DNA from: Symbiodinium sp. CCMP2592 | Lineage: Eukaryota > Sar > Dinophyceae > Suessiales > Symbiodiniaceae | Length of the DNA: 64,000 nt | Assembly (NCBI GenBank): GCA_905221615.1 | Contig: CAJNDT010005913.1 | Coordinates: forward strand, 1,488,001 to 1,552,000 | Reading direction: 5' to 3' | Part shown: positions 1 to 64,000 of the stretch, piece after piece | How positions within the stretch are numbered: the first letter of the stretch is position 1 | Layout of the letters: every line of letters begins with the position of its first letter | The notes under the pieces: model-generated | The model's database searches: none | Told to the model about the DNA's origin: nothing | Seen by the model: only the letters and a program-made list of their open reading frames with translations | Translations under genes and position numbers: made by a program

Positions 1-320
1 AAGGTTGGGTCGGTGGAGTCGTCGCTGCTTTCATCGTGTGGTGCGTCGAGTTTTTTGTACGCGATGTAGAACATCTGCGCGGTGGGTTCGTGGTCTCCAC
101 GGAGGGAGGTGATGGTGATGGTGCCTGCGGTGGCTTGGTAGTGGATTGGGGTGCCGTGGATGGTGACAGTGTGGTAGGTGATGGAGGATTCGTCGGGGTA
201 GATGACGAAGGCGGGGCTGGAGTTTGAATCTTCTTTTTCGTCTTGTGCGTACGCGAGCGGGCTGCACGCGAGCAGGAGGATCGAAAGGGCGATGACGGCA
301 CGGCTTAGGGTGTTGTTCAT
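1..320 (-). CDS. Serine carboxypeptidase-like (peptidase S10) protein, N-terminal part, cut by window edge
   Basis: Only the first ~106 codons are present; the gene runs off the left edge. The start codon is at 318-320. The product begins with a signal peptide (hydrophobic run ending SPLAYAQ), so it is exported. The next part (TYHTVTIHGTPIHYQATAGT, then a strand ending AQMFYIAYKKLD) is like the segment that precedes the GGPGSSS nucleophile region in bacterial S10-family serine carboxypeptidase homologues. The catalytic Ser, Asp and His would lie in the missing part, so activity cannot be judged. It is divergent from the acyl-CoA carboxylase gene that starts at 416, with a 95-base gap between them. 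The family call rests on this short segment only. Confidence 0.6.
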   Translation of the reverse strand, partial: MNNTLSRAVIALSILLLACSPLAYAQDEKEDSNSSPAFVIYPDESSITYHTVTIHGTPIHYQATAGTITITSLRGDHEPTAQMFYIAYKKLDAPHDESSDDSTDPT

Positions 321-415
321 AGCAACACGGTACGGGGGATTGGGCGCGGCTGCAAGGGGTCTGAGGGGGCATGGAATGGGGAAGATTTGGGGGAGTGCTC
401 CTATCCTCTGTGACC

Positions 416-2095
416 ATGGCTGAATCTACATCGACATTGCGTGATCTGACGGCGGAGTTTCTTGAGACTGAGGCGGGCATCAAGCTTGGGGGTGGTCCCA
501 AGGCGATCGAGCGGCAGCACGCGAAGGGGCGGTTGACGGCGCGGGAGCGGATTGATCTGTTGATTGATAAGGGGAGCTCGTTCCAGGAGCTTGGGTTGTG
601 GGCGGCGTTCAATATGTACAAGGAAGCCGGGGGAGCGCCGGGGGCTGGGGTGGTGACGGGGATCGGTGTTGTCGAGGGAGTTCGGCACATGATTATCGCG
701 AACGACGCGACGGTGAAGGCGGGCGCGTTCTTCCCGATGACGTGCAAGAAGATTATCCGCGCGCAGACGATGGCGCAGATGGCGCGGCTGCCTTTGATTT
801 ATCTGGTGGACTCTGCTGGGGTGTTTCTTCCGATGCAGGAGGATGTGTTCCCGGACACGGATGACTTTGGCCGGATCTTCCGCAACAACGCGGTGATGAG
901 CGCGGAGGGGATTCCGCAGATCTCGGCGATCATGGGGTTTTGTGTCGCTGGGGGTGGGTATCTGCCGGTGCTGTGCGACACGCTGCTGATGACGGAGGGC
1001 TCTGGGCTGTATCTTGCGGGTCAGGCGCTGGTGAAGGCGGCGATCGGGCAGGATGTGAGTGATGAGGAACTGGGCGGGGCGCAGATGCACGCGCAGATTT
1101 CGGGGACGATTGATTTCCGCGAGCCGGATGATGAGTCGTGTATCGAACGGCTGCGGTCGCTGGTCGCGAAGTATCCGGATCGTGCGGCCGTGGTTGATGC
1201 GGCGGAACGCAAGCGGCAGCATCCGCATCGTGATCCGGAGGACATCTACAGCGTGTTCACGGATAAGCCTGGTCAGCAGTACGATGTGAAGGAGATCATC
1301 TCGTGCATTGTGGATACGGGTTCGCGCACGGTGGACGGTGAGCAGGTGCTGGCGCCGGACTTTGATGAGTACAAAGAGGAGTACGGGCAGTCGCTGGTGT
1401 GCGGGTACGCGAAGATCGGCGGGCACGCGTGCGGGATTGTCGCGAATCAGGCGAAGATGAGCGAGCGGCAGTTGCCTGGTGGGAAGGCGGGTCCGAGCAA
1501 GTCGGTGAATATGCCGAAGGTCATTTATGACGACAGCGCGGACAAGGCGGCGCGGTTCATCATGGATTGCAATCAGCGGAAGATCCCGATTGTGTTCCTC
1601 CACGACACAACGGGGTTCATGGTGGGGCGTGACAGCGAGCAGGGCGGGATTATCCGCAGCGGCGCCAAGATGGTGAACGCGATGAGCAACTGTGTGGTGC
1701 CGAAGATTGTGGTGATTCTGGGTGGGTCGTTTGGCGCGGGGAACTACGCGATGTGCGGGCGGGCGTTTGATCAGTTTGTTGCGATGGCGTGGCCCGGCAG
1801 TAAATGTGCCGTAATGGGCGCGGGGTCGGCGACGGGGACGCTGGCGATGATCGAGGAACGGTCGAGGGCTCGCAAGGGCGAGGAGATCGACGAGGCGACG
1901 CACAAGGCCATTCTTGATGCGGTCGCGGATTCGTACAACGAGCAGCAGGATATCCGGCACGGCGCCGCTCGCGGGTGGGTGGATCGGATCATCGAGCCCC
2001 ACCAGACTCGCGAGGAGTTGATCGCGTCGCTGGATGCGGCGAATCAGGGGTGGGATTACTCGCGGGATTTGAAGACGGGTGTGTTGCAGGTATGA
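416..2095 (+). CDS. Acyl-CoA carboxylase carboxyltransferase (beta) subunit, probably methylcrotonyl-CoA carboxylase type
   Basis: A 559-residue biotin-dependent carboxyltransferase with two crotonase-fold halves; it moves CO2 from carboxybiotin to an acyl-CoA. The N half carries the acyl-CoA pocket (GGAPGAGVVTGIG, then VDSAGVFLP) and the C half the carboxybiotin side (LHDTTGFMVG, then GGSFGAGNYAMCGRAF). The ATG at 371 is in frame, but the start at 416 (MAESTSTLRDL) fits the family. Its stop overlaps the start of HMG-CoA lyase (ATGA at 2092-2095), so the two are translationally coupled. With HMG-CoA lyase and a methylglutaconyl-CoA hydratase-like gene downstream, a leucine-degradation role is the best inference. 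Propionyl-CoA or another acyl-CoA as substrate is not excluded. The biotin carboxylase (alpha) subunit is not in the window. Confidence 0.88.
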   Translation: MAESTSTLRDLTAEFLETEAGIKLGGGPKAIERQHAKGRLTARERIDLLIDKGSSFQELGLWAAFNMYKEAGGAPGAGVVTGIGVVEGVRHMIIANDATVKAGAFFPMTCKKIIRAQTMAQMARLPLIYLVDSAGVFLPMQEDVFPDTDDFGRIFRNNAVMSAEGIPQISAIMGFCVAGGGYLPVLCDTLLMTEGSGLYLAGQALVKAAIGQDVSDEELGGAQMHAQISGTIDFREPDDESCIERLRSLVAKYPDRAAVVDAAERKRQHPHRDPEDIYSVFTDKPGQQYDVKEIISCIVDTGSRTVDGEQVLAPDFDEYKEEYGQSLVCGYAKIGGHACGIVANQAKMSERQLPGGKAGPSKSVNMPKVIYDDSADKAARFIMDCNQRKIPIVFLHDTTGFMVGRDSEQGGIIRSGAKMVNAMSNCVVPKIVVILGGSFGAGNYAMCGRAFDQFVAMAWPGSKCAVMGAGSATGTLAMIEERSRARKGEEIDEATHKAILDAVADSYNEQQDIRHGAARGWVDRIIEPHQTREELIASLDAANQGWDYSRDLKTGVLQV

Positions 2096-3018
2096 ATGGA
2101 CAGGTACGGATCACGGACGTGTCTCCTCGCGATGGACTCCAAGCGGAGTCGGTGGTTGTGGATGCAATCAAGAAAGCGGAGCTTGTGCGGAAGGTAGAGG
2201 CGTCGGGGGTCGATGAGGTTGAGGTGAGCAGCTTTGTGTCTCCTAAGTGGGTGCCTCAGCTCGGGGACGCGGCGGAGGTGTTTGATCTGATCGCGCCGAC
2301 GAAGCGGGATGGGGTGTGCTACTCGGCGCTGGTGCCGAACATGAAGGGGTTTGAGGGGGCGCTTGCGGTCAATCACGATGCGCGGGAGAAGCACGGCGTT
2401 GAACGGCTGATCGATAAGGTTTCGGTGTTTACCGCGGCTTCCGAGGGGTTCTCGCTCAAGAACACGAACGCGACGATTGAGGAAACGCTCGAGCGGTTTG
2501 CGCCGATTATTCCTGAGGCGCATGCGCAGGGGTTGATGGTGCGGGGGTACATCTCTTGTATTGTCAGGTGTCCGTTTGATGGGGACATCCCGGCGTCGCA
2601 GGTCGCGGATGTTGCGGAGCGGTTGCTTGAGCTTGGGGTCGACGAGATTGATCTTGGGGACACGATCGGGGCGGGGACTCCGGACTCGATCGAGCAGGTG
2701 TTGATTGATGTGATTGATCGGCTCGATGGGCGGGCGCTCAATGACTTTGGTGATCCGACCCTGACGCTGCACTTGCACGATACGTTTGGGAATGCTGGTG
2801 CGTGTATTGAGCGGGCGCTGGAGGTTGGGGTGCGATCGTTTGATGGTTCGGCTGGGGGGCTTGGTGGGTGTCCGTATGCATCGACGGAGACGACGCGGGC
2901 GCCGGGGAATGTTTCGACGCTTGATGTGCTCGATGCGGTCTCGGCATCTGGGCTCAAGACTCGGGTGGATCGGGACTTGATGGTGCAGGCGTCGATCTAT
3001 GCGGGGGGGCTGCTCTGA
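2092..3018 (+). CDS. Hydroxymethylglutaryl-CoA lyase
   Basis: A 308-residue TIM-barrel lyase that cleaves HMG-CoA to acetoacetate and acetyl-CoA, the last step of leucine catabolism. Visible family marks are the N-terminal SPRDGLQ with the catalytic Arg-Asp pair, the metal-binding LHLHDTFGNA, and the GGLGGCPYA signature with the active-site cysteine. The start at 2092 overlaps the carboxylase stop by four bases, and the stop at 3018 overlaps the next ATG by one base, so this is a tightly packed operon. Length is normal for bacterial HMG-CoA lyases. Related DRE-TIM enzymes such as homocitrate synthase are less likely given the GGLGGCP signature. Confidence 0.93.
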   Translation: MNGQVRITDVSPRDGLQAESVVVDAIKKAELVRKVEASGVDEVEVSSFVSPKWVPQLGDAAEVFDLIAPTKRDGVCYSALVPNMKGFEGALAVNHDAREKHGVERLIDKVSVFTAASEGFSLKNTNATIEETLERFAPIIPEAHAQGLMVRGYISCIVRCPFDGDIPASQVADVAERLLELGVDEIDLGDTIGAGTPDSIEQVLIDVIDRLDGRALNDFGDPTLTLHLHDTFGNAGACIERALEVGVRSFDGSAGGLGGCPYASTETTRAPGNVSTLDVLDAVSASGLKTRVDRDLMVQASIYAGGLL

Positions 3019-3761
3019 TGATCGATGTACGCTCAGCAAATGGGGTCACGACGATCACGCTGGATCGGGGTGAGAAGTGCAACGCGATGCTCCCTGAGAT
3101 GTTGTCGGCGTTTGAATCGGCGGTTCGAGGGATCGGCGATGACACGAGGTCGATCGCGGTGCTTGGGAATGGGAAGGTGTTTTGCGCGGGGTTTGATCTC
3201 AAGGCGTGCGCGGCCGATGAATCGGGCGAGACGATGCGGGGGTTGTTGACGGGGTTGTCGAGGTGCGTTGTTGCGATGCGTGAAGCGGCGGTGCCTGTGG
3301 TGATGGGTGTGCATGGGTGCGCGATCGCGGGTGGGTGCGCGATGCTTGGGGGCGCGGATGTGGTTGTTGCGGATGAGGGGGCGTTGCTTGGGTATCCGGT
3401 GGTGAAGATCGGGGTGTCGCCTGCGGTGTCGGCGGCGTTTTTGATGTCTTCGATCCCGGCTGGGCCGGCGCGGGCATTGATGCTGGATCCGGGGTTGATC
3501 GACGCTCAGCGGGCGTTTGCGATCGGGCTGGTGCATGAGGTTGTTGCGGATGCGGAGGCGGTACGCGAGCGGACGATGGAGCTGGCGCGGTCGCTTGCGG
3601 CAAAGCCTGGCGATGGAGTGCGGGAGACGAAGCGTTTAGTGAACTTGATTACGAAGGGGACGAGTGAGCTTGGCGGGGATGGATTGCAGGCGTCGTTGTC
3701 GCGGGTGGGGAGTGATGAGGAGCAGCGGATGCTTGGGGCATTATGGGGCGCGAAGGATTAA
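3018..3761 (+). CDS. Crotonase-family protein lacking both usual catalytic glutamates
   Basis: A 247-residue enoyl-CoA hydratase/isomerase-fold protein. The CoA-binding and oxyanion-hole segments are recognisable (FCAGFDLKA and GCAIAGGCAMLG). In standard enoyl-CoA hydratases the second segment reads GGGxEL and a later one PE; here the first glutamate position is Ala (GGCAM) and the second is Val (GYPVVKIG). Plain hydration by the two-Glu mechanism is therefore doubtful; isomerase, hydrolase or non-catalytic roles are possible. It starts on the last base of the HMG-CoA lyase stop codon and is followed nine bases later by a second crotonase, so it is in the same transcription unit. The true substrate is unknown. 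Confidence 0.85.
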   Translation: MIDVRSANGVTTITLDRGEKCNAMLPEMLSAFESAVRGIGDDTRSIAVLGNGKVFCAGFDLKACAADESGETMRGLLTGLSRCVVAMREAAVPVVMGVHGCAIAGGCAMLGGADVVVADEGALLGYPVVKIGVSPAVSAAFLMSSIPAGPARALMLDPGLIDAQRAFAIGLVHEVVADAEAVRERTMELARSLAAKPGDGVRETKRLVNLITKGTSELGGDGLQASLSRVGSDEEQRMLGALWGAKD

Positions 3762-3770
3762 GGTATTGCA

Positions 3771-4526
3771 ATGAGTGAACTGGCAACTATGACGATTGAT
3801 GGACGGGTCGCGACTTTGGTGATGAATCGCGGCGAGGCGCGGAACTCAATGTCTTTGGACATGCTTGAGGCGATGCATGCGCATGTGGATGCGCTCAGGG
3901 GCTCGGAGTGTTCCGTGTTGGTGATTACGGGGGCGGGCAAGGCGTTTTGTGCGGGGATGGATTTGAAGGCCGTACTTGTTGAGTTGTCGGGGGATGAGAC
4001 GCTTGGGGGGCGTTTGCTGCGGAGTCTTGCGGAGCTGACGATCAAGATCCGTGAGCTCGGGATGGTGACGGTGGCAAAGGTAAACGGGGCCGCGGTTGGG
4101 GGTGGGTGTGGTTTGAGTTGTGTGTGTGATGTGAGTGTTTCGCATGCGGATGCGAAGCTGGGGTTCCCTGAGGTGGATCTTGGGTTGTGTCCGGCGGTGA
4201 TCGCGCCTTGGGTGGTTGCGAAGATGGGCGCGGGACGCGCTCGCGCGGCGATGCTCAAGGGGGGGATCATGTCGGGCGCGGAGGCGGCGGCGGTTGGTTT
4301 GATTGATCATCTCGCGGAGGATCGCGAAGGGCTTGATGCATTGACAGATGAGATTGTCGAGCGGCTTGCGAGCGGCGGTGCGCATGCGCTGGCGACCACG
4401 AAGGGGCTGCTGAACAAGATTGATGGTGTGGTCGAGGCGGGGATGGTGCTTGAGGGGGCGAAGCTGAGCGCGCAAGTGCTTGGGACTGCTGAAGCGCAGG
4501 CGGCGTTATCGGCCCGCATGAAATAG
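3771..4526 (+). CDS. liuC: Enoyl-CoA hydratase family protein, methylglutaconyl-CoA hydratase-like
   Basis: A 251-residue crotonase. It has FCAGMDLKAV, then GAAVGGGCGLS and FPEVDLGLCPAVIAPWV. The GGGxGL plus PEVxLGLxPAxIxP pattern resembles LiuC/GnyH-type methylglutaconyl-CoA hydratases, which make HMG-CoA for the lyase encoded just upstream. The second glutamate (in FPEV) is kept, and the first is Gly, as in that subgroup. It lies nine bases after the previous crotonase in the same operon as the carboxylase beta subunit and HMG-CoA lyase, which supports a leucine-catabolic role. The symbol is tentative, based on context and motif style, not on an alignment. Confidence 0.78.
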   Translation: MSELATMTIDGRVATLVMNRGEARNSMSLDMLEAMHAHVDALRGSECSVLVITGAGKAFCAGMDLKAVLVELSGDETLGGRLLRSLAELTIKIRELGMVTVAKVNGAAVGGGCGLSCVCDVSVSHADAKLGFPEVDLGLCPAVIAPWVVAKMGAGRARAAMLKGGIMSGAEAAAVGLIDHLAEDREGLDALTDEIVERLASGGAHALATTKGLLNKIDGVVEAGMVLEGAKLSAQVLGTAEAQAALSARMK

Positions 4527-4540
4527 GTTTACGCGACCCC

Positions 4541-4584
4541 CTCCGTCCGCTGCGCGGACACCTCCCCCGGAAGCCCGGGGGAGG
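4541..4584. repeat. Double-hairpin palindromic intergenic element
   Basis: Two adjacent perfect inverted repeats follow the liuC-like stop: a 6-bp stem GTCCGC/GCGGAC (4545-4559) and a 10-bp GC-rich stem CCTCCCCCGG/CCGGGGGAGG (4561-4584) with loop AAGC. No T-run follows, so it is not a classic intrinsic terminator. The layout is like REP-type palindromes found between genes in many genomes. No second copy was noticed in this window. Confidence 0.6.
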
Positions 4585-4700
4585 AGATTGGGTGCTTGGG
4601 ATAGGGTGCAACGCTGGTTTTTTGACTGTCAAAACAGGTTCGTCGTGCATAGGATATCTGACCGCTGGAGCTGCGGATCCGCGCGGTGATCGTCGGAAGA

Positions 4701-5621
4701 ATGACGATCTCACCTCCGCAAGAGCGAGACATTCCTGTGGTTCAAGATTTACTGCCGGTTGAGCTGAGCACGAACGCTGATGGTGCCACCATTGCGGTGT
4801 TGACGTTGGATCAGCCTGGCCGTCCGGTGGTGGTGATTGATGAGTCGCTGTTGCAGCGATTGGATGCGACGCTTGATTCGCTGCCTGATGATCTTGGTGG
4901 GTTTGTGCTTGCATCGTCGGCGCCTCGCGCGTTTGTTGCTGGCGCGGATCTCAAAGCGATCATGGCGATGGATGATGCGGGGCTGCACGAGTATCTTGAG
5001 TTTGGTGCTCGCGTGTTCCAGAAGATCGCTGACTTGAACTGCCCCACTGCTGCCGCGATTCATTCGGTGGCGCTGGGGGGTGGTCTGGAACTGGCGATGC
5101 ACTGCGATGGATTGATCGGGTTGATTGATCCGGAAGCGAAGCCGTTTTTGATTGGGCTCCCTGAGGCGGGATTGAAGATCTGTCCTGGGTGGGGCGGGAC
5201 GAACCTGCTCCCATCGCGGATCGACGCGAAGGACGCGATCGTGATGACGGCGAATGGACGCGCGATGAAGTCGGACCAGGCGGATGAGCTGGGGCTGTTT
5301 GATGTCACGGTATCGGACGCTGCGGAACTGATCCCGGCGGCGCGTGCTTGGGTGGGCTCGCAGGAGCAACCAACGCGGGACGGGGCGCCGATGCGGTGCA
5401 TCGGGCGCGATGACCCAGACGAACTCAAAGAAGCATTGAACGACGCGCGGAACGAGCTTGAATCACAGCCACACACCGATGCGGTGTGTGATGCGGTTGA
5501 GGTCGGGATCGGGTCTGGATGGAAGGACGCGCTGCAGCGGGAGCGGGATCACTTGGTCCGCTTGCGGCACACGGAACCTGCACAGGAAGCGATCAACGCG
5601 TTCTTCAACAAGGGTAAGTAA
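4701..5621 (+). CDS. Enoyl-CoA hydratase/isomerase family protein with C-terminal extension
   Basis: A 306-residue crotonase from the ATG at 4701; an in-frame ATG at 4686 is possible. Motifs are FVAGADLKAI (CoA binding/oxyanion hole) and LGGGLELAMHCD with the first catalytic Glu. A second Glu sits in GLPEAGLKICPGWGGT. Both glutamates are thus kept, so an active hydratase is expected. The segment resembles the N-terminal hydratase domain of FadB/FadJ multifunctional beta-oxidation proteins, but the dehydrogenase domain is missing here. A separate 3-hydroxyacyl-CoA dehydrogenase is encoded at 55699-56568. The last ~90 residues are a charged helical tail. It is 62 bases upstream of the acyl-CoA dehydrogenase gene and probably co-transcribed with it. 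Confidence 0.85.
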   Translation: MTISPPQERDIPVVQDLLPVELSTNADGATIAVLTLDQPGRPVVVIDESLLQRLDATLDSLPDDLGGFVLASSAPRAFVAGADLKAIMAMDDAGLHEYLEFGARVFQKIADLNCPTAAAIHSVALGGGLELAMHCDGLIGLIDPEAKPFLIGLPEAGLKICPGWGGTNLLPSRIDAKDAIVMTANGRAMKSDQADELGLFDVTVSDAAELIPAARAWVGSQEQPTRDGAPMRCIGRDDPDELKEALNDARNELESQPHTDAVCDAVEVGIGSGWKDALQRERDHLVRLRHTEPAQEAINAFFNKGK

Positions 5622-5683
5622 ACAACACACAGCACGGCGGGCATGAAAGCTGCTCGACGTGATTTCTTCAGGAGAAACAACCA

Positions 5684-7666
5684 ATGGCAGATGTAAAGAA
5701 AGCGGATCTCAAGAATATGAAGGGTGTCTCGGAGCGTGATCAGAAGATGATCGCGGATGCGGAGACGCTGCTCGGACCTGAACCAAGCGATATGGGGGCG
5801 GTCAAGAACTACTTCTGGGGTCAGCTGCGTGAGGATCTGCTGTATCCGTATCCGGAGCTTGCCAAGACCTCCCCTGAAGAGGTCGCGGAGTGTGACAAGC
5901 TGGTCGCGGAGCTCAAGGACTACCTGAAGAACGAGCATCCGGCGGTGGAGATCGATCAGGAGCAGTACATTCCTGAGTGGGTGATCAAGAAGCTCTTTGA
6001 TATGGGTGTGCTCGGGATGACTATCCCCAAGGAGCACGGCGGGCTTGGTATGGGGATCACCTCGTACAACCGTGTGCTTGAGACGCTCGGGACTCGGTGT
6101 GGATCGACGGCGGTGATGGTCTCGGCGCACCAGTCGATCGGGTGTAAAGCGGTCATGCTCTACGGCACCGATGAGCAGAAGGAACGCTGGCTCCCGAAGC
6201 TCGCTCGCGAGTGGTTGAGCGCGTTCTGTTTGTCAGAGCCGCAGGTGGGGTGTGATGCGGGTGGTCAGGAGACGACCATCGAGGTCACGGACGATGGCGA
6301 GTACTACATCGTCAACGGCGAGAAGAAATGGGCGACCTCCGGCGCGATCTCTGGATTGTTTACCGTTATGGGTAAGCAGAAGATCGACGGCAAGGAGCGC
6401 GTGACGGCGGTTGTGTGCACGCCTGACATGGAGGGGATCGAGATCTTCTCCAAGAATCGCAGCAAAATGTGTATCCGCGGGACCTGGCAGGCACGGATCC
6501 GCTTCAACAATGTCCGCGTTCCCAAGGCGAACCTGCTCCACAAGGAGGGCAAGGGGCTCAATGTCGCGCTGACCTGTCTGAACTATGGTCGCTGTACGCT
6601 CTCTGCGGGCATGCTCGGTGGCGCGAAGACGGCTATGGATCAGTCGATCAAATGGGCGCAGACGCGTTACCAGTTCCAGCGTCCGATCGCGGACTTTGAG
6701 CTTGTGCAGAAGCGCGTCGCGTACATGTCGGCTCTGGCGTACGCGATGGATTCGGTGCTGTACATGACGACTGGTATGCTGGATCGTCATGATGAGGACA
6801 TCATGCTGGAGACCGCGATTTGTAAGGTCTTCTGCTCGGAGATGGGCTGGCGCACGGTGGACAACGCGCTGCAGATCATGGGCGGCGAGGGCACGATGAC
6901 GGAGAACGAGCTTGAGCGGATCTTCCGCGATTCTCGCATCAACACGATCGTCGAAGGCGCGAACGAGGTTATGCAGTCGTTCATCTTCGCGTACGGCGGC
7001 AAGCAGCTCGCGGAGAAGATGCTGGGTATCAAGGAGATGGCGGACAACAAGAAGTTCACGCCGACGATGATCAAGGCGGCGCTGCCGCTGGGTCGCGAGG
7101 TGTTCCTCGGGATTCGCAACAAGGCACCGCAGATCAACAAGCTGCACCCATCGCTGAGTCCGTACGGGCAGCGCGTGTGCCGACTGATCTCTGAGCTGAC
7201 GTACCAGTTCAAGATCATCTCCAAGAAGAAGGACGCGGCCATTGTTACGGCGCAGGCAACCCAGGCACGGCTCGCGGACGCGGCGATGTACATCCACGCG
7301 TGGAACTGCACGCTGTCGCGTCTGGACATGGACATCCGCAACGGCGAGTCCGGGACGGAGTTTGAGCGCAACAAGGCGTCGGCGATCCACTTCTTTGATG
7401 TCGCGGAGCTCGCGATCCATCAGGCGTTCCGTGAGCTGCACGAGAATGCTGATGACACGATGCTCGAAGCCGCGAAGGCGGCGTTTGCGCACTCGAGCAC
7501 GCTGGATAACAAGTTGTTTGCGATCCCAGAGAGCTCGCCGAGCGATAAGGGGACTGGACGCGAGCTTCCTGTTGAGCACATTAAGCAGTTCCCAGGGACC
7601 ACTGGCGCTGTGCACGGCGGGACTGGTCGTGAGCACATGAGCGAGACGATTGAGCAGTTGAGCTGA
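5684..7666 (+). CDS. Acyl-CoA dehydrogenase, long form
   Basis: A 660-residue flavoprotein that oxidises acyl-CoA to enoyl-CoA and passes electrons to ETF. A clear ribosome site (AGGAG) precedes the ATG. It has the N-terminal helical domain, the middle domain with LSEPQVGCDAGG and KKWATSGAISGLF, and the C-terminal domain with the GRCTLSAGMLGGAKTAMDQ helix, then IMGGEGTMTENELERIFRD and the EGANEVMQ segment. About 190 extra C-terminal residues follow the catalytic core, as in the ~600-residue (very-long-chain-like) ACADs rather than the ~380-residue short/medium-chain enzymes. It closes the acyl-CoA cluster and is followed by a good intrinsic terminator. Chain-length preference cannot be read from the sequence. 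Confidence 0.9.
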   Translation: MADVKKADLKNMKGVSERDQKMIADAETLLGPEPSDMGAVKNYFWGQLREDLLYPYPELAKTSPEEVAECDKLVAELKDYLKNEHPAVEIDQEQYIPEWVIKKLFDMGVLGMTIPKEHGGLGMGITSYNRVLETLGTRCGSTAVMVSAHQSIGCKAVMLYGTDEQKERWLPKLAREWLSAFCLSEPQVGCDAGGQETTIEVTDDGEYYIVNGEKKWATSGAISGLFTVMGKQKIDGKERVTAVVCTPDMEGIEIFSKNRSKMCIRGTWQARIRFNNVRVPKANLLHKEGKGLNVALTCLNYGRCTLSAGMLGGAKTAMDQSIKWAQTRYQFQRPIADFELVQKRVAYMSALAYAMDSVLYMTTGMLDRHDEDIMLETAICKVFCSEMGWRTVDNALQIMGGEGTMTENELERIFRDSRINTIVEGANEVMQSFIFAYGGKQLAEKMLGIKEMADNKKFTPTMIKAALPLGREVFLGIRNKAPQINKLHPSLSPYGQRVCRLISELTYQFKIISKKKDAAIVTAQATQARLADAAMYIHAWNCTLSRLDMDIRNGESGTEFERNKASAIHFFDVAELAIHQAFRELHENADDTMLEAAKAAFAHSSTLDNKLFAIPESSPSDKGTGRELPVEHIKQFPGTTGAVHGGTGREHMSETIEQLS

Positions 7667-7723
7667 AACTGTTTCGGGTCTTGAGTTGACATTTGGAAAG
7701 CGTTCTTTTTGAGCAAAGAGCGG

Positions 7724-7755
7724 CGGGGCAAGCGGTTGCGTTGCCCCGTTTTTTT
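7724..7755 (+). terminator. Intrinsic terminator after acyl-CoA dehydrogenase
   Basis: 8-bp stem CGGGGCAA/TTGCCCCG with a 9-base loop, followed by seven Ts. It separates the acyl-CoA cluster from the 2-oxoacid dehydrogenase operon. Confidence 0.85.
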
Positions 7756-7895
7756 ACTGCCAAACCGTTTGTTTGAACCTATAGTTCCATCCCTCAGGTG
7801 AGCTTTGGAACTGCTCGCCCGCCGCTTAACAATCGACGGAGGCGCGGTGGTCTCCGACAGATTGAGTTTGAGCGAGCAAGGGGGTAGGAGTACTT

Positions 7896-9026
7896 ATGCC
7901 ACACCATACTGTGTATGAAGCCAAGATTGAGCATCTGCAGATTCTTGATGAGAACGGGAAGCTTGATAAGAAGCTCGCGAAGGACACGCTGACGGACGAT
8001 CAGGTCGTGTATCTGTACGAGCAGATGCGTGTCTGTAGAGAGCTTGATGAGATCGCGTTTAAGCTGCAGCGTTCGGGGCGGATGGGGACCTATCCGCAGA
8101 ACAAGGGGCAGGAAGCGAACGCGGTTGGGTCTGCTCTTGCGATGGTCAAGGGGAACGACTGGGTCGTGCCTTCGTATCGCGAGAACGCGGCGCTGTTCAT
8201 GCACGGCATGCCGATGCACTATGTCATCCAGTACTGGATGGGTGACGAGCGTGGATCGAAGTTCCCGGAGGGTGTGAACATTACGCCTTTGAGTGTTCCG
8301 ATCGGGACGCACATGCTCCACGCGACTGGGATCGCTTGGGCGTTCAAGCAGCGGAAGGAAGCGGATCGTGCGGTCATTACGTACTTCGGTGATGGAGCGA
8401 CCTCGGAGGGTGACTTCCACAACGCGATGAACTTCGCGTCGGTGATGCAGGTCCCGACGATCTTCTATTGTCAGAACAACTCGTGGGCGATCTCGCTCCC
8501 TCGCGAGCAGCAGATGAACTCCGCGACGGTGGCGCAGAAGGCGCTGGCGTATGACATGCCGACGATTCAGGTGGACGGCAACGACATCTTCGCGGTGTAC
8601 AAAGCGACCCAGGACGCGCGCAAGCGTGCGATCGAGGGTGGCGGGCCATCGTTTATCGAAGGCGTGACTTACCGTCTTGCGGATCACACGACGGCGGACG
8701 ATGCGCGTCGGTACCGCGATGAGGAAGAACTACACGCTTGGCTCGATAAGGACCCGCTGATCCGTACGCGCAAGTACATGGAATCGGTCGGGATCTGGGA
8801 CGACAAGAAGCAGGAAGAGCTTGAGAATCGCGCCAAGACCATTGTCAAGGAAGTGGTCGATGCGGCGATCTCGGTGCCTGCACCTGAGAGCAGCGAGTTC
8901 TTTGATGACATGTACGCGGATCTTCCGGAGGACCTGAAGGTCCAGCGGGACACGATGCGGACGAGCTCGATTGGGCGGAATCCATCGCAGATCGGGCTCA
9001 ATGCTCAGGCGGCGGAGATCCAGTAA
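7896..9026 (+). CDS. pdhA: 2-oxoacid (probably pyruvate) dehydrogenase E1 component, alpha subunit
   Basis: A 376-residue thiamine-diphosphate enzyme subunit that decarboxylates a 2-oxoacid and hands the acyl group to lipoyl-E2. The ThDP-binding motif runs from GDGATSEGD to the NN of QNNSWAISLP. The stretch VDGNDIFAVY and the later DPLIRTRKYM resemble Bacillus-type PdhA. It has a strong ribosome site (GTAGGAG). The operon order E1alpha - small protein - E1beta - E2 is clear. E3 (lipoamide dehydrogenase) is not encoded nearby. Because it lies next to acyl-CoA catabolic genes, a branched-chain 2-oxoacid role is a real alternative; substrate choice is inferred only from overall resemblance. Confidence 0.85.
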   Translation: MPHHTVYEAKIEHLQILDENGKLDKKLAKDTLTDDQVVYLYEQMRVCRELDEIAFKLQRSGRMGTYPQNKGQEANAVGSALAMVKGNDWVVPSYRENAALFMHGMPMHYVIQYWMGDERGSKFPEGVNITPLSVPIGTHMLHATGIAWAFKQRKEADRAVITYFGDGATSEGDFHNAMNFASVMQVPTIFYCQNNSWAISLPREQQMNSATVAQKALAYDMPTIQVDGNDIFAVYKATQDARKRAIEGGGPSFIEGVTYRLADHTTADDARRYRDEEELHAWLDKDPLIRTRKYMESVGIWDDKKQEELENRAKTIVKEVVDAAISVPAPESSEFFDDMYADLPEDLKVQRDTMRTSSIGRNPSQIGLNAQAAEIQ

Positions 9027-9298
9027 TGATGGTGAAGATTGTCGATGTCAAGGGCAAGGAGCGGTACATCAATGCCGCGTATGTGCGATCGGTGACCCCG
9101 AAGGGTGCTGAGAAGGCAGACATCGACTTTGGACACTGGAGCGGGGCGGTTCGTGTGAAGCAGCCCGCGGAGCAGGTGGCGGAGATTCTCAACTCGGCGC
9201 TTCCCGCTTCCTTTGATGAGTACCTGGCTGCTGTCGATCAGCAGTCGCAGAGCAGCAACAACATGAGCGCGGCGACCACGATCGCGGTCATTGGTTAA
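9026..9298 (+). CDS. Small FlbD-like protein inside the 2-oxoacid dehydrogenase operon
   Basis: A 90-residue protein starting on the last base of the E1alpha stop codon (TAATG), so it is translationally coupled. A second ATG follows immediately. Its first ~60 residues (KIVDVKGKERYINAAYV..., then VRVKQPAEQVAEIL) resemble the short FlbD-type fold, in which a GKExYIN strand is followed by a V-x-VK strand and a helix. The tail is Ser/Ala/Gln-rich and probably disordered. There are no flagellar genes nearby. Its position between the two E1 subunit genes suggests an accessory role for the complex, but no function is known to me. The fold call is a by-eye resemblance. Confidence 0.7.
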   Translation: MMVKIVDVKGKERYINAAYVRSVTPKGAEKADIDFGHWSGAVRVKQPAEQVAEILNSALPASFDEYLAAVDQQSQSSNNMSAATTIAVIG

Positions 9299-9310
9299 CG
9301 GAGTTTCTTG

Positions 9311-10285
9311 ATGGCACAGCAAACACTAGTTGGAGCGATTACCTCGACGCTGGATCAGGCGCTGGAGCGTGATCCGGAGGTCATCTTGCTCGGTGAGGAC
9401 ATCGGTTCCAACGGCGGCGTGTTCCGCGCGACAGAAGGATTGATGGCGAAGCACGGCGAGGATCGTGTGGTCTCCACGCCCCTCGATGAATCGGGGATCA
9501 TGGGGACGGCGATCGGTCTTGCGATCGCTGGGATGAAGTCGATCCCCGAGATCCAGTTCGAGGGGTTCCTTGGACCGGCGTACGACCAGCTCGTGAACCA
9601 CGGCGGACGCATGCGGACACGCACTCGCTCAGCGGTCACGGTCCCGATGACGGTCCGTGTTCCTGTTGGTGGTGGTATCCACGCTCCGGAGCTGCACTCG
9701 GATTCTCCGGAAGCGATCTACACGCACTCACCTGGGATCAAGGTGCTGATGCCTTGCACGCCGTATGACGCGAAGGGGCTGCTCAATAGCGCGATCAAGG
9801 ACCCTGATCCGGTGATCTTCTTTGAACCCAAGCGTGTGTACAGAACCTTTAAGGAAGAGGTTCCTGATGAGTACTACGAGATCCCGATCGGGGAAGCGAA
9901 GACGGTTGTTGAAGGCGATGACCTGACGGTCGTGACGTGGGGCGCTCCGGTGTTCCAGTGTCTGGAAGCGATCGACAACTGTCCTGAGGACGTGTCGGTG
10001 GAGCTGATCGATCTGCGTTCGATCTATCCGTTTGACATGGACACGATCGCGGAATCTGTTCGCCGGACTGGTCGGTGCGTGATTGTGCACGAGGCGCCGC
10101 TGACGTGCGGGCTTGGTGCGGAGATCGCGGCACGGATCATGGAGGAGTGCTTCTTGCATCTGGAGGCACCGGTCCAGCGTGTGACAGGGTTTGATACGAT
10201 CATGCCGTATTACAAGCTGGAGAATGAGTATCTGCCTGAGGCACCTCGGATCCTGAAGGGGATCAAGGAGTGCTTGGCGTACTGA
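9311..10285 (+). CDS. pdhB: 2-oxoacid (probably pyruvate) dehydrogenase E1 component, beta subunit
   Basis: A 324-residue transketolase-like subunit that forms the alpha2beta2 E1 with the product of 7896-9026. Family marks are GEDIGSNGGVFRATEGL, then DESGIMGTAIGLA, the EIQFEGF strand, GGGIHAPELHSDS and the C-terminal transketolase_C segment from DDLTVVTWG to VIVHEAP. The start at 9311 is chosen over the in-frame TTG at 9308, with GGAG about eight bases upstream. It is 12 bases after the small FlbD-like gene and 87 bases before E2. Pyruvate is favoured over branched-chain 2-oxoacids only by overall similarity to Bacillus PdhB. Confidence 0.87.
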   Translation: MAQQTLVGAITSTLDQALERDPEVILLGEDIGSNGGVFRATEGLMAKHGEDRVVSTPLDESGIMGTAIGLAIAGMKSIPEIQFEGFLGPAYDQLVNHGGRMRTRTRSAVTVPMTVRVPVGGGIHAPELHSDSPEAIYTHSPGIKVLMPCTPYDAKGLLNSAIKDPDPVIFFEPKRVYRTFKEEVPDEYYEIPIGEAKTVVEGDDLTVVTWGAPVFQCLEAIDNCPEDVSVELIDLRSIYPFDMDTIAESVRRTGRCVIVHEAPLTCGLGAEIAARIMEECFLHLEAPVQRVTGFDTIMPYYKLENEYLPEAPRILKGIKECLAY

Positions 10286-10372
10286 TACGGCTGAGAGCGA
10301 TTGACGAGTGATTGATTCGATACGACCCCCACTGCCCACCAACTGACTGGTGCAGCGAAGAGGACTGAACAT

Positions 10373-12007
10373 ATGGCTGGCAAAGTTTCATCTGATCCGA
10401 ACATCTTTATTCTTCCCGATCTTGGTGAGGGGCTTGAAGAAGCCGAGCTCATTAAGTGGGTCGTGAAGGAAGGCGACACTGTCGATGAGCTCGAGGTCAT
10501 CGCGGAGATGGAGACGGACAAGGCGCTCGTCGAAGTTCCATCGCCTCGCGCGGGAACGATCAAGACATTGCACGGCAACGACGGCGACATCATCAAGGTC
10601 GGCGCGCCGTTCGTGACCTACGAGGGTGGTCCAGATGACGCTCCCGCGGCGGCACCAGCGGCTGCTCCTGCGGCAGCAGCGGATGATGATCGTCCAGAGG
10701 ATCAGGGGTCGGTGGTCGGACAGATGTCGGACTCGACTCCTGGGATGGGATCGAGCGATGGCAAAGCGCTCGCGTCTCCGGCGGTTCGTCGCATGGCGCG
10801 GGATGCGGGGATTGACATCAACTCGGTTGTTGGCACAGGCATCGGCGGACGCGTGACCAAGAAGGACATCGAGAACGCGAAAGCGGGCGATGGCGCGGCT
10901 CCGGCTCGTCCGGCAGCACCTGCGGCTTCTGCTCCGGCTCCATCGGCACCAGCGAGCGCACCGGCTGCGTCTGCGCCTGCACCAGTGCGTCCGGCGGAGA
11001 CTCGTCGTCCGTTGAATCTGCCAACCACTCAGATTTCGCCTTCATACGCTCCGCAGCAGGCGCCGGCGGCACAGTACCAGCAGCCTTATCCGCCGCAGTA
11101 TCCACCTCAATATGGATATCAACCACCAGCATACGGGTATCAGCCATATGCGTATGCTCCTCCGCCACCACCTCCTGGGTATGGGTATGCACCTCCACCG
11201 CCACCTCCACATTACGGGCAACCGATGGGTGGCGGCGTTCCGGCGGCTCCTGGATACCAAGGACCTGCAGCGTATCGTCCGATCCCTGATCCTGCTCAGC
11301 AGGGGATGGTGCAGCCTGGTCACAGCGAAGCGCGGATTCCATTCAAGGGAGTCCGCCGGACGATCGCGAATCGCTTGCGTAGTGCCGTGGACACAGCGGT
11401 TCACTTCACAGTTGTTGACGAGGCGGACGTGACCGCTCTGGATTCATTGCGGAAGGACGTCACGGCTCAGACGGGTGTGAAGCTGAGCTTCCTGCCGTTT
11501 GTGTGTGCGGCGGTTTCTAGATCACTTGCGGGACGCTTTGGTGCGATGAACGCGATCGTGGATGACGAAGCGCAAGAGATTGTGCAGTACGGTGCGGTGC
11601 ATCTTGGGATCGCGACGGATACGGATTCTGGACTCATGGTTCCGGTCGTTCGTGACAGTGATCGGATGAATGTCGTTGAACTCGCTCAGTCGATCGCTCA
11701 GATCGCGGCGAGTGCTCGTGATCGCTCGATCCCTCGCGAGCAGCTGATGGGCTCGACCTTCACGATCAGTAATGTCGGCTCGCACGCGGGGCGCTTTGCG
11801 ACCCCAGTGATCAACTACCCTGAGGTCGCGATCCTCGCGGTCGGCAAGGCGTACGACGGTGCGGTCGTTCAGGACGGCCAACTGATGGTTGGCAAGCGGA
11901 TGCCTTTGTCGCTTGCGTGTGACCATCGTGTCGTCGATGGAGCGACGGCGGCTCTGGCACTGGCTGAGATCGTGGAATCGCTACAAAACCCGGAATCTCT
12001 GCTCTAA
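10373..12007 (+). CDS. pdhC: 2-oxoacid dehydrogenase E2 (dihydrolipoyl acyltransferase) with Pro/Tyr-rich linker
   Basis: A 544-residue core subunit. The lipoyl domain spans ~residues 8-85 with the lipoylated Lys in EMETDKALVEV (about residue 50). The peripheral subunit-binding domain is near 133-168 (ASPAVRRMARDAGID). The acyltransferase catalytic domain runs from ~321 (RIPFKGVRRTIANRL) to the end, with the catalytic HRVVDG near 517. The unusual part is the ~140-residue linker, which shifts from Ala/Pro-rich to runs rich in Pro, Tyr and Gln (PPQYPPQYGYQPP, APPPPPPGYGYAPPPPPP). E2 linkers are usually shorter and Ala/Pro-rich. It has a GAGGA ribosome site and is the last gene of the operon. 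Confidence 0.9.
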   Translation: MAGKVSSDPNIFILPDLGEGLEEAELIKWVVKEGDTVDELEVIAEMETDKALVEVPSPRAGTIKTLHGNDGDIIKVGAPFVTYEGGPDDAPAAAPAAAPAAAADDDRPEDQGSVVGQMSDSTPGMGSSDGKALASPAVRRMARDAGIDINSVVGTGIGGRVTKKDIENAKAGDGAAPARPAAPAASAPAPSAPASAPAASAPAPVRPAETRRPLNLPTTQISPSYAPQQAPAAQYQQPYPPQYPPQYGYQPPAYGYQPYAYAPPPPPPGYGYAPPPPPPHYGQPMGGGVPAAPGYQGPAAYRPIPDPAQQGMVQPGHSEARIPFKGVRRTIANRLRSAVDTAVHFTVVDEADVTALDSLRKDVTAQTGVKLSFLPFVCAAVSRSLAGRFGAMNAIVDDEAQEIVQYGAVHLGIATDTDSGLMVPVVRDSDRMNVVELAQSIAQIAASARDRSIPREQLMGSTFTISNVGSHAGRFATPVINYPEVAILAVGKAYDGAVVQDGQLMVGKRMPLSLACDHRVVDGATAALALAEIVESLQNPESLL

Positions 12008-12183
12008 GTTATAGTGCAAACAGTCAAAGAACTGTTCAGATCTGCTGATGCATAAAGGGGCAAAAGCACTATATTTCCTGCGGACACGGCTCTTTGGTTG
12101 TGTTTATGGTTGAATCTGTGTACATTAGAAGTACTCGCTTGTTTACAGCGAACATAGATTCATTCATTTGATACCAAGGAGAC

Positions 12184-13026
12184 ATGATGATTTACTCGAA
12201 GATGAGCGTTGCTATTTCGGTTTCGATCGCCGCGTCCGCCACTCTTGCTGAACCGGTCGTGGTTCATCAGGCTGATGACACACTGACCCCTGAGCGATTC
12301 AACCTTCAGGATATTGATGTGGCGCATCCGGATCTTGCGTTTGATCTGGATGCAGAAACATTGAGCGGTGGCGCTCTGGGATCAAACTATCGTCCGGTGG
12401 TGATTGAGAACGGGACTGAGTGCTTTGGTGCATTTCCTGGGAATCTGTTCACTGAAGCCGCGGATATTGGGTTTATGAATATCACTGCGGGCACGATCGT
12501 CGATGCGGCGACTGGTGGCTGGGTGTATACCGAGCCTTTGTGTGATGTTGGGAGTGTGCTTGATGTTGTGCAGCACATGAATCCTGGTGATCCATTCTGT
12601 GAACCAGGATGTATGTTCGAAACTTCGAACTATTCCGGAGATGGCGTGCTGTACATCCCGTTCCGTTGGCGCAATGACGGCGAAACTGATTGGTACTACG
12701 GCTGGAGCGCCTTTGAGGTGACTGAGCAGTACTCAGGAGAGTGCGCTTTCACTTGTGTTCCTGACAAGACCAATCCGATGTTCGATGTTCAGTTCCGCTG
12801 GATCGCGGCAGGATACGAAACGGAACCCAATACCGGGATCGTTACAGGCGGCGGGCTGTGCAGGGCGGACCTGAACTTTACAGGATCGCTCAACTTCCTC
12901 GATGTGTCAGACTTCTTATCCAAATACGGCGACGGGGATCTGGCCGTGGACTTTACTGGTGATGGCAACCTAAACTTCCTTGATGTTTCGGAGTTCTTGA
13001 ATCAGTACGGCGATTGTGAGTTCTGA
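12184..13026 (+). CDS. Secreted protein with two-repeat C-terminal dockerin-like domain
   Basis: A 280-residue exported protein; an ATG three bases downstream has better spacing from AAGGAG. It has an N-terminal signal peptide (to about TLAEP) and a ~200-residue body with several cysteines but no family I recognise. The last ~50 residues hold two Ca-binding-loop repeats, DLNFTGSLNFLDVSDFLSKYG and DFTGDGNLNFLDVSEFLNQYG, ending in a short cysteine-containing tail. These are the dockerin-like repeats common in planctomycete extracellular proteins. It is expected outside the cytoplasm, perhaps anchored through this domain. It stands alone between the E2 gene and rpmE. Confidence 0.8.
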   Translation: MMIYSKMSVAISVSIAASATLAEPVVVHQADDTLTPERFNLQDIDVAHPDLAFDLDAETLSGGALGSNYRPVVIENGTECFGAFPGNLFTEAADIGFMNITAGTIVDAATGGWVYTEPLCDVGSVLDVVQHMNPGDPFCEPGCMFETSNYSGDGVLYIPFRWRNDGETDWYYGWSAFEVTEQYSGECAFTCVPDKTNPMFDVQFRWIAAGYETEPNTGIVTGGGLCRADLNFTGSLNFLDVSDFLSKYGDGDLAVDFTGDGNLNFLDVSEFLNQYGDCEF

Positions 13027-13173
13027 ACCGATCTGACCCTCTCTATGGTCTGGAATTGGCGTTTTTCCCAGAAGCTTCGTCTTGAGATGGGTTTAGACGC
13101 TGGACGAGGCTCGGTTAGCAGGCTATGCTTGACGCCCTCCGGATGGAAACCGGGGATATGGAAGGACATCGAC

Positions 13174-13395
13174 ATGAAGAACGACACCCACCCAACCTAC
13201 TACCCGTCATGCAAGGTCTACTACAACGGCGAGGTCGTGATGACTGTCGGCGCTACGGTTCCAGAGCTCAAAGTGGATGTCTGGTCTGGTTCACACCCGT
13301 TCTTTACCGGCAAATCAACCTTTGTTGACGCTGCGGGTCGTGTTGAGAAGTTCCAGAAGAAGTTTGCTGGCAACTACTTCAAGAAAGACAAGTAA
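13174..13395 (+). CDS. rpmE: 50S ribosomal protein L31 (bL31), zinc-free type
   Basis: A 73-residue protein; the start at 13174 (MKNDTHPTYYPSC) follows GAAGGA and fits the family better than upstream in-frame ATGs. The conserved HPFFTGK and the DAAGRVEKFQKKFAG tail identify bL31. In zinc-binding bL31 two cysteine pairs hold zinc; here only one cysteine remains (YPSCKV) and the second pair is replaced by WSGSHPF. This is a C-minus form that should not need zinc. It is a single gene followed by a strong intrinsic terminator. Confidence 0.93.
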   Translation: MKNDTHPTYYPSCKVYYNGEVVMTVGATVPELKVDVWSGSHPFFTGKSTFVDAAGRVEKFQKKFAGNYFKKDK

Positions 13396-13425
13396 ACACT
13401 CGCAACGAGCTTCGCATCTATGACG

Positions 13426-13453
13426 CACCTCGGGAGACCCCGAGGTGTTTTTT
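13426..13453 (+). terminator. Intrinsic terminator after rpmE
   Basis: 9-bp perfect stem CACCTCGGG/CCCGAGGTG with loop AGAC and six Ts. Confidence 0.9.
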
Positions 13454-13736
13454 CATGATTGGGTCGAATCGGTCCCGAGATCACATCGATTTGTTATCGG
13501 TGGTCATCGATTGGCTAAAAACCCCTTGGATTCGGTCAAATCTCGTTAACTTATTGAGATTCAGTATTTACAGTCGGCGTTTGATCGGCTAATTTTGTTG
13601 TTCGGAGTACTTGCATCCATCGCGGGGGATGCCGGGGGCTGTTGTTCACCCTCGGCGGTGTTTGGATGAACTGAGAGCGTCGGGCAGGTGAGTCGCGTTC
13701 ACGCGAGACATGCTGATCATTTTAAAGGGATTTATT
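13454..13736. other. Intergenic region upstream of the matrixin-like gene
   Basis: No credible gene is seen here. The stretch is AT-rich near 13520-13600 and then GC-rich (GATGCCGGGGGCTG...) before the ribosome site AAAGGGA at ~13726. It probably holds the promoter and a ~100-base leader of the 13737 gene, but no convincing -35/-10 pair was picked out. Confidence 0.4.
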
Positions 13737-16700
13737 ATGCGAGTTCAATCATTGATGTTGGCCGGCATTGGTTCGGTCATGGCGTTGGTTTCTGGAATGA
13801 CTCATGCGGGTGTTTCAGAGACTTGTGACGCGTGTGTACACGAGCAAGCCGTTGTTGAATGCGTTGAACAGGATCTGGAGTTGATCGCACAGTCCCTGCT
13901 CCCAGCTCTTCCGGCAGAGGAACAGGCAAAGATTATCGCTGCGGGTGGGATCGGCACTGATCTGTACAATACCGAAGCGCGATCACTGGTGCCGTTTGAT
14001 GGTCAGCAGGATGCTTCTGAATGGCTCGAAACTTCGCTGAAAGAAATGACCGATCACGAGATGAGCGACCAGCAAGTGTCCGCTCTCCACAGTATCGCGC
14101 ATGCGCTCGATACCGATGTGGTGGTTCCGCAGCTTTGCTTCGCTCCAGAAACAAACAACGACTATGTGTGGCTCGCGACACAGATGCTGTCGACGACGAA
14201 TCCCAATGCATTCCAGCAAGCACCACGCTGGGATCGGACAGTGCTGAGCGGCGAAGGATTGCAACAGGGTGATCCAACGATCTTCACATACTCCTTTGTT
14301 CCGGACGGGACATTCATTCCAGATGCGGGGTTCGGAGCTGGAAACTCTCAGTTGTTCGCTTGGTTGAACAGTCTTTACGGCTCACCCGCTGTTTGGCAGG
14401 ATCTCTTTGCACAAGTGTTTGATCGTTGGGCTGAGCTCACAGGAACGAGCTATGTGTACGAACCCAATGACGATGGCGTGACCTTCCGGTTCTTTGACGG
14501 ACAGCTCAACACACGCGGAGACATCCGTATCGCGGCGATGGTCCTCGATGGGAACTCAGGTGTGCTCGCGTTCAACTTCTTCCCATCTTTCGGTGGGGAC
14601 ATGGTCTTTGATGCATTTGACAGCTTCTTCAACAACACCGGCGGAAACTCACTCGGTTTCCGGAATGTGACAGCACACGAGCACGGGCACGGCGCCGGCA
14701 TGTTCCATGTGTGTCCACGTGAGAACAACAAGCTCATGGAGCCGTTCGTATCGTTCCAGTTTGATGGGCCGCAGGTTGACGACATCTTGAATGGACAGCG
14801 TCACTATGGTGACTTTGCTGAACCAAACGACAACCCAGCAATTGCGACTGATCTGGGAAGCATGTCGATCAATGAGGAGATGACATTCGAAAACTACAGT
14901 CTGGATGACTATACGGATGTCGATTATTTCAAACTGACACTCCAGAACCCTGCTTTGGTGGACTTTGTCGTTTCACCAACTGCAGGCAACTACCGACAGG
15001 GTCCACAAACAGAGATGTGCAGTGTGAGTGATCCCGAAGCGGTCTTTACAAACTACGACCTCGTTCACGATCTGCAAATTCGTGTGTACGCCGCTGATGA
15101 TCTGATCAATCCTTTGGTCTCGGCGACACTATTCCCTGCAGGATTCCCTGAACCACTCGAACTTCCAGCTTTGAACTCGGGTGATTACATCTTTGAAATT
15201 TTTGCGAACCCGCTCGGGATGAATGAGAGTGTACAACTGTACAAGATTGATATTGCGACATCATCGCTTCTGGGTATCGCAGCACAGAATCCGACATATC
15301 TTGAACCTGGATTGGAGAACACATTCACGGTGATTCTCAATCCGTTTGAGCAATCAATCCAGAGTGGCTCCGAGTTCTTGAACTATCGGATCGGGAATGG
15401 GGAATATACACAGGTCCCAATGATCCCAGGCAAGGGATTGGAATACACGGCTACCCTACCTGGATTTGATTGTGATCCGGATGCAGTGGTCGAATACTTC
15501 ATCGAAGCAAGCACAGTCGGCTCCGAAGGCTCGATCACGCTACCTCTTGGTGGCGGGGACGATCCGTTCCGAGCTTTTATTGGTGATCCGTCCGCGTTCT
15601 TTGCAGACAACTTCCAGACACAAATGGGATGGATGGTCACAGGTCCGATCGAGGGACAAGCGGCTGGTCAGTGGGAACGCGGTGTCCCAGCGGGTGATGG
15701 TTCACGAGGTGATCCGCCGATGGATGCGGATGGTTCGGGACAGTGCTATCTCACTGGCAATGGTGGTCCAGGATCGAATACCGATGTCGATGGTGGCCCA
15801 ACCATTTTGAACTCTCCGATCTTCGATGTATCCAATGTAGTGCGTCCGAGTGTCTCGTACTGGCGCTGGTATGACAATACCGGCTCTGGTTCAGGTTCGG
15901 GACCTGACGATGACATGGATATATTCCTGGTTGAGGTCTCTGACAACGGAGGCTTGGACTGGTTCGAGCTTGAGGTTGTTGGACCGAACACCCTCGAGTC
16001 TGAGGGCGGATGGTTCTTTGTGGAGTACGATCTGATCGAAGAGCTTTCAGACGATGTGCCGGACTTTGACTTTGCGACTTCTCAACTTCAGTTCCGATTC
16101 GTAGTTGAGGATCTCCAGAATGCTTCGGTCATCGAAGCGGGTGTGGATGGCGTATCGGTGAGCGAGTTGATTTGTGAAGATCCACAACCTGTGATCATGC
16201 TTGCTCAAGAGCCGCAGACAGAAGTCATGCCGGGTGAGGATTATGTGTTTGAGGTGCTGATCGACCAGCCGATTGATCAGATTGTGCCTGGCACAGAGAT
16301 GCTTTCGTACATTTCTGCCGGCGGCGTGATGGGGGTTGGTAGCGGATTCGTTGAGGTGCCTTTGGTCAGCAATGGCGGCAACAGCTACACCGCGACGATC
16401 CCTGCGCAGGACTGTAATCCGAATCACGATGCACTACCTGATGGCGGATTCGATGTGAGCTACTTCATCAGCGTCGAGGGCGTGAACACTGGTCTGACAA
16501 CATTCCCTGATCTGAATGAGTCCGCATTGCTCGGATACAACATCGGTGAAGCGATGCAGGTCTTCGAAGACAACTTCGAGCTCGATACCGGTTGGTCAGT
16601 CAGCGGTGGTGCGAAGGGTCCACTCGATGGGATGTGGGAACGCGGCGTGCCGATGGGTGACGGCGGGTTCGGTGATCCAACGGTTGATGCTGATGGTTCG

Positions 16701-17324
16701 GGAAGCTGTTTCGTGACCGGCAATACCGCTGGAGGCGTGAACTCTGATGTGGACTCGTTGACAATCCTGACTTCGCCTGTCTTCGATATCTCAGACATGA
16801 TCAGTCCCAAGATGGTCTACGCTCGCTGGTACGACAATACCGGCGGTGGATCTGGAACGGCGCCGGGGGCGGATGTGATGGAAGTCGGGATCTCCTACGA
16901 TGGCGGCGAGTCATACGAAACGCTCGACATCATCGGTCCGAACAACGAAGAGTCGATGGGCGGCTGGATCATGTCCGAGCTTCCACTGGACAGCTTCCAG
17001 CCCGGTACTTCGATGATGCGAGTTCGCTTCCTTGTCTCGGACATGGGAGCGGGATCAATCATCGAAGCGGGCGTTGACGATGTGACGATCCGAGGATTGG
17101 TCTGTGAGAGTGTGGATGCATGTCCCGCGGACCTCGCTGGGAATCCTGATGGGACACCTGACGGACAGCTCAACTTCTTCGATGTCTCGGCGTACCTCTC
17201 GTTGTACGGCTCTGGTGATCCGGAAGCTGACCTTGCCGGGAATCCTGATGGATCTCCAGACGGCACGCTCAACTTCTTCGATGTGTCGGAGTACCTGCTC
17301 CGATTCGCGATGGGCTGCCCGTAA
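13737..17324 (+). CDS. Large secreted matrixin-like zinc metalloprotease with jelly-roll repeats and dockerin tail
   Basis: A 1195-residue exported protein. The start at 13737 (signal peptide to about GMTHAG) has a ribosome site; an upstream ATG at 13710 does not. A metzincin zinc motif HEHGHGAGMFH lies near residue 313, followed by a Met-turn-like KLMEP, which indicates a matrixin-type protease. Two similar ~190-residue modules follow, each beginning near DNF..T/DGW and containing GxWERGVPxGDG and a YDNTG strand; they look like beta-sandwich domains. The C terminus has two dockerin-like repeats (DGQLNFFDVSAYLSLYG and DGTLNFFDVSEYLLRF) each preceded by a LAGNPDG stretch. It probably degrades extracellular protein. 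It is monocistronic, with its own terminator. Confidence 0.85.
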   Translation: MRVQSLMLAGIGSVMALVSGMTHAGVSETCDACVHEQAVVECVEQDLELIAQSLLPALPAEEQAKIIAAGGIGTDLYNTEARSLVPFDGQQDASEWLETSLKEMTDHEMSDQQVSALHSIAHALDTDVVVPQLCFAPETNNDYVWLATQMLSTTNPNAFQQAPRWDRTVLSGEGLQQGDPTIFTYSFVPDGTFIPDAGFGAGNSQLFAWLNSLYGSPAVWQDLFAQVFDRWAELTGTSYVYEPNDDGVTFRFFDGQLNTRGDIRIAAMVLDGNSGVLAFNFFPSFGGDMVFDAFDSFFNNTGGNSLGFRNVTAHEHGHGAGMFHVCPRENNKLMEPFVSFQFDGPQVDDILNGQRHYGDFAEPNDNPAIATDLGSMSINEEMTFENYSLDDYTDVDYFKLTLQNPALVDFVVSPTAGNYRQGPQTEMCSVSDPEAVFTNYDLVHDLQIRVYAADDLINPLVSATLFPAGFPEPLELPALNSGDYIFEIFANPLGMNESVQLYKIDIATSSLLGIAAQNPTYLEPGLENTFTVILNPFEQSIQSGSEFLNYRIGNGEYTQVPMIPGKGLEYTATLPGFDCDPDAVVEYFIEASTVGSEGSITLPLGGGDDPFRAFIGDPSAFFADNFQTQMGWMVTGPIEGQAAGQWERGVPAGDGSRGDPPMDADGSGQCYLTGNGGPGSNTDVDGGPTILNSPIFDVSNVVRPSVSYWRWYDNTGSGSGSGPDDDMDIFLVEVSDNGGLDWFELEVVGPNTLESEGGWFFVEYDLIEELSDDVPDFDFATSQLQFRFVVEDLQNASVIEAGVDGVSVSELICEDPQPVIMLAQEPQTEVMPGEDYVFEVLIDQPIDQIVPGTEMLSYISAGGVMGVGSGFVEVPLVSNGGNSYTATIPAQDCNPNHDALPDGGFDVSYFISVEGVNTGLTTFPDLNESALLGYNIGEAMQVFEDNFELDTGWSVSGGAKGPLDGMWERGVPMGDGGFGDPTVDADGSGSCFVTGNTAGGVNSDVDSLTILTSPVFDISDMISPKMVYARWYDNTGGGSGTAPGADVMEVGISYDGGESYETLDIIGPNNEESMGGWIMSELPLDSFQPGTSMMRVRFLVSDMGAGSIIEAGVDDVTIRGLVCESVDACPADLAGNPDGTPDGQLNFFDVSAYLSLYGSGDPEADLAGNPDGSPDGTLNFFDVSEYLLRFAMGCP

Positions 17325-17347
17325 ACGGATCCTCTAAGTCAACTCAG

Positions 17348-17376
17348 GGACGCCTCGTTTGAGGCGTCCTTTTTTT
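17348..17376 (+). terminator. Intrinsic terminator after matrixin-like gene
   Basis: 9-bp perfect stem GGACGCCTC/GAGGCGTCC with loop GTTT and seven Ts. Confidence 0.92.
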
Positions 17377-17408
17377 GCCGATACGACTGAAATTCACCCC
17401 GGAGTATG

Positions 17409-17414
17409 TATAAT
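17409..17414 (+). promoter_or_regulatory. Candidate -10 element for metH
   Basis: A perfect TATAAT, preceded directly by TG, 31 bases before the chosen metH ATG. No good -35 is seen at the right distance. It lies inside the reading frame if an earlier ATG (17406) is used, which is one reason to prefer the start at 17445. Confidence 0.35.
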
Positions 17415-17444
17415 CCGTTCATCCAGAAAAACGGATTGAGCACT

Positions 17445-20400
17445 ATGAACTACACACAACACGGCAAGCTCCTTATTCAAAGGCTCCAAGAGACGATTTT
17501 GGTCTGGGACGGCGCAATGGGTACACAGATCCATGCGCTGGATCTGGACATCGATGAACACTATCAGGGGTGCGAGAACTGCACAGACATACTGTCGCTG
17601 AGTTGTCCTGAACAGATCGGGGAGATCCATCGCGCGTATCTGAAAGCTGGTGCGGATGTGATCTCGACCAATACCTTTGGCGGCGCGGCGCATGTGCTTG
17701 GGGAGTTCGATCGCAGTGATGATGCGCGTGCCGTATGCCGAGCAGCGGCGGAGATCGCGCGCCAGGCAGCGGATGAGTTCAGCACTGATGCGCAGCGACG
17801 CTTTGTCGCGGGATCGCTTGGGCCTGGAACAAAGCTGATCACGCTCGGACAGATCGGGTTCGATGATCTGCGAGATTCGTATGCGCAAGCAGCGATGGGC
17901 TTGATCGAGGGTGGGGTTGATTGCGTGCTGATCGAGACGTGTCAGGATCTGCTGCAGATCCGCTGTGCGGTGCAATCGGTAGAGCAGGCGGAGCTGGAGC
18001 TGGGGGTTGAGTTTGGGTCGGTGCCGATCTTTGTTTCGGTGACGATCGAGCAGACGGGGACGATGCTTGTGGGGAGTTCGATTGAAGCCGCGATCGAGGC
18101 GCTGCGTCCGCTTCCGATCTCGGCGCTGGGACTCAACTGCGCGACGGGTCCGGTGGAGATGATGAACCATGTGCGGACGCTTGCGAAGAAGTGGGATCGC
18201 CCGATCACGGTGATGCCCAACGCCGGGCTCCCGGTGCTTGAGGAGGGGAAAACGGTCTATCCGCTAGGTCCCGACTCGTTCGTCAAGGCGGTCACCCCGA
18301 TGCTTGATGAGGGATTGGTGGACGCGATCGGTGGGTGCTGCGGGACGACCCCTGAGCATATTGCGAAGCTGCGCGCGTTTGTGGATGGCCGGGAGAAGGT
18401 CCGTCGGGATGATCCGGTTGTCGTTCCGAGCTGTTCGTCGCTGTACTCGGCGGTGGAGTATCGGCAGGATCTGTCGCTGCTGATTATTGGAGAGCGGTGC
18501 AACGCGTCGGGATCGCGAAAGTTCAAGCGGCTGCTTGAGGAAGAGGACTTCGATGGGATCGTGTCGCTGGCTCGCCAGCAGGTGCGGGACAGCTCGCACG
18601 TGATCGATATCAACGTCGATGTCGCGGGGCGCGACAACGCGCGGGACATGCATGAGGTGGTCTCGCGGATTGTCAAGCAGGTCGATGCCCCACTCATGCT
18701 CGACTCGACGAATCCGAAAGTGATCCTCGCGGGGCTCAAGGCGTCGGGGGGTAAGAGCATCATCAACAGCGCGAACTTTGAGGAGGGCGAAGAGAAGTTT
18801 GATGAGCTGTGCGCGATGGCGAAGCGGTTCGGGGCGGGGCTGGTCATCGGGACGATCGATGAGGATGAAGAGAACGCGATGGCGCGGACGGCGGATCGCA
18901 AGCTCGCGATCGCGTCGCGGGCGATCGAGCGTGCTGTGGATCATCATGGTTTGAAGGTCTCGGATCTGTTCATCGATCCGCTGGTGCTCCCGGTTTCGAC
19001 GGGGATGGACTCGGATCGTCGCAGCGCCAGCGAGCTGATCGAGGGCACGAGACGGATCGCGGAGGCGTATCCGGAGGTGCAGCTGACGTGCGGCTTGTCG
19101 AATGTGTCGTTCGGATTGAATCCCTCGGCTCGCGTGGTGATCAACGCTGTGCTGCTGCATGAGCTTGTTGAGGCGGGGATGACGAGTGCGATTCTGCATG
19201 CGTCGAAGATCACGCCTTTGCATCGGATGGACGAAGCGCAGAAGGACGCGGCGATGGACCTGATCTTCGATCGTCGCAGCGAAGAGCTCGGCGGGATCGG
19301 TCTCCCTGAGGGCATCGATGATCCCAAGCACGATCCGCTGGCGCACCTGATCGATTTGTTCCAAGGCGAAACGGAGCAGGTGGATCAGGTCTCGCAATCG
19401 GACCTGTCGCTTGAGGAACGGCTCCGGAACCACATCATCAACGGCGAGCGCGAGCATCTTGAGGAGTCGATCAATGAAGCGCTCGAGCAGTACACGGCTC
19501 TGGAGATCATCAACGATCACTTGCTCGATGGGATGAAGACGGTGGGCGAGTTGTTCGGGAGCGGGCAGATGCAACTGCCGTTTGTGCTCCAGAGCGCGGA
19601 GGTGATGAAGCGTGCGGTGGCGCTGCTTGAGCCTCATATGGAGAAGAGCGATTCGGTGTCCAAGGGGTCGATCGTGCTCGCGACGGTCAAGGGCGATGTG
19701 CACGACATCGGGAAGAACCTGGTTGATATCCTCTTGTCGAATAACGGATTTACGGTACACAACCTTGGGATCAAGCAACCGATTGATGCGATCCTCAAGT
19801 CCTATGAAGAAACCATGGCGGACGCGATCGGGTTGTCGGGACTCCTCGTCAAGAGCGTCAATGTGATGGAGGAGAATCTCCACGAGCTCAACAAGTCGGG
19901 GATCAAGGTCCCGGTGCTACTTGGGGGCGCGGCATTGACACGGAGTTACGCGGAAGGTCACCTGACCAGTGTGTACGAGGGGGATCTGCACTACGCGAAG
20001 GACGCGTTTGATGGGCTCGACACGATGAACGCGATCATCACTGGGACGAGCAAAGAGTTGCTCAGCGCGGCTCAGGAGCGTGCACAGACGAGACAAGCGA
20101 CGATCGCGAAGCATCAAGGGAAGATCAAGCCGGCTTCGGCGACTTCGGTGCTGACGCGGTCTGCGGTGGTGCGTGACAATGAGGTCCCGACGCCTCCATT
20201 CTGGGGGACGCGGGTGATCGAGGATGTGTCGCTTCGGGATATCTTCGCGTACATCAATCCGACAGCGCTCTATAGCGTGCAGTGGCAGCTCAAGCGGGGC
20301 AAACAGGACAAGGCGGGGTACGAAGCGATGCTTGAAGATGTCGCGAAGCCCAAGTTTGAAGAGCTCAAGCAGGCGTGTTTGGAGCAGTCGATCCTGCAGC

Positions 20401-20990
20401 CTCGCGTGGTGTATGGGTACTTCCCGTGCAGCAGCGATGGGGATTCGCTGGTGATGTTTGATCCGGAGGATCATGATCGCGAAGTGAATCGGTTCGCGTT
20501 CCCGCGTCAGTCTTCGAATAAGACGCTGTGCATTGCTGATTTCTATCGTGATCTTGGGGAGTGCGAAGCTATTGGGCAGCGCGATGTGATCGGGATGATG
20601 TGCGTGACGATGGGTGAGCGGATCAGCGGCTACACGAAGGAGCTCTTTGATTCGGATCAGTATCAGGATTATTTGTACTGGCACGGCTTGGGGGTTGAAG
20701 CCGCGGAAGGGTTGGCGGAGCTTTGGCACAAGCGGATCCGTCAGGAGCTTGGGTTTGGGCACGAGGATTCGAGTGTGATCAGCGAACTCTTCCAGCAGAA
20801 GTATCGCGGATCTCGCTACTCGTTTGGGTATCCCGCGTGTCCTGACATGAGTGCGCACACGATCATGTGGGAGCTGCTGGATCCGACGCGGATCGGGTGT
20901 CATCTGACGGAGAACTACCAGATCGATCCGGAGCAATCGACGTGCGCGATTGTCTCGCATCACCCTGAGGCGCGGTACTTCAACGCGTGA
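17445..20990 (+). CDS. metH: Cobalamin-dependent methionine synthase
   Basis: A 1181-residue four-module enzyme that transfers a methyl group from 5-methyl-THF through cob(I)alamin to homocysteine. The homocysteine domain has the zinc ligands in GLNCATG (~residue 230) and GGCCGTTP (~297). The pterin domain starts near RCNASGSRKF. The B12 domain carries GDVHDIGKN (~750) with the cobalt-ligating His. The C-terminal reactivation domain contains RISGYTKELF and the YRGSRYSFGYPACPD stretch that binds S-adenosylmethionine. All modules are present and uninterrupted. It is convergent with a FecCD permease gene. It works with MetK, encoded at 58725-59909. Confidence 0.96.
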   Translation: MNYTQHGKLLIQRLQETILVWDGAMGTQIHALDLDIDEHYQGCENCTDILSLSCPEQIGEIHRAYLKAGADVISTNTFGGAAHVLGEFDRSDDARAVCRAAAEIARQAADEFSTDAQRRFVAGSLGPGTKLITLGQIGFDDLRDSYAQAAMGLIEGGVDCVLIETCQDLLQIRCAVQSVEQAELELGVEFGSVPIFVSVTIEQTGTMLVGSSIEAAIEALRPLPISALGLNCATGPVEMMNHVRTLAKKWDRPITVMPNAGLPVLEEGKTVYPLGPDSFVKAVTPMLDEGLVDAIGGCCGTTPEHIAKLRAFVDGREKVRRDDPVVVPSCSSLYSAVEYRQDLSLLIIGERCNASGSRKFKRLLEEEDFDGIVSLARQQVRDSSHVIDINVDVAGRDNARDMHEVVSRIVKQVDAPLMLDSTNPKVILAGLKASGGKSIINSANFEEGEEKFDELCAMAKRFGAGLVIGTIDEDEENAMARTADRKLAIASRAIERAVDHHGLKVSDLFIDPLVLPVSTGMDSDRRSASELIEGTRRIAEAYPEVQLTCGLSNVSFGLNPSARVVINAVLLHELVEAGMTSAILHASKITPLHRMDEAQKDAAMDLIFDRRSEELGGIGLPEGIDDPKHDPLAHLIDLFQGETEQVDQVSQSDLSLEERLRNHIINGEREHLEESINEALEQYTALEIINDHLLDGMKTVGELFGSGQMQLPFVLQSAEVMKRAVALLEPHMEKSDSVSKGSIVLATVKGDVHDIGKNLVDILLSNNGFTVHNLGIKQPIDAILKSYEETMADAIGLSGLLVKSVNVMEENLHELNKSGIKVPVLLGGAALTRSYAEGHLTSVYEGDLHYAKDAFDGLDTMNAIITGTSKELLSAAQERAQTRQATIAKHQGKIKPASATSVLTRSAVVRDNEVPTPPFWGTRVIEDVSLRDIFAYINPTALYSVQWQLKRGKQDKAGYEAMLEDVAKPKFEELKQACLEQSILQPRVVYGYFPCSSDGDSLVMFDPEDHDREVNRFAFPRQSSNKTLCIADFYRDLGECEAIGQRDVIGMMCVTMGERISGYTKELFDSDQYQDYLYWHGLGVEAAEGLAELWHKRIRQELGFGHEDSSVISELFQQKYRGSRYSFGYPACPDMSAHTIMWELLDPTRIGCHLTENYQIDPEQSTCAIVSHHPEARYFNA

Positions 20991-21002
20991 TCTGTTGATT
21001 GT

Positions 21003-21971
21003 TCAACCCATCGACTGGCTCGTCCGCTGTTTGAGCAGGAGGACGAGGAACGCGGGGCCTCCGATGAGTGCGGTGAGGACTCCGATCGGGATGCGGCCGG
21101 CGTCGGTTTCGATTGCTCTGGTGACGACATCGGCGCCGACGACCATGGACGCGCCGAGGATGGTTGACGCGATCAGCAGCGTGTTGTGGCGCGGTCCGAT
21201 CAGGACGCGGACGATGTGGGGGCAGACGAGTCCGACGAATCCTATGGGGCCTGCGAGGATGATGGAGATCGTGGTCAGGATCCCGGCTCCGAGGAGTTGC
21301 TCCAGACGGATGCGTTTGATGTTGAGTCCCACGCTTGCGGCTTCGTCGTTGGGGAGCGCGCCGGCGTCGTAGTAGCGAGCACGGATCATCGCGATGATGA
21401 GTACGAACAAGACGGCGATCGAAGATGCGAGGAGGTGCGTGGAGTTGAGGTCTTCGCGGAGGTGTCCCATCATCCATCGGCTTGTCCCGAATCCACGATC
21501 GGGCATCTGGGCCGCGACGAGCATGGTCGCGGCCCCGAGGATCACGGAGACGATGACCCCGATGAGGATCATGGTGACTGGGTCGATGATGCCTTGTCGT
21601 TTGGAGAGTGTGTAGACCAGAGCCAGGACGCTGACCGCTCCGATGAGCGCGGGGATCGAGGCGCCTCCGACACTGAGTGCGGTTCCTGTGATGAACATGG
21701 TGAGCGTGACAGCGAATCCGGCGCCGGCGCTGAGTCCCATGAGATCGGGCGCGGCGAGGGGGTTGCGGAGGAGGGACTGGAGAAGTACGCCCGCGATTGC
21801 GAGCGATGAGCCGACCAGGGATCCGGTCCAGACTCGGCGGAAGCGGAGGGCGTTGATGTAGGAATCTTCGGAGACCCCCCACTGGTCGGTGCCTGCGATG
21901 AGGCGCAGGAATGCGATCAGGACGAAGCTGAGCGTGAGCAGGAACAGGATGACGAGGGCGCGTCGTTGCAC
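21003..21971 (-). CDS. FecCD-family ABC transporter permease
   Basis: A 322-residue membrane protein with about nine or ten hydrophobic segments. It matches the FecCD/BtuC family in length and in the RNPLAAPDLMGLSAGAG stretch after the second helix and the LGAGILTTISIILAGPIGFVG region. It would form the channel of an importer for iron-siderophore, haem or cobalamin. Neither a binding protein nor an ATPase gene is next to it, so it is an orphan in this window. It lies 46 bases downstream of smpB on the same strand and converges with metH. B12 import is an attractive idea because metH and a B12/MeaB gene are here, but nothing in the sequence fixes the substrate. Confidence 0.85.
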   Translation of the reverse strand: MQRRALVILFLLTLSFVLIAFLRLIAGTDQWGVSEDSYINALRFRRVWTGSLVGSSLAIAGVLLQSLLRNPLAAPDLMGLSAGAGFAVTLTMFITGTALSVGGASIPALIGAVSVLALVYTLSKRQGIIDPVTMILIGVIVSVILGAATMLVAAQMPDRGFGTSRWMMGHLREDLNSTHLLASSIAVLFVLIIAMIRARYYDAGALPNDEAASVGLNIKRIRLEQLLGAGILTTISIILAGPIGFVGLVCPHIVRVLIGPRHNTLLIASTILGASMVVGADVVTRAIETDAGRIPIGVLTALIGGPAFLVLLLKQRTSQSMG

Positions 21972-22017
21972 GATCGACGGTATGCGCGATCGGGGACGCT
22001 GGGGATGCGAGATCGCT

Positions 22018-22509
22018 TTAGTACTTCATTTTCTGGGACATCGCGCGTTGGAGGTCACGCTGGTTCTCGCGCTCGGCGATGGAGTGGCGTTTGTCGTGCT
22101 GTGCTTTGCCTTTACAGATCCCAAGCTGGATTTTGGCAAATCCTCCAGAGAAGTAGAGTTTGAGGGGGATGAGGGTGACGCCTTTGATGTCCACGGAGCG
22201 TGCGAGGCGCTCGATCTCGCGTTTGTTGGCGAGCAGCATGCGGTCACGTTTGGGGCGATGGTTCAGCGCCCCGGCGGGTTGGTAGGGTGGGATGTCGATC
22301 TGGTGGAGCGTGAGGCGGGGTGGATCGAGGTCCACGGAGATGTAGCCCTCTTTGAGGGAGCAGTTACCGTCGCGGATGCTTTTGACTTCCGAGCCCTCAA
22401 GGACGATCCCGACCTCGAGGGTGTCCTCGACGAAGTAGTCGTGACGGGCTCGGCGGTTGTCGAAGACCGGCGAGTGGTTGTTTTTCTTGTTTTTGTTCTT
22501 CTTGGCCAT
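22018..22509 (-). CDS. smpB: SsrA-binding protein SmpB
   Basis: A 163-residue partner of tmRNA in trans-translation, used to rescue stalled ribosomes. The start is taken at the ATG of MAKKNKNKKN; an in-frame TTG lies six codons earlier. Family marks are FVEDTLEVGIVLEGSEVKSI, then LKEGYI, the KLYFSGGFAKIQLGICKGK strand pair and a basic C-terminal tail ending MSQKMKY. The ssrA RNA gene itself was not seen in the window. It is divergent from the lipoprotein-like gene at 22590. Confidence 0.95.
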   Translation of the reverse strand: MAKKNKNKKNNHSPVFDNRRARHDYFVEDTLEVGIVLEGSEVKSIRDGNCSLKEGYISVDLDPPRLTLHQIDIPPYQPAGALNHRPKRDRMLLANKREIERLARSVDIKGVTLIPLKLYFSGGFAKIQLGICKGKAQHDKRHSIAERENQRDLQRAMSQKMKY

Positions 22510-22589
22510 TGGAGTATTTGCAGACAAAGCGTAGGAGCGAGGAATCGATCGAGCCGCTTTGGAGCGCGGAATCCCCTAGCATCTGGGGT

Positions 22590-23111
22590 ATGAGGTTCGT
22601 GATTTGCTGCATGGTTTGGGTTGGGTTGGTGCTGATGGGTGGGTGTGTCCACGCTCAGAACGAACGGCTCGAGCTGGGCACACTGAATCGCACAGCGAGC
22701 TTTGATCGTGATCAGTCAGAACGATCGCTCGATACGCATGCACCGCGTTCGCAGTGGGCGACGATGGTCGTTGTGGTCCCGATCGATGGGATCTCGCACG
22801 GCGCGGCGATGCGGGTGTATCCGTTTCCGCGCAAGACGGATGAGCCGAGGGTCTATGGGTTGATGCCGAGCGTGGAGTCGTCGCTTGCTGCTCAGGGGCA
22901 GTCCGGGGTTAACTCGATGATCGAGACCCTCGATGAGATCGGATCATCCGGCATTGGGCTGATCAATCCGATGCTGATGCAGTATCAGCTCACCAATAAT
23001 CAGTGGAGTCCGCAGCGTGTCTGGAAGCGGAGCCGACAGGAAAGGGTGTGGGCATCGGGACCGATCGCGGATCCGAACAAGCAACTCGAAGAGGGCAATG
23101 ACGATGAGTGA
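22590..23111 (+). CDS. Exported protein of unknown function, possible lipoprotein
   Basis: A 173-residue protein starting at 22590 with a strongly hydrophobic N terminus (MRFVICCMVWVGLVLMGGC). The cysteine at 19 could be lipidated, or signal peptidase I could cut after VHA. The body (WATMVVVVPIDGISHGAAM, RVYPFPRKT) matches no family I recognise. The last bases overlap the start of the rhodanese gene, so the two are co-translated. Function is unknown. Confidence 0.75.
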   Translation: MRFVICCMVWVGLVLMGGCVHAQNERLELGTLNRTASFDRDQSERSLDTHAPRSQWATMVVVVPIDGISHGAAMRVYPFPRKTDEPRVYGLMPSVESSLAAQGQSGVNSMIETLDEIGSSGIGLINPMLMQYQLTNNQWSPQRVWKRSRQERVWASGPIADPNKQLEEGNDDE

Positions 23112-23475
23112 CTTACCTGACAATCCAGAGAACTATCCGTTCAATCCCGATCTTGAGATCAGTGTTGTTGAGACGCATCAGCTGCACGAGTCTGGCGCGG
23201 ATGACTTTTTGTTGCTTGATGTGCGTGAGCCTCATGAACTCGAGATCAGTGCGATCGAGGGCGCGACGCATATCCCGATGGGCGATATTCCTGGGGCGCT
23301 TGGTGAGCTGGACATCGAAGAGGACACCCTGGTTGCGGTGCTGTGCCGAACGGGGAAACGCTCACTTGATGTTGCGATGTATCTTCATGGACAGGGATTC
23401 ACTGGTGCTCGCTCAGTTGCGGGCGGAATCCACTGGTGGTCGGATCGTCTTGATCCTTCATTGACCAAGTATTGA
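23104..23475 (+). CDS. Single-domain rhodanese-like protein
   Basis: A 123-residue sulfurtransferase-fold protein. The start at 23104 has GAGGG at proper spacing; an ATG six bases earlier is possible. It has LLLDVREPHELE, the IPMGDIP strand and the active-site loop with the catalytic cysteine in LCRTGKRS. The length fits GlpE/PspE-like single rhodanese domains. It overlaps the preceding exported-protein gene by eight bases and is followed 14 bases later by the MqnD-like gene. It may transfer sulfane sulfur; the acceptor is unknown. ThiS, encoded at 51760, is one possible but unproven link. Confidence 0.9.
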   Translation: MSDLPDNPENYPFNPDLEISVVETHQLHESGADDFLLLDVREPHELEISAIEGATHIPMGDIPGALGELDIEEDTLVAVLCRTGKRSLDVAMYLHGQGFTGARSVAGGIHWWSDRLDPSLTKY

Positions 23476-23489
23476 ATGAAAGACGGCCG

Positions 23490-24428
23490 ATGACTCAGAC
23501 TGACACGATCATACTCTCACTGGCGCATTCTCCGGACTCGGATGATCTGGTGATGTGGTGGCCGCTGACGGGGATCACAAATCCCGACGGGACTCCGATC
23601 GATGGTCCGCTCGGACAACCCCAGCTTGATACTGGTCCGTTCCGCTTTGATCTGGTGGCGCGGGATGTGCAGGAGCTCAATGAGCTTGCGATTGATCCGG
23701 GGGCGTCTGATCCGTATGACATCACAGCGATCTCATGTGCAGTGTATCCGGCGATCGCGGATCGGTATCTGATCACGCGATCGGGCGGGTCGTTTGGTGA
23801 GAACTACGGCCCCAAGGTAGTGGTCGCGTCGGACTCGGGATTGCGATCGCTTGATGATTTGGATTCATCCGTGACGATTGGTGTGCCTGGCGTGAACACG
23901 AGCGCGTTCTTGACACTGAATTTGATCGCGCCTGGATTCAAGTTTGTCCCGATGCTGTTCTCTGATATTCCTGGAGCGGTCAAGGACGGCGATGTGGATG
24001 CTGGATTACTCATTCACGAGGCGCAGTTGACCTTTGGGGACTCTGGGCTTCGTCAGATCGGGGATATCGGTCAGTGGTGGCATTCGGATACAGGGGGGAA
24101 GCCGTTGCCTTTGGGGCTCAATGTCGTCGCTCGCTCACTGGACGAGCGGTACGGCGAGGGGACTTGTCAGCGCGTCGCGGATCTGCTCACGGCGTCGATC
24201 GAGACGGCGGTGCGTGAGAAGGATGCTTCGCGGAGGCATCTGCAGATCAACAAGGGTGATCGGACGGAGTGGGATGATCCGGAGCTTGTTGACAAGTACC
24301 TCTCGATGTATGTGTCAGATTTGACGCTGGACATGGGGGATACTGGTCGGGCTGCGATTGAACTGCTGCTGGGTCGCGGAGCGGACGCGGGGTTGTGTGA
24401 TTCAGTCGGATCGGTCGAGATCATCTGA
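23490..24428 (+). CDS. MqnA/MqnD family protein, probable 1,4-dihydroxy-6-naphthoate synthase
   Basis: A 312-residue periplasmic-binding-fold enzyme of the futalosine menaquinone pathway. The N terminus (LAHSPDSDDLVMWWPL) matches the SPCPNDTF-like opening of MqnD in position but not in exact letters. Later DITAISCAVYPAIADRY and GENYGPKVVVA are typical, and so is GLLIHEAQLTFG with its conserved His. The start at 23490 is chosen over a TTG upstream. MqnD proteins are usually ~270-290 residues; the extra length is an insertion near GIPNPDG-like residues 30-45. An alternative is a related substrate-binding protein. It is in a run with the rhodanese and lipoprotein-like genes. Confidence 0.75.
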   Translation: MTQTDTIILSLAHSPDSDDLVMWWPLTGITNPDGTPIDGPLGQPQLDTGPFRFDLVARDVQELNELAIDPGASDPYDITAISCAVYPAIADRYLITRSGGSFGENYGPKVVVASDSGLRSLDDLDSSVTIGVPGVNTSAFLTLNLIAPGFKFVPMLFSDIPGAVKDGDVDAGLLIHEAQLTFGDSGLRQIGDIGQWWHSDTGGKPLPLGLNVVARSLDERYGEGTCQRVADLLTASIETAVREKDASRRHLQINKGDRTEWDDPELVDKYLSMYVSDLTLDMGDTGRAAIELLLGRGADAGLCDSVGSVEII

Positions 24429-24488
24429 GCACGCGGACCTATTGTTCAGTAGTCCCCAACTTGTATTGACACAGTCATGGAGCGCGGC

Positions 24489-25973
24489 ATGATTCGAGAT
24501 GTGCATCTGGATGTTCTGGATGATTCTCCGAAAGAGGAATGCGGCGTTGTCGCGGTCTGGAATCATCCGCGTGCGGTGCATCTTGGGTATCTGGGGTTGT
24601 ATGCGCTGCAGCATCGCGGACAAGAAGCGGCGGGACTCGCCGCGAGTTCCAATGGGAAGATCCATTCGGAGCGTGGGGTTGGGATGGTCGCGGATGTGCT
24701 CAACGCTGAGCGGCTTGAGCGGCTCGACGGGTACTACAACAAGAGCAACCTGAGCAATCGAGGGGTGATCGGTCACACGCGGTATTCGACGGCGGGTGGA
24801 TCGGGCGCTGAGAATATCCAGCCGTTGGTTGAGACGATGTTTGATGGTCCTGTCAGTGTGGCGCACAACGGGAATCTGATCAATGGTCAGGTGTGGCGGC
24901 GTGAGTTGTCTCGTCGTGGACAGTTGTTTCATACGAGTTCGGATACGGAGGTCATGATCCATCTACTCGCATCCCCGGATCAGCGGGACACTCCCGATCC
25001 GACGGGGGCGATGCTGCGGAACCTGCAGGGGGCGTTCTCGCTTGTGCTCTTGCTGAAGGATCGGATCGAAGCGGCGCGTGATCCTTGGGGGTTCAGGCCT
25101 TTGGTGCTTGGGGAGCTTGAGGACGGATCGCCTTGCGTTGCGTCGGAGACGGTGGCGCTGGATGTGATGGGCGCGAAGTTTGTGCGTGAGATTGAGCCGG
25201 GCGAGATCGTGACGCTTTCGGATGAGGGTGTGCATTCTCGAAGGTATGCGGCCCCGATGACGCCATTGTCGCGTTGTGTGTTTGAGCATGTGTACTTTGC
25301 GAACCCGGCGTCTGAGGTGTTTGGTCAGAATGTGCTCGTCTCGCGTGAGGAGTTCGGGAAGCAGCTCGCGATCGAGTCTCCGGTGGAGGCGGATATTGTG
25401 ATGCCGATGCCGGACTCGGGACGGAGTGCGGCTAATGGATACGCGAATGAATCGGGGATTCCGTATCGCGAGGGGATCGTCCCGAATCGCTATGTTGGGC
25501 GCACCTTCATCAAACCAACGCAAGCGGAGCGAGCGGCGGCGGTTCGACTGAAACTCAATGTCGTCTCAGAAATTGTTTCCGGAATGCGGGTCATCATCGT
25601 GGACGACTCGATCGTTCGAGGGACGACGACGCGTGAGAAAATGAAGCAGATCCGAGAAGCTGGAGCGAGCGAGATCCATGTGCGGATCTCGTGTCCTCCG
25701 ATTGTGAGTCCCTGCTTCTACGGCGTGGACTTTGCAACTCCCGAACAACTGATCGCGCACAATAAGAGTGTGGATGAGATCCGAGACTTCCTCGAGGTGG
25801 ACTCGCTGCATTATCTCAGTCACGACGGGATGCTTGATGTGATGAAAAATCGAGCGTCTGGATACTGCACGGCGTGCTTTACGGGGAAGTATCCGATCGA
25901 CCCAGAGCAACCACTCGCGTGCGAGGTGACGACCAAGCGTCAAGCAGAGTTGTTCGTGGAGCATCCGGGCTGA
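24489..25973 (+). CDS. purF: Amidophosphoribosyltransferase (glutamine PRPP amidotransferase)
   Basis: A ~494-residue enzyme of the first committed purine step. The start at 24489 (MIRDVHLD) has GGAG six bases upstream; 24477 is an in-frame alternative. A short propeptide precedes the nucleophile cysteine in KEECGVVAVW. The PRPP-binding loop is MRVIIVDDSIVRGTTT. Cysteines at CVFEHVYFANP, SPCFYGVDFA and the C-terminal GYCTACFTGKYP correspond to the 4Fe-4S ligands of the Bacillus-type enzyme, so the iron-sulfur form is expected. PurM, a later step in the pathway, is encoded at 60028-61161. It converges with the LptD-like gene nine bases away. Confidence 0.96.
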   Translation: MIRDVHLDVLDDSPKEECGVVAVWNHPRAVHLGYLGLYALQHRGQEAAGLAASSNGKIHSERGVGMVADVLNAERLERLDGYYNKSNLSNRGVIGHTRYSTAGGSGAENIQPLVETMFDGPVSVAHNGNLINGQVWRRELSRRGQLFHTSSDTEVMIHLLASPDQRDTPDPTGAMLRNLQGAFSLVLLLKDRIEAARDPWGFRPLVLGELEDGSPCVASETVALDVMGAKFVREIEPGEIVTLSDEGVHSRRYAAPMTPLSRCVFEHVYFANPASEVFGQNVLVSREEFGKQLAIESPVEADIVMPMPDSGRSAANGYANESGIPYREGIVPNRYVGRTFIKPTQAERAAAVRLKLNVVSEIVSGMRVIIVDDSIVRGTTTREKMKQIREAGASEIHVRISCPPIVSPCFYGVDFATPEQLIAHNKSVDEIRDFLEVDSLHYLSHDGMLDVMKNRASGYCTACFTGKYPIDPEQPLACEVTTKRQAELFVEHPG

Positions 25974-25982
25974 TTGTTGAAC

Positions 25983-28900
25983 TTATTCTGTGATGAAATC
26001 GTTGCTGTCGATTCCTGATGTGCCGAATGGTCGGAACACGACACCGATGCTGGTCTCGGAGCGGATGTTGTCGTAGTTGACGGAGAGTCCGAGTGTCCCG
26101 ATCTGGAAGTTTCGGTTGAGGCTCGCGTTGAAGTTCTGGAAGTCCCCTCGGTCGAAGTTGTAGTTCGCGCTTGTTGAAACGGTGTACTTCTCAGTGAGTT
26201 CATAGCTCGTGCGTCCGAAGAGATAGGTCGCGTCGATGGCACGGATGTCACGGTATTCGATGGAACTGACAAATCCGGGCCGGTGCTCGACGAGGACTCC
26301 GGCGCTGGATCGTGCGGTTTGGTCCTGGTCCAGATCAAAGATGACCGAACCTGAGAACGCGAGCACATCGGTTGGGGAGAAGACGATGTCTGATCCGAGG
26401 TAGGTTCCGGGATTGGAGAGTTCGGGACGAGCGGAGAAGAAGTCCGGGATGACGGTGGTTCCGGCACGATCGCTCGACCACACATACTCGGTGTTGATCT
26501 TGAGGATGTCGGCGTCGCGCCAGCGTCCGGGGCCGCCGCGTTTGGTCTGCCATGTCTGCGTGACTCCGGCACGGATCATCGAACCACGCAAGAGTCCTTC
26601 GACATCATCGTCGAAGATCGGTGTGTCCCCCACTGCGAACGCGGAGTCGGCTTGCCAAAAGGTGACCGAAGGCTCGACGATGTGGCGGATGCGATGTATA
26701 TCGAGGAAGTCGCTGCTTGCATCGTCGTCCACCTTGGTGAGCGTGGTGGAGACGGTCATCCCAGCGGCGCCCCAGTAGCGGACATCGTCGGTTTGTGTCG
26801 GGGTGAATGTATCGAAGGAGGTGTCGTATGCGGTGATGCGTCCGGCGACGAATGGGGTGAGTCTGATCGGACCGGCATCGAAGCGGGCGCTGAGTTCGTG
26901 TCGAGTGTCGAAGCGTCCGACGGTGTCCTCGTCGAGTCCCAGAGCTCGCTGTGTGTCTGCGAGGGAGACTCCGGGTGCGGTTCCGAACGCGCCCATCGCG
27001 AGTCCGACGGTGTCGAAGCCGTACTCGGCTGCGGTGGGTTCTGAGAACCTAAGTCGCATTGCGCCGACGCTTGCTTCGAACTGGTAGTTGAAGATGCCGG
27101 GCATGGTCTCTTCGAACGGATCGTGCGTAACTGAAACGAAGCTCGCTTCGGGGATCTTGTCAACAGCGTATCCGGGGCTCTGCAGCAAGTGCTCAGCGCC
27201 GAAGAAGTCGTTGGGGCTTCCTGAGAGTTCCAGCGCGAACTGCGTGCGTTCTCCGGTGCGCTCGAGTCGGAGCATGGAGTCAAAGTCCACGGTCTCGCGT
27301 CCGAGTTGTTCATCGAATGCGGGGATGAATGCCTCGTCGGAGATGTAGGTTCCCTTGGTCACGAGTGTCCAGGGGTCCTGGAGTTCCCAGATATCGTGGA
27401 ACTGGATGATGCCTCGTGTTTCGTCGTCTCTTGGGATTTTGCGTCCTGCGGAGGTGATGTCTGTGCCGTTGTCCGAAGGGAGGAGGTAGGAGTAGAGCGA
27501 TCCGCTGTGTCTTGGGGTGTTCCAACTGCTGCTAACACCGAAAGCGAATCCGCGCTCGCCGTAGTAGTCGAGCTGGAGGCTGGCTTTGACATTGGGGATC
27601 GGATCTACACCGAAGAGCGAGTAGAGATCCCAGCGTGTTCGCAAAGCGAGTCCTGAGCGGTTGGTGTCTCCGATGCGGACTTCTTTGAGCGGGAATGCGT
27701 CGGAGTCACCTTTGACTCGTGGGACCCACATGATGGGGATGGATCCGAGTCGGAGGGTCACATTCTTGCCGTCGACATGGACTCTCCGGACGAGGTCTGA
27801 ACCTGGCTCGATGTCATCGACGGATTCGTCGTCTCCGAATCCGCTGGAGACACTTCCGACGAGTCCGAGCAGTCCACGTGGTTGTGGACGCTCGTTGCGG
27901 ACGGAGACTTTGAGTTTGGAGACACCGATGCTCAGGTCGGGCTCGAAGAACGCGCTGTTGGCAATTCGTGCTTTCTCGGCTTCGAACTCTCCCTGCGAGG
28001 TCTGACGCACGGAGTCGGCACGCAGGTACAACGGCATGTTGGTCCGCTGGTCCACAGTCCAGAACACGGCGTCGAGCATGAGCATCTTGTCACGCACGAG
28101 ATCAACATAGATCTTGGGTGAACGGACGGACCAGTCGGCGTTTCCTGCAAACACGCCTCCTTCGAGGTAGATGCCTTCGATTTCCGATGCGTTGAGCTGG
28201 GATGGGGATGCGGTGGTGTTGGTGTCTTCACGCAGGAAGATCACGGCTCGCTCGGCTTGCAGGTCCATCGTCTGGCGCGATGCGGGGTCCTGGTACTGCA
28301 TCGTGACCCCACCCTCGGCGGTGATGGTTGGTGGACGCGCGGGTTGTGTGTCGCTTGCTTGTTGAGCGCCTTGGACGACGACCTTGCCGTCGATCGCGAT
28401 GGAGAAGATCCCAGTAGCTCGGAAGATGGGGTCTGGAGGTGGTTGGGTTGGCGCTGTAGGTTGTGTGGATGCGGTTTGCTCGTCGCGCTCATCGCTTCTG
28501 TTTGCTTGGGTTGGTGGCGCGATTGGTTCGTTGGTGATCGGATCGGTGCGCTGGGCGACTTGTTCGGCGCGTCCGAGTGTGGACTCGAGGACCTTGCGGA
28601 CGCGGGATTCTTTGCGATCGGTTTCTGGGACTGGGAGGACGCGATCGGAGCGGGCGACTTGCTCGGCGGAGGAGATGGTTGAGGGGGGGAGTTCTTTGGG
28701 CGCCCAGCGGAGGGTTTGTTGTTGGGGTTCGGCTGGTTCTTGCTGGAGCAAGCGCCGGTTGTAGAGGTCTTGTGAGCGCTCCATGAACTCGACGAGGTCT
28801 TTGCGGTTTGGGGGCTCGTTGAGTTGTCCGCCGAGCGTGAGTTTGATGGTGTCTTGGAGGTTGATGATTGCTCGGACTGGGACGCGGTCTCCTTTGAAGG

Positions 28901-29264
28901 AGCCGTCGTTGGAGGTGAGTTTCTCAAAGATCCCGAAGAACTGGTAGGTGTTTGCGTCGATCGGACGCAACCAGATGTCCGCTCTGCGGGCACTGAGTGC
29001 TGAGCCTCCGACGGTGACGCGGACATCGCGGTCCAGGACGATGCGGTTGGTGTTTCCGGATTTCCAGACCCAACCCGATTCTGCGGCGAGGGTGATGATC
29101 CCGGCGATGGGTTCGACGGCGAGGGAGATGTCGTCGAAGGATTGGCTGGTAGGTTGGTTGGTGCTTTGGATCAGGTTCGCTGATGCGGCGAGGGAGCAGG
29201 ACGAGCCGGCACAGATCGCGAGGGCCGCGATGATGGAATGTGCGGTTGTCCAGGGTGTGGGCAT
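25983..29264 (-). CDS. LptD-like LPS-assembly outer-membrane protein (OstA family)
   Basis: A ~1093-residue outer-membrane protein. The start at 29264 (MPTPWTTAHSIIAALAICAG, a signal peptide) follows AGGA; a longer frame to 29342 is less likely. The N-terminal half has repeated OstA-like strands (RDVRVTVGGSALSARRADIWL, then MDLQAERAVIFLRED and APNxx-type strands). A Pro/Gln/Thr-rich low-complexity spacer lies near residues 180-290. The C-terminal ~550 residues show alternating beta-strand patterns and end in VVFRPFGTSGI, consistent with the LptD barrel. It would insert LPS in the outer leaflet with LptE. The low-complexity spacer is longer than in proteobacterial LptD. No other lpt genes are nearby. 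Confidence 0.8.
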   Translation of the reverse strand: MPTPWTTAHSIIAALAICAGSSCSLAASANLIQSTNQPTSQSFDDISLAVEPIAGIITLAAESGWVWKSGNTNRIVLDRDVRVTVGGSALSARRADIWLRPIDANTYQFFGIFEKLTSNDGSFKGDRVPVRAIINLQDTIKLTLGGQLNEPPNRKDLVEFMERSQDLYNRRLLQQEPAEPQQQTLRWAPKELPPSTISSAEQVARSDRVLPVPETDRKESRVRKVLESTLGRAEQVAQRTDPITNEPIAPPTQANRSDERDEQTASTQPTAPTQPPPDPIFRATGIFSIAIDGKVVVQGAQQASDTQPARPPTITAEGGVTMQYQDPASRQTMDLQAERAVIFLREDTNTTASPSQLNASEIEGIYLEGGVFAGNADWSVRSPKIYVDLVRDKMLMLDAVFWTVDQRTNMPLYLRADSVRQTSQGEFEAEKARIANSAFFEPDLSIGVSKLKVSVRNERPQPRGLLGLVGSVSSGFGDDESVDDIEPGSDLVRRVHVDGKNVTLRLGSIPIMWVPRVKGDSDAFPLKEVRIGDTNRSGLALRTRWDLYSLFGVDPIPNVKASLQLDYYGERGFAFGVSSSWNTPRHSGSLYSYLLPSDNGTDITSAGRKIPRDDETRGIIQFHDIWELQDPWTLVTKGTYISDEAFIPAFDEQLGRETVDFDSMLRLERTGERTQFALELSGSPNDFFGAEHLLQSPGYAVDKIPEASFVSVTHDPFEETMPGIFNYQFEASVGAMRLRFSEPTAAEYGFDTVGLAMGAFGTAPGVSLADTQRALGLDEDTVGRFDTRHELSARFDAGPIRLTPFVAGRITAYDTSFDTFTPTQTDDVRYWGAAGMTVSTTLTKVDDDASSDFLDIHRIRHIVEPSVTFWQADSAFAVGDTPIFDDDVEGLLRGSMIRAGVTQTWQTKRGGPGRWRDADILKINTEYVWSSDRAGTTVIPDFFSARPELSNPGTYLGSDIVFSPTDVLAFSGSVIFDLDQDQTARSSAGVLVEHRPGFVSSIEYRDIRAIDATYLFGRTSYELTEKYTVSTSANYNFDRGDFQNFNASLNRNFQIGTLGLSVNYDNIRSETSIGVVFRPFGTSGIDSNDFITE

Positions 29265-29398
29265 GGCGGGTCCTGCGTTAGATGCCGGCTTGGGTCGGGA
29301 TCGTTTGGGTCGATCTATCGTATGGCGCTTGGAGCGAATCACAAGTCGATCACTACCCTAGGCATGGAAGTTGCTCGACCATGCTCTATACTCGTTCT

Positions 29399-30394
29399 AT
29401 GAGCACACACACTTCTCGGCGGATGATCTCCCAGATGAACCCCTCAGAGCGTCTTGACGGCGTCTTCGCGATCGCGAACGCTCAGCAGGGGATGACCAAG
29501 AACGGCAAGCCTTACCTGCGCTGCTTGCTTGGGGATGCGTCTGGACAGACGGCGGGACGGATGTGGTCGATCGACGAGGCGCATTTCCAGCGCCTCCCCA
29601 CTGATGGCTTTGTGTGGGTCGAGGGCGAGACGCAGGCGTATCAGGGGGAGCTGCAGATCATCATCCATACGATCGAGGCGCATGATCCGAGTCCGGAGGA
29701 GCTGCGTGAGCTGCTCCCGAGCTGTGAGCGTGATCCCAAGGAGATGTTCAGCGAGGTCGTTGAGATGCTTCAGACGCTGGAACATCCCGCGATGAAGGCG
29801 CTTGCGGATGCGTACCTCAGCGACGAATACCTGATGGACGCGTTCCGGACCGCTCCCGCTGCTGTCCGACTCCATCATGCGTACCTCGGTGGGCTGCTTG
29901 AGCATACGCTGACGCTGATGCAGATCGCGGACAAGATCTGTCCGCTGTATCCGAAGATCAATCGGGACATCGTGCTGATGGGGCTGTTCCTCCATGACCT
30001 CGGGAAGACGAGAGAACTGTTTTATGATCGCGGGTTTGGATACTCGGATCGTGGGGAGTTGATTGGGCACCTTGTTGAGGGCGCGATCATGCTCCATGAC
30101 AAGGCGCAGCAGATGATGCGTGAGAGCGGGACGCGGATGCCTGCGGGCGCGATGACGATTTTGCAGCACATCATCATCTCGCACCACGAGCGTCCTGAGT
30201 ATGGGGCCGCGAAGATCCCGTCGTCTCCTGAGGCGGTGCTGGTCTCGCAGATCGACAACCTCGACGCGAAGACGGTCATGACGATCGCGGCGGCTCGTCC
30301 AGAGCGCGAGAACACGGCGCTGGGTGGGAACTTCACTGAGAAGAACTGGGCACTTGGGACAAAGGTGTACAAGCCCGATCCGCTGGCCGATTAA
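29399..30394 (+). CDS. YhaM-like 3'-5' exoribonuclease (OB-fold plus HD domain)
   Basis: A 331-residue protein. The ATG at 29399 is taken; 29423 is an alternative. The N-terminal ~90 residues form a nucleic-acid-binding OB fold (DGVFAIANAQQGMTKNGKPYL). The rest is an HD-type metal phosphohydrolase with HHAYLGGLLEHT, then FLHDLGKTREL and HHERPEYG. This architecture is that of Bacillus YhaM, an exoribonuclease. It is divergent from the LptD-like gene, with a 134-base gap, and is followed after 30 bases by the first copy of the palindrome family. Its role in RNA turnover is inferred from the architecture. Confidence 0.85.
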   Translation: MSTHTSRRMISQMNPSERLDGVFAIANAQQGMTKNGKPYLRCLLGDASGQTAGRMWSIDEAHFQRLPTDGFVWVEGETQAYQGELQIIIHTIEAHDPSPEELRELLPSCERDPKEMFSEVVEMLQTLEHPAMKALADAYLSDEYLMDAFRTAPAAVRLHHAYLGGLLEHTLTLMQIADKICPLYPKINRDIVLMGLFLHDLGKTRELFYDRGFGYSDRGELIGHLVEGAIMLHDKAQQMMRESGTRMPAGAMTILQHIIISHHERPEYGAAKIPSSPEAVLVSQIDNLDAKTVMTIAAARPERENTALGGNFTEKNWALGTKVYKPDPLAD

Positions 30395-30424
30395 GTCTGA
30401 CACCTTCTACAAGTGATATTTGGC

Positions 30425-30474
30425 GCACCAAGGCACCCATCATCCCTGTGTGGGGATGATGAGTTCCTGTGTGC
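30425..30474. repeat. Intergenic palindrome family copy A
   Basis: A 50-base imperfect inverted repeat with 22-base arms (about 18 of 22 positions complementary) that begins GCACCAAGGCACCC and ends TTCCTGTGTGC. It sits between two convergent genes, 30 bases after the exoribonuclease stop and 19 bases past the lipoprotein stop. There is no T-run on either strand. Confidence 0.8.
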
Positions 30475-30493
30475 TTGCGTGTTTGTGAAATGC

Positions 30494-30805
30494 TCAGTAG
30501 CCGTTGACATGTGTCGGGCGGAGTTGTGTTGGGCTATTGAGTCGTGTTTGTCCTGAGAGGTGGGCGTCGTAGCCGTGGACATGGTTTGGGGAGAAGACTC
30601 CGGACATTGAGCCTGAGTTTGTTGATCCGGCTGATGTTCGATAGCCGTGCACATGGTTCGGGGAGAAGACCTTCTGCGGCGTGCTTGAGAGCTGGTTGGA
30701 CTGGGTGGATTCGCATCCGATCATCGTGGTGGAGAGTAGTCCGAAGATGCCGAAGGATGCGTACAGAACGATCGCGCGTTGACCATTGAGTTTCTTGTTT
30801 TTCAT
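30494..30805 (-). CDS. Small lipoprotein with NHVHGY repeats
   Basis: A 103-residue exported protein with an AAAGGA ribosome site. The N terminus is a lipoprotein signal (hydrophobic segment, then TTMIGC with lipidation expected at the cysteine). The mature part has two FSPNHVHGY units and a final variant RPTHVNGY, separated by Ser/Thr-rich spacers. I recognise no family. The gene lies 88 bases downstream of the ECF sigma gene on the same strand, so it is probably transcribed with it. The His-containing repeats might bind metal or act as a surface ligand, but this is speculation. Confidence 0.75.
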   Translation of the reverse strand: MKNKKLNGQRAIVLYASFGIFGLLSTTMIGCESTQSNQLSSTPQKVFSPNHVHGYRTSAGSTNSGSMSGVFSPNHVHGYDAHLSGQTRLNSPTQLRPTHVNGY

Positions 30806-30893
30806 AACAGGTTCCTTTCGAGAGCGACTTCCTGCATCTTCTCACACGGAGAGATCGCTCGATACAGATATAGAGAACCTCGATGCGGATTGG

Positions 30894-31625
30894 TTACAGC
30901 ATTCTTTCAGTTTTTTGCTCGGTCTTGAGGCGAGACAGCACTGTGTGCACGATCGAGTCGCATTGGTGACCAGCGAAGGAGAAGCGTTCGATGAGCTGAT
31001 CGTCTGATGCGTTCCGCATGATCCGCTCGAAACTCTTCTTTGCGCGATGCAGCTGGACTTTGACATTGGAGTCGCTGATCTGGAGGCACTCGGCGGTTTC
31101 CTGCGTTGAGAGTCCCTCGACGAGTCTGAGCATGAGCACAGAGCGATGCATGGGCTGGAGCTGATCGAAGGCTTCGCAGACCAGGAGCTTAGTATCGGGA
31201 TTCAGCGTGTCTTCCTGAGTGGTGCTCCGGCTCAAGACCGATCGGACTCGGCTCAGCGAGGGGAGGTGTCTTGTGCGGACGGATTGCGCTCGCTTTCGGC
31301 GCAGTGCTTCGTGGTAGGTGATGCGGGTGATCCAGGTTGAGAATCGGGCGCGACCCTCGAAGCTACGGAGCGACGCGAACGCGTTCATGTACGCTTCCTG
31401 GACGACATCTTCGGCTTCGGTGTCGTCCTTGACGACAGCTCTGGCAACTCGGAAGAGACGCTGGTTGTAGCGTCGCATCAGTCGCTCGAAGGCGGCGGGG
31501 TCATTCTCGAGGATCGCCTGGATGACCTGCTCGTCTGATTCTTCGGGTGGTGCATCTTGCAATACGCTGGGAGCGATGTTTATCGCGAGCGTGGAAGGTT
31601 TTCTGGTTGCGTGCTGTGTAAGCAT
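30894..31625 (-). CDS. ECF-type RNA polymerase sigma factor
   Basis: A 243-residue sigma-70 family protein. The start at 31625 (MLTQHATRKPS) has GAGGGA six bases upstream; the frame stays open further upstream, but that part overlaps the palindrome copy and the neighbouring gene. Region 2 has FERLMRRYNQRLFRVARAVV and the DAEDVVQEAYMNAF helix, and region 4 has LQPMHRSVLMLRLVEGLSTQETAECL. A ~35-residue C-terminal extension contains HQCDSIVH. An N-terminal ~40-residue stretch precedes region 2. No anti-sigma factor is adjacent; the downstream gene is a small repeat lipoprotein. It may control the secreted-protein genes around it, but no target promoter was found. Confidence 0.92.
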   Translation of the reverse strand: MLTQHATRKPSTLAINIAPSVLQDAPPEESDEQVIQAILENDPAAFERLMRRYNQRLFRVARAVVKDDTEAEDVVQEAYMNAFASLRSFEGRARFSTWITRITYHEALRRKRAQSVRTRHLPSLSRVRSVLSRSTTQEDTLNPDTKLLVCEAFDQLQPMHRSVLMLRLVEGLSTQETAECLQISDSNVKVQLHRAKKSFERIMRNASDDQLIERFSFAGHQCDSIVHTVLSRLKTEQKTERML

Positions 31626-31722
31626 AGAGGTCCCTCGATATCGGCCCTGATTGACCGCGGCCCTCTTGCTTGAGGGAACAGCGCATCGGGTTTCAATATT
31701 CCGAGACTTAGTGAGATTGAGC

Positions 31723-31772
31723 GCACCAAGGCACTCATCATCCCCCCACAGGGATGATGAGTGCCTGTGTGC
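31723..31772. repeat. Intergenic palindrome family copy B
   Basis: 50 bases with the same start (GCACCAAGGCACTC) and end (GCCTGTGTGC) as copy A; the core arms are CATCATCCCC/GGGATGATG. It lies within a few bases of the stop codon of the dockerin gene at 31777-32574 (minus strand), between that gene and the sigma factor. Confidence 0.8.
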
Positions 31773-31776
31773 TTGG

Positions 31777-32574
31777 TTATTCGCATCCCATGCCGTAGAG
31801 GTCGAGGAACTTGGAGACATCGAGGAAGTTGAGGTTGCCGTCTTCGTTGAGATCTCCGGGACAAGGCTCGATTGGGTTGGGGTCTTCTCCGATGCGTGCT
31901 TCGTAATCGAGGTGGCGTCCAGACTCAACGAGGGCTGGATTGAAGGGCAAGAAACCCCACCTAGCTTCTCCTGATCTGTAGGTGTTTCCAGTCCAATTGA
32001 TCTCAATCATGTAGGGACGTTCGTCAGTGCGGACGAGGTAGTATGCGTTTGGATCTGATGGGAGGTTTGGAATCGCGTCCGTGAATGCTGGGCCGTCGAG
32101 CGATGTGAGGGAGAACGAGAGCTCTCCGAACTCGTTGGTTCCGAACAAACCGTTGGGAGAGATATTGACTAGGTAGACGCTTAAGTCCCAGTGACCAGTA
32201 AAGGGATCTCTGGTCATCTGCAGCTCAGGGGGAATACCTCCGCTGCTTGTGAAGACTTCCTTGGTCAGGATTAGATCTGGGGCTTCGCTCGGTCGGTAGA
32301 TCGGGTTCTCCAGCGTATTGGCGGCGTTGAGCTCGACGGTGATCTCCTCGATCGGGAAGATCGCGAGGTCTTGGAACACCTGTCCGGGTTCTCCGGCATT
32401 GAGCAGGACCTTGACATTCACCATCGTGAATCTGAATCCGGGTTCCGGGATTGGCTCGGGTTCAGACGCAGCGTTGAACTCCAGCTCGATATACGGCTGC
32501 GCGATGGCAACAGTGCATGCGATCGATGTCGTGATGATGGCGAAGAGTGCGAGTATGAATGTGTGTTGCTTCAT
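31777..32574 (-). CDS. Secreted YIELEF-family protein with one dockerin-like repeat (paralog 1)
   Basis: A 265-residue exported protein with AAAGGA ribosome site and a signal peptide ending AIAQ. The mature protein opens with PYIELEFNAA, a start shared with the gene at 32590 and similar to those at 41455 and 54817. The two neighbours share long matching stretches (LPSDPNAYY, GTNEF). The C terminus is a single dockerin-like repeat, PCPGDLNEDGNLNFLDVSKFLDLYG, ending GMGCE. It is probably a beta-rich extracellular protein of unknown function. It is 15 bases downstream of its closest paralog, so they probably form a tandem duplication and one transcript. Confidence 0.82.
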   Translation of the reverse strand: MKQHTFILALFAIITTSIACTVAIAQPYIELEFNAASEPEPIPEPGFRFTMVNVKVLLNAGEPGQVFQDLAIFPIEEITVELNAANTLENPIYRPSEAPDLILTKEVFTSSGGIPPELQMTRDPFTGHWDLSVYLVNISPNGLFGTNEFGELSFSLTSLDGPAFTDAIPNLPSDPNAYYLVRTDERPYMIEINWTGNTYRSGEARWGFLPFNPALVESGRHLDYEARIGEDPNPIEPCPGDLNEDGNLNFLDVSKFLDLYGMGCE

Positions 32575-32589
32575 GATGTGGTCCTTTGC

Positions 32590-33375
32590 TTACTCGCATC
32601 CCATGCTGTAGAGATCGAGGAACTTGGAGACATCGAGAAAGTTAAGGTTGCCGTCTTCGTTGAGATCTCCGGGACATGACTCGCTTTTGTTGGTTCTTTC
32701 ACCGATGCGTGATTCGAGACCGATCCACTTCCCGTTGTCGCTTGGTGAACCTGGGTTTGGGTTGTTGAGGTTGTAGATCCAGTGTGCGTTTCCAAAGTGG
32801 GTGGATCCTGACCAGTTCATGGTGATGCCGTAGAAACTGGATGGGTCGCGTGCTGGGTAGTACGCGTTTGGATCTGATGGGAGGTTTGGGAGCGCGTTGT
32901 TGATCGCGACTGGATCGATGGTGGGCATGCTGATCGTGACATCGGTGAACTCGTTGGTGCCGAAGATTCCGGTTGCGGAGATGTTTGTGAGGAAGATCGA
33001 GAAGTCCCAGTATCCGGTGCTGGGGTCCTCGAAGAGGATGAGCTCAGGTGGGAAGAAATCTGAGTCCGAGTCCGATTTGGTGAGTGTGAGCATCGGCGCG
33101 GTGCGTGCGAAGAAGCGTTTGCCTTCGATGTCGCTGCTCTGATCGAGTTCGATGGTGATCTCTTCGACATCGAAGATTCCTACACCTCCAGAGACATCCC
33201 CCACTTGCGCCGTATCGAGCAGCAGTGTCACGCGGATGGTCCTGAACTCGTAATCCGGCGACGGCGAACGATCAGTCGCGGCGTTGAACTCCAGCTCGAT
33301 ATACGGCTGGGCGGATGCGACAAGATTCATACACGCAATCGCAAAGATTGCGATTGCTAGAAGTACAGATTTCAT
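32590..33375 (-). CDS. Secreted YIELEF-family protein with one dockerin-like repeat (paralog 2)
   Basis: A 261-residue exported protein with GAGGGAG ribosome site and signal peptide ending ASAQ. The body is a clear paralog of the 31777-32574 product (same opening PYIELEFNAA, same IFDVEEITIEL-type strand, same LPSDPNAYY). The tail is a single dockerin-like repeat with the same DLNEDGNLNFLDVSKFLDLY core, ending SMGCE. The identical tail next to a more diverged body suggests recent gene conversion or strong constraint on the tail. Function is unknown. Confidence 0.82.
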   Translation of the reverse strand: MKSVLLAIAIFAIACMNLVASAQPYIELEFNAATDRSPSPDYEFRTIRVTLLLDTAQVGDVSGGVGIFDVEEITIELDQSSDIEGKRFFARTAPMLTLTKSDSDSDFFPPELILFEDPSTGYWDFSIFLTNISATGIFGTNEFTDVTISMPTIDPVAINNALPNLPSDPNAYYPARDPSSFYGITMNWSGSTHFGNAHWIYNLNNPNPGSPSDNGKWIGLESRIGERTNKSESCPGDLNEDGNLNFLDVSKFLDLYSMGCE

Positions 33376-33463
33376 GCTGATGGATCTCCCTCACGGATGT
33401 GAATTCTCTTAGCAAACTGTACCTGAATTCCATGGATGTCACAAGCAAAATTCGACCACACAC

Positions 33464-33513
33464 GCACCAAGGCACTCATCATCCCTGAGGGGGGATGATG
33501 AGTTCCTGTGTGC
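33464..33513. repeat. Intergenic palindrome family copy C
   Basis: 50 bases, GCACCAAGGCACTC...TTCCTGTGTGC, with arms CATCATCCC/GGGATGATG. It lies ~40 bases after the stop of the S74-type gene (33555-35456, minus strand) and upstream of the 32590-33375 gene. Confidence 0.8.
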
Positions 33514-33554
33514 TTGGTTCTTGGATCGATTGATGGTTGATCGAATGATCGGGG

Positions 33555-35456
33555 TTAGTTCTCGATCAGGTAGCGGACCATTTGCTTGAGCTGCTCGAGT
33601 TCGGATCGGAGCTGGTCGTTCTCGGCTTGCAGTTCTTGGATGTGCTTGGCGTTCTCGCTGCGGAGTTCTTGGATCGCTCCGACGACGAGGGCTTCGAATC
33701 CGGTTTGGTCGAGGTAGAGGTAGCCGTCGTCTGCGGTGTGGACCCACTGTGGGATGACCTGCTGGACTTCTTGTGCGATGAATCCTTGCTGGATGCCCTT
33801 TGCGTAGGAGAAGTGGTCTTTGTTGGTGTATTCGAAGTTCACTGGGCGGAGCGCGGTGAGTGTTTCGAGGGAGCCTTGCATCGGGGTGATGTTTTTCTTG
33901 AGGCGTTGATCGGAGAAGACTGACCAGCTCCCGCCTCCGGTTTTGGCGGCTGATCCTGAGACGGCAAGCTCAAAGCTATGAGCGGATGCTGTACCGATCG
34001 AGATTTGATTGTCAACTGTGACCGTTCCAGCACTTGACACGATCAAGGCGAAGTTGCCATCCCCTTTGTCCACACGGAATGGGGTCTGCGTTGCTGAGCC
34101 GCGTACATGGAGCTTCGCGTTTGGAGTGCTGTCACCCACACCAAGATCATTCACGATGTAGACATCACCGGCGGCTGCGGAGCCGGTGTCTCCGAGCGTG
34201 ATACCGCCGCTTGATGAAATGTGCATGCGTCGTGTGCCGTTGGTCAAGACCTCGAGGGGGACTCGTCCTGATTCGGCGTTGACGTGGAGTTTGGCGCTTG
34301 GTTCGTTTTCTCCGACTCCGAGGTTGTTGACGACATAGGTGTCTCCCGCGGGGACGATGGTGGAGTTCCCTCCGAGTGAGACACCGCCGTTGGCGTTGAC
34401 GCGGATGCGTGTGAGTCCGTCGTGCTGGACGCGGAAGGCGGACTCACCGGCGGGTGCGTTGATGTGGATCTCGTCGGTTGGTGAGGTGGTGCCTACCCCG
34501 ACGCGTCCTTCGAAGTAGTTTCTTCCGCCTTCGAAGTATCCTGCGTATCCCGAGGCGCTGTTGGTGGATCCTTGGATTGCGTAGTTGGTTCCGGAGTTTG
34601 CGTATGCGTATGCGCGGAGTCCGGTGCCTGTAGTGGAGTGTGTTTCGAACAAACCGCCGATGCTGTTGCCTGAGGGTGCAGTTGCTTGACCGAAGATCCC
34701 GATGCCTTCGGACTTTGTGGATTGTCCACGGATCCCGGTACCAAAGAGACTGAGTGCGTAGATCGCGGTTTCATCGTTGAGCGATGCTCGTACAAAGAGC
34801 GGGTTGTTTGGTTCGTCCCACCCGATCCCGACATACCCGTCTGTGTAATAGGTTCGTGTCCCTGATCGATCCCAATGTGAATCACCTGCGGGCCCTTGGT
34901 TTCCTTGTGGTCCTTGCGGGCCTTCAGGACCTTGCGGACCTTCTGGTCCTTCGGGGCCTTCGGGGCCTTGTGCGCCGTCGGCGCCGTCTTGACCGTCTTG
35001 TCCTGGTTCACCTTGTTCGCCTTGTGGGCCCTGGTCGCCTTGGGGTCCTTGTGGGCCTTGGGGTCCTTCGTTGCCTGTGAGTGCGAACTGGGCGACTGGT
35101 GTTGCGTTGACACGTTGGTTCGGTGAGAGGGTGACGAATGATCCGCCGTCGTCTACGGAGCGGACAGCGAATTCGAGGAAACGTTCTGAACCATCGAAGG
35201 CGGAGGGGCCGAAGTCGAGATCGAGCGTGAAGGTACCCTCGCTGACGACGACGTTGGCGAACTCGGTGGATCCGATTTGTGTCCCGATGTCGTCGAGGAG
35301 TCTGATCTGGAACTCGTAGATGCCGTCGGCGAGTTGTCCGTCGTTGACGAGGTGTCCCTGGTAGGTGAATGTGGTGGGTGTCGCGTGGGCTGGTGTGGTG
35401 GTGATGAACGACGAAGCCGCGATGATCGCGGCGGCGGTGATTGAACGGATCGACAT
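33555..35456 (-). CDS. Secreted collagen-like protein with peptidase S74 (endosialidase chaperone) domain
   Basis: A 633-residue exported protein with ribosome site AGAGAGGGA. A signal peptide is followed by an N-terminal domain ([21 protein letters not shown]), also found in the genes at 35658 and 50204. Residues ~128-191 are about 21 Gly-X-Y triplets (GPQGPQGPQ and GPEGPEG type), a collagen-like triple helix. Then come beta-rich repeats with [21 protein letters not shown] units. The C terminus has the S74 chaperone ([12 protein letters not shown], near residue 517, and [15 protein letters not shown]), which drives trimerisation and self-cleavage in phage tail fibres, then a coiled coil. It is probably a trimeric surface fibre. 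Confidence 0.87.
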
Positions 35457-35572
35457 GTCGGGGGTCCCTCTCTCTGGATTTTGGAACGAATGAGCCGGAT
35501 TCTAACGCGGTTTGGGATGCTCAGCAAGAGAATAGTCTGAGTCTCAGGGTGGGAAAATTCCCGATACATGGC

Positions 35573-35633
35573 GCACCAAGGTACTCATCATCACCTGTTT
35601 GTAAAGACGGGGGGATGATGAGTTCCTGTGTGC
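35573..35633. repeat. Intergenic palindrome family copy D (long loop)
   Basis: 61 bases, same ends as copies A-C (GCACCAAGGTACTC...TTCCTGTGTGC) but with a longer loop containing GTTTGTAAAGACGG. It lies 25 bases after the stop of the 35658-37157 gene (minus strand). The loop resembles that of copy E. Confidence 0.78.
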
Positions 35634-35657
35634 TTGTTTGGATGACGAACGGATGGA

Positions 35658-37157
35658 TCAGTCGCGGGATTGGAGCTGTTGCTCGCGTTGCATCTCGCGT
35701 TTGATCTCTTCCATCATTTCGCGCATCTCGTTGAGTTCGCGTTGTTGGCGCTCGTTGTCGGCTTGGAGGGCGGCGTTCTGCTCTGCGAGGATGTCGTAGG
35801 CGTTCATTGGAGGTGCGGACTGGGTGTACTCATCCGGGATGTTGGGTTCTGCGTTGAGTGCGAGAAAGCCGTAGGAGGTTGGGATGTAGATCGCGGAGAC
35901 TTGTCGATCGAAGACGGTGAAGGTCGCGTTTCCGGTGGAGTTGTCGTCTCCGAGGAAGTAGAAGGTGTTGGGGCCTGCTGAGACTGGGAGGATTGCGTGG
36001 GAGGTGATGGGGTAGTCGTACTGGCCGGTGGGTGCACTGCTTGGGATTCTGATTTCGAGGTCGGTATTGACTTCAAAGGAATCAGTGGAATCTGACACTC
36101 CTAGCACACCTGAGGTGGTGAAGCCGGTGACGTGATCGACTTCGACTTCGGCGGTGGCAATAACGAGGGCGAATCCGTCTGCGGGGGCGTTGATCGTGAC
36201 GGAGTTGATCGTATCGATTGTAACGGCGTCATCAGTGAGGTTGACAGTTACAGCGCCGACGGTTTCCGCGGCACCCACCTCGTTGAGGAGTTCGGTGCTG
36301 CTGATCGCGTTGCTTGGGAGAACGACGCTCTCGTTGTCGACTTGACCGGGTTCGAGGAGGATGGTACCTGCGGTTCCGAACATAGCCATCCGTGGGGACT
36401 CTGTTCCGAAGTAGTTCCCATCGAGGAATATGCCGGTGGACCCGTTATCGTTTCTCGATAATGACACGAATCCGCCTCCACCTACCGAGGTGTCTCTTTC
36501 AGCGGCGAAGAACAGGTTTCCATTTAGGCCGTAAAGTTCGAGGAATGAGTCTCCTCCGAAGTTATCGAATCCCAATCTCACACGATCATCACCGAGGTTT
36601 GTGCGCATGTTGATGACTGGGGACTGGGCTGGGGTTGCGACGAGATTGAGCGGGCCGAAGGTGTCTTGGAAGAGGATGGTGTTGTCGTTGCGGTACGCGT
36701 CGTTGAGGGTTGTTCCTGAGTCCTCGGCGTAGTTTGCGGATTCTGCGTGTCCGGCGCGAAGGGCGTAGTTGGCGAGTGTTGCGGGGACGAGCTTCTGACG
36801 CGGCGCGAGGATGGTGGTTCCGGGTTGTCCCGCTTCGGAGACGCGGAGCTCGAGCCAATGGGTTTGGTTGATGTCAAAGAGCTGTCCGGAGACTCCGAAG
36901 CCAACCTCGCACGAGAACAAGCCGTCGACGACTTCGACATTGAAGACGGTTGTGAATCCGTCTGCTGGGACTCCCCCACCGACCTCGGCGTCGTAGATGA
37001 AGAAGGAGATGTCGTATAGGCCGTTGGCGGGTGCGCCGTTGTCGTTGAGTGTTCCTTGGTAGACGAAGGAATCGTTGATGGGCTGAGCGCGTGTAGTGGT
37101 TGCGGCGATGGACGAAACCGCGATGATCGCGGCGGCGGTGCATGAACGGATCGACAT
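35658..37157 (-). CDS. Secreted tail-fibre-like protein with C-terminal coiled coil (paralog of 50204)
   Basis: A 499-residue exported protein. After the signal peptide it has the shared N-terminal domain (FVYQGTLNDNGAPANGLYD, then LAPRQKLVPATLANYALRAG). The middle is beta-rich, and a C-terminal section (YDYPITSHAIL, SAIYIPTSYG) matches the 50204 gene. The end is a ~40-residue coiled coil (LAEQNAALQADNERQQRELNEM...). It lacks the S74 domain and collagen repeats of its upstream neighbour. An oligomeric surface structure is the likely role; no enzyme motif is seen. The ribosome site is weak (GAGAGA). Confidence 0.83.
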   Translation of the reverse strand: MSIRSCTAAAIIAVSSIAATTTRAQPINDSFVYQGTLNDNGAPANGLYDISFFIYDAEVGGGVPADGFTTVFNVEVVDGLFSCEVGFGVSGQLFDINQTHWLELRVSEAGQPGTTILAPRQKLVPATLANYALRAGHAESANYAEDSGTTLNDAYRNDNTILFQDTFGPLNLVATPAQSPVINMRTNLGDDRVRLGFDNFGGDSFLELYGLNGNLFFAAERDTSVGGGGFVSLSRNDNGSTGIFLDGNYFGTESPRMAMFGTAGTILLEPGQVDNESVVLPSNAISSTELLNEVGAAETVGAVTVNLTDDAVTIDTINSVTINAPADGFALVIATAEVEVDHVTGFTTSGVLGVSDSTDSFEVNTDLEIRIPSSAPTGQYDYPITSHAILPVSAGPNTFYFLGDDNSTGNATFTVFDRQVSAIYIPTSYGFLALNAEPNIPDEYTQSAPPMNAYDILAEQNAALQADNERQQRELNEMREMMEEIKREMQREQQLQSRD

Positions 37158-37329
37158 GGTTGGGTTCTCTCTCTTGTTCTCTGTACAAATGAACGAATGA
37201 GCGGGATTCTAACGCGGATTGGTGTGCACAGCAAGGAGAAATCGCTTGATCTATCGCGCTGAGGGGGTTTAAGAGACGCTGTGCATTGGATCCAGGTCTG
37301 CACTACACTGGTCGCTCAAGGAGAACACG

Positions 37330-38805
37330 ATGTCCGACTTTGACGCGTCTACTGGATCTACAGAAAGCTCTGCGGAGCATCATCCTGAACATCGAACTGG
37401 GAATCAGGTCCCGCTGATCCAGAAGATCGCGTTTGGCATGGGGATGCTTGGGAATCAGATGTTCCCGGCGGCGCTGGGGATCTTCATGGTTGTGCTGGTG
37501 CAGGGGCTTGGGATGAGTCCGCTGTTGTGGGGGATCTTGTTCTTCCTCCCTCGTCTGTCTGATGCGCTGACTGATCCGGTGATGGGGTTCGTGTCGGATA
37601 ACACGCGTTCGCGTTGGGGGCGTCGTCGGCCGTACATCTTTATTGGGTCGATCATCGCGGGCGTCGCGTACATCTTTATGTGGCAGCTCGATCCTGAGAA
37701 GAGCGAGATGTACAACTTCACCTACTTCTTGCTCATGGCGTTTGTGTTCTATCTCGGACTCACGATCTTTGCGACCCCCTATGTCGCGATGGGGTACGAG
37801 ATGTGCGAGGACTTCCACGAACGCACACGGCTCATGGCGGTCTCGCAATGGATCGGTCAGTGGGCGTGGGTGATCGTGCCTTGGTTCTGGGTGTTTATTT
37901 ATGACACAGAGATGTATCCGGAAGGACCGGCATCGGGCGCGAAGAACCTCGCGATCTGGGTTGGTGTGGGGTGCATGCTGATGGGGATGGTCCCCGCGAT
38001 CTTCTGTAAGACGCAGCCGGTCGATGAGAGCAAGCTCAAGGACTTGTCGCTTGGGGCGCTGCGTGAGAACTTGTCGCTCGTTGCGAAGGGGTTTGCGCAG
38101 TCGCTGAAGAACAAGCCGTTCGTGCGGATTTGTATCGCGACCTTCTTTGTGTTCAACGCGTTTAACACGGTTGCGGGGATGTCGTTCTTCATCATCGTGC
38201 ACTACATGTTTGGTGGGGTGACTGGTCCGGATGGTTCAGCTACTTGGCCGACCTGGTTTGGGGTGGCGAGTGCATTGGCGACTTGTTTCCTTGTGATCCC
38301 GCTGGTGACGCTGATGTCGCAGAAGCTCGGGAAGAAGATGGCGTTCATCATCTCGCAGGGGGTCTCGATGCTTGGGTACGCGGGGTTCTGGTTCTGCTTT
38401 GTTCCTGGGAGACCTGAGTTGATGTTCATCCCGCTGCCATTGTTCGCGTTCGGGATTGGTGGGTTGTTCACGATCATGATGTCGATGACAGCGGATGTGT
38501 GCGACCTCGATGAACTGAACACGGGCGAACGGCGCGAGGGTGTGTTCGGCGCGGTCTACTGGTGGATGGTCAAGTTCGGATTCGCGATCGCGGGACTGCT
38601 TGGTGGGGTCATCATGGATGTGGTCGGATTCGATCCAGGCGCTTCGTCACAGACGACCGAAGCGATGACCGGGCTGCGGCTCGCGTACTCTGGACTCCCG
38701 ATGCTCGGGACGCTCATCGCGATCATCGTGATGCTTGGGTACGACCTTGACGAGCAGCGGAGCTGTGAGATCCGTGAACAGATCGAAGCGCGGAAAGCGG
38801 CGTGA
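37330..38805 (+). CDS. GPH/MFS-family sugar:cation symporter-like transporter
   Basis: A 491-residue inner-membrane protein with ~12 hydrophobic segments and a strong ribosome site (AGGAG). The stretch DALTDPVMGFVSDNTRSRWG and the GRRRPYIFIG that follows are the signature of glycoside-pentoside-hexuronide symporters, with the conserved Asp and Arg near the end of helix 2. A second hint is DVCDLDELNTGERREGVFGA later. These carriers bring in sugars with Na+ or H+. No sugar-degrading enzyme gene is next to it, so the substrate is unknown. It is divergent from the 35658 gene and followed 12 bases later by palindrome copy E. Confidence 0.9.
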   Translation: MSDFDASTGSTESSAEHHPEHRTGNQVPLIQKIAFGMGMLGNQMFPAALGIFMVVLVQGLGMSPLLWGILFFLPRLSDALTDPVMGFVSDNTRSRWGRRRPYIFIGSIIAGVAYIFMWQLDPEKSEMYNFTYFLLMAFVFYLGLTIFATPYVAMGYEMCEDFHERTRLMAVSQWIGQWAWVIVPWFWVFIYDTEMYPEGPASGAKNLAIWVGVGCMLMGMVPAIFCKTQPVDESKLKDLSLGALRENLSLVAKGFAQSLKNKPFVRICIATFFVFNAFNTVAGMSFFIIVHYMFGGVTGPDGSATWPTWFGVASALATCFLVIPLVTLMSQKLGKKMAFIISQGVSMLGYAGFWFCFVPGRPELMFIPLPLFAFGIGGLFTIMMSMTADVCDLDELNTGERREGVFGAVYWWMVKFGFAIAGLLGGVIMDVVGFDPGASSQTTEAMTGLRLAYSGLPMLGTLIAIIVMLGYDLDEQRSCEIREQIEARKAA

Positions 38806-38817
38806 TTCCAACTTGGC

Positions 38818-38878
38818 GCACCAAGGCACCCATCATCCCCCGTTTGTACAGACCGAGGGAAGATGAGTTCCTGTGTGC
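38818..38878. repeat. Intergenic palindrome family copy E (long loop)
   Basis: 61 bases, GCACCAAGGCACCC...TTCCTGTGTGC; the loop contains GTTTGTACAGACC, like copy D. It starts 12 bases after the stop of the symporter gene. This copy has the right arm AAGATGAG with one change from the ATCATC core. Confidence 0.78.
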
Positions 38879-39137
38879 TTGGTTGTCTGTGCTGTTGATT
38901 TCTTTCCCCGAATCGGGTGTGATGAACAAAACGCGGCGAGCCTTGCTGTCCCGCGTGTGGGGAGCACTGGGGCAGCGTGACGGCTCGCGCGTTGTGGTCG
39001 CTGATGGGAGGTTTCATCTCGTCGATTGGGCGCAACGAGGACTCACCATCAGCTTCCGGATCGGGTGTTCGATCCGGACCTGAGAGGTTGGGCGACTCTC
39101 GATCGGGTACAGGTCTGCGTCTCAAGCGGATGCTTGA
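38879..39137. other. Intergenic region with no confident gene
   Basis: Short overlapping frames are open here on the + strand. One (38922-39083) would encode a ~53-residue basic peptide starting MNKTRRALLSRVWG, but it has no clear ribosome site and matches nothing I know. It could be a decayed gene or 3' sequence of the symporter transcript. Confidence 0.3.
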
Positions 39138-39605
39138 TCAGGGTCGCGATGATCGGTTCGCTTCGGGGATCTCTTGAGAGAGTCCTGTTTCGATCGCGTA
39201 GCCGAACGCTCTGGAGAACTGTTGGATCGCGCTTCCGGAGACTCTTGGGTTGCGCATGAAGATGATCTCGTCATCGGTGATGCGATGATTGAACCGCAGC
39301 AACACCGAGGTCGCGACTTGCTGGCAGTACTCGCTGCGATCGATCTGCACGATCTTGCTCGGCTGCGCTTGGTTCATCGTGATCTGATCGGAGTCTTGCT
39401 CCATGCGTCCGACGATTGTTGCTCGTGGAGCCGGGGGTTCGGAGGAGAAGATCGGGTTGATCGCTCGTCCTGGAATCAACAAGGCGCTGGAGAACATGAT
39501 CAAGGCGTAGGTCGCGAGCACCCCGATACAGAACATGCCAATGTTGATTCGAATGGACTTCCATGGGAAGGTCCGCTCGGCGGCTGGGCTGCTTTGGGGA
39601 TTCAT
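39138..39605 (-). CDS. Membrane-anchored protein of unknown function
   Basis: A 155-residue protein with ribosome site GAGGAG seven bases before the ATG. One transmembrane segment lies at ~residues 18-42 (INIGMFCIGVLATYALIMFSS), and the rest, probably periplasmic, includes SEYCQQVATSVLLRF and DDEIIFMRNPRVSGS. I recognise no family. Two 13-base direct repeats sit just upstream. Confidence 0.7.
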   Translation of the reverse strand: MNPQSSPAAERTFPWKSIRINIGMFCIGVLATYALIMFSSALLIPGRAINPIFSSEPPAPRATIVGRMEQDSDQITMNQAQPSKIVQIDRSEYCQQVATSVLLRFNHRITDDEIIFMRNPRVSGSAIQQFSRAFGYAIETGLSQEIPEANRSSRP

Positions 39606-39630
39606 AACGTACTCCTCGTCTGTTCTTCAG

Positions 39631-39656
39631 TTGTCAATGACTGTTGTCAATAACCG
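39631..39656 (-). repeat. Two tandem 13-base repeats upstream of 39605
   Basis: TTGTCAATGACTG followed by TTGTCAATAACCG. On the minus strand each unit holds a TTGACA. They sit 26-51 bases upstream of the start of the minus-strand gene, so they may be an operator or overlapping -35 elements. No good -10 was seen at the right distance. Confidence 0.5.
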
Positions 39657-39967
39657 TCCTCGTACTCCTGTTTTCTCTGTATTTACAGCTTCAGATGCAG
39701 CATGACACGGATTCGACCAAAAGCGACGAATCGGCATGCTGATCGCTTGAGTTATCATGACGCGGCACATCCAGAGCGTGCAGGTTCCCCAGATTTACAC
39801 GATAACTTCAATATCATGCGATCTCAGTACCGGAATGGATATATGAAGGTTTGGGAATGCTCAGGGAATCGCGCTGGAAGTCTCTTGTGGAAGAATCGCC
39901 GTGATGTTAGAATGGGCGTATATATCGGATTCTCCCAGACATCGCTTAGGAATGAATCGAGGACTCC
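39657..39967 (+). promoter_or_regulatory. Intergenic region with candidate promoter for 39968
   Basis: There is no confident gene in the 311 bases. A sigma-70-like pair is visible: TTGTGG at 39885-39890, 17-base spacer, TAGAAT at 39908-39913, 54 bases before the ATG at 39968. The rest is fairly AT-rich. Confidence 0.5.
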
Positions 39968-41308
39968 ATGATACAGACCCGCATTCACAGACTTCGATAC
40001 GCAGCAGCGATCCTATCGTTGTTTGGATCACACCAAGCTTGGGCACAGATCACGACAGAGTCGGACACGCTGGCACCATCGGACGGGTCAAACTGGAGCT
40101 CGTTCAATAGCGATCTGCTTGCGATGGACGGCTCGTTCGCTGTCATCAAGAGCGGGTACTTGTTTGATGTCACCACTGGTCAACAGATCATTCGGTTGGT
40201 TCCCGAGGCGGATCCGATCGCGGGGTTTGGTTCATCTGTTGCGATCGATGGGGATCTAGTCGTCGTCGGGAACATCTTTGATGATGGGAAGGGGTTCCCA
40301 GAGCAAGACGCGGGAGCGGTCTATCTGTTCGACCACACCACAAGACAAGAAATCAATAAACTCGTCGCGGATGATCGCTCAAGACTCGATCGCTTCGGGA
40401 GTTCGGTCGGTATCAGCGGAAATCTGATTGTGGTTGGATCGCCTCTCAACGATGCGATCGTTCCAAACTCTGGAGCGGCGTATGTCTTTGACGCGACGAC
40501 CGGTCAGCAGCTGCACAAGCTCGTTCCCGATGATGGATCGCTCGGAGACCAGTTCGGAGATCGCGTAGCGATCAGCGGGAGCACGATCCTTGTTGGGGTT
40601 CCCCAAGACGATGACAACGGCGGGAGTTCTGGTTCGGTCTATGTGTTTGATGCGATCACTGGTCAGCAGTTGCACAAGCTTGTCCCTGCAGATGGGAGTA
40701 CTTCGGATCTCTTTGGTCGATCGGTCGCTCTCGATGGGAACATCGCTGTGATCGGTGCACACCTTGATGATGACAACGGACTGGAGTCGGGTGCTGTGTA
40801 TGTGTATGACACAACCACAGGACAGATGCTCCGCAAGCTGCTCGCTGAGGATGGAGAAGCGGACGACCAGTTCGGATTCGCGGTGTCGATCGATGGAACT
40901 CAAGCCGTAATCGGTGCTCAGAAGGACACAGCTGATGGTGTGCGTTCTGGATCAGCGTATGTGTTTGATGTCAACACTGGTCAGCAGCTCATGAAGCTCC
41001 AAGCGAGTGATGGATCCGCGAACGATTTCTTTGGTTCAGCGGTCGCGATCAGCGACTCGAATATGCTGGTGGGATCGCCGGATGCGGCGCGGAGCGACGG
41101 CGGGATCGGATCGGTCTATGTGTTCTCATTGGGAAGCTCATGCGCTCCGGACCTCACTGGAGAGGGCGACCTGAACTTCCTCGATGTCTCCGCGTTTCTC
41201 AGTGCATTCGGGATGCAGGACCCCATCGCGGACTTCGTGTACGACGGCAACTTCAACTTCTTCGATGTCTCCGAGTTCCTCGCGCAGTTCTCGGCGGGAT
41301 GTCCGTAA
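39968..41308 (+). CDS. Secreted FG-GAP-type beta-propeller protein with dockerin tail
   Basis: A 446-residue exported protein with signal peptide ending AWAQ. The body is built of about seven ~50-residue repeats with the core FGxSVAIDGDLVVVG and then SGSVYVFDxxTGQQLxKL, an FG-GAP-like beta-propeller pattern. The C terminus has two dockerin-like repeats (DLNFLDVSAFLSAFG and NFNFFDVSEFLAQFS) ending in SAGCP. Extracellular location is expected. Such propellers often mediate binding; no catalytic motif is visible. A candidate promoter lies upstream. Confidence 0.85.
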   Translation: MIQTRIHRLRYAAAILSLFGSHQAWAQITTESDTLAPSDGSNWSSFNSDLLAMDGSFAVIKSGYLFDVTTGQQIIRLVPEADPIAGFGSSVAIDGDLVVVGNIFDDGKGFPEQDAGAVYLFDHTTRQEINKLVADDRSRLDRFGSSVGISGNLIVVGSPLNDAIVPNSGAAYVFDATTGQQLHKLVPDDGSLGDQFGDRVAISGSTILVGVPQDDDNGGSSGSVYVFDAITGQQLHKLVPADGSTSDLFGRSVALDGNIAVIGAHLDDDNGLESGAVYVYDTTTGQMLRKLLAEDGEADDQFGFAVSIDGTQAVIGAQKDTADGVRSGSAYVFDVNTGQQLMKLQASDGSANDFFGSAVAISDSNMLVGSPDAARSDGGIGSVYVFSLGSSCAPDLTGEGDLNFLDVSAFLSAFGMQDPIADFVYDGNFNFFDVSEFLAQFSAGCP

Positions 41309-41388
41309 GGACTCGTTGTGTCTGCTCAACTCTTGGTTGTTTGCATCCCTCCGCAATGGTGGGCTGGGGGAGATCTGCGTAATTACCC

Positions 41389-41417
41389 TTGGAGTTCTGC
41401 GAGAGTATCGCTATATT
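41389..41417 (+). promoter_or_regulatory. Candidate promoter for the 41455 gene
   Basis: TTGGAG (41389-41394), 17-base spacer, TATATT (41412-41417); the -10 matches five of six consensus bases. It would give a 5' leader of about 30 bases containing the AAGGGAG ribosome site. Confidence 0.5.
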
Positions 41418-41454
41418 GGGATTTTCTGTTTGTCACTCTAAGGGAGATCTCGCC

Positions 41455-42123
41455 ATGCTGATTCGTTCAACTGTTCTCGCGGCTGTTGCCGTACTTGGTT
41501 TTGCTGCTTCTGTTGTTTCTGCGCAGAACTACATCCGGGTGGATGTGGTTGGTGTCGTTACCGCCGGTGATTCTTTCACGGCGAACATCGATTTCAGTGT
41601 TGTCTTGGATACGACGGCCGGTCCTACAGACAGCTCAGAAGGCACTATCTCCTTCGATGTGCTCAATGCACGCGCGGTTGATCCCGCAACACACACGAGC
41701 GACTCACCGATGTACCTGAGCGAACCGCCCGCGCCGATTCCCGTCACAGGGACTTTCAGGTACATCATTTTCACCGATGAGTATAACATCCAGCTCAACA
41801 CGCCCAGCGGGTCCATTTTACTCGGCGTGACCCCCCCTCGCGGCGAGTTCAGCCTCTCGATGACCTCGCTCCCCGATGACCCCGCGGATTACCTGGTCGA
41901 TTCAACGGACAGCGGTGCGACGGTCGGCTTAATCGGCCCCTCTGGGGACACCAGATGGAATCCGGGTTTTCCTACTGGTGACGATGGCGGGTTCCGCGTG
42001 ATTGTTCGGAGTGTCGATGATCCGAGTCTTGATGAATGCGAAGCCGACTTCACCGGCGACGGGAACCTCAACTTCCTCGATGTCTCCGCGTTCCTCACAC
42101 TGTTCTCGGCGGGATGTCCGTAA
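41455..42123 (+). CDS. Secreted protein with one dockerin-like repeat (YIELEF-like group)
   Basis: A 222-residue exported protein; the start at 41455 has AAGGGAG eight bases upstream. The signal peptide ends VVSAQ and the mature protein opens with NYIRVDVVGVV, like a diverged YIELEF paralog. It has the SLTSLPDDPADYLVDS-type strand found in the other members and a single dockerin-like repeat (DFTGDGNLNFLDVSAFLTLFS) ending AGCP. Function is unknown. It follows the propeller gene on the same strand but has its own candidate promoter. Confidence 0.8.
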   Translation: MLIRSTVLAAVAVLGFAASVVSAQNYIRVDVVGVVTAGDSFTANIDFSVVLDTTAGPTDSSEGTISFDVLNARAVDPATHTSDSPMYLSEPPAPIPVTGTFRYIIFTDEYNIQLNTPSGSILLGVTPPRGEFSLSMTSLPDDPADYLVDSTDSGATVGLIGPSGDTRWNPGFPTGDDGGFRVIVRSVDDPSLDECEADFTGDGNLNFLDVSAFLTLFSAGCP

Positions 42124-42222
42124 GGATTCGTCCCGAGTACTACTCATCATCACGAGAGAGTGACCGGTGTGGATCGCGTACTCCGGACTGAATAGGAAGG
42201 ACCATCGTACTGACGGATCCCA

Positions 42223-42432
42223 TCAGGTTCCCAAAAAGTACCACACAACGAACGCGGCGATCGCGACTCCGAGAATCGCGGGGAGGATGCGGAGGACGAT
42301 GTAGAACTTCCACATCGTGGTCCCTCGTTTGAGAACGCCTTTGAGTTCCATCACGCGTGCGACGCCGTTGGCGACGATCAAGAGGAACATCAATCCGAAC
42401 ACAATGAACAAGGCACTTCTGCTGATTTCCAT
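42223..42432 (-). CDS. Small membrane protein, possibly leaderless
   Basis: A 69-residue protein starting MEISRSALFIVFG, with two hydrophobic segments (ALFIVFGLMFLLIVAN and ILPAILGVAIAAFVVWYFLG). No ribosome site precedes the ATG, but a TATACT hexamer ends six bases before it, which would place the transcription start at the ATG itself. A frame extended to 42465 is unlikely. No family is recognised. It is isolated, convergent with the 41455 gene. Confidence 0.55.
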   Translation of the reverse strand: MEISRSALFIVFGLMFLLIVANGVARVMELKGVLKRGTTMWKFYIVLRILPAILGVAIAAFVVWYFLGT

Positions 42433-42533
42433 GCGGAGAGTATAACAGGAATGCGTACACCGCATCGATATGCGACTTGGTTAGAAATACAAGTTCTGTC
42501 CCACTCGGTATATGAACAGCTGCGATACGCGGG

Positions 42534-42608
42534 TTTTGTGCGCACAGATGTGCAGCGTTTTGCTCGCGTGCTCCTGAGATTCAAATTGAATTTCCTACCT
42601 CTATAGAC
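42534..42608 (+). repeat. Leader block copy 1 (TTTTGTGCGCACA...CTATAGAC)
   Basis: About 75 bases, roughly 75% identical by eye to 43871-43947. It opens with TTTTGTGCGCACA and keeps TGCTCGCG, AGATTC and a TACCT-CTATAG-like end in order. It lies 142 bases upstream of the ATG at 42750. The 42433-42749 gap also contains a C/A-rich stretch (CCCCCCACCCAACACCC...) without a gene. Confidence 0.65.
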
Positions 42609-42749
42609 AACCCCCCACCCAACACCCTCCCCACTCCTCAACATAACACACCCCCAAAAAGACCCATTCTTACAACATTCACACAACTCGCTCACATACC
42701 ACCACTCCAATCTATTACCTTCTGAGTACTCATTATGAAAGGAGAATCA

Positions 42750-43757
42750 ATGAGACTTAGGAATATCACATCATCCATTATTCACACATCCGTTCTTTCA
42801 CTCGCGATCGCATCGAGCGCCTCGGCGCAGTGCGGCTCGTACTGTCTCGCGGATCAGAACCAGGACGGCGTCGTTGACGCGGCCGACTTCACCGCGTGGA
42901 TCAACAACTTCAACAACAATGATCCGCTCGCGGATGTCAATCAGAACGGCGTCCTCGATGCCGGGGATTACACCGCGTGGGTTGCGCAGTTCAATCTCGG
43001 TCCCAACGGCGACTGCTGTCCGGGTCCGATCTACATGATCACCCCATGCGCCGGCGGTTCGCCCATCTTCACCAAGAACGACCTCTCCAGCTGCGAGGGC
43101 AGCTACGCGGAGTACAACTCCAACGAGATTGGGTTCGTCTCGATCTTCCCAGGAGAGCTGGATTCCTCGCAGCTCACAGCCGTGAATCTGATCGGATGCG
43201 TCAGCGACTGCGGCACACCGAACGATCCCGACGACGATCCGGACATCGATCCAGGAGGCGTGCTCGAATCGAGTATTGTCGTGACCTTCTCCAGTACCTG
43301 CGAGCCAAACAATGAAGATTGCGATGGTCTTCCGGAGTCGTACTTTGACACGCCGGATGAAACTGTTGCTATTCGCTTCTTCCGGAACGGGTATGAAGGT
43401 GGTGACACACGTAAACCATTATGGGATGCAGACTACAATGGCCAAACCATCACAATCGTCTACCGAGGAAATCGAACAGATCTAGCTGGGTGGGAGAGAT
43501 GGCGTATCAATAACGCGTCGCACGCGTATCCACAGATCAGTTGCTCGGGAGTATGTGTGACACTCTTCGACGGGCACGATCAGTTCCCCAGCAACCCACC
43601 ATACATGCCTCCAACTCTAGTCGTTGATTGCGCCCTCACACCCCCATTTCCGTTTGACCCTGTTTTGTACGCTGTTCTTGAATGGCAGATTTTTTCAGAC
43701 TTCAACGGCTTTGAACAAGCAACTTCATATAACAAGTTTGAGTGTCTGATCCCGTAA
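42750..43757 (+). CDS. Secreted protein with N-terminal dockerin-like domain
   Basis: A 335-residue exported protein; the start at 42750 follows AAGGAG. After a signal peptide (SSASAQ) it has two EF-hand-like repeats at residues ~33-80 (DQNQDGVVDAADFTAWINNF and DVNQNGVLDAGDYTAWVAQF). Here the dockerin-like domain is at the N terminus and uses the DAxDFTAW form rather than the LNFLDVS form of the other proteins in the window. The rest is a Cys-rich domain of unknown fold with many Pro/Asp residues (about 10 cysteines). It is followed by a strong terminator. Confidence 0.8.
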   Translation: MRLRNITSSIIHTSVLSLAIASSASAQCGSYCLADQNQDGVVDAADFTAWINNFNNNDPLADVNQNGVLDAGDYTAWVAQFNLGPNGDCCPGPIYMITPCAGGSPIFTKNDLSSCEGSYAEYNSNEIGFVSIFPGELDSSQLTAVNLIGCVSDCGTPNDPDDDPDIDPGGVLESSIVVTFSSTCEPNNEDCDGLPESYFDTPDETVAIRFFRNGYEGGDTRKPLWDADYNGQTITIVYRGNRTDLAGWERWRINNASHAYPQISCSGVCVTLFDGHDQFPSNPPYMPPTLVVDCALTPPFPFDPVLYAVLEWQIFSDFNGFEQATSYNKFECLIP

Positions 43758-43790
43758 CATATTCTCATCTTGAGTCCAGTATTGAACCAC

Positions 43791-43814
43791 AAGCCGGGAC
43801 ACCCCGGCTTTTTT
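43791..43814 (+). terminator. Intrinsic terminator after 42750 gene
   Basis: 8-bp stem AAGCCGGG/CCCGGCTT with loop ACAC, followed by four more Ts (six in all). Confidence 0.88.
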
Positions 43815-43825
43815 CATGCGCCAAA

Positions 43826-43859
43826 GACTACGCGTAGTCGACGAGTAGTCGACGAGTCG
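43826..43859. repeat. Palindrome and 11-base tandem repeat
   Basis: GACTACGCGTAGTC (43826-43839) is a 14-base perfect palindrome. It runs into GTAGTCGACGA repeated at 43834-43844 and 43845-43855, plus a partial third unit. It lies just before leader block copy 2. It may be a protein-binding or plasmid-iteron-like site; no function is shown. Confidence 0.55.
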
Positions 43860-43870
43860 GGATACACCAC

Positions 43871-43947
43871 TTTTGTGCGCACAAATCTGCGGCGAATTGC
43901 TCGCGCGAATCTCAGATTCCAAAATTAATTTCATACCTATATAGGCG
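43871..43947 (+). repeat. Leader block copy 2
   Basis: Homologous to 42534-42608. It opens with a 14-base palindrome TTTGTGCGCACAAA (43872-43885) and ends ACCTATATAGGC. A third short match, TTTGTGCGCAC, is at 43989-43999. The block lies 121 bases upstream of the AAA ATPase start. The whole 43758-44068 gap holds only these signals. Confidence 0.65.
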
Positions 43948-44068
43948 ACCACCCCCGCCGCTGCTGTTTTGAGCTCCGAGTGACCGGGTTTGTGCGCACG
44001 GATGTGTCCGCGCGGTCCATCTGGTAGGCGCGTCGTGGGGACGCGCGCGAGTGCAATAGGAGATGGAT

Positions 44069-45367
44069 ATGAATGAGCCTTATCAGGAAGTGACCGACAC
44101 CAACCAGACCGATGATCGCAGTGTGGTCATCAAGTCGATGAACCAGTACAGGACCACGCCGATCCGTTGGCTTGAGGAGGGACGCATCGCGCTGGGGAAG
44201 CTCACGCTCATCGCGGGTGATCCGGGACTGGGCAAGTCCTTCATCACCCTCGACATGGCGGCGCGTGTCTCGCGTGGGGAGTTGCCCAGAGCGGCGACGC
44301 GGGCCGTGGAGCATGAGATGCAGCTGCGAGCGACGCTGTCGGACTTTGAACGCAACCATCGCGAGTCGCTCGATCGTGATCCGAGCGACGCCTCTAACCG
44401 ACCCACCAAGCTCGCGATCCCGGAGCGTCCCGGCGAGGTCGTGCTGCTCAACGCGGAGGACGACGCGGGCGACACGATCCGTCCTCGCCTCGAAGCGATG
44501 GGCGCGGACCTGTCGCGGATTCATCTGTTCGAGGGGGTTGTGCAGCCGATGGGTCGGTGCGTGAATCTGACTCAACTGGATACCGATATCCGTCTGCTCG
44601 CGCAGACGCTCAAGAAGATCGAGAACCTCAAGCTCATCATCATCGATCCCATCAGCGCGTACATGGGCAAGACCGATTCGCACAACAACGCCGATGTCCG
44701 ATCCGTCCTCGCGCAGCTCGCGCGTCTCGCGCAGTGGACCGGCGCGGCGGTCGTCTGCGTCACGCACCTGAACAAGGACGCGGGGGGCAAGCGTGCGATC
44801 TATCGCGCGATGGGGTCGCTTGCTTTTACCGCGGCGGCGCGAGCCGTGCATCTGGTGAGCAAGCATCCCGACGATGCGAGCAAGCGTGTGGTCGCGCCGG
44901 TGAAGAACAACCTGAGCGAGGAGTCGTCGCCTCGCGTGTACCGGATCGACGAGGGGAGAGTGGTGTGGCTCGATGAAGACATCGAATGGGACGCGGACTC
45001 GATCGAGCAGGCGTTCGAGGGGGCAAGGTCCACGCCCAGCGCGATGGAGGAGGCGAAGCGGTTCCTCGAGGAGGCGCTGGGGGAGGGTCCTGAGCTGGCA
45101 ACGAAACTGCGCGAGGATGCGGAGGGGTGTGGGATCAACTGGCGAACACTCAACAGAGCGAAGCGGGCGCTCGCGGTCGAAGCGTTCCGCAGGGACGAGC
45201 AGTGGTACTGGAAGATTCGAGGCTTGGATGACGAGTCGCTCGAAGGGACGATCGTTGATCCGGAGCCGGATGAGTTGGTGTATGAGCAGCAACTGGACGA
45301 CGAATCCGACCTCCACGAACTCGCACGACTCCACGGCTACGAGGACAACGGCTTTGTGCAAGGTTGA
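44069..45367 (+). CDS. RepA-like AAA family ATPase (AAA_25 type)
   Basis: A 432-residue RecA-fold ATPase. The start at 44069 is chosen because AGGAG lies six bases upstream; the ATG at 44063 touches it. It has Walker A GDPGLGKSF (about residue 50), a Walker B-like LKLIIIDPISAY (~187-198), and CVTHLNKD before a Gly-Gly-Lys loop. This pattern fits plasmid/phage replicative helicase-type RepA or AAA_25 proteins. The C-terminal ~130 residues are acidic and include a winged-helix-like stretch (EGPELATKLREDAEGCGINWRTLNRAKR). No primase, integrase or replication origin gene is next to it, so it may be a relic of a mobile element or a host gene of unknown role. Confidence 0.82.
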   Translation: MNEPYQEVTDTNQTDDRSVVIKSMNQYRTTPIRWLEEGRIALGKLTLIAGDPGLGKSFITLDMAARVSRGELPRAATRAVEHEMQLRATLSDFERNHRESLDRDPSDASNRPTKLAIPERPGEVVLLNAEDDAGDTIRPRLEAMGADLSRIHLFEGVVQPMGRCVNLTQLDTDIRLLAQTLKKIENLKLIIIDPISAYMGKTDSHNNADVRSVLAQLARLAQWTGAAVVCVTHLNKDAGGKRAIYRAMGSLAFTAAARAVHLVSKHPDDASKRVVAPVKNNLSEESSPRVYRIDEGRVVWLDEDIEWDADSIEQAFEGARSTPSAMEEAKRFLEEALGEGPELATKLREDAEGCGINWRTLNRAKRALAVEAFRRDEQWYWKIRGLDDESLEGTIVDPEPDELVYEQQLDDESDLHELARLHGYEDNGFVQG

Positions 45368-45397
45368 CAAACCCTCCCACTCCCGCTTGTCATCCTT
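45360..45397 (+). other. Hairpin at the end of the AAA ATPase gene
   Basis: Arms AAGGTTGACAA (45360-45370) and TTGTCATCCTT (45387-45397), 10 of 11 positions complementary. It overlaps the stop codon and is followed by GGGTTTTG. It could be a weak terminator. Confidence 0.5.
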
Positions 45398-45440
45398 GGG
45401 TTTTGAGAGAGATAGAGGGGGTAGAGAGTGTGTACGAATG

Positions 45441-45480
45441 CAAGGATGACAAACCCCTGGGTGGGGGTTTGTCATCCTTG
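45441..45480 (+). other. Perfect 17-bp hairpin downstream of the AAA ATPase gene
   Basis: Left arm CAAGGATGACAAACCCC (45441-45457), loop TGGGTG, right arm GGGGTTTGTCATCCTTG (45464-45480). The right arm repeats the motif TTGTCATCCTTGGG already present at 45387-45400. There is no T-run, so it is either a stem-loop stabilising the transcript or a recombination remnant. Confidence 0.7.
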
Positions 45481-45506
45481 GGACGGTTGGGCGTGGTGAT
45501 TTGGAA

Positions 45507-45606
45507 GGGTGGCGTGGAGGTGTTGTCTTCAACTCCTCCACGATTCTTGGATTGGAGTGCGATTCAAAGACATGCAGGAGCCGAAGACGGCACCTGCATG
45601 CCACCC
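45507..45606. repeat. 100-bp palindromic element, copy 1
   Basis: It opens GGGTGGCGTGGAGGTG and ends CACCTGCATGCCACCC. The two halves are imperfect inverted repeats of ~35-40 bases (GTCTTCAACTCCTCCACG on the left matches the complement of CATGCAGGAGCCGAAGAC on the right). A second copy is at 56582-56679. This looks like a REP- or MITE-like non-coding mobile element with no transposase in the window. Confidence 0.75.
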
Positions 45607-45624
45607 GCCATTGGTGAGTAAGAA

Positions 45625-46317
45625 CTAGTCCCAGTCAGGTGAATACGAGCAGACACACCAGGCTGGACCGCCATCACTTGATTCCCTAGTGCAGCAGGTT
45701 TGAGGAATTGAGGTATCCGACTGTGCTTCACTCAAAGTAAGTTGCTTCCCATGCAATCTCCGACAACTCACACAGCAATCCTTTGAATTGATAGTGACAG
45801 TCTCTACTCCTGCATTGCCCCAATCACTGAATCGCGCCTTTGCGACGATTGCAAGTTGTTGGTTTGGATCACGACCAGTCTCAAAAAGAAAGCGTGCCAT
45901 GTCAAAGGCAAGTTGAATGGCATCCGCGCCAAATGCTTGATTGAAAGCAGCCCAAACGAAGTCAGCAGAACCGAAACCTTGACCACGTGATTTTAACTCA
46001 CTCTTGATCCTGCGGTATGTGTTGTAGTCGATCCCATGCGTTTCCAATCGCGGAAGCCAATCGATCTCAAGTGCTTCATTCTCTGTCAAAAGGCTCGTTG
46101 CAAAAACGGTCTGCTTTGTTCTTACCAACATCCGCTTTTCACAATGAGGACACTTTTTTGCACGCTTCGGCAATTTGTCGAGCAATTCGTCGCAGTAAGG
46201 GCAACGAGGATCTTGCTCATCAGCACACTCACGACACACGGGTACGGCATTTAGAATGCGTGCCGGCTCACTAGCTGGAATGAACCTTCCACAACTTGTA
46301 CAACCTGTGCCGTCCAT
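45625..46317 (-). CDS. Zinc-ribbon protein with phage Mu F-like C-terminal segment
   Basis: A 230-residue protein from the ATG at 46317; an in-frame TTG at 46323 is closer to GGGAG and is possible. The N-terminal ~75 residues have four CxxC pairs (CTSC, CREC, CPYC, CPHC), consistent with two zinc ribbons. The middle is helical. The C terminus CCVSCRRLHGKQLTLSEA...QTCCTRE...CVCSYSPDW resembles the Cys-containing end of phage Mu F-like/minor head proteins. Local GC is lower (~48% in one hand-counted line) than the flanks. It is 16 bases downstream of the DUF4145 gene on the same strand. Function is unknown. Confidence 0.7.
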   Translation of the reverse strand: MDGTGCTSCGRFIPASEPARILNAVPVCRECADEQDPRCPYCDELLDKLPKRAKKCPHCEKRMLVRTKQTVFATSLLTENEALEIDWLPRLETHGIDYNTYRRIKSELKSRGQGFGSADFVWAAFNQAFGADAIQLAFDMARFLFETGRDPNQQLAIVAKARFSDWGNAGVETVTINSKDCCVSCRRLHGKQLTLSEAQSDTSIPQTCCTRESSDGGPAWCVCSYSPDWD

Positions 46318-46333
46318 AAACAAAATGCTCCCA

Positions 46334-46903
46334 TTACTCCGGAATCTGCAAATTCTTTGGAGCCTCGAAATGGGTTTGCAAAATCATTCTAACAAAGTCT
46401 ACCAACATAACTGATTCTTCATGAGTCGTTTCGGGGAGTTCATGAACAGCCTCATTTCCTTTAGTTCGAATGTGATCGACCCAAGTTTCCCAAGTCTTTG
46501 GCAAATGTCCTTCGTCAAACATCCACTTAACACATACAGCAAAATTCTTTGCTTGCTGAACATCCATGCCCATGTCAACAGCCAGTGCAAGCAAAATCTT
46601 CCTGCACGCCATCGTGGCTGCTGTAGGCGCACCGGCAGAGATACATTTTCTCGCCTCTGTATAAAGTGCATCTAAGCCCTCAGGAACATGTTGAACTTCA
46701 ATGCCGTGTGGAGCATGGTGAGTCGGGTGACCTGACAAATGAAAATTTGGCGCGCAACAACGGGGGCAAATATAAATCCAGTGGCTGTTACCGGTGTCAT
46801 GGTACCCTCGATTGCAACCAACCTGATTTGCACATTGCCAACAGACAAAGTCGATTGCTGGAATCGTCGTAGCACGTTCCCAATTTATACTTGACCACTT
46901 CAA
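46334..46903 (-). CDS. DUF4145-domain protein
   Basis: A 189-residue protein. The start is TTG at 46903 with AAAGG upstream; no suitable ATG exists. The N-terminal part has CxxC pairs (CWQC, CPRC), a probable zinc ribbon. The rest fits DUF4145: helices with EGLDALYTEARKCISAGAPT, the AACRKILLALAVD-like helix and the KGNEAVHELPETTHEESV loop with its conserved His. DUF4145 proteins often sit in defence or mobile regions, and it pairs here with a zinc-ribbon protein. No restriction or nuclease gene is next to it. A role is not known. Confidence 0.82.
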   Translation of the reverse strand: MKWSSINWERATTIPAIDFVCWQCANQVGCNRGYHDTGNSHWIYICPRCCAPNFHLSGHPTHHAPHGIEVQHVPEGLDALYTEARKCISAGAPTAATMACRKILLALAVDMGMDVQQAKNFAVCVKWMFDEGHLPKTWETWVDHIRTKGNEAVHELPETTHEESVMLVDFVRMILQTHFEAPKNLQIPE

Positions 46904-47059
46904 GTGAAACCTTTCTGCTTACCAGCGACTTTCCCCTCCTTCTATACTAGGCATCTATTCGGTATCCCTCCCCCCCTCATAACCCCTCCCCAATCCTTGA
47001 CATCCACCCTCTTCTCGCCTTCAATCCTCTCCCCTTGGGCATCGTGCCCGGGCCAAGCC

Positions 47060-47146
47060 GTCGGACCGAAGTCTCGGCCAACCGACATGGTCGCTACTCC
47101 CAAGTAGCACCGCAGAGGAAACTGGTTGAAAGCCAGCCCACTGCGG
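47060..47146 (+). promoter_or_regulatory. Structured leader upstream of rpsD
   Basis: Two hairpins lie before the rpsD ribosome site: GTCGG (47060-47064) with CCGAC (47082-47086), containing an inner CCGA/TCGG pair, and CCGCAG (47110-47115) with CTGCGG (47141-47146), containing CTGG/CCAG around TTGAAAG. Ribosomal protein S4 often represses its own operon by binding a leader. No known riboswitch consensus was matched. Confidence 0.5.
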
Positions 47147-47166
47147 ACGGAAGAAAGGAAGCCGCT

Positions 47167-47766
47167 ATGGCTACATACACAGGACCAAAGGTCCGTCTCT
47201 CGCGTCGTGTTGGTGTCCCCATCTGTGACACACCAAAGCACACCTCAAAGCGTCAGCTCACCCCTCCAGGTATGCACGGCTTCCGTGGTCGCCGTCTGCG
47301 TGACTACGGCATCCGCCTCGTCGAAAAACAAAAGCTCCGCTACCACTACAACATCCTCGAGAAGCAGTTCCGCCGCACTGTTGAAGAAGCGAAGTCCAAG
47401 CAAGGCAACTCGGGCGACGTCCTCATGCAGCTCCTCGAGCGTCGTCTGGACAACGTTGTCCGCCGTACTGGCATGGTCCGCACCATCTGGTCCGCGCGTC
47501 AGCTCGTTTCCCACGGCCACGTCCTCGTCAACGGTCACAAGTGCGACATCCCTTCGCGTCGTCTCGACGTCGGTGATGTGATCACGGTGAAGCCGAAGAT
47601 CGAGAAGGTCGTCCGCGAGAACATGGAATCCATGGGCGGCCACGAGGTCCCAGGTTGGATCGCGTTCAACCCATCGGAACTCAACACCAAGATCGCGGCC
47701 CTCCCAACCAAGGACCAGATCCCATTCGATGTGAACACCAACCTCATCATCGAATTCTACCGCTAA
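47167..47766 (+). CDS. rpsD: 30S ribosomal protein S4
   Basis: A 199-residue primary 16S rRNA-binding protein that starts 30S assembly. The start at 47167 (MATYTGPKVRLSRRVG) has AAGGA; the frame remains open upstream but that part is the structured leader. The S4 RNA-binding domain is clear (LLERRLDNVVRRTGM, then SARQLVSHGHVLVNG and SRRLDVGDVITVK). The N-terminal zinc cysteines seen in some S4 proteins are absent except for one (PICDTP). It is a single gene here, not in the usual rpsM-rpsK-rpoA operon, and is followed by a terminator. Confidence 0.96.
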   Translation: MATYTGPKVRLSRRVGVPICDTPKHTSKRQLTPPGMHGFRGRRLRDYGIRLVEKQKLRYHYNILEKQFRRTVEEAKSKQGNSGDVLMQLLERRLDNVVRRTGMVRTIWSARQLVSHGHVLVNGHKCDIPSRRLDVGDVITVKPKIEKVVRENMESMGGHEVPGWIAFNPSELNTKIAALPTKDQIPFDVNTNLIIEFYR

Positions 47767-47854
47767 CCCCCCCAAAGTTTGGAACACGCGATGCGGGATG
47801 CCTCTGGCAAGCCTTTGCAACGCGAACCAAGGCTTTGGAGACCATGCAAATCAT

Positions 47855-47889
47855 GCGAATCCTCGGCCAACGCCGGGGATTTGCTTTTT
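47855..47889 (+). terminator. Intrinsic terminator after rpsD
   Basis: 13-bp stem GCGAATCCTCGGC/GCCGGGGATTTGC with two G-T wobbles, loop CAAC, then TTTTT. It lies ~90 bases after the rpsD stop. Confidence 0.75.
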
Positions 47890-47962
47890 GATCGTTCGTA
47901 TGATCGACCAACGCGTTCAATGCTTGGACGCGACCCAACTGCACAGATAGCACGGAGCCGAC

Positions 47963-50041
47963 ATGCTCAAGTTCATCCGCAAGTACCAACTCATCATCCT
48001 CGCCGTAGGCGGCTCGCTGCTGATGGTCGTGTTCCTGTTCCAGCCGATCATCGGGAAGCTCTCCCCTGATCCACGCAAAGCAACAGTCGCACAACTCAGC
48101 GACGGCACGAAGTTCAACGGATTCGACTACCAACGAGCATCCTTCGACCTCGCGGTCATCAAACGCATCTCCCCGCTCCTCCTCCTCCCCACCCAGCAAG
48201 GCGGACTCGGGATCGATCAGTCCAGCAACGGCGACGAAGCGGAACTCCATTGGCTCCTGCTGAGCAAGCTCGCCAACGACGCGGGACTCGTCGGAGACGC
48301 GGGAGAAGGCATCACCTGGATCCCAGAACTCGCACGACGCAACGCCGCGTTCTCACTCCAGCAACGAGCACAGCAGGGGCAGATCCAGTTCAACAGCGAA
48401 GCGGAGTTCAATCAAGCCGTCGCCCAGTTCGCACCTGAATACGAACCCCAACTGCAACGCAATGTCGCGCTCGCAACAGGAATGGCGCAAGGCGCGACGG
48501 AAGACGATGTCTACCGAACCCTCGCGACCGCACGCGGCATCGAGCGTTTCTACCGCGTCTACTCGTCCGTCCCCTCCTATTCGGACATCGGCGCGATGGA
48601 CGCCGCGAAGCAGCGCTACGACGCGATCGCTGTGGACGCCGCGGTCATCAAGGGATCAACCATCGCTCCAGCGATCCCCAATCCGAGCGATGAAGAACTC
48701 CAAGCGTTCTTCGATCAGTACAAAGCGGACGCTCCATCGGACAACGACTACGCGATCGGATACACCCAACCCACACGCGTCAAAGTCGGCTGGCTCATGC
48801 TCGACAAAGAAGCGATCGCATCGAGCATCGTCGTTGACCGCGTCGAGCTCAACAAGATCTGGCGCACCGATCACCAGCTCCCACAAGAACAACAGCGTTA
48901 CCCAGGCGACTTCGCCGGAGAGCGTCTCAACATCGAGCGGAGCTACCGCACCGATCGTGCACTGGATCTCATGATCGAAGCGGACAAGATCATCCGCTCG
49001 CGCATCCTCCAAGCAACACGCACCCTCGACAAAGAAGGCGACGACTACATCATCCCGGAAGACTGGGACACCACGCGTCCGACGCTCGAGTCGCTCGCCC
49101 AAGCCGTCGTCAGCGGAACCAAGGAACAGCTGGACGCGGATGTCCCGCTCCCCGCTGTCGAGATCCACTCCGATCGCTGGCTCAACAACCTCGACCTCTC
49201 CACGCTCGCTGGATTCGGAACCTCAGCGTTCCGCATCGGTCAGCGCCCACTCCCAGCGTACCTGCTCCCACAAGCGTTCGACTCCGAAGAGATGAGCGCC
49301 CTGATGCACATCCAGAAGGGCATCCCGCTCGTTGATCCCGCCGCCGAGGACGCGATCGGGAATCGCTACTACGCGATCATCTACGATGTCAACGAAGCCG
49401 GACCAGCGGACTCGATCGACGATGTCGGACGCGACCGCGTCGTCAACGACTACAAGAGCGTCAAAGCGTACGAACTGCTCAGCGAGAACCTCGAATCGTT
49501 CGCATCACTCGCACAGTCCCAAGCAGACCTCGTCCCAGCGATCAGCGAAGCGATGAAGCTCGGCCCAACCGAAGCCGTGCGTCCAGGAGTCGCGCGCAAC
49601 CTGCTTGTGACCCAGGACAATGTCGCGCGTGGTCGTCTCGCGAGCTTTGTCGAACCAGCGCTCAACAGCGAAGCGTTCCGCAACGCCGTGCACGAAGCGA
49701 CTGCAGGTCTCGACCAGCTCGCATCCCCTGAGAGCATCGAAGCATCCCCGATCTTCGTCAGCGCCGTGATCCCAAGCTCCAAAGCGATCGCACTCGCGAA
49801 AGTCGTCGCTCCTCGTCCGATGACTCAGGAAGTCTTCGACATCAACATCTACCAGATCCTCGCCGGACAGGGACGACGCGACATTCAAACAGCGATCGAC
49901 GAATCCGGAGAGTCCCCCTTCATCCTCGAAACGCTCTCCGAGCGACTCGGATATGTCCGCGTCAAGAAGCGTCAAGGCGAAGAAGACACCGCACCCGCAG
50001 AGTCAGAATCAGCAACCGACTCCGAGACCGCCGAATCCTGA
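47963..50041 (+). CDS. Membrane-anchored SurA/PpiD-like periplasmic protein
   Basis: A 692-residue protein with one N-terminal transmembrane segment (LIILAVGGSLLMVVFLFQPIIG) preceded by a basic MLKFIRKY, so the rest is periplasmic. The layout (single TM anchor, long helical SurA_N-like region, helical C-terminal domain) resembles PpiD-type folding factors, but no clear peptidyl-prolyl isomerase (parvulin) signature was found by eye. The C-terminal ~20 residues are Glu/Ser-rich. It probably assists folding or quality control of exported proteins, which fits a genome with many secreted repeat proteins. It is a single gene followed by a terminator-like hairpin. Confidence 0.7.
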   Translation: MLKFIRKYQLIILAVGGSLLMVVFLFQPIIGKLSPDPRKATVAQLSDGTKFNGFDYQRASFDLAVIKRISPLLLLPTQQGGLGIDQSSNGDEAELHWLLLSKLANDAGLVGDAGEGITWIPELARRNAAFSLQQRAQQGQIQFNSEAEFNQAVAQFAPEYEPQLQRNVALATGMAQGATEDDVYRTLATARGIERFYRVYSSVPSYSDIGAMDAAKQRYDAIAVDAAVIKGSTIAPAIPNPSDEELQAFFDQYKADAPSDNDYAIGYTQPTRVKVGWLMLDKEAIASSIVVDRVELNKIWRTDHQLPQEQQRYPGDFAGERLNIERSYRTDRALDLMIEADKIIRSRILQATRTLDKEGDDYIIPEDWDTTRPTLESLAQAVVSGTKEQLDADVPLPAVEIHSDRWLNNLDLSTLAGFGTSAFRIGQRPLPAYLLPQAFDSEEMSALMHIQKGIPLVDPAAEDAIGNRYYAIIYDVNEAGPADSIDDVGRDRVVNDYKSVKAYELLSENLESFASLAQSQADLVPAISEAMKLGPTEAVRPGVARNLLVTQDNVARGRLASFVEPALNSEAFRNAVHEATAGLDQLASPESIEASPIFVSAVIPSSKAIALAKVVAPRPMTQEVFDINIYQILAGQGRRDIQTAIDESGESPFILETLSERLGYVRVKKRQGEEDTAPAESESATDSETAES

Positions 50042-50081
50042 CACTCCTGTTCAGCACTCGACAACATCCATCAATCTGCAC

Positions 50082-50112
50082 AAAGACACGAGACATCAGT
50101 TCTCGTGTCTTT
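50082..50112 (+). terminator. Terminator-like hairpin after 47963 gene
   Basis: 12-bp perfect stem AAAGACACGAGA/TCTCGTGTCTTT with loop CATCAGT, ending in TTTCTC. Confidence 0.7.
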
Positions 50113-50138
50113 CTCACGATACCCATTCAAAATTCATA

Positions 50139-50167
50139 TTGATACGATCCAAGCTTTCTGATAAGTT
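50139..50167 (+). promoter_or_regulatory. Candidate promoter for the 50204 gene
   Basis: TTGATA (50139-50144), 17-base spacer, TAAGTT (50162-50167). The -35 is strong and the -10 weak. Confidence 0.4.
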
Positions 50168-50203
50168 GTCTCTGATCAATTCATTCCAGGGAGAGACCAA
50201 ATC

Positions 50204-51682
50204 ATGCACATCCGTTCGACCGCTCTCGCAGCAATCCTTGCCGCGACAACCATCACGACCACACACGCGACCGCGCAGCCCATCACCGACTCGTTTACCT
50301 ACCAAGGCACCCTGATGGACAACGGCGCTCCAGCCAGCGGCTTCTACGACATGTCCTTCATCGTCTACGACGCCGAAGTAGGCGGAAGCATCGTCCCAGG
50401 AGGCAGCACATCCGTCCCAAATGTCGAGGTCGTTGACGGGCTCTTCGAAGCGTTCATCGACTTCAATGTCTCAGGCATGGTCTTCGACTCCGATGACACC
50501 CGCTGGCTCGAGATCCTCGTCGCGCCAGCAGGATCGCAGACCTTCGACACACTCTCGCCCCGTCAGCGGATCACCCCCGCACCACTGGCAAACTACGCGC
50601 TCCGCTCAGGAACATCTCTCCAAGACGCGTACAACAACGGCTCCGTCATCTCCATGAACTCAACCCAAGGCGTCATCGAACTCCAGAGCGGTGCCTCCCA
50701 AAACGCGGGACTGTTCGTCACTGATGACCAAGGAGAATCCCGAGCGATTCTTGGACGAAGTGGATTCGACTCAGGTCTGCTCTTCCTCTACGGCCCAGCA
50801 AACAACCCCATCATCACGCTCAACTACGACAGCTCCACCAACGGAGGTGGACGAGCGGTCCTCACACGCAACGACTCAGGAGACTCCGGCATCGTCCTCG
50901 AAGGGAACCAACTCGGGAGCGAATCCTCCCGCGTCACCATCTCCGGAGTCAACAGCATCATCGACCTCAACACCGCTGTCTTCAGCGACGACAGCGTCCA
51001 TATCCCCACCGACTCGATCAGCGCCAGAGAAACCCTCGAAGAGCCGGGGGTCGCTGAATCCGTCAACATCACTCAGGTCAACCTCACCCCCAGCACATCG
51101 ACCATCGACACGATCGACTCCGTCACCATCAACGCACCCACCGATGGATACGTCCTCATCATCGGATCAGCCGAACTCTCCATCGGTCACACCAACGGCA
51201 CCTCGTCCTCCGTCAACATGGGAGTCTCCACAAGCACCGGATTCATCCCTGGGAACCAGGATCTCGAGACACGCATCTCTCTCAACAACCCGACAGGCGC
51301 CTACGACCACGCCGTCACCGCGCACGCGATCTTCACCGCTCAGCAAGGACCAAACACCTACTACTTCAACGCGGACCTCCGCACACCCTCCGCAACAGCA
51401 GCTGTTATTGACTCGCAACTCAGCGCGATCTTCATCCCAACCGCCTACGGCGTAGCCGCTCGCGATGGTGGCACCAACGTCCCAGACGAGCTCACCCCAC
51501 CCTCCGCACCACGCACCACCCTCGACATCCTCGCAGAGCAAAACGAAGCCCTCCGCGCCGACAACGAACGACAGCAACGAGAGCTCGATGAAATCAACGC
51601 AAAGCTTGAACAACTGCTCCAAGAAACAGCACAAGAAGCGAATCTAGAATCCAAGCAGCACGCCGATCAGCAGTTCAAGTAA
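50204..51682 (+). CDS. Secreted tail-fibre-like protein with C-terminal coiled coil (paralog of 35658)
   Basis: A 492-residue exported protein with GGGAG ribosome site and signal peptide ending TATAQ. It shares with 35658 the FTYQGTLMDNGAPASGFYD start, the LSPRQRITPAPLANYALRSG hinge, the middle VTISGVNSIIDLN-type strands, the HAIFTAQQGPNTYYF stretch and the final coiled coil (LAEQNEALRADNERQQRELDEI). The two genes lie 13 kb apart on opposite strands, so this is a dispersed duplication. It lacks the S74 domain. A trimeric or dimeric surface structure is the likely role. Confidence 0.83.
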   Translation: MHIRSTALAAILAATTITTTHATAQPITDSFTYQGTLMDNGAPASGFYDMSFIVYDAEVGGSIVPGGSTSVPNVEVVDGLFEAFIDFNVSGMVFDSDDTRWLEILVAPAGSQTFDTLSPRQRITPAPLANYALRSGTSLQDAYNNGSVISMNSTQGVIELQSGASQNAGLFVTDDQGESRAILGRSGFDSGLLFLYGPANNPIITLNYDSSTNGGGRAVLTRNDSGDSGIVLEGNQLGSESSRVTISGVNSIIDLNTAVFSDDSVHIPTDSISARETLEEPGVAESVNITQVNLTPSTSTIDTIDSVTINAPTDGYVLIIGSAELSIGHTNGTSSSVNMGVSTSTGFIPGNQDLETRISLNNPTGAYDHAVTAHAIFTAQQGPNTYYFNADLRTPSATAAVIDSQLSAIFIPTAYGVAARDGGTNVPDELTPPSAPRTTLDILAEQNEALRADNERQQRELDEINAKLEQLLQETAQEANLESKQHADQQFK

Positions 51683-51707
51683 GACACGCAACCAACACGG
51701 ACACAGC

Positions 51708-51739
51708 AGACCATCATCACCCCCAAGTGATGATGGTCT
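51708..51739. repeat. Palindrome related to the A-E family
   Basis: 13-bp perfect stem AGACCATCATCAC/GTGATGATGGTCT with loop CCCCAA, 26 bases after the 50204 stop. Beyond the stem the right side continues TCTTGGTCC and the left GGACACAGC, so pairing extends imperfectly to ~23 bases. The ATCATC core is shared with copies A-E. Confidence 0.7.
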
Positions 51740-51759
51740 TCTTGGTCCGTAGTGCCTGT

Positions 51760-51960
51760 TTACCCACCACCAATCAGCGTCACGATCTCGACGCGCTGAC
51801 CACCACTCAGCACCCGATCACCCCGCTCGCGATTGGGAACCAGCTTCTTATCCACCTCCACGGCACACACCGCGTCGCTCAGCTCAAGCAACGACAGCAA
51901 TCCCTCGATCGTCGTCCCCTCAGGGAGCTCGCGTGCTTCGCCATTCACAGTACAGTTCAT
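51760..51960 (-). CDS. thiS: Sulfur carrier protein ThiS
   Basis: A 66-residue ubiquitin-fold protein that carries sulfur as a C-terminal thiocarboxylate for thiazole synthesis. It has MNCTVNGEARELPEGTTI, then VDKKLVPNRERGDRVLSGGQRVEIVTLIGGG. The C terminus is GG plus an extra G, as in many ThiS. It starts four bases inside the end of pncC (ATGA overlap), so it is the last gene of the MeaB-pncC-thiS operon. ThiF/ThiG are not in the window. Confidence 0.88.
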   Translation of the reverse strand: MNCTVNGEARELPEGTTIEGLLSLLELSDAVCAVEVDKKLVPNRERGDRVLSGGQRVEIVTLIGGG

Positions 51961-52457
51961 TCCGCAGCTCCCACATCAAGCATCCGCAGCGCCAGCTCGA
52001 CCGCTTGCGTGCGGACCTCGTGACGATCCCCCTCGTACTCCGCGAGCGTGCACTTGACCTCGTGGTTCCCCTTGGTCGCGAGTCCGAACCAGACCGTCCC
52101 GACCGGCTTGTCTTCGCTCCCACCACCAGGTCCCGCGATGCCGGTGATGGACACACACCGATCGACCCCCAGCACGCTCATCCCCCCCATCGCCATGTGC
52201 GCCGCGACTGGACTGGAGACCGCGCCGTGCTTGTCGAGCGCTTCGCGATCGACCCCAACCAAGCGGACCTTGGTCTCGTTGGAGTAGGTCATGAGTCCCC
52301 CTTCAAACGCATCAGACGATCCAGATATCGAAGTCAGGACCGATCCGAGCATCCCTCCGGTGCACGACTCAACGCATCCGAGCGTCACGCCTTGCGCCTT
52401 CGCGTGCTCGATGACCTGCGTCGCGAGCTGAATGATGGACTCGTCGATCTCCATCAT
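51957..52457 (-). CDS. pncC: CinA-family nicotinamide-nucleotide amidohydrolase
   Basis: A 166-residue enzyme of the CinA C-terminal (PncC) family, which deamidates NMN to nicotinic acid mononucleotide in pyridine salvage. Signatures are VESCTGGMLGSVLTSISGSS with the catalytic Ser region, GGLMTYSNETKVRLVGV, and ITGIAGPGGGSEDKPVGTVW. It lacks the N-terminal MoaB-like domain of full CinA. It overlaps the B12/MeaB gene upstream and thiS downstream by four bases each. NadD, which uses NaMN, is encoded at 57943-58728. Confidence 0.93.
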   Translation of the reverse strand: MMEIDESIIQLATQVIEHAKAQGVTLGCVESCTGGMLGSVLTSISGSSDAFEGGLMTYSNETKVRLVGVDREALDKHGAVSSPVAAHMAMGGMSVLGVDRCVSITGIAGPGGGSEDKPVGTVWFGLATKGNHEVKCTLAEYEGDRHEVRTQAVELALRMLDVGAAE

Positions 52458-53614
52458 CCCGCAAAGACCCCATCGAACAGCTCAGGGATCCCCTGCGCAT
52501 GCGTCGCGACCGTCTCGAAGATCGGCGTCTTCCCTGCGATCTCGCGCAGATCACGCACGAGAATATCCTCACCAGGATGATCCGCTTTGTTGCACACGAA
52601 CACATCCGCGATCTCAAGGATCCCCGCCTTGTCCATCTGCACCGCATCACCCATGCCTGGAGTCAGCACGACAACAGTCTGATCCACATAATCTCGGATC
52701 ATCGTCTCGTTCTGTCCCGCACCGACGGTCTCGACGAACACCGTGTCGTACGCCTGCTCCCCTTCAAACGCGCCACCGATGAGTTCGACCGCGTCTTGCA
52801 AGCCGTGGTAGTCCTCGCCTCGGATCGCCAGCGAGCGATAGAAGACGTGCTCTCCGAGCGTATTGAAATCCACACGCAGACGATCCCCCAGCAGCGCGCC
52901 CGACGTAATCGGACTCTTGGGATCAAACGCGATCACGGCACAACGCCCGATGCTCGGATCTTTCTTCGCGCGCACCGCGTGCTCACGCACCAGCTGCGCC
53001 ACCAGCGTGCTCTTTCCCGCACCAGGAGATCCGGTCAGACCGATCACGTGCTTTGGACGACGACGCTTCGCATCGCTCCGCATGGTCTTCTCATCGTGCA
53101 TGAGCGAGATGTCCCGAGCGAGCTGTGCCGAGCCGTGTCCCGATGGGACGTTGTGGTCCTGTGCCTTGACGTCCTTGCGGACCGCGTTGACGATATCGAG
53201 CAATCCAGTCCCAGTCGGGAAACACTCCTGCACCCCCATCTCCTTGAGCGCCTCAACATCTTCTGCTGGGAGGATGCCACCCATGAGTACCGGGATGTCG
53301 CTGCGTCCGACGTCTTTCAGTGCATTGATCAGGTTCTTCCCGAGCACGAGGTGGGAGTTGGACATCATGGAAGCCGCGATGCAATCGACATCTTCATCAC
53401 GAGCGGAGATCGCGAGCGACGCAGGGGTCTGCCAGAGTCCCGAGTAGATCACATGCACCCCAGAGTCCCGCAACGCACGAGCAATGACCTTGACCCCACG
53501 ATCGTGCCCATCGAGCCCCATCTTCCCGAGCAGCACGCGAGGACGATGATCCAGATCAGCGCACCGATCCATCTTCTCAAACTCGCTCGTCGCTGCTCCA
53601 AGTTGCTGTGCCAT
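52454..53614 (-). CDS. B12-binding domain fused to MeaB-type GTPase
   Basis: A 386-residue two-domain protein. Residues ~25-150 are a mutase-type cobalamin-binding domain, with KMGLDGHDRG (DxHxxG, His as cobalt ligand) and SGLWQTPASLA. Residues ~185-386 are a G3E GTPase of the MeaB type: Walker A GSPGAGKST (~195), then FVETVGAGQNE and the guanine motif NKAD. IcmF fuses the same two parts to a mutase large domain, which is absent here. It probably loads and protects B12 for a methylmalonyl- or isobutyryl-CoA mutase encoded elsewhere, linking to propionyl-CoA from branched-chain catabolism. It is first in an operon with pncC and thiS. Confidence 0.88.
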   Translation of the reverse strand: MAQQLGAATSEFEKMDRCADLDHRPRVLLGKMGLDGHDRGVKVIARALRDSGVHVIYSGLWQTPASLAISARDEDVDCIAASMMSNSHLVLGKNLINALKDVGRSDIPVLMGGILPAEDVEALKEMGVQECFPTGTGLLDIVNAVRKDVKAQDHNVPSGHGSAQLARDISLMHDEKTMRSDAKRRRPKHVIGLTGSPGAGKSTLVAQLVREHAVRAKKDPSIGRCAVIAFDPKSPITSGALLGDRLRVDFNTLGEHVFYRSLAIRGEDYHGLQDAVELIGGAFEGEQAYDTVFVETVGAGQNETMIRDYVDQTVVVLTPGMGDAVQMDKAGILEIADVFVCNKADHPGEDILVRDLREIAGKTPIFETVATHAQGIPELFDGVFAG

Positions 53615-53829
53615 AAATGCTCCTCAGTCAGGGGTGGAAGGGATTCTATGCGTCAGATCAGTCCATTGCCGTAGATTCTCAATAGCGGTCGCAGCGAGTC
53701 ACCTTTCATACCACCTACCTAGTGGCTAGGAATTTTTGGAGATTTCGAGTATCATTTGAATACTTTACAGATTGAAAAGAAATTGATCCTCGCCAGATCC
53801 CATACAGACCATCAAAGGAGAACCTGCAA

Positions 53830-54300
53830 ATGGTTGTGATCAAGTTGGCAAAGTTGGCACTAGCATCTATCGGGCTATTTATTGTGGTAGTGGTAGGTTT
53901 AAGCATCCTTGGTTCGAAGAAGAATTCCACGCTCAGAACCCCGTTTCAAACATCAACTGTGCTGATTGATCGCTCACATATCCTAAAATCAGGCGAAAGA
54001 CAATATAGCCATTTCGTTTTGAACAATGAAAGTTCTATTGATCTAGAATTCAACACTTCAGGATCAGAAGGCGGGATTGAGTTGTATCTATGTAAAATAT
54101 CCCCAGATGACACCTTCAATACAGCTGAGCAGATCGATAAAATTATCGAGCACAAAGCATACTGGAGTATGACCAAAATCCAAACCATCAAGAAAAATGT
54201 GCGACTGAGCAAAGGACAATGGATCTTGGTTTACAGACCTACATTTTTAATAGATTCCATATCAGGTATAAATGTTGAAGCTCGAGCGACACTAAATTAA
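53830..54300 (+). CDS. AT-rich membrane-anchored protein of unknown function
   Basis: A 156-residue protein with AAGGAG ribosome site and one N-terminal transmembrane segment (LASIGLFIVVVVGLSILG). The rest is a predicted extracytoplasmic domain (QYSHFVLNNESSIDLEF, ELYLCKISPDDTF). GC is very low for this genome (one hand-counted line is ~30%). No family is recognised. The 50-residue gene at 54327 follows it closely. The base composition suggests recent transfer. Confidence 0.75.
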   Translation: MVVIKLAKLALASIGLFIVVVVGLSILGSKKNSTLRTPFQTSTVLIDRSHILKSGERQYSHFVLNNESSIDLEFNTSGSEGGIELYLCKISPDDTFNTAEQIDKIIEHKAYWSMTKIQTIKKNVRLSKGQWILVYRPTFLIDSISGINVEARATLN

Positions 54301-54326
54301 CAACAAATTTTTGGAGCAAATAACGC

Positions 54327-54479
54327 ATGGGGTTGATTGAAATCATCGTTGTAGTTTCACTTTTGGCACCTCACTTGGGATGGTTTATTCTCGATCGACA
54401 CAACAAAAGACTTATATCTGCTCTAAAAAAACTCTGTGATGAACAACAAGAACTACTCAATGAACTGCAAGGCAAATAG
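54327..54479 (+). CDS. Small membrane protein (50 residues) next to 53830 gene
   Basis: A 50-residue open frame starting MGLIEIIVVVSLLAPHLGW, with one hydrophobic segment then a charged helical tail (KKLCDEQQELLNEL). GGAG lies ten bases upstream. It lies 26 bases after the 53830 gene, shares its AT-rich composition, and is probably co-transcribed. The helical tail could mediate pairing with another protein. This is a small gene easily missed by length cut-offs; whether it is translated is inferred. Confidence 0.6.
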   Translation: MGLIEIIVVVSLLAPHLGWFILDRHNKRLISALKKLCDEQQELLNELQGK

Positions 54480-54605
54480 TTGACACCCTGTCTTTATCCG
54501 TTTAGAGCGCACGCTCGTATTCATACCAGAACTGAGCACACCTTTAGTTGGGTCATTGAAATACACTCGGCTCCCGATCCCCACGCAGCACACCAAGCGA
54601 ACCCA

Positions 54606-54659
54606 GCGAACCCAGTAGGTCATCATCACCCCCCAGTGATGATGATCTTCTTGGTTCGC
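54606..54659. repeat. Palindrome related to the A-E family, long arms
   Basis: Arms of 24 bases (GCGAACCCAGTAGGTCATCATCAC against GTGATGATGATCTTCTTGGTTCGC, 21 of 24 complementary) around loop CCCCCA. GCGAACCCA is also directly repeated just before it. The 54480-54816 gap holds this element, a 12-base palindrome CTCGAATTCGAG near 54764, and no gene. Confidence 0.7.
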
Positions 54660-54816
54660 TCGCACACAGGACCCCACAGAATCAGCCCTCTCGACCCCGC
54701 AATCCCCATTCATACACACACCATCCAGCTCCGATAAGACGCGGAAATTCACTTGTTCCGGAGCTCGAATTCGAGTAGCTTGGGTGTTCACAGAGCCATC
54801 GAGAGGAGCGGCCCAC

Positions 54817-55539
54817 ATGAAGTCCCTGAACATCATCGTCCTCAGCGCGATCATTACCCTAATCGCGTTGTGCTCATCAAACGCAAACGCACAGCCGTAC
54901 ATCCAGATCGAGTTTGTGGGTCAAGCTCAATCCGACGCGAAGGAACTGCATCCCATCGGACTGCGTGTCGTGTTCGACACCAGCGCCCCACCGATCGAGC
55001 CGAATGTCTTTGAGCCTGTGACTGCTGAGGTTGTGCAATGGTGGTCCTACCCAGGCATGGCATTCAATCCCGGCTTGGACCTCCCGATGTTTACAAACAA
55101 CATCGCGATCGAGTACCAAACCGCAGCATCCGCACAGTTCCGCTATTACCCAGACCTCAAAATCTACGAGATCTATGTGCTCTACAACGACTTCGGGTAC
55201 ACTGTTCAAGTCCAAGGGACCAAACCCGCATTCACCGACAACATGACCTCGCTCCCAAGCAGCTCGGACGACTATGGGGTCTCGCTGCCTTCATCGCAGG
55301 GATTCACACCTCGACGAATCGAGTACATCGCCAACGGCCCGCAAGGTTCGTTCGCATCCGCGAAGTGGAGCAACCCTGTTGAAGGCATCATCAACACCAC
55401 AGGACACCTCCAGGTCAGGGTCACACGCGTCGAGAACCCAAACGCTGAAGAATGCATCGCCGACCTCAACAACGACGGCCAGCTCAACTTCCTCGACATC
55501 TCCGCATACCTCCAGCTCTACAGCGACGGCTGCCCGTAA
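54817..55539 (+). CDS. Secreted YIELEF-like protein with one dockerin-like repeat (paralog 4)
   Basis: A 240-residue exported protein; the start at 54817 has GAGGAG eight bases upstream. After the signal peptide (SSNANAQ) the mature start is PYIQIEFVG, again like the YIELEF group. It has LTSLPSSSDDYGVSLPS in the place of the SLPSDPNAYY strand of its paralogs. The C terminus is a single dockerin-like repeat (DLNNDGQLNFLDISAYLQLYS) ending DGCP. Function is unknown. A perfect 18-bp hairpin follows ~45 bases downstream. Confidence 0.8.
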   Translation: MKSLNIIVLSAIITLIALCSSNANAQPYIQIEFVGQAQSDAKELHPIGLRVVFDTSAPPIEPNVFEPVTAEVVQWWSYPGMAFNPGLDLPMFTNNIAIEYQTAASAQFRYYPDLKIYEIYVLYNDFGYTVQVQGTKPAFTDNMTSLPSSSDDYGVSLPSSQGFTPRRIEYIANGPQGSFASAKWSNPVEGIINTTGHLQVRVTRVENPNAEECIADLNNDGQLNFLDISAYLQLYSDGCP

Positions 55540-55582
55540 CCAACCCCTCCCCAACCAACAAAAGAACCCAACACCAGCTCAA

Positions 55583-55625
55583 GAAGAGTGTCATCCACCC
55601 CACCAAAGGGTGGATGACACTCTTC
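55583..55625. repeat. Perfect 18-bp hairpin downstream of 54817 gene
   Basis: GAAGAGTGTCATCCACCC (55583-55600) and GGGTGGATGACACTCTTC (55608-55625) with loop CACCAAA. It is a perfect palindrome of the same style as the other 3'-proximal hairpins but with a different core sequence. Confidence 0.7.
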
Positions 55626-55698
55626 GTGTTCATACACAAACACCACCCTCCGGACTAGAATCCCTTCCCATTCAACCACACGAACCGAGGAGATCACA

Positions 55699-56568
55699 AT
55701 GAGCACAGACCACGGCATCAACACCATCGGAGTCATCGGTTCCGGACAAATGGGTGGAGGCATCGCACAAGTCGGAGCCGTCTCCGGATTCAATGTCGTC
55801 GTCTACGACCAAGCCGACGCCGCCCTCTCCAAATGCGGCGCCCTCCACGACAAGCTCCTCGCTCGCGCCGTCGAAAAAGAACGCATGACCCAGGACGAAG
55901 CGACCGCCGCCAAGGGCCGCATCACCTACGCGTCCGACCTCTCCGCGCTCGACTCCTCCGACATCGTCATCGAAGCGATCGTCGAGAACGCGAACATCAA
56001 GAAAGACCTCTTCGCCAAGCTCGCCGAGAAGTTCACTGGGAACCAGATCATCGCGTCCAACACCTCGTCGATCTCCATTACTGATCTTGCGACATCCGTA
56101 GGCGACGCCGCGGACCGCTTCATCGGGATGCACTTCTTCAACCCAGTCCCGGTCATGAAACTCGTCGAGGTCATCAACGGCCTCGCAACGAGCCAAGAAA
56201 CCACCGACCGCGTCCTCGCGCTCTCATCAGCGATGGGCAAGGTCGCGGTTCCCGCGAACGATCGTGCGGGGTTTGTGTCCAACCGAATCCTGATGCCGAT
56301 GATCAACGAGGCGTTCTACACATGGATGGAAGGCGTCGCAGAACCAGAGCACATCGACGAGATCATGAAGCTCGGGATGGCGCACCCAATGGGACCGCTC
56401 CGCCTCGCCGACTTCATCGGACTCGACACCTGCGAGCACATCATGGAAGTCCTCGCCGAAGGCCTCAACAACCCCCGCTACCGCGCGTGCCCACTCCTCA
56501 AGCAGCTTGTCACCGCCGGACGCTTGGGCAACAAGACCGGACGAGGCGTGTTCGACTACTCCAAGTAA
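55699..56568 (+). CDS. 3-hydroxyacyl-CoA (3-hydroxybutyryl-CoA) dehydrogenase
   Basis: A 289-residue NAD-dependent enzyme for the third step of beta-oxidation, with GAGGAG ribosome site. The Rossmann motif is GVIGSGQMGGGIAQVGA. The catalytic His lies in HFFNPVPVMKLVEVI and the pair Glu/Asn around it is kept. The C-terminal domain has VNRxLxPxINEA-like RILMPMINEAFYTWMEGV and the GHPMGPLRLADFIGLD-like segment (MGPLRLADFIGLD). It complements the acyl-CoA dehydrogenase and hydratases at 4.7-7.7 kb. Short-chain (hbd-like) substrates are the common case for this length. Confidence 0.93.
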   Translation: MSTDHGINTIGVIGSGQMGGGIAQVGAVSGFNVVVYDQADAALSKCGALHDKLLARAVEKERMTQDEATAAKGRITYASDLSALDSSDIVIEAIVENANIKKDLFAKLAEKFTGNQIIASNTSSISITDLATSVGDAADRFIGMHFFNPVPVMKLVEVINGLATSQETTDRVLALSSAMGKVAVPANDRAGFVSNRILMPMINEAFYTWMEGVAEPEHIDEIMKLGMAHPMGPLRLADFIGLDTCEHIMEVLAEGLNNPRYRACPLLKQLVTAGRLGNKTGRGVFDYSK

Positions 56569-56581
56569 CTCAAGCAGACCC

Positions 56582-56679
56582 GGGTGGCGTGGAGGTGTCG
56601 TCTTCGACTCCTCCACGATCAGGAACCCCATTGCCATCAAAGACATGCAGGAGCCGAAGACGGCACCTACATGCCACCC
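56582..56679. repeat. 100-bp palindromic element, copy 2
   Basis: 98 bases from GGGTGGCGTGGAGGTG to CACCTACATGCCACCC, ~11 kb from copy 1 and nearly the same apart from the central 20-25 bases (here AGGAACCCCATTGCCATC). It lies 13 bases after the hydroxyacyl-CoA dehydrogenase stop. Confidence 0.75.
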
Positions 56680-56702
56680 AATCCGCTTCATACAATCATC
56701 CC

Positions 56703-57011
56703 ATGCCGACACGCGAACAAATCCAGAAGCTGCTCGATCTCGAGCCCAACGATCCGTTCATGCTCTACGCGATGGCGCAGGACTACGCCAAGACCTCCGA
56801 GCACGAGCAAGCCGTCGAGTTCTACAAGAAGACCATCGAAGCGGACGCGGACTACAGCTACGCGTACTACCACATGGCACGCTCCCTCGAAGCGCTCGAA
56901 CGCAACGAGGACGCTGCTGCGATCCTCGATGCGGGACTCGAAGCCGCCAAACGCAGCAACGACGCCAAGGGGATCAGCGAGATCTCCCAGTACCGTACAA
57001 TGTTCCCATGA
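56703..57011 (+). CDS. Tetratricopeptide repeat protein, small
   Basis: A 102-residue protein starting MPTREQIQKLLDLEPNDPF. It has about two and a half TPR-like helix pairs (AMAQDYAKTSEHEQAVEFYKK and YYHMARSLEALERNEDAAAIL). It is probably a protein-binding scaffold. Its stop overlaps the recX start (ATGA), so they are co-translated. The partner is unknown. Confidence 0.8.
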   Translation: MPTREQIQKLLDLEPNDPFMLYAMAQDYAKTSEHEQAVEFYKKTIEADADYSYAYYHMARSLEALERNEDAAAILDAGLEAAKRSNDAKGISEISQYRTMFP

Positions 57012-57721
57012 GCCGAGGCTATCGCCAAAACTACAAGTCCCGCAAACCAACCCCCAAGGACATCCCGACCGACGGCTCCGCCTCCATCACCTCCCTCCGC
57101 GCCTGCTCGGATCAACCCGACCAACTCTCCGTACGCGTCGATCGCGTGCTCATGGGACGCATCGAGCACACCACAAAGATCAAGCACAAACTCAAAGTCG
57201 GAGACTCATGGACCAAGGACCTCGCGCAAACGCTCCACACAGAACTCACCCGATCCCGCGCCTATCGATCCGCGATCCGCATGATGAGCGCCCGCGCCAA
57301 ATCCGCGGAAGAACTCCGTCGATCACTCCTCCGCAAAGACAACGATCCAGACGCGATCCAATACGCGATCGATCGCTTGACCGAGCTCGGAGTCCTCAAC
57401 GACCGCGAGTACGCCGGGATGAAAGCGCGATCGATCATCCGCTCCAAACCAGCGGGACGCAGATTCATCGAAGCCAAGCTCCGAGAGAAAGGCATCGAGT
57501 CCTCGATCATCCGCGAGACCCTCGACGAAGAACTTCAAGACAGCGACCCCAAAGCCGACGCTTTGAACCTCGCACGAAGGATGCACCGCTCCCTTGCGAG
57601 CATCGACGATCCCGAAGTCCGCAAGCGAAGACTCATCGGCCGACTCGCCCGAAGAGGCTTCGACCACGACGCGGTCCGCAACGCTGTGGAAATCGTCGAG
57701 CGCGAGTTCGAAAACGAATAA
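57008..57721 (+). CDS. recX: RecX-family regulatory protein
   Basis: A 237-residue helical protein. The N-terminal ~95 residues are variable and partly basic. The rest has three RecX-type three-helix repeats (RAKSAEELRRSLLRKDNDPDA, then LTELGVLNDREYAGMKARSII, KPAGRRFIEAKLREKGIE and the last near RLIGRLARRGFDHDAVRNAVE). RecX binds RecA filaments and limits recombination. RecA itself is not in the window. It is coupled to the small TPR gene. Confidence 0.88.
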   Translation: MSRGYRQNYKSRKPTPKDIPTDGSASITSLRACSDQPDQLSVRVDRVLMGRIEHTTKIKHKLKVGDSWTKDLAQTLHTELTRSRAYRSAIRMMSARAKSAEELRRSLLRKDNDPDAIQYAIDRLTELGVLNDREYAGMKARSIIRSKPAGRRFIEAKLREKGIESSIIRETLDEELQDSDPKADALNLARRMHRSLASIDDPEVRKRRLIGRLARRGFDHDAVRNAVEIVEREFENE

Positions 57722-57745
57722 ACGCTCGGCGTTAAGTCCGAGCGT
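57722..57745 (-). terminator. Terminator-like hairpin for tRNA-Glu (minus strand)
   Basis: 8-bp stem ACGCTCGG/CCGAGCGT, loop of 8, followed on the minus strand by TTTATT. It also sits directly after the recX stop, so it may end both transcripts. Confidence 0.6.
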
Positions 57746-57753
57746 CATCCAAA

Positions 57754-57828
57754 TGACCCCAGCGGGATTTGAACCCGCGTTCCCAGGATGAGAACCTGGT
57801 GTCCTGGACCAGGCTAGACGATGGGGCC
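57754..57828 (-). tRNA. tRNA-Glu (anticodon CTC)
   Basis: 75 bases. Acceptor GGCCCCA pairs with TGGGGTC, the anticodon stem CCAGG/CCTGG closes loop TTCTCAT (CTC at 34-36), and the T-arm is GCGGG-TTCAAAT-CCCGC. The terminal CCA is not encoded. Confidence 0.93.
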
Positions 57829-57942
57829 GCGTTCCGGCTTCAGCAGACCAATCCGAAGATCCATCCACCAAAGCCGGTAGGGATTCTAGGCCGAATCAAC
57901 TTCCAAACCCACACAGTCATTCCTCCCCCCTAAGAATCCTCC

Positions 57943-58728
57943 ATGAGCCCCACACCTCCACCAACCCCTCCTCCGCCTCCCTCCGACAACCACATCGAGC
58001 GTCACCACCATCCCGTGTCGCTCCCATCCTTCGTCAAGGACGCACAGGCTCGCTTGTTCATCGGAGGCTCCTTCGACCCCCCACACCTCGCGCACACCAC
58101 CCTCGCGGACCAAGCCGCTCAGCATCTCGAGATCGCTCTGGGACTCTCGCCCAACACCTGCCCGCTCATTTATGTCCCCGCGTCGCGCTCGCCGCATAAA
58201 GACCACGCCCCGACCCCAGACCAGCACCGCGTCGAGATGCTCAAGCTCGCGATCAGGTCCATCGAGCGTCCCGCAACAGTCTGGACACAAGAGCTCGCGG
58301 ACGGATTGCTCAATGAGAACGCCCCCAGCTACTGGGCCGACACCTGGTCCATCGTCCGCCTCATGCATACCACAGGCACCAACCACTTCCTCATCGGCGC
58401 TGACCAAGCCCTCTCCATGCACCGCTGGCGCCGCTACACCGAGTTCTGGAAGGACGCCGTCGTCATCCTGCGAGGCAACGACGATCCCGATGAATCCGTC
58501 TCCACACTCGTCAGCGCCCTCGACGAGCTCGGCGTCTGGGACAATGACGACCTCCACCACTGGGAACAATCCTGCATCGAGCTCGAAACACTCCCCTACT
58601 CCTCGACGGCGATCCGCGAGCAGCTCCAAGCCCTCGATCGATCCAAAGAAAAACCCCAAATCGAAGGACTCGACTTAGGGGTGCTTTCATACATCATTGA
58701 GCACGGCTTGTACCGAGAACTCGATTAA
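57943..58728 (+). CDS. nadD: Nicotinate-nucleotide adenylyltransferase with Pro/His-rich N-terminal extension
   Basis: A 261-residue enzyme that adenylates NaMN to deamido-NAD. The core begins near residue 37 with the nucleotidyltransferase motif [14 protein letters not shown], then [27 protein letters not shown] and the C-terminal [12 protein letters not shown]. The first ~35 residues ([14 protein letters not shown] and a HxHHHP patch) are an extension not found in typical NadD; a later start would remove it, but no better ATG or ribosome site is seen. The stop codon shares TTAA with the convergent metK stop. Confidence 0.9.
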
Positions 58729-59909
58729 GCCATGCATGGTTCAGCGTTCTTGACCGCTGCTTTGAGCGCGTCCGCTTTGTCTGTGCGTTCCCATGGGAAG
58801 AACCATGTGCCGTTCTTCTCGACCGCGGTGCGACCAAAGTGGCCGTGACGCGCCGACTTGCGATAGATCGGCTTGCGCAGATCCAGCGAGTCGATAATCC
58901 CACGCGGAGTCAGCGGGAAGACCTCACGGACCGCTTTCGCGATCGCGTCTTCGGAGACTTTCGAAGTCCCGAAGGTCTCGACAAACACGCTGGTTGGTTC
59001 CGCGACACCGATCGCGTACGAGAGCTGAATCTCGCATTCATCCGCGAGGTCTGCCGCGACGACGTTCTTCGCGATGTACCGCGCCATGTACGCTGCTGAG
59101 CGGTCAACCTTGGTGGGGTCCTTGCCGGAGAACGCGCCTCCGCCGTGACGGCCGCGTCCGCCATAGGTATCGACGATGATCTTGCGGCCAGTGAGACCCG
59201 CGTCGCCGTGTGGTCCGCCGAGCTCGAAGCGACCGGTCGGATTCACATGGATCGTGATCCCTGGATTCCAGTACTCACCAAGCACAGGCTTGATGATCTG
59301 ATCAATCACCTGATTGCGGAGCTCGTCCTGACGATCGTTCCAAGTCTTGTCGTGCTGAGTCGAGATGACGACCGTATCGATCCGAACCGGCTTCCCGTTG
59401 TCGTACTCGACCGTCACTTGGCTCTTGGCATCTGGACGCAGTCCAGGGATGATGTCTCCCTGACGAACCTCCGCTTGACGAGCGACGAGCTTGTGGCTCA
59501 GCATGATCGGGAGCGGCATCAGCTCGTCGGTCTCCTTGCACGCGAATCCGAACATCATGCCCTGATCGCCCGCACCCTCTTTGTTGACACCCATCGCGAT
59601 GTCAGGAGACTGCTGGTTGATCGAAACGAGCACGGCACACGATTCAGCATCGAACCGCATATCGCCGTCGGTGTATCCGATATCGCGGATCACATTGCGG
59701 ACCGTCTCAGGGATATCGACATACGCCGTCGTCGTGACCTCTCCAGCGATGACCGCCATCCCAGTGGAGACCAGCGTCTCGACCGCGACGCGGGAGTGCG
59801 GGTCCTTCTCGAGCATCGCGTCGAGGATCGCATCGGAGATCTGGTCGGACACCTTGTCGGGGTGACCCATGGAGACGGATTCGGAGGTGAAGAAATGAGA
59901 CTCTGGCAT
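58725..59909 (-). CDS. metK: S-adenosylmethionine synthase
   Basis: A 394-residue enzyme making AdoMet from methionine and ATP. The start at 59909 ([19 protein letters not shown]) has GAGGAG; the longer open frame to 60089 is not used. Signatures are SEGHPDK-like [17 protein letters not shown], the [10 protein letters not shown] loop and [19 protein letters not shown]. It supplies AdoMet, including for reactivation of MetH. It is divergent from purM, with a 118-base gap, and convergent with nadD with overlapping stops. Confidence 0.97.
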
Positions 59910-60027
59910 ATGGACTCCTCTGTCGTTTTGTTGATCTCGTAGTATACGAACCTCGTCGGGGTTCTGCACATTCCGAGCGAGCCGATTTCTTTCACTCTTT
60001 GGGCAGATCGGGCGCATACGCTTGGGT

Positions 60028-61161
60028 ATGCCCGCATCGACCAAGAGCCGTCCTCGCCAGTCCGGTCCTCGCAAGTCCGGTTCTCGCAAACCCTCGGGTT
60101 TGACCTACGCCGATTCTGGTGTCAGCATCGAAGCCGGGGACAAGTTTGTGGGATCCATCGGCTCGCTCCTCCGCAGAACACACGGACAACGCGTCATCGA
60201 TAACCCCGGCGGATTCGCGGGCTTACTGCGTCTTGACTACAACGAGCAGCTCTTCAAACACAACTTCACCGATCCCGTCCTCGTCGCGTGCGCCGATGGA
60301 GTGGGAACGAAGGTCCACCTCGCGATCGAGATGGGCAAGCACGACACCGTCGGGATCGACCTCGTCGCGATGAACGTCAACGACCTGATCGTCCAGGGCG
60401 CTGAGCCCCTGCTGTTCCTCGACTACATCGCGGTCCACAAGGTCGAGCAGGACGTCCTGCATGATCTGGTGCGCGGGATCTCCGACGGATGCAAGCAAGC
60501 GGGATGCGCCCTGATCGGAGGCGAGACCGCGGAGATGAACGACCTCTACAAGCCAGGGGACTACGACCTCGCGGGATTCAGCGTCGGGGTTGTCGAGCTC
60601 AAGAAAGCGACCGATCCGATGCGCGTCGAGCCGGGAGACATCGTGCTGGGACTCGAATCCTCAGGGGTCCACTCCAACGGCTATTCCCTCGTCCGCTCCG
60701 TCATCAAGCACGCAAAGCTCAAGCTCGACAAGGTCTACCCAGAACTCGATCCAGAACGCACGCTCGGAGAAGTCCTGCTGACCCCAACACGGATCTACGC
60801 GGACTCGATCGTCAAGCTCCTCCGCATGTACAAGGTCAAGAAGGTCATCTCCGGAATGGCGCACATCACCGGAGGTGGTCTGGAAGGCAACCTCAACCGA
60901 GCACTCCACGCGAAGGTCGATGCGTCCATCAACCTCAAGAGCTGGGACACCCCCAAGGTCTTCGAGTTCCTCCAGGAACAAGGCGGCATCGACGACGAGG
61001 AGATGCGAAAGGTCTTCAACATGGGGATCGGGTACTGCTTGATCGTGCGCCCAACTTTCGCCGACGGGGTCAAACGCAAGCTTGAGAAGCTCGGCGAAAG
61101 CGTCCATGTGATCGGCAAAATCACGAAGGGCAAAGGCGTCGTCAAGCTCAAAGGCGGCTGA
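60028..61161 (+). CDS. purM: Phosphoribosylformylglycinamidine cyclo-ligase
   Basis: A 377-residue enzyme of the fifth purine step (AIR synthetase). The start at 60028 has no clear ribosome site. The first ~28 residues are a basic Ser/Pro/Arg stretch ([19 protein letters not shown]) before the usual [14 protein letters not shown]. Family marks are [35 protein letters not shown] and [12 protein letters not shown], then [29 protein letters not shown] and [10 protein letters not shown]. PurF is encoded at 24489-25973. The N-terminal basic extension is unusual. Confidence 0.95.
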
Positions 61162-61334
61162 CCGCTTCCATTCAGGACATTTCAATCGCTTATAAGTGCC
61201 GCGATGACAAAACACTAGTTTCAGGGTGTGGGGTGTTTGCACCACCGGTTTGTGCTCACTAGTATTGCACTAGGGACACTACTCATCCTGTAACAATTAC
61301 GCAGGGTCCAACACAAAGCACTGGAGAAAATCTC

Positions 61335-61769
61335 ATGGGCATGATGAAAGAGTTTAAAGAGTTCGCCATCAAGGGGAACATGGTTGATATGGCCGTCGGC
61401 ATCATCATCGGCGGCGCGTTCGGTCTGATTATCAAGTCGCTGATCGCGGATGTGATTATGCCGCTGGTCGGGAAGGCCACCGGAGGAGATATCGATTTCA
61501 GCAACTTGTACATTCCACTTGCAGAAGGAGTTGAGAAGGGGCTGTCACTTGAAGACGCACGCGCTCAGGGTGCAGTGTTCGCATACGGCAACTTCATCAC
61601 TGTCCTAATAAACTTCCTCATCCTCGCATTTGTCATCTTCCTGATGGTTAAAGCGATGAATAACGCGAAGAAGAAGTTCGAGAAGGAGCAAGAAGCAGCA
61701 CCCCCACCTGCTCCTCCGGCAGATGTGGTCCTCCTCGAAGAGATCCGCGACCTGCTCAAGAAGGACTAA
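61335..61769 (+). CDS. mscL: Large-conductance mechanosensitive channel MscL
   Basis: A 144-residue membrane channel that opens on osmotic down-shock. The first transmembrane helix is [22 protein letters not shown], a periplasmic loop follows, and the second helix is [24 protein letters not shown]. The C-terminal helix is charged and contains a Pro-rich link ([10 protein letters not shown]). The length is normal. It is a single gene followed by a bidirectional terminator. Confidence 0.95.
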
Positions 61770-61792
61770 TAACGGAACACATGATTTCACAA

Positions 61793-61819
61793 AAGCCCGG
61801 CTCAATGCCGGGTTTCTTT
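61793..61819 (+). terminator. Bidirectional terminator between mscL and 61818 gene
   Basis: 9-bp stem AAGCCCGGC/GCCGGGTTT with one G-T pair, loop TCAAT, followed by CTTT. On the minus strand TTTTG follows the stem. It separates convergent genes. Confidence 0.75.
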
Positions 61820-62699
61820 ATGCGCTGACTTTGCCGAGCTCTTTGAGTCGATTGATCCGATCAGGTTCCTGCGCCATTAACCACGAATCCTGCGAGAGCA
61901 TCTCGTACGCTTTAATGAAGTACGGCTGCGCTTCATCCATCTGTCCGCGTGCGTGCAAACACTCCGCGATTTCTTCGTGGACATAGCCGTCCGCATCAGG
62001 ATCGGATTCCAGATCTCGCTGGATTGTCAGCGCCTCGTCGATGCGACCCAGTGATCGCAAACAGCGTCCAACGCACCAGCGTGCGATGCGGATGGTGGTT
62101 GGTGTGCCGTTCTCGACGCGTTCTTTGAATGCTTGCTCGAACAGTTGCAGCGCGTGTTCGTAGTCCCCAGAAGCGTGGAGTGTCCAACCCATGTTGTTGA
62201 GAAGCGACCCCCTCCACTTGCGTGCATCGCTTTGATCCGATCGCATCGCGAGGTCGAGTGCTTTCTGATTCCACTCCATCGCTCGATCCGCTTCATGCAC
62301 GATCCCGAGCATGTGGGCCGCGTCAACTGCGAGTCCATCAATGTTGTAATCACACGCGATCTTCCACGCACGCTCAAACTCCGGGATGGATTGTTCTTTG
62401 CTCCCAGACGAGTTCAGCAGCCTCCCTTGCTCCAGAGCGATGCGAACCGCGAGTTCACCCTCCGGATTTGGGAACTGGTCACGGATCGACTGGAGGACTT
62501 CTTCCCCCTCATCGAATCGACGCTGGAGTCCCAGAGCGCGAGCATGCTGGGTGCTCGCGAGTGCGGCGAGGATTTGGTCCTCCGATTGAGCCGCGCGATC
62601 ACGAAAATCGATGAATCGCAGCTCACTAGATTGGGGATCCTGAAAGTCCCACAAGAGACCCAAGGAAGCAGATTCGAGTGGACACAGTCTGGGATCCAT
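61818..62699 (-). CDS. Tetratricopeptide repeat protein
   Basis: A 293-residue soluble helical protein with several TPR-like units (ALGLQRRFDEGEEVLQSIRDQFP, LLNNMGWTLHASGDYEHALQLFEQAF, ECLHARGQMDEAQPYFIKAYEML). No signal peptide or enzyme motif is seen. It is probably a protein-interaction scaffold. It converges with mscL, sharing the terminator region; the RRM gene is divergent on the other side. Confidence 0.8.
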   Translation of the reverse strand: MDPRLCPLESASLGLLWDFQDPQSSELRFIDFRDRAAQSEDQILAALASTQHARALGLQRRFDEGEEVLQSIRDQFPNPEGELAVRIALEQGRLLNSSGSKEQSIPEFERAWKIACDYNIDGLAVDAAHMLGIVHEADRAMEWNQKALDLAMRSDQSDARKWRGSLLNNMGWTLHASGDYEHALQLFEQAFKERVENGTPTTIRIARWCVGRCLRSLGRIDEALTIQRDLESDPDADGYVHEEIAECLHARGQMDEAQPYFIKAYEMLSQDSWLMAQEPDRINRLKELGKVSA

Positions 62700-62775
62700 A
62701 CCAGATGATATGGGGGAATCCCTGTTGATAGCTCAGGGAAGCCCCTGAGAGGTGATCATGATTCATTTCAAAATC

Positions 62776-62804
62776 TTGACATGCTCAGTCCCTTGTGGTG
62801 TCTA
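62776..62804 (+). promoter_or_regulatory. Candidate promoter for the RRM gene
   Basis: A perfect -35 TTGACA (62776-62781) lies ~100 bases upstream of the initiation codon region of the RRM gene; the matching -10 is weak (TGTCTA at 17-base spacing or TAGACT further on). Confidence 0.35.
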
Positions 62805-62906
62805 GACTTGGGTGCATCGCCATGAGGTGTTGCGTCGACGAAGAAGAAGCCCGGTTCTCTTACTCGATCTCAGCTATGACTTACGGGCATTTGGAAGACG
62901 ACAGCA

Positions 62907-63311
62907 ATGTTGAACCTGTATGTAGGGAACCTCCCTTACTCGATGAACGATCAAGAACTCAATGACCTTTTCTCCGAGATCGGACAAGTCCGCTCCGCGA
63001 AGGTGATGAGCGATCGCGAAACCGGCCGCTCACGCGGATTCGGTTTTGTTGAAATGGAAGACGACGGCGCTGGCCGTGAAGCAATCGAAAAACTCAACGG
63101 CTCCGACTGCGGCGGTCGTGCACTCGTCGTGAACGAAGCTCGTCCTCGCGAAGAGCGCCCACGCGGTGGCGGCGGTCGTGGTGGCTACGGCGGTGGCGGA
63201 GGCGGCCGCGGTGGTTACGGCGGTGGCGGCGGTGGTCGTGGCGGCTACGGTGGTGGCGGCGGCGGTGGTCGCGGCGGCTACGGTGGTGGCGGTGGCGGCG
63301 ACAACTGGTAA
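62907..63311 (+). CDS. Glycine-rich RRM RNA-binding protein
   Basis: A 134-residue protein. Residues ~3-76 are an RNA-recognition motif with RNP2 LYVGNL and RNP1 RGFGFVEM. The tail is a Gly/Arg/Tyr repeat of RGGYGGGGG units, a low-complexity RGG-like region typical of cold-inducible RNA-binding proteins in bacteria and plants. It is probably an RNA chaperone involved in cold or stress response. The DNA of the tail (63165-63305) is a run of near-identical 21-27-base units. It has a ~200-base upstream region and a strong terminator. Confidence 0.92.
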   Translation: MLNLYVGNLPYSMNDQELNDLFSEIGQVRSAKVMSDRETGRSRGFGFVEMEDDGAGREAIEKLNGSDCGGRALVVNEARPREERPRGGGGRGGYGGGGGGRGGYGGGGGGRGGYGGGGGGGRGGYGGGGGGDNW

Positions 63312-63337
63312 GCCAACCACATCTGTTGAAATCTCAA

Positions 63338-63364
63338 AACCCGCTCACATCGAGCGGGTTTTTT
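63338..63364 (+). terminator. Intrinsic terminator after RRM gene
   Basis: 9-bp perfect stem AACCCGCTC/GAGCGGGTT with loop ACATC, followed by TTTT. Confidence 0.9.
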
Positions 63365-63416
63365 GTTGCATCTGATGAATCGAGCGTTGTGGATAATGCT
63401 GTGAGAAAAACAAAGA

Positions 63417-63440
63417 ACCCCCACACTCGTGTGCAGGGGT
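63417..63440 (-). terminator. Terminator-like hairpin for tRNA-Asn (minus strand)
   Basis: On the minus strand ACCCCTGCAC pairs with GTGTGGGGGT (two wobbles) and is followed by TTCTTTGTTTTTC. Confidence 0.65.
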
Positions 63441-63448
63441 CTTGTGAA

Positions 63449-63520
63449 CTCCTCCGACTGGACTCGAACCAGTAACCTAGCGGTTAACAGCCGCTCGCTC
63501 TACCATTGAGCTACGGAGGA
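63449..63520 (-). tRNA. tRNA-Asn (anticodon GTT)
   Basis: 72 bases. Acceptor TCCTCCG/CGGAGGA; anticodon stem AGCGG/CCGCT closes loop CTGTTAA (GTT at 34-36); the T-arm is ACTGG-TTCGAGT-CCAGT. The terminal CCA is not encoded. Confidence 0.93.
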
Positions 63521-63639
63521 TCAAATTGCTGGTCACAACGCTAGCAACCTCATTCCCAGTGTCAAGTCCGAGGGGATGATCTGGGAAAGAATCCCCACTT
63601 GGGATCAACCGGACTCCTGATTGATCGTACACATAGGGT

Positions 63640-64000
63640 ATGAACTCCAGTCGATTCGTCGATATCCGGACATTGCTGCTCTTGGTCCTGACCCTGATGC
63701 TGGGGTCTGGAACAGCATCCGCTCAGAACGCTCGCGAGGGGCTCCTCTGGATCGACTCCAAACCAGCACTTGAAGGGATCCTGTCGATAGGATCCGGATC
63801 GACGGATGCGGATCTCGCGTCCTCTCCGATGCTGCGTGATCTTGGGAAAATCGCGGGTGTGCTCGGCTCCAAAGATCTCGCTCGTTTGCGCCGGGAACTG
63901 ACCAAGGCGATGGAGGTGCCTGAGGAGAGCGAAACCATTGGATCGCTCGTGCTTGAGCGATCAGGGGAGACCAAACTGCTCAGCGTCGCGAGGGATCAAA
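63640..64000 (+). CDS. Exported protein of unknown function, 5' part, cut by window edge
   Basis: 120 codons are visible; the gene runs off the right edge. It starts MNSSRFVDIRTLLLLVLTLM with a signal peptide ending ASAQ. The mature part (LLWIDSKPALEGILSIGSG, then MLRDLGKIAGVLGSKDLARL) matches no family I recognise. No clear ribosome site precedes the ATG. Confidence 0.7.
   Translation, partial: MNSSRFVDIRTLLLLVLTLMLGSGTASAQNAREGLLWIDSKPALEGILSIGSGSTDADLASSPMLRDLGKIAGVLGSKDLARLRRELTKAMEVPEESETIGSLVLERSGETKLLSVARDQ

Follow-up and report, generated by a model that had tools for sequence, protein, structure and literature searches.

Why should one short palindrome recur behind stop codon after stop codon in a single stretch of a bacterial chromosome? 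The question is raised by a 64,000-nucleotide window from an assembly of Symbiodinium sp. CCMP2592 (the window, below, is this whole analysed stretch). The contig is bacterial, and the chromosome that carries the palindromes is planctomycete-like. Here we describe the extent of the palindrome family, its placement and pairing, and its presence and absence among relatives, and weigh what kind of element it is.

Copies and extent of the family

A first-pass annotation of the sequence had described five palindromes with common ends, the last two of which share a longer loop. All five (A to E) start GCACCAAGG and finish CTGTGTGC, and D and E do have the longer loop in common. The five copies are confirmed as genuine and well above chance, with nine matches to the 5' arm pattern in the window at up to three mismatches (five first arms and four second arms), compared to 0.03 expected from 100 dinucleotide shuffles. 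Three further claims, that the copies adjoin stop codons, fill nearly every gap and lack a T-run, also held. Each copy lies close behind a stop codon (Table 1), and from 30395 to 39137 just one of the six gaps that reach 60 bp is free of them, a divergent promoter gap (37158-37329). A scan gave no terminator-like site with a T-run at any of A to E; when the 10 bases after each copy were read on the plus strand, six were T. The predicted folds of the five copies range from -27 to -41 kcal/mol.

The original list was correct in its five entries, but incomplete, as four diverged copies lie further to the right and the limits of the array had not been given. The wider family thus comprises nine copies in 25 kb, within a domain of gene turnover. 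Some genes of the array region are paralogues or have common start regions; those of the collagen/S74 and 499-aa genes are approximately 82% alike.

Table 1. Palindromes of the array and the domain that contains them (window coordinates)
Feature	Position	Strand	Context
Gene-turnover domain	30395..57740	.	G001-collinear blocks (90-97% identity) interrupted by blocks found in only one genome of G000/G001
Copy A	30425..30474	+	30 bp past stop of YhaM-like HD gene (29282-30394, +; YhaM model scored below its cut-off)
Copy B	31723..31772	+	4 bp past stop of gene 31777-32574 (-)
Copy C	33464..33513	+	41 bp past stop of collagen/S74 gene 33555-35456 (-)
Copy D, long loop	35573..35633	+	24 bp past stop of 499-aa gene 35658-37157 (-)
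Copy E, long loop	38818..38878	+	12 bp past stop of MFS gene 37330-38805 (+)
Diverged palindrome	45441..45480	+	73 bp past stop of AAA_25 ATPase gene 44063-45367 (+)
Diverged palindrome, second subfamily	51697..51750	-	14 bp past stop of 492-aa gene 50204-51682 (+)
Diverged palindrome, second subfamily	54605..54660	-	304 bp from nearest counted 3' end
Diverged palindrome	55583..55625	-	43 bp past stop of gene 54784-55539 (+)

On its own contig the family is confined to this region. No member was found in the flanking 200 kb, all six exact matches of a two-arm pattern on the contig fall inside the gene-turnover domain, and a search for the strict form returned these five copies only. Of 50 loci from a scan of the genome contigs, three were judged by eye to have the hairpin and 47 the first arm only; a one-mismatch match (C5051:926897) was rejected as a family member, there being no hairpin at that place. 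Recovery of the nine window copies by pattern R2 is by construction, because the pattern was derived from a chosen set of 34 hairpins (A4), and the R1 and R2 genome searches were scored for part of their candidates. A plain hairpin scan missed A and E, both below its threshold. An Rfam search of the window at gathering scores found two tRNAs only; the palindromes match no described RNA family.

Placement at gene ends and pairing of the arms

With hand-picked gene models, seven of the nine copies lie within 45 bp of a gene 3' end, as against 1.81 expected (P 0.0002), and eight lie within 75 bp, as against 2.92 expected. One hairpin in each of two relatives, G135 and G145, is found just 3' of tRNA-Arg. 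Under automatic gene models, stops flank both sides at seven of 37 hairpin places, and in G002 and G003 there are hairpins between two gene starts. In G001 and G002, the 54605-position hairpin is flanked by the MeaB orthologue and the next gene, which start divergently on either side of it (in G001, by MeaB orthology).

The arms covary. Within A4, in which strands were set mostly by the G-rich loop, double changes occur in 21 of 25 stem pairs and in 133 cells, compared to 41.6 in shuffles, counts to be read with kinship in mind, as related sequences can top shuffles without structure; on one covariation measure, further pair types, the observed value was reached by 29 of 500 shuffles. The 692 pair cells comprise 632 Watson-Crick, 6 G.T, 8 A.C and 46 other pairs, so that G.T is no commoner than A.C. 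Because the Watson-Crick covariation comes without a preference for wobble pairs, it points to arm pairing that is kept at the DNA level or required in both strands, rather than in one RNA strand. Copies outside A4 are the D-position copy of G002, the 54605- and 45441-position copies of G001, and the 55583-position and broken 54605 copies of G003.

At least one loop in the family is flipped: reverse-complementing the loop of B gives exactly the loop of the D-position copy in G002, and the arms of the two copies run the same way. The D site has a short loop in G002 and a long one, like that of E, in the window's own genome (G000). Inside a single genome, the outer arms resemble one another clearly in G145 (0.89), modestly in G135 (0.68) and weakly in G000 (0.55, versus 0.52 to G135). 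Among three pairs of hairpins at matching positions, like outer arms are kept in one (DUF1643; 0.875).

These observations bear on whether the palindromes act in RNA, as terminators or mRNA stabilisers that work on both strands and travel with accessory genes, a reading that we consider possible, but unlikely. Its strengths are the stable folds of A to E and the location of copies directly behind stops and a tRNA 3' end. In addition, G135 and G145 agree in the positions of hairpins that follow DUF1643, HhH-GPD and tRNA-Arg, which looks like retention for function rather than free movement. A need for pairing in two strands would also disfavour G.U pairs; however, only seven of the 37 places have stops on both sides, and still G.U pairs are no more frequent than A.C ones. 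The missing T-runs, the copies between two gene starts and the absence of detected copies from the surrounding 200 kb, where genes end too, likewise speak against it. Intrinsic terminators that lack a U-tract resemble A to E in having a stable hairpin 4-41 bp past the stop, but the array is region-confined, its sequence is common to unrelated genes, and it has no wobble preference. The 3'-end mRNA stabiliser that the first-pass annotation listed as a candidate is possible, although the lack of a G.U-over-A.C preference disfavours selection on a single RNA strand.

Presence and absence among relatives

The same kind of hairpin occurs in five other studied genomes (G001, G002, G003, G135 and G145), and a sample of 400 genomes from the order gave eight with a match. 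R2 gave candidate matches in G136, G142 and G146, as well as at C43, C105 and C303 of G002, three places that may lie elsewhere. The G002 and G003 assemblies are fragmented, and so their copies cannot be assigned to one array. In G001 the hairpin search gave 23 places, with six forward ones among the matches listed. Mapping G135 onto the window by tblastx gave too much noise for use in the comparison.

Comparison with relatives for empty sites, a check put forward with the original description, showed one: G003 has a hairpin, but no accompanying gene, behind a stop codon where G000 is empty. The G003 stretch is approximately 90 bp long and includes the hairpin, which has 90% identity to the 51697 copy, and no target-site duplication was seen at this one site. 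The pair supports mobility; we infer an insertion in G003, the alternative being loss in G000 and G001. Copy E is not present after the same MFS gene in G001 and G002, and the 3' arm of the 54605-position hairpin is broken in G003. G000 and G002 carry a block of gene plus hairpin (54660-55637) that G001 lacks; gene and hairpin are found in G003 too.

Such present-or-absent blocks, in an array limited to one region with gene turnover, would also be expected of an integron-like cassette array that has lost its recombinase or uses an unrecognised one, and whose exchanged unit is gene plus hairpin. In its integrase-less, sedentary form, boundary hairpins would let these units be gained, lost or flipped via extruded single-stranded hairpins, acted on by a putative recombination agent. 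We regard this as doubtful. Breakpoints at hairpins appeared decisive at first look, but were weak against an intergenic null. With that null and hand-picked gene models, the comparison with G001 places six of 14 block ends no more than 20 bp from a hairpin (2.34 expected, P 0.018), but the counts are three of 14 at 10 bp (1.9 expected, P 0.29), six of 14 at 40 bp (3.1 expected, P 0.067) and, when both edges of the shared 54605 hairpin are left out, four of 12 at 20 bp (2.0 expected, P 0.12). Blocks without such hairpins differ between genomes as well. The attC sites of integrons have an R-box with a conserved GTT triplet; no conserved GTT box of this kind is present in the 34 hairpins. In G001, G003 and G145, five Xer-like proteins score 109-126 bits with the integron integrase model TIGR02249 (cut-off 265); one of them just passes NF040815 (220.3, cut-off 220), a XerA model with integron integrase also named in its description. 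The nearest tyrosine recombinase match on the array's own contig is approximately 49 kb away, and searches near the array gave no integron integrase. We therefore rejected integron membership, for want of a nearby integrase and the attC GTT, and retained the analogy: like attC sites and CALINs, these are sequence-varied, pairing-conserved hairpins between genes in one variable region, but they have neither a nearby integron integrase nor a conserved R-box triplet, and the palindromes are near-perfect.

It is improbable that the palindromes are binding sites for a protein that organises part of the chromosome, for example where replication forks meet. GC skew switches from plus to minus in or beside the array in G000, G001, G135 and G145, and the weaker of two dnaA matches (0.295 Mb) is approximately 0.24 Mb from the point opposite the array, but the stronger (2.503 Mb) is approximately 0.5 Mb from it, the skew is patchy, with an origin-type switch just 62 kb or so away in G000, and the arms vary freely while pairing holds. 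A dif-motif search of 264 kb, using a motif known from other phyla, was empty. The array position shared by G000 and G145 is partly inherited, because the two are syntenic over some of the left flank. A replication terminus was rejected on the skew, the dif search and this inheritance. Plain segmental duplication of a gene block, which the first-pass annotation tied to finding only these copies in one duplicated block, is very improbable: the strict form does number these five only, and some genes of the region are paralogous or share starts, but the genes before A to E are mostly unrelated and diverged copies occur in five other genomes, which argues that the array did not arise in this way.

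A possible local relative of REP palindromes

REP elements, as portrayed in PMC3733652, are short intergenic palindromes, often near gene 3' ends, with Planctomycetes among their hosts; the same source names GTAG-23 of T. roseum, clustered at few loci, as an exception. The array agrees with REPs in its intergenic position close to gene 3' ends, and its clustering is as in GTAG-23. Most REP families, however, are high-copy and genome-wide, whereas here approximately nine copies lie in one 25-kb region, and the GTAG/CGTC tags are not conserved: by raw count, 29 of 36 copies, including all of A to E, have neither GTAG/CTAC nor CGTC/GACG in the 12 bp next to the edge, and seven have one. A search for Y1_Tnp (RAYT) gave no match in G001, G002, G003 or G135 and three in G145, all off the array's contig. 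On the window's own contig the matches are of one sequence kind with an in-frame TAG, at two places among the matches listed, more than 1.3 Mb from the array; no RAYT gene was found near it. Membership in the RAYT/REP system was thus rejected on copy number, tag and transposase. Of the candidates first proposed, a REP/MITE-like element that prefers gene ends remains the best fit, helped by the site filled in G003 and empty in G000, but it is not a typical REP, being confined to one region, with no RAYT near and its tags mostly absent. The palindromes resemble bacterial REPs in an unusual, local form, with a symmetry that appears to be kept in DNA and not in RNA.

We tentatively favor, as a whole, non-autonomous REP-like palindromes of approximately 40-60 bp that spread locally in one gene-turnover domain of some Phycisphaerales; no transposase or source gene for them was identified. 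On this locally spreading reading, short palindromes would multiply inside one chromosomal domain (25 kb here), with fresh copies landing in intergenic DNA, mostly right behind the ends of transcription units, where they would do least harm. Copies at gene ends may block read-through from either side, which would be their effect on transcripts. The simplest route to maintained arm pairing would be template switching across the hairpin during replication, an idea drawn by analogy from the work on other genes described in PMC8794818; it could produce the paired changes and also flip the loop. Copying between palindrome sites may account for the likeness of copies inside one genome.

Palindromes at gene ends are usually taken as terminators or as REPs moved by RAYTs, and here a similar family occupies one domain with no nearby RAYT. 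If confirmed, it would offer a natural test of whether compensatory hairpin changes arise from DNA template switching or from RNA selection, and a test case for the way in which gene turnover comes to settle in one chromosomal domain of a bacterium.

The palindrome array and its position relative to genes

All five palindromes of the first-pass annotation (copies A-E) are present where they were first described and stand far above chance, and every copy gives a stable hairpin fold (-27 to -41 kcal/mol). A covariance model made from these five (R1) added three diverged copies in a search of the window, and a plain hairpin scan, the cut of which excludes A and E, added a fourth at 45441, giving an array of nine copies in 25 kb. 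The scan returned 11 strong hairpins in the window, versus 1, 2, and 3 in three shuffles.

Palindrome copies and side features of the array region (window positions)
Position	Feature	Detail
30425	Copy A	Preceding gene: HD/YhaM-like protein
31723	Copy B	Preceding gene: protein without Pfam match
33464	Copy C	Preceding gene: collagen/S74 protein
35573	Copy D, long loop	Preceding gene: 499-aa protein without Pfam match
38818	Copy E, long loop	Preceding gene: MFS transporter
45441	Diverged copy	
51697	Diverged copy	R1 match at 51692
54605	Diverged copy	R1 match at 54600
55583	Diverged copy	R1 match at 55576
31777-33375	Adjacent pair of similar genes	Probable tandem duplication; stretches at a spacing of ~810-820 bp match at 74-93%
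34876-35094	Tandem periodicity of nine bases	Inside gene with Pfam collagen match
38938-39140	Leftover 3' part of a gene longer in relative G002 (scan locus L029, 4131-4664)	Place of missing 5' part occupied by copy E and ~60 bp
40000-47500	GC skew passes from plus to minus	Inside array
42500-44060	Repeated stretch around TTTGTGCGCAC (by eye)	Upstream of AAA_25 ATPase gene; may belong to an old integrated element

A second model (R2) was made from 34 hairpins, the nine window copies among them. Over 264 kb, R2 matched these nine copies, all in its training set, and nothing else; 200 kb of flanks hold five hairpins above the cut of a further hairpin scan, none of which was matched by R1 or R2. 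The exact two-arm pattern gave 27 hits, 21 on other contigs and 6 on the window's contig (C5051), all within the array; a backward control of the pattern gave 28.

For seven of the nine copies, the nearest 3' end is no more than 45 bp away; random intergenic placement would give 1.81 such copies (P 0.0002). The 54605 copy is flanked by two gene starts in G002 and, judged by MeaB orthology, also in the relative G001, and one hairpin in a third relative, G003, sits between divergent starts. A tRNA-Arg 3' end is followed by one hairpin copy in each of two further relatives, G135 and G145. Because hairpins occupy 9 of the 18 gaps of at least 60 bp in the surrounding gene-turnover domain (30395-57740), they do not mark every gap. 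The start regions of the collagen/S74 and 499-aa genes are ~82% alike.

Stem pairing, loop inversion, and relatives

Across the 34 hairpins, 92.2% of 692 cells were paired, versus 72.5% in shuffles, double changes occurred at 21 of 25 stem pairs, and shifting the partner by 1-3 columns lowered pairing to 35-51%; a measure of further pair types was equalled in 29 of 500 shuffles. The cells comprise 632 Watson-Crick, 6 G.T, 8 A.C, and 46 other combinations. Selection on one RNA strand is expected to favour G.U above A.C. Here G.U is not spared over A.C; therefore, the pairing is kept in DNA or is required in both strands.

When reverse-complemented, the copy B loop is identical to that at the D position in G002, with the arms in the same orientation, and a passage of PMC8794818 attributes loop inversion of this kind to replication template switching. 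Other loops too are found in both senses, which may simply reflect turning of the whole palindrome. By eye, the G-rich side of a hairpin loop tends to fall on the G-rich strand.

The hairpin was found in 3 of 50 loci of a public genome scan, all three Phycisphaerales or Phycisphaeraceae. Among 163 genomes from the family of G001, R1 matched 5; R2 matched 8 of 400 genomes sampled from the order of G001, a count that includes G001-G003. G145 carries five hairpins in 8 kb, and G135 carries ten in ~16 kb of contig C8 plus four on C75. A whole-genome pattern search of G135 returned 25 forward places, the long hairpins being those on C8 and C75; the remainder look by eye like short chance matches. 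Arm style varies by genome (AGAAGAAG in G145, CAAGTTACT in G135, GCACCAAGGCACT in the window's genome, G000), with mean outer-arm identity of 0.89 inside G145 and 0.68 inside G135, versus 0.50 between them. Inside G000, which has two subfamilies, it is only 0.55.

Change between genomes

G000 and G001 are collinear over 28105-61094 at 90-97% identity, except for blocks found in one only. Of 14 block ends, six have a hairpin within 20 bp (expected 2.34, P 0.018), three within 10 bp (P 0.29), and six within 40 bp (P 0.067); when the two edges formed by the shared hairpin at 54605 are set aside, the 20-bp count is 4 of 12 (P 0.12). An association of block ends with hairpins is suggestive at most. 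At the D site, the loop is short in G002 but long and E-like in G000, and the 54605 copy is broken inside its 3' arm in G003. G003 also has a hairpin in a ~90-bp stretch after the stop of the 56584-57735 orthologue, where G000 has nothing and G001 has ~426 bp of other sequence; across these three genomes, this is either a gain in G003 or a loss in the others.

Chromosomal setting and candidate machinery

C5051 (2,960,029 bp) holds the window at 1488001-1552000 and is part of a 1.1-Gb assembly. The window genes are bacterial, and the named scan loci sharing DNA with it (L013, L029, L040) are from Phycisphaerales or Phycisphaeraceae assemblies. We infer that the window seems to be part of a Phycisphaerales-like bacterial chromosome within an assembly of eukaryotic size. 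A plus-to-minus GC-skew switch lies inside or adjoining the array in G000, G001, G135, and G145; given the patchiness of the skew and the synteny over part of the flank, we draw no conclusion from it. An opposite switch lies ~18 kb left of the window.

Y1_Tnp had no match in G001, G002, G003, or G135, and three in G145, on contigs other than the array's. C5051 has one kind of Y1_Tnp sequence, near both contig ends (contig positions 6799-7140 and 2918276-2918617), with equal scores and an in-frame TAG in each match; these are either two element copies or the terminal overlap of a ~2.91-Mb circular chromosome. The matches listed for C5051 include five to tyrosine recombinases, the nearest of these ~49 kb from the array. 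The two strongest tyrosine recombinases in G001 have XerC and XerD as best models, slightly under those cut-offs; five Xer-like proteins of G001, G003, and G145 scored far below the cut-off of the integron integrase model TIGR02249, and one of these five narrowly passed the XerA model NF040815.

No published description of the palindrome family was found in the literature searched, which was covered mostly at record level and included passages of PMC3733652 and PMC8794818. Overall, we read the array as a locally confined, REP-like palindrome family, situated mostly at gene ends and most likely spread and repaired as DNA.
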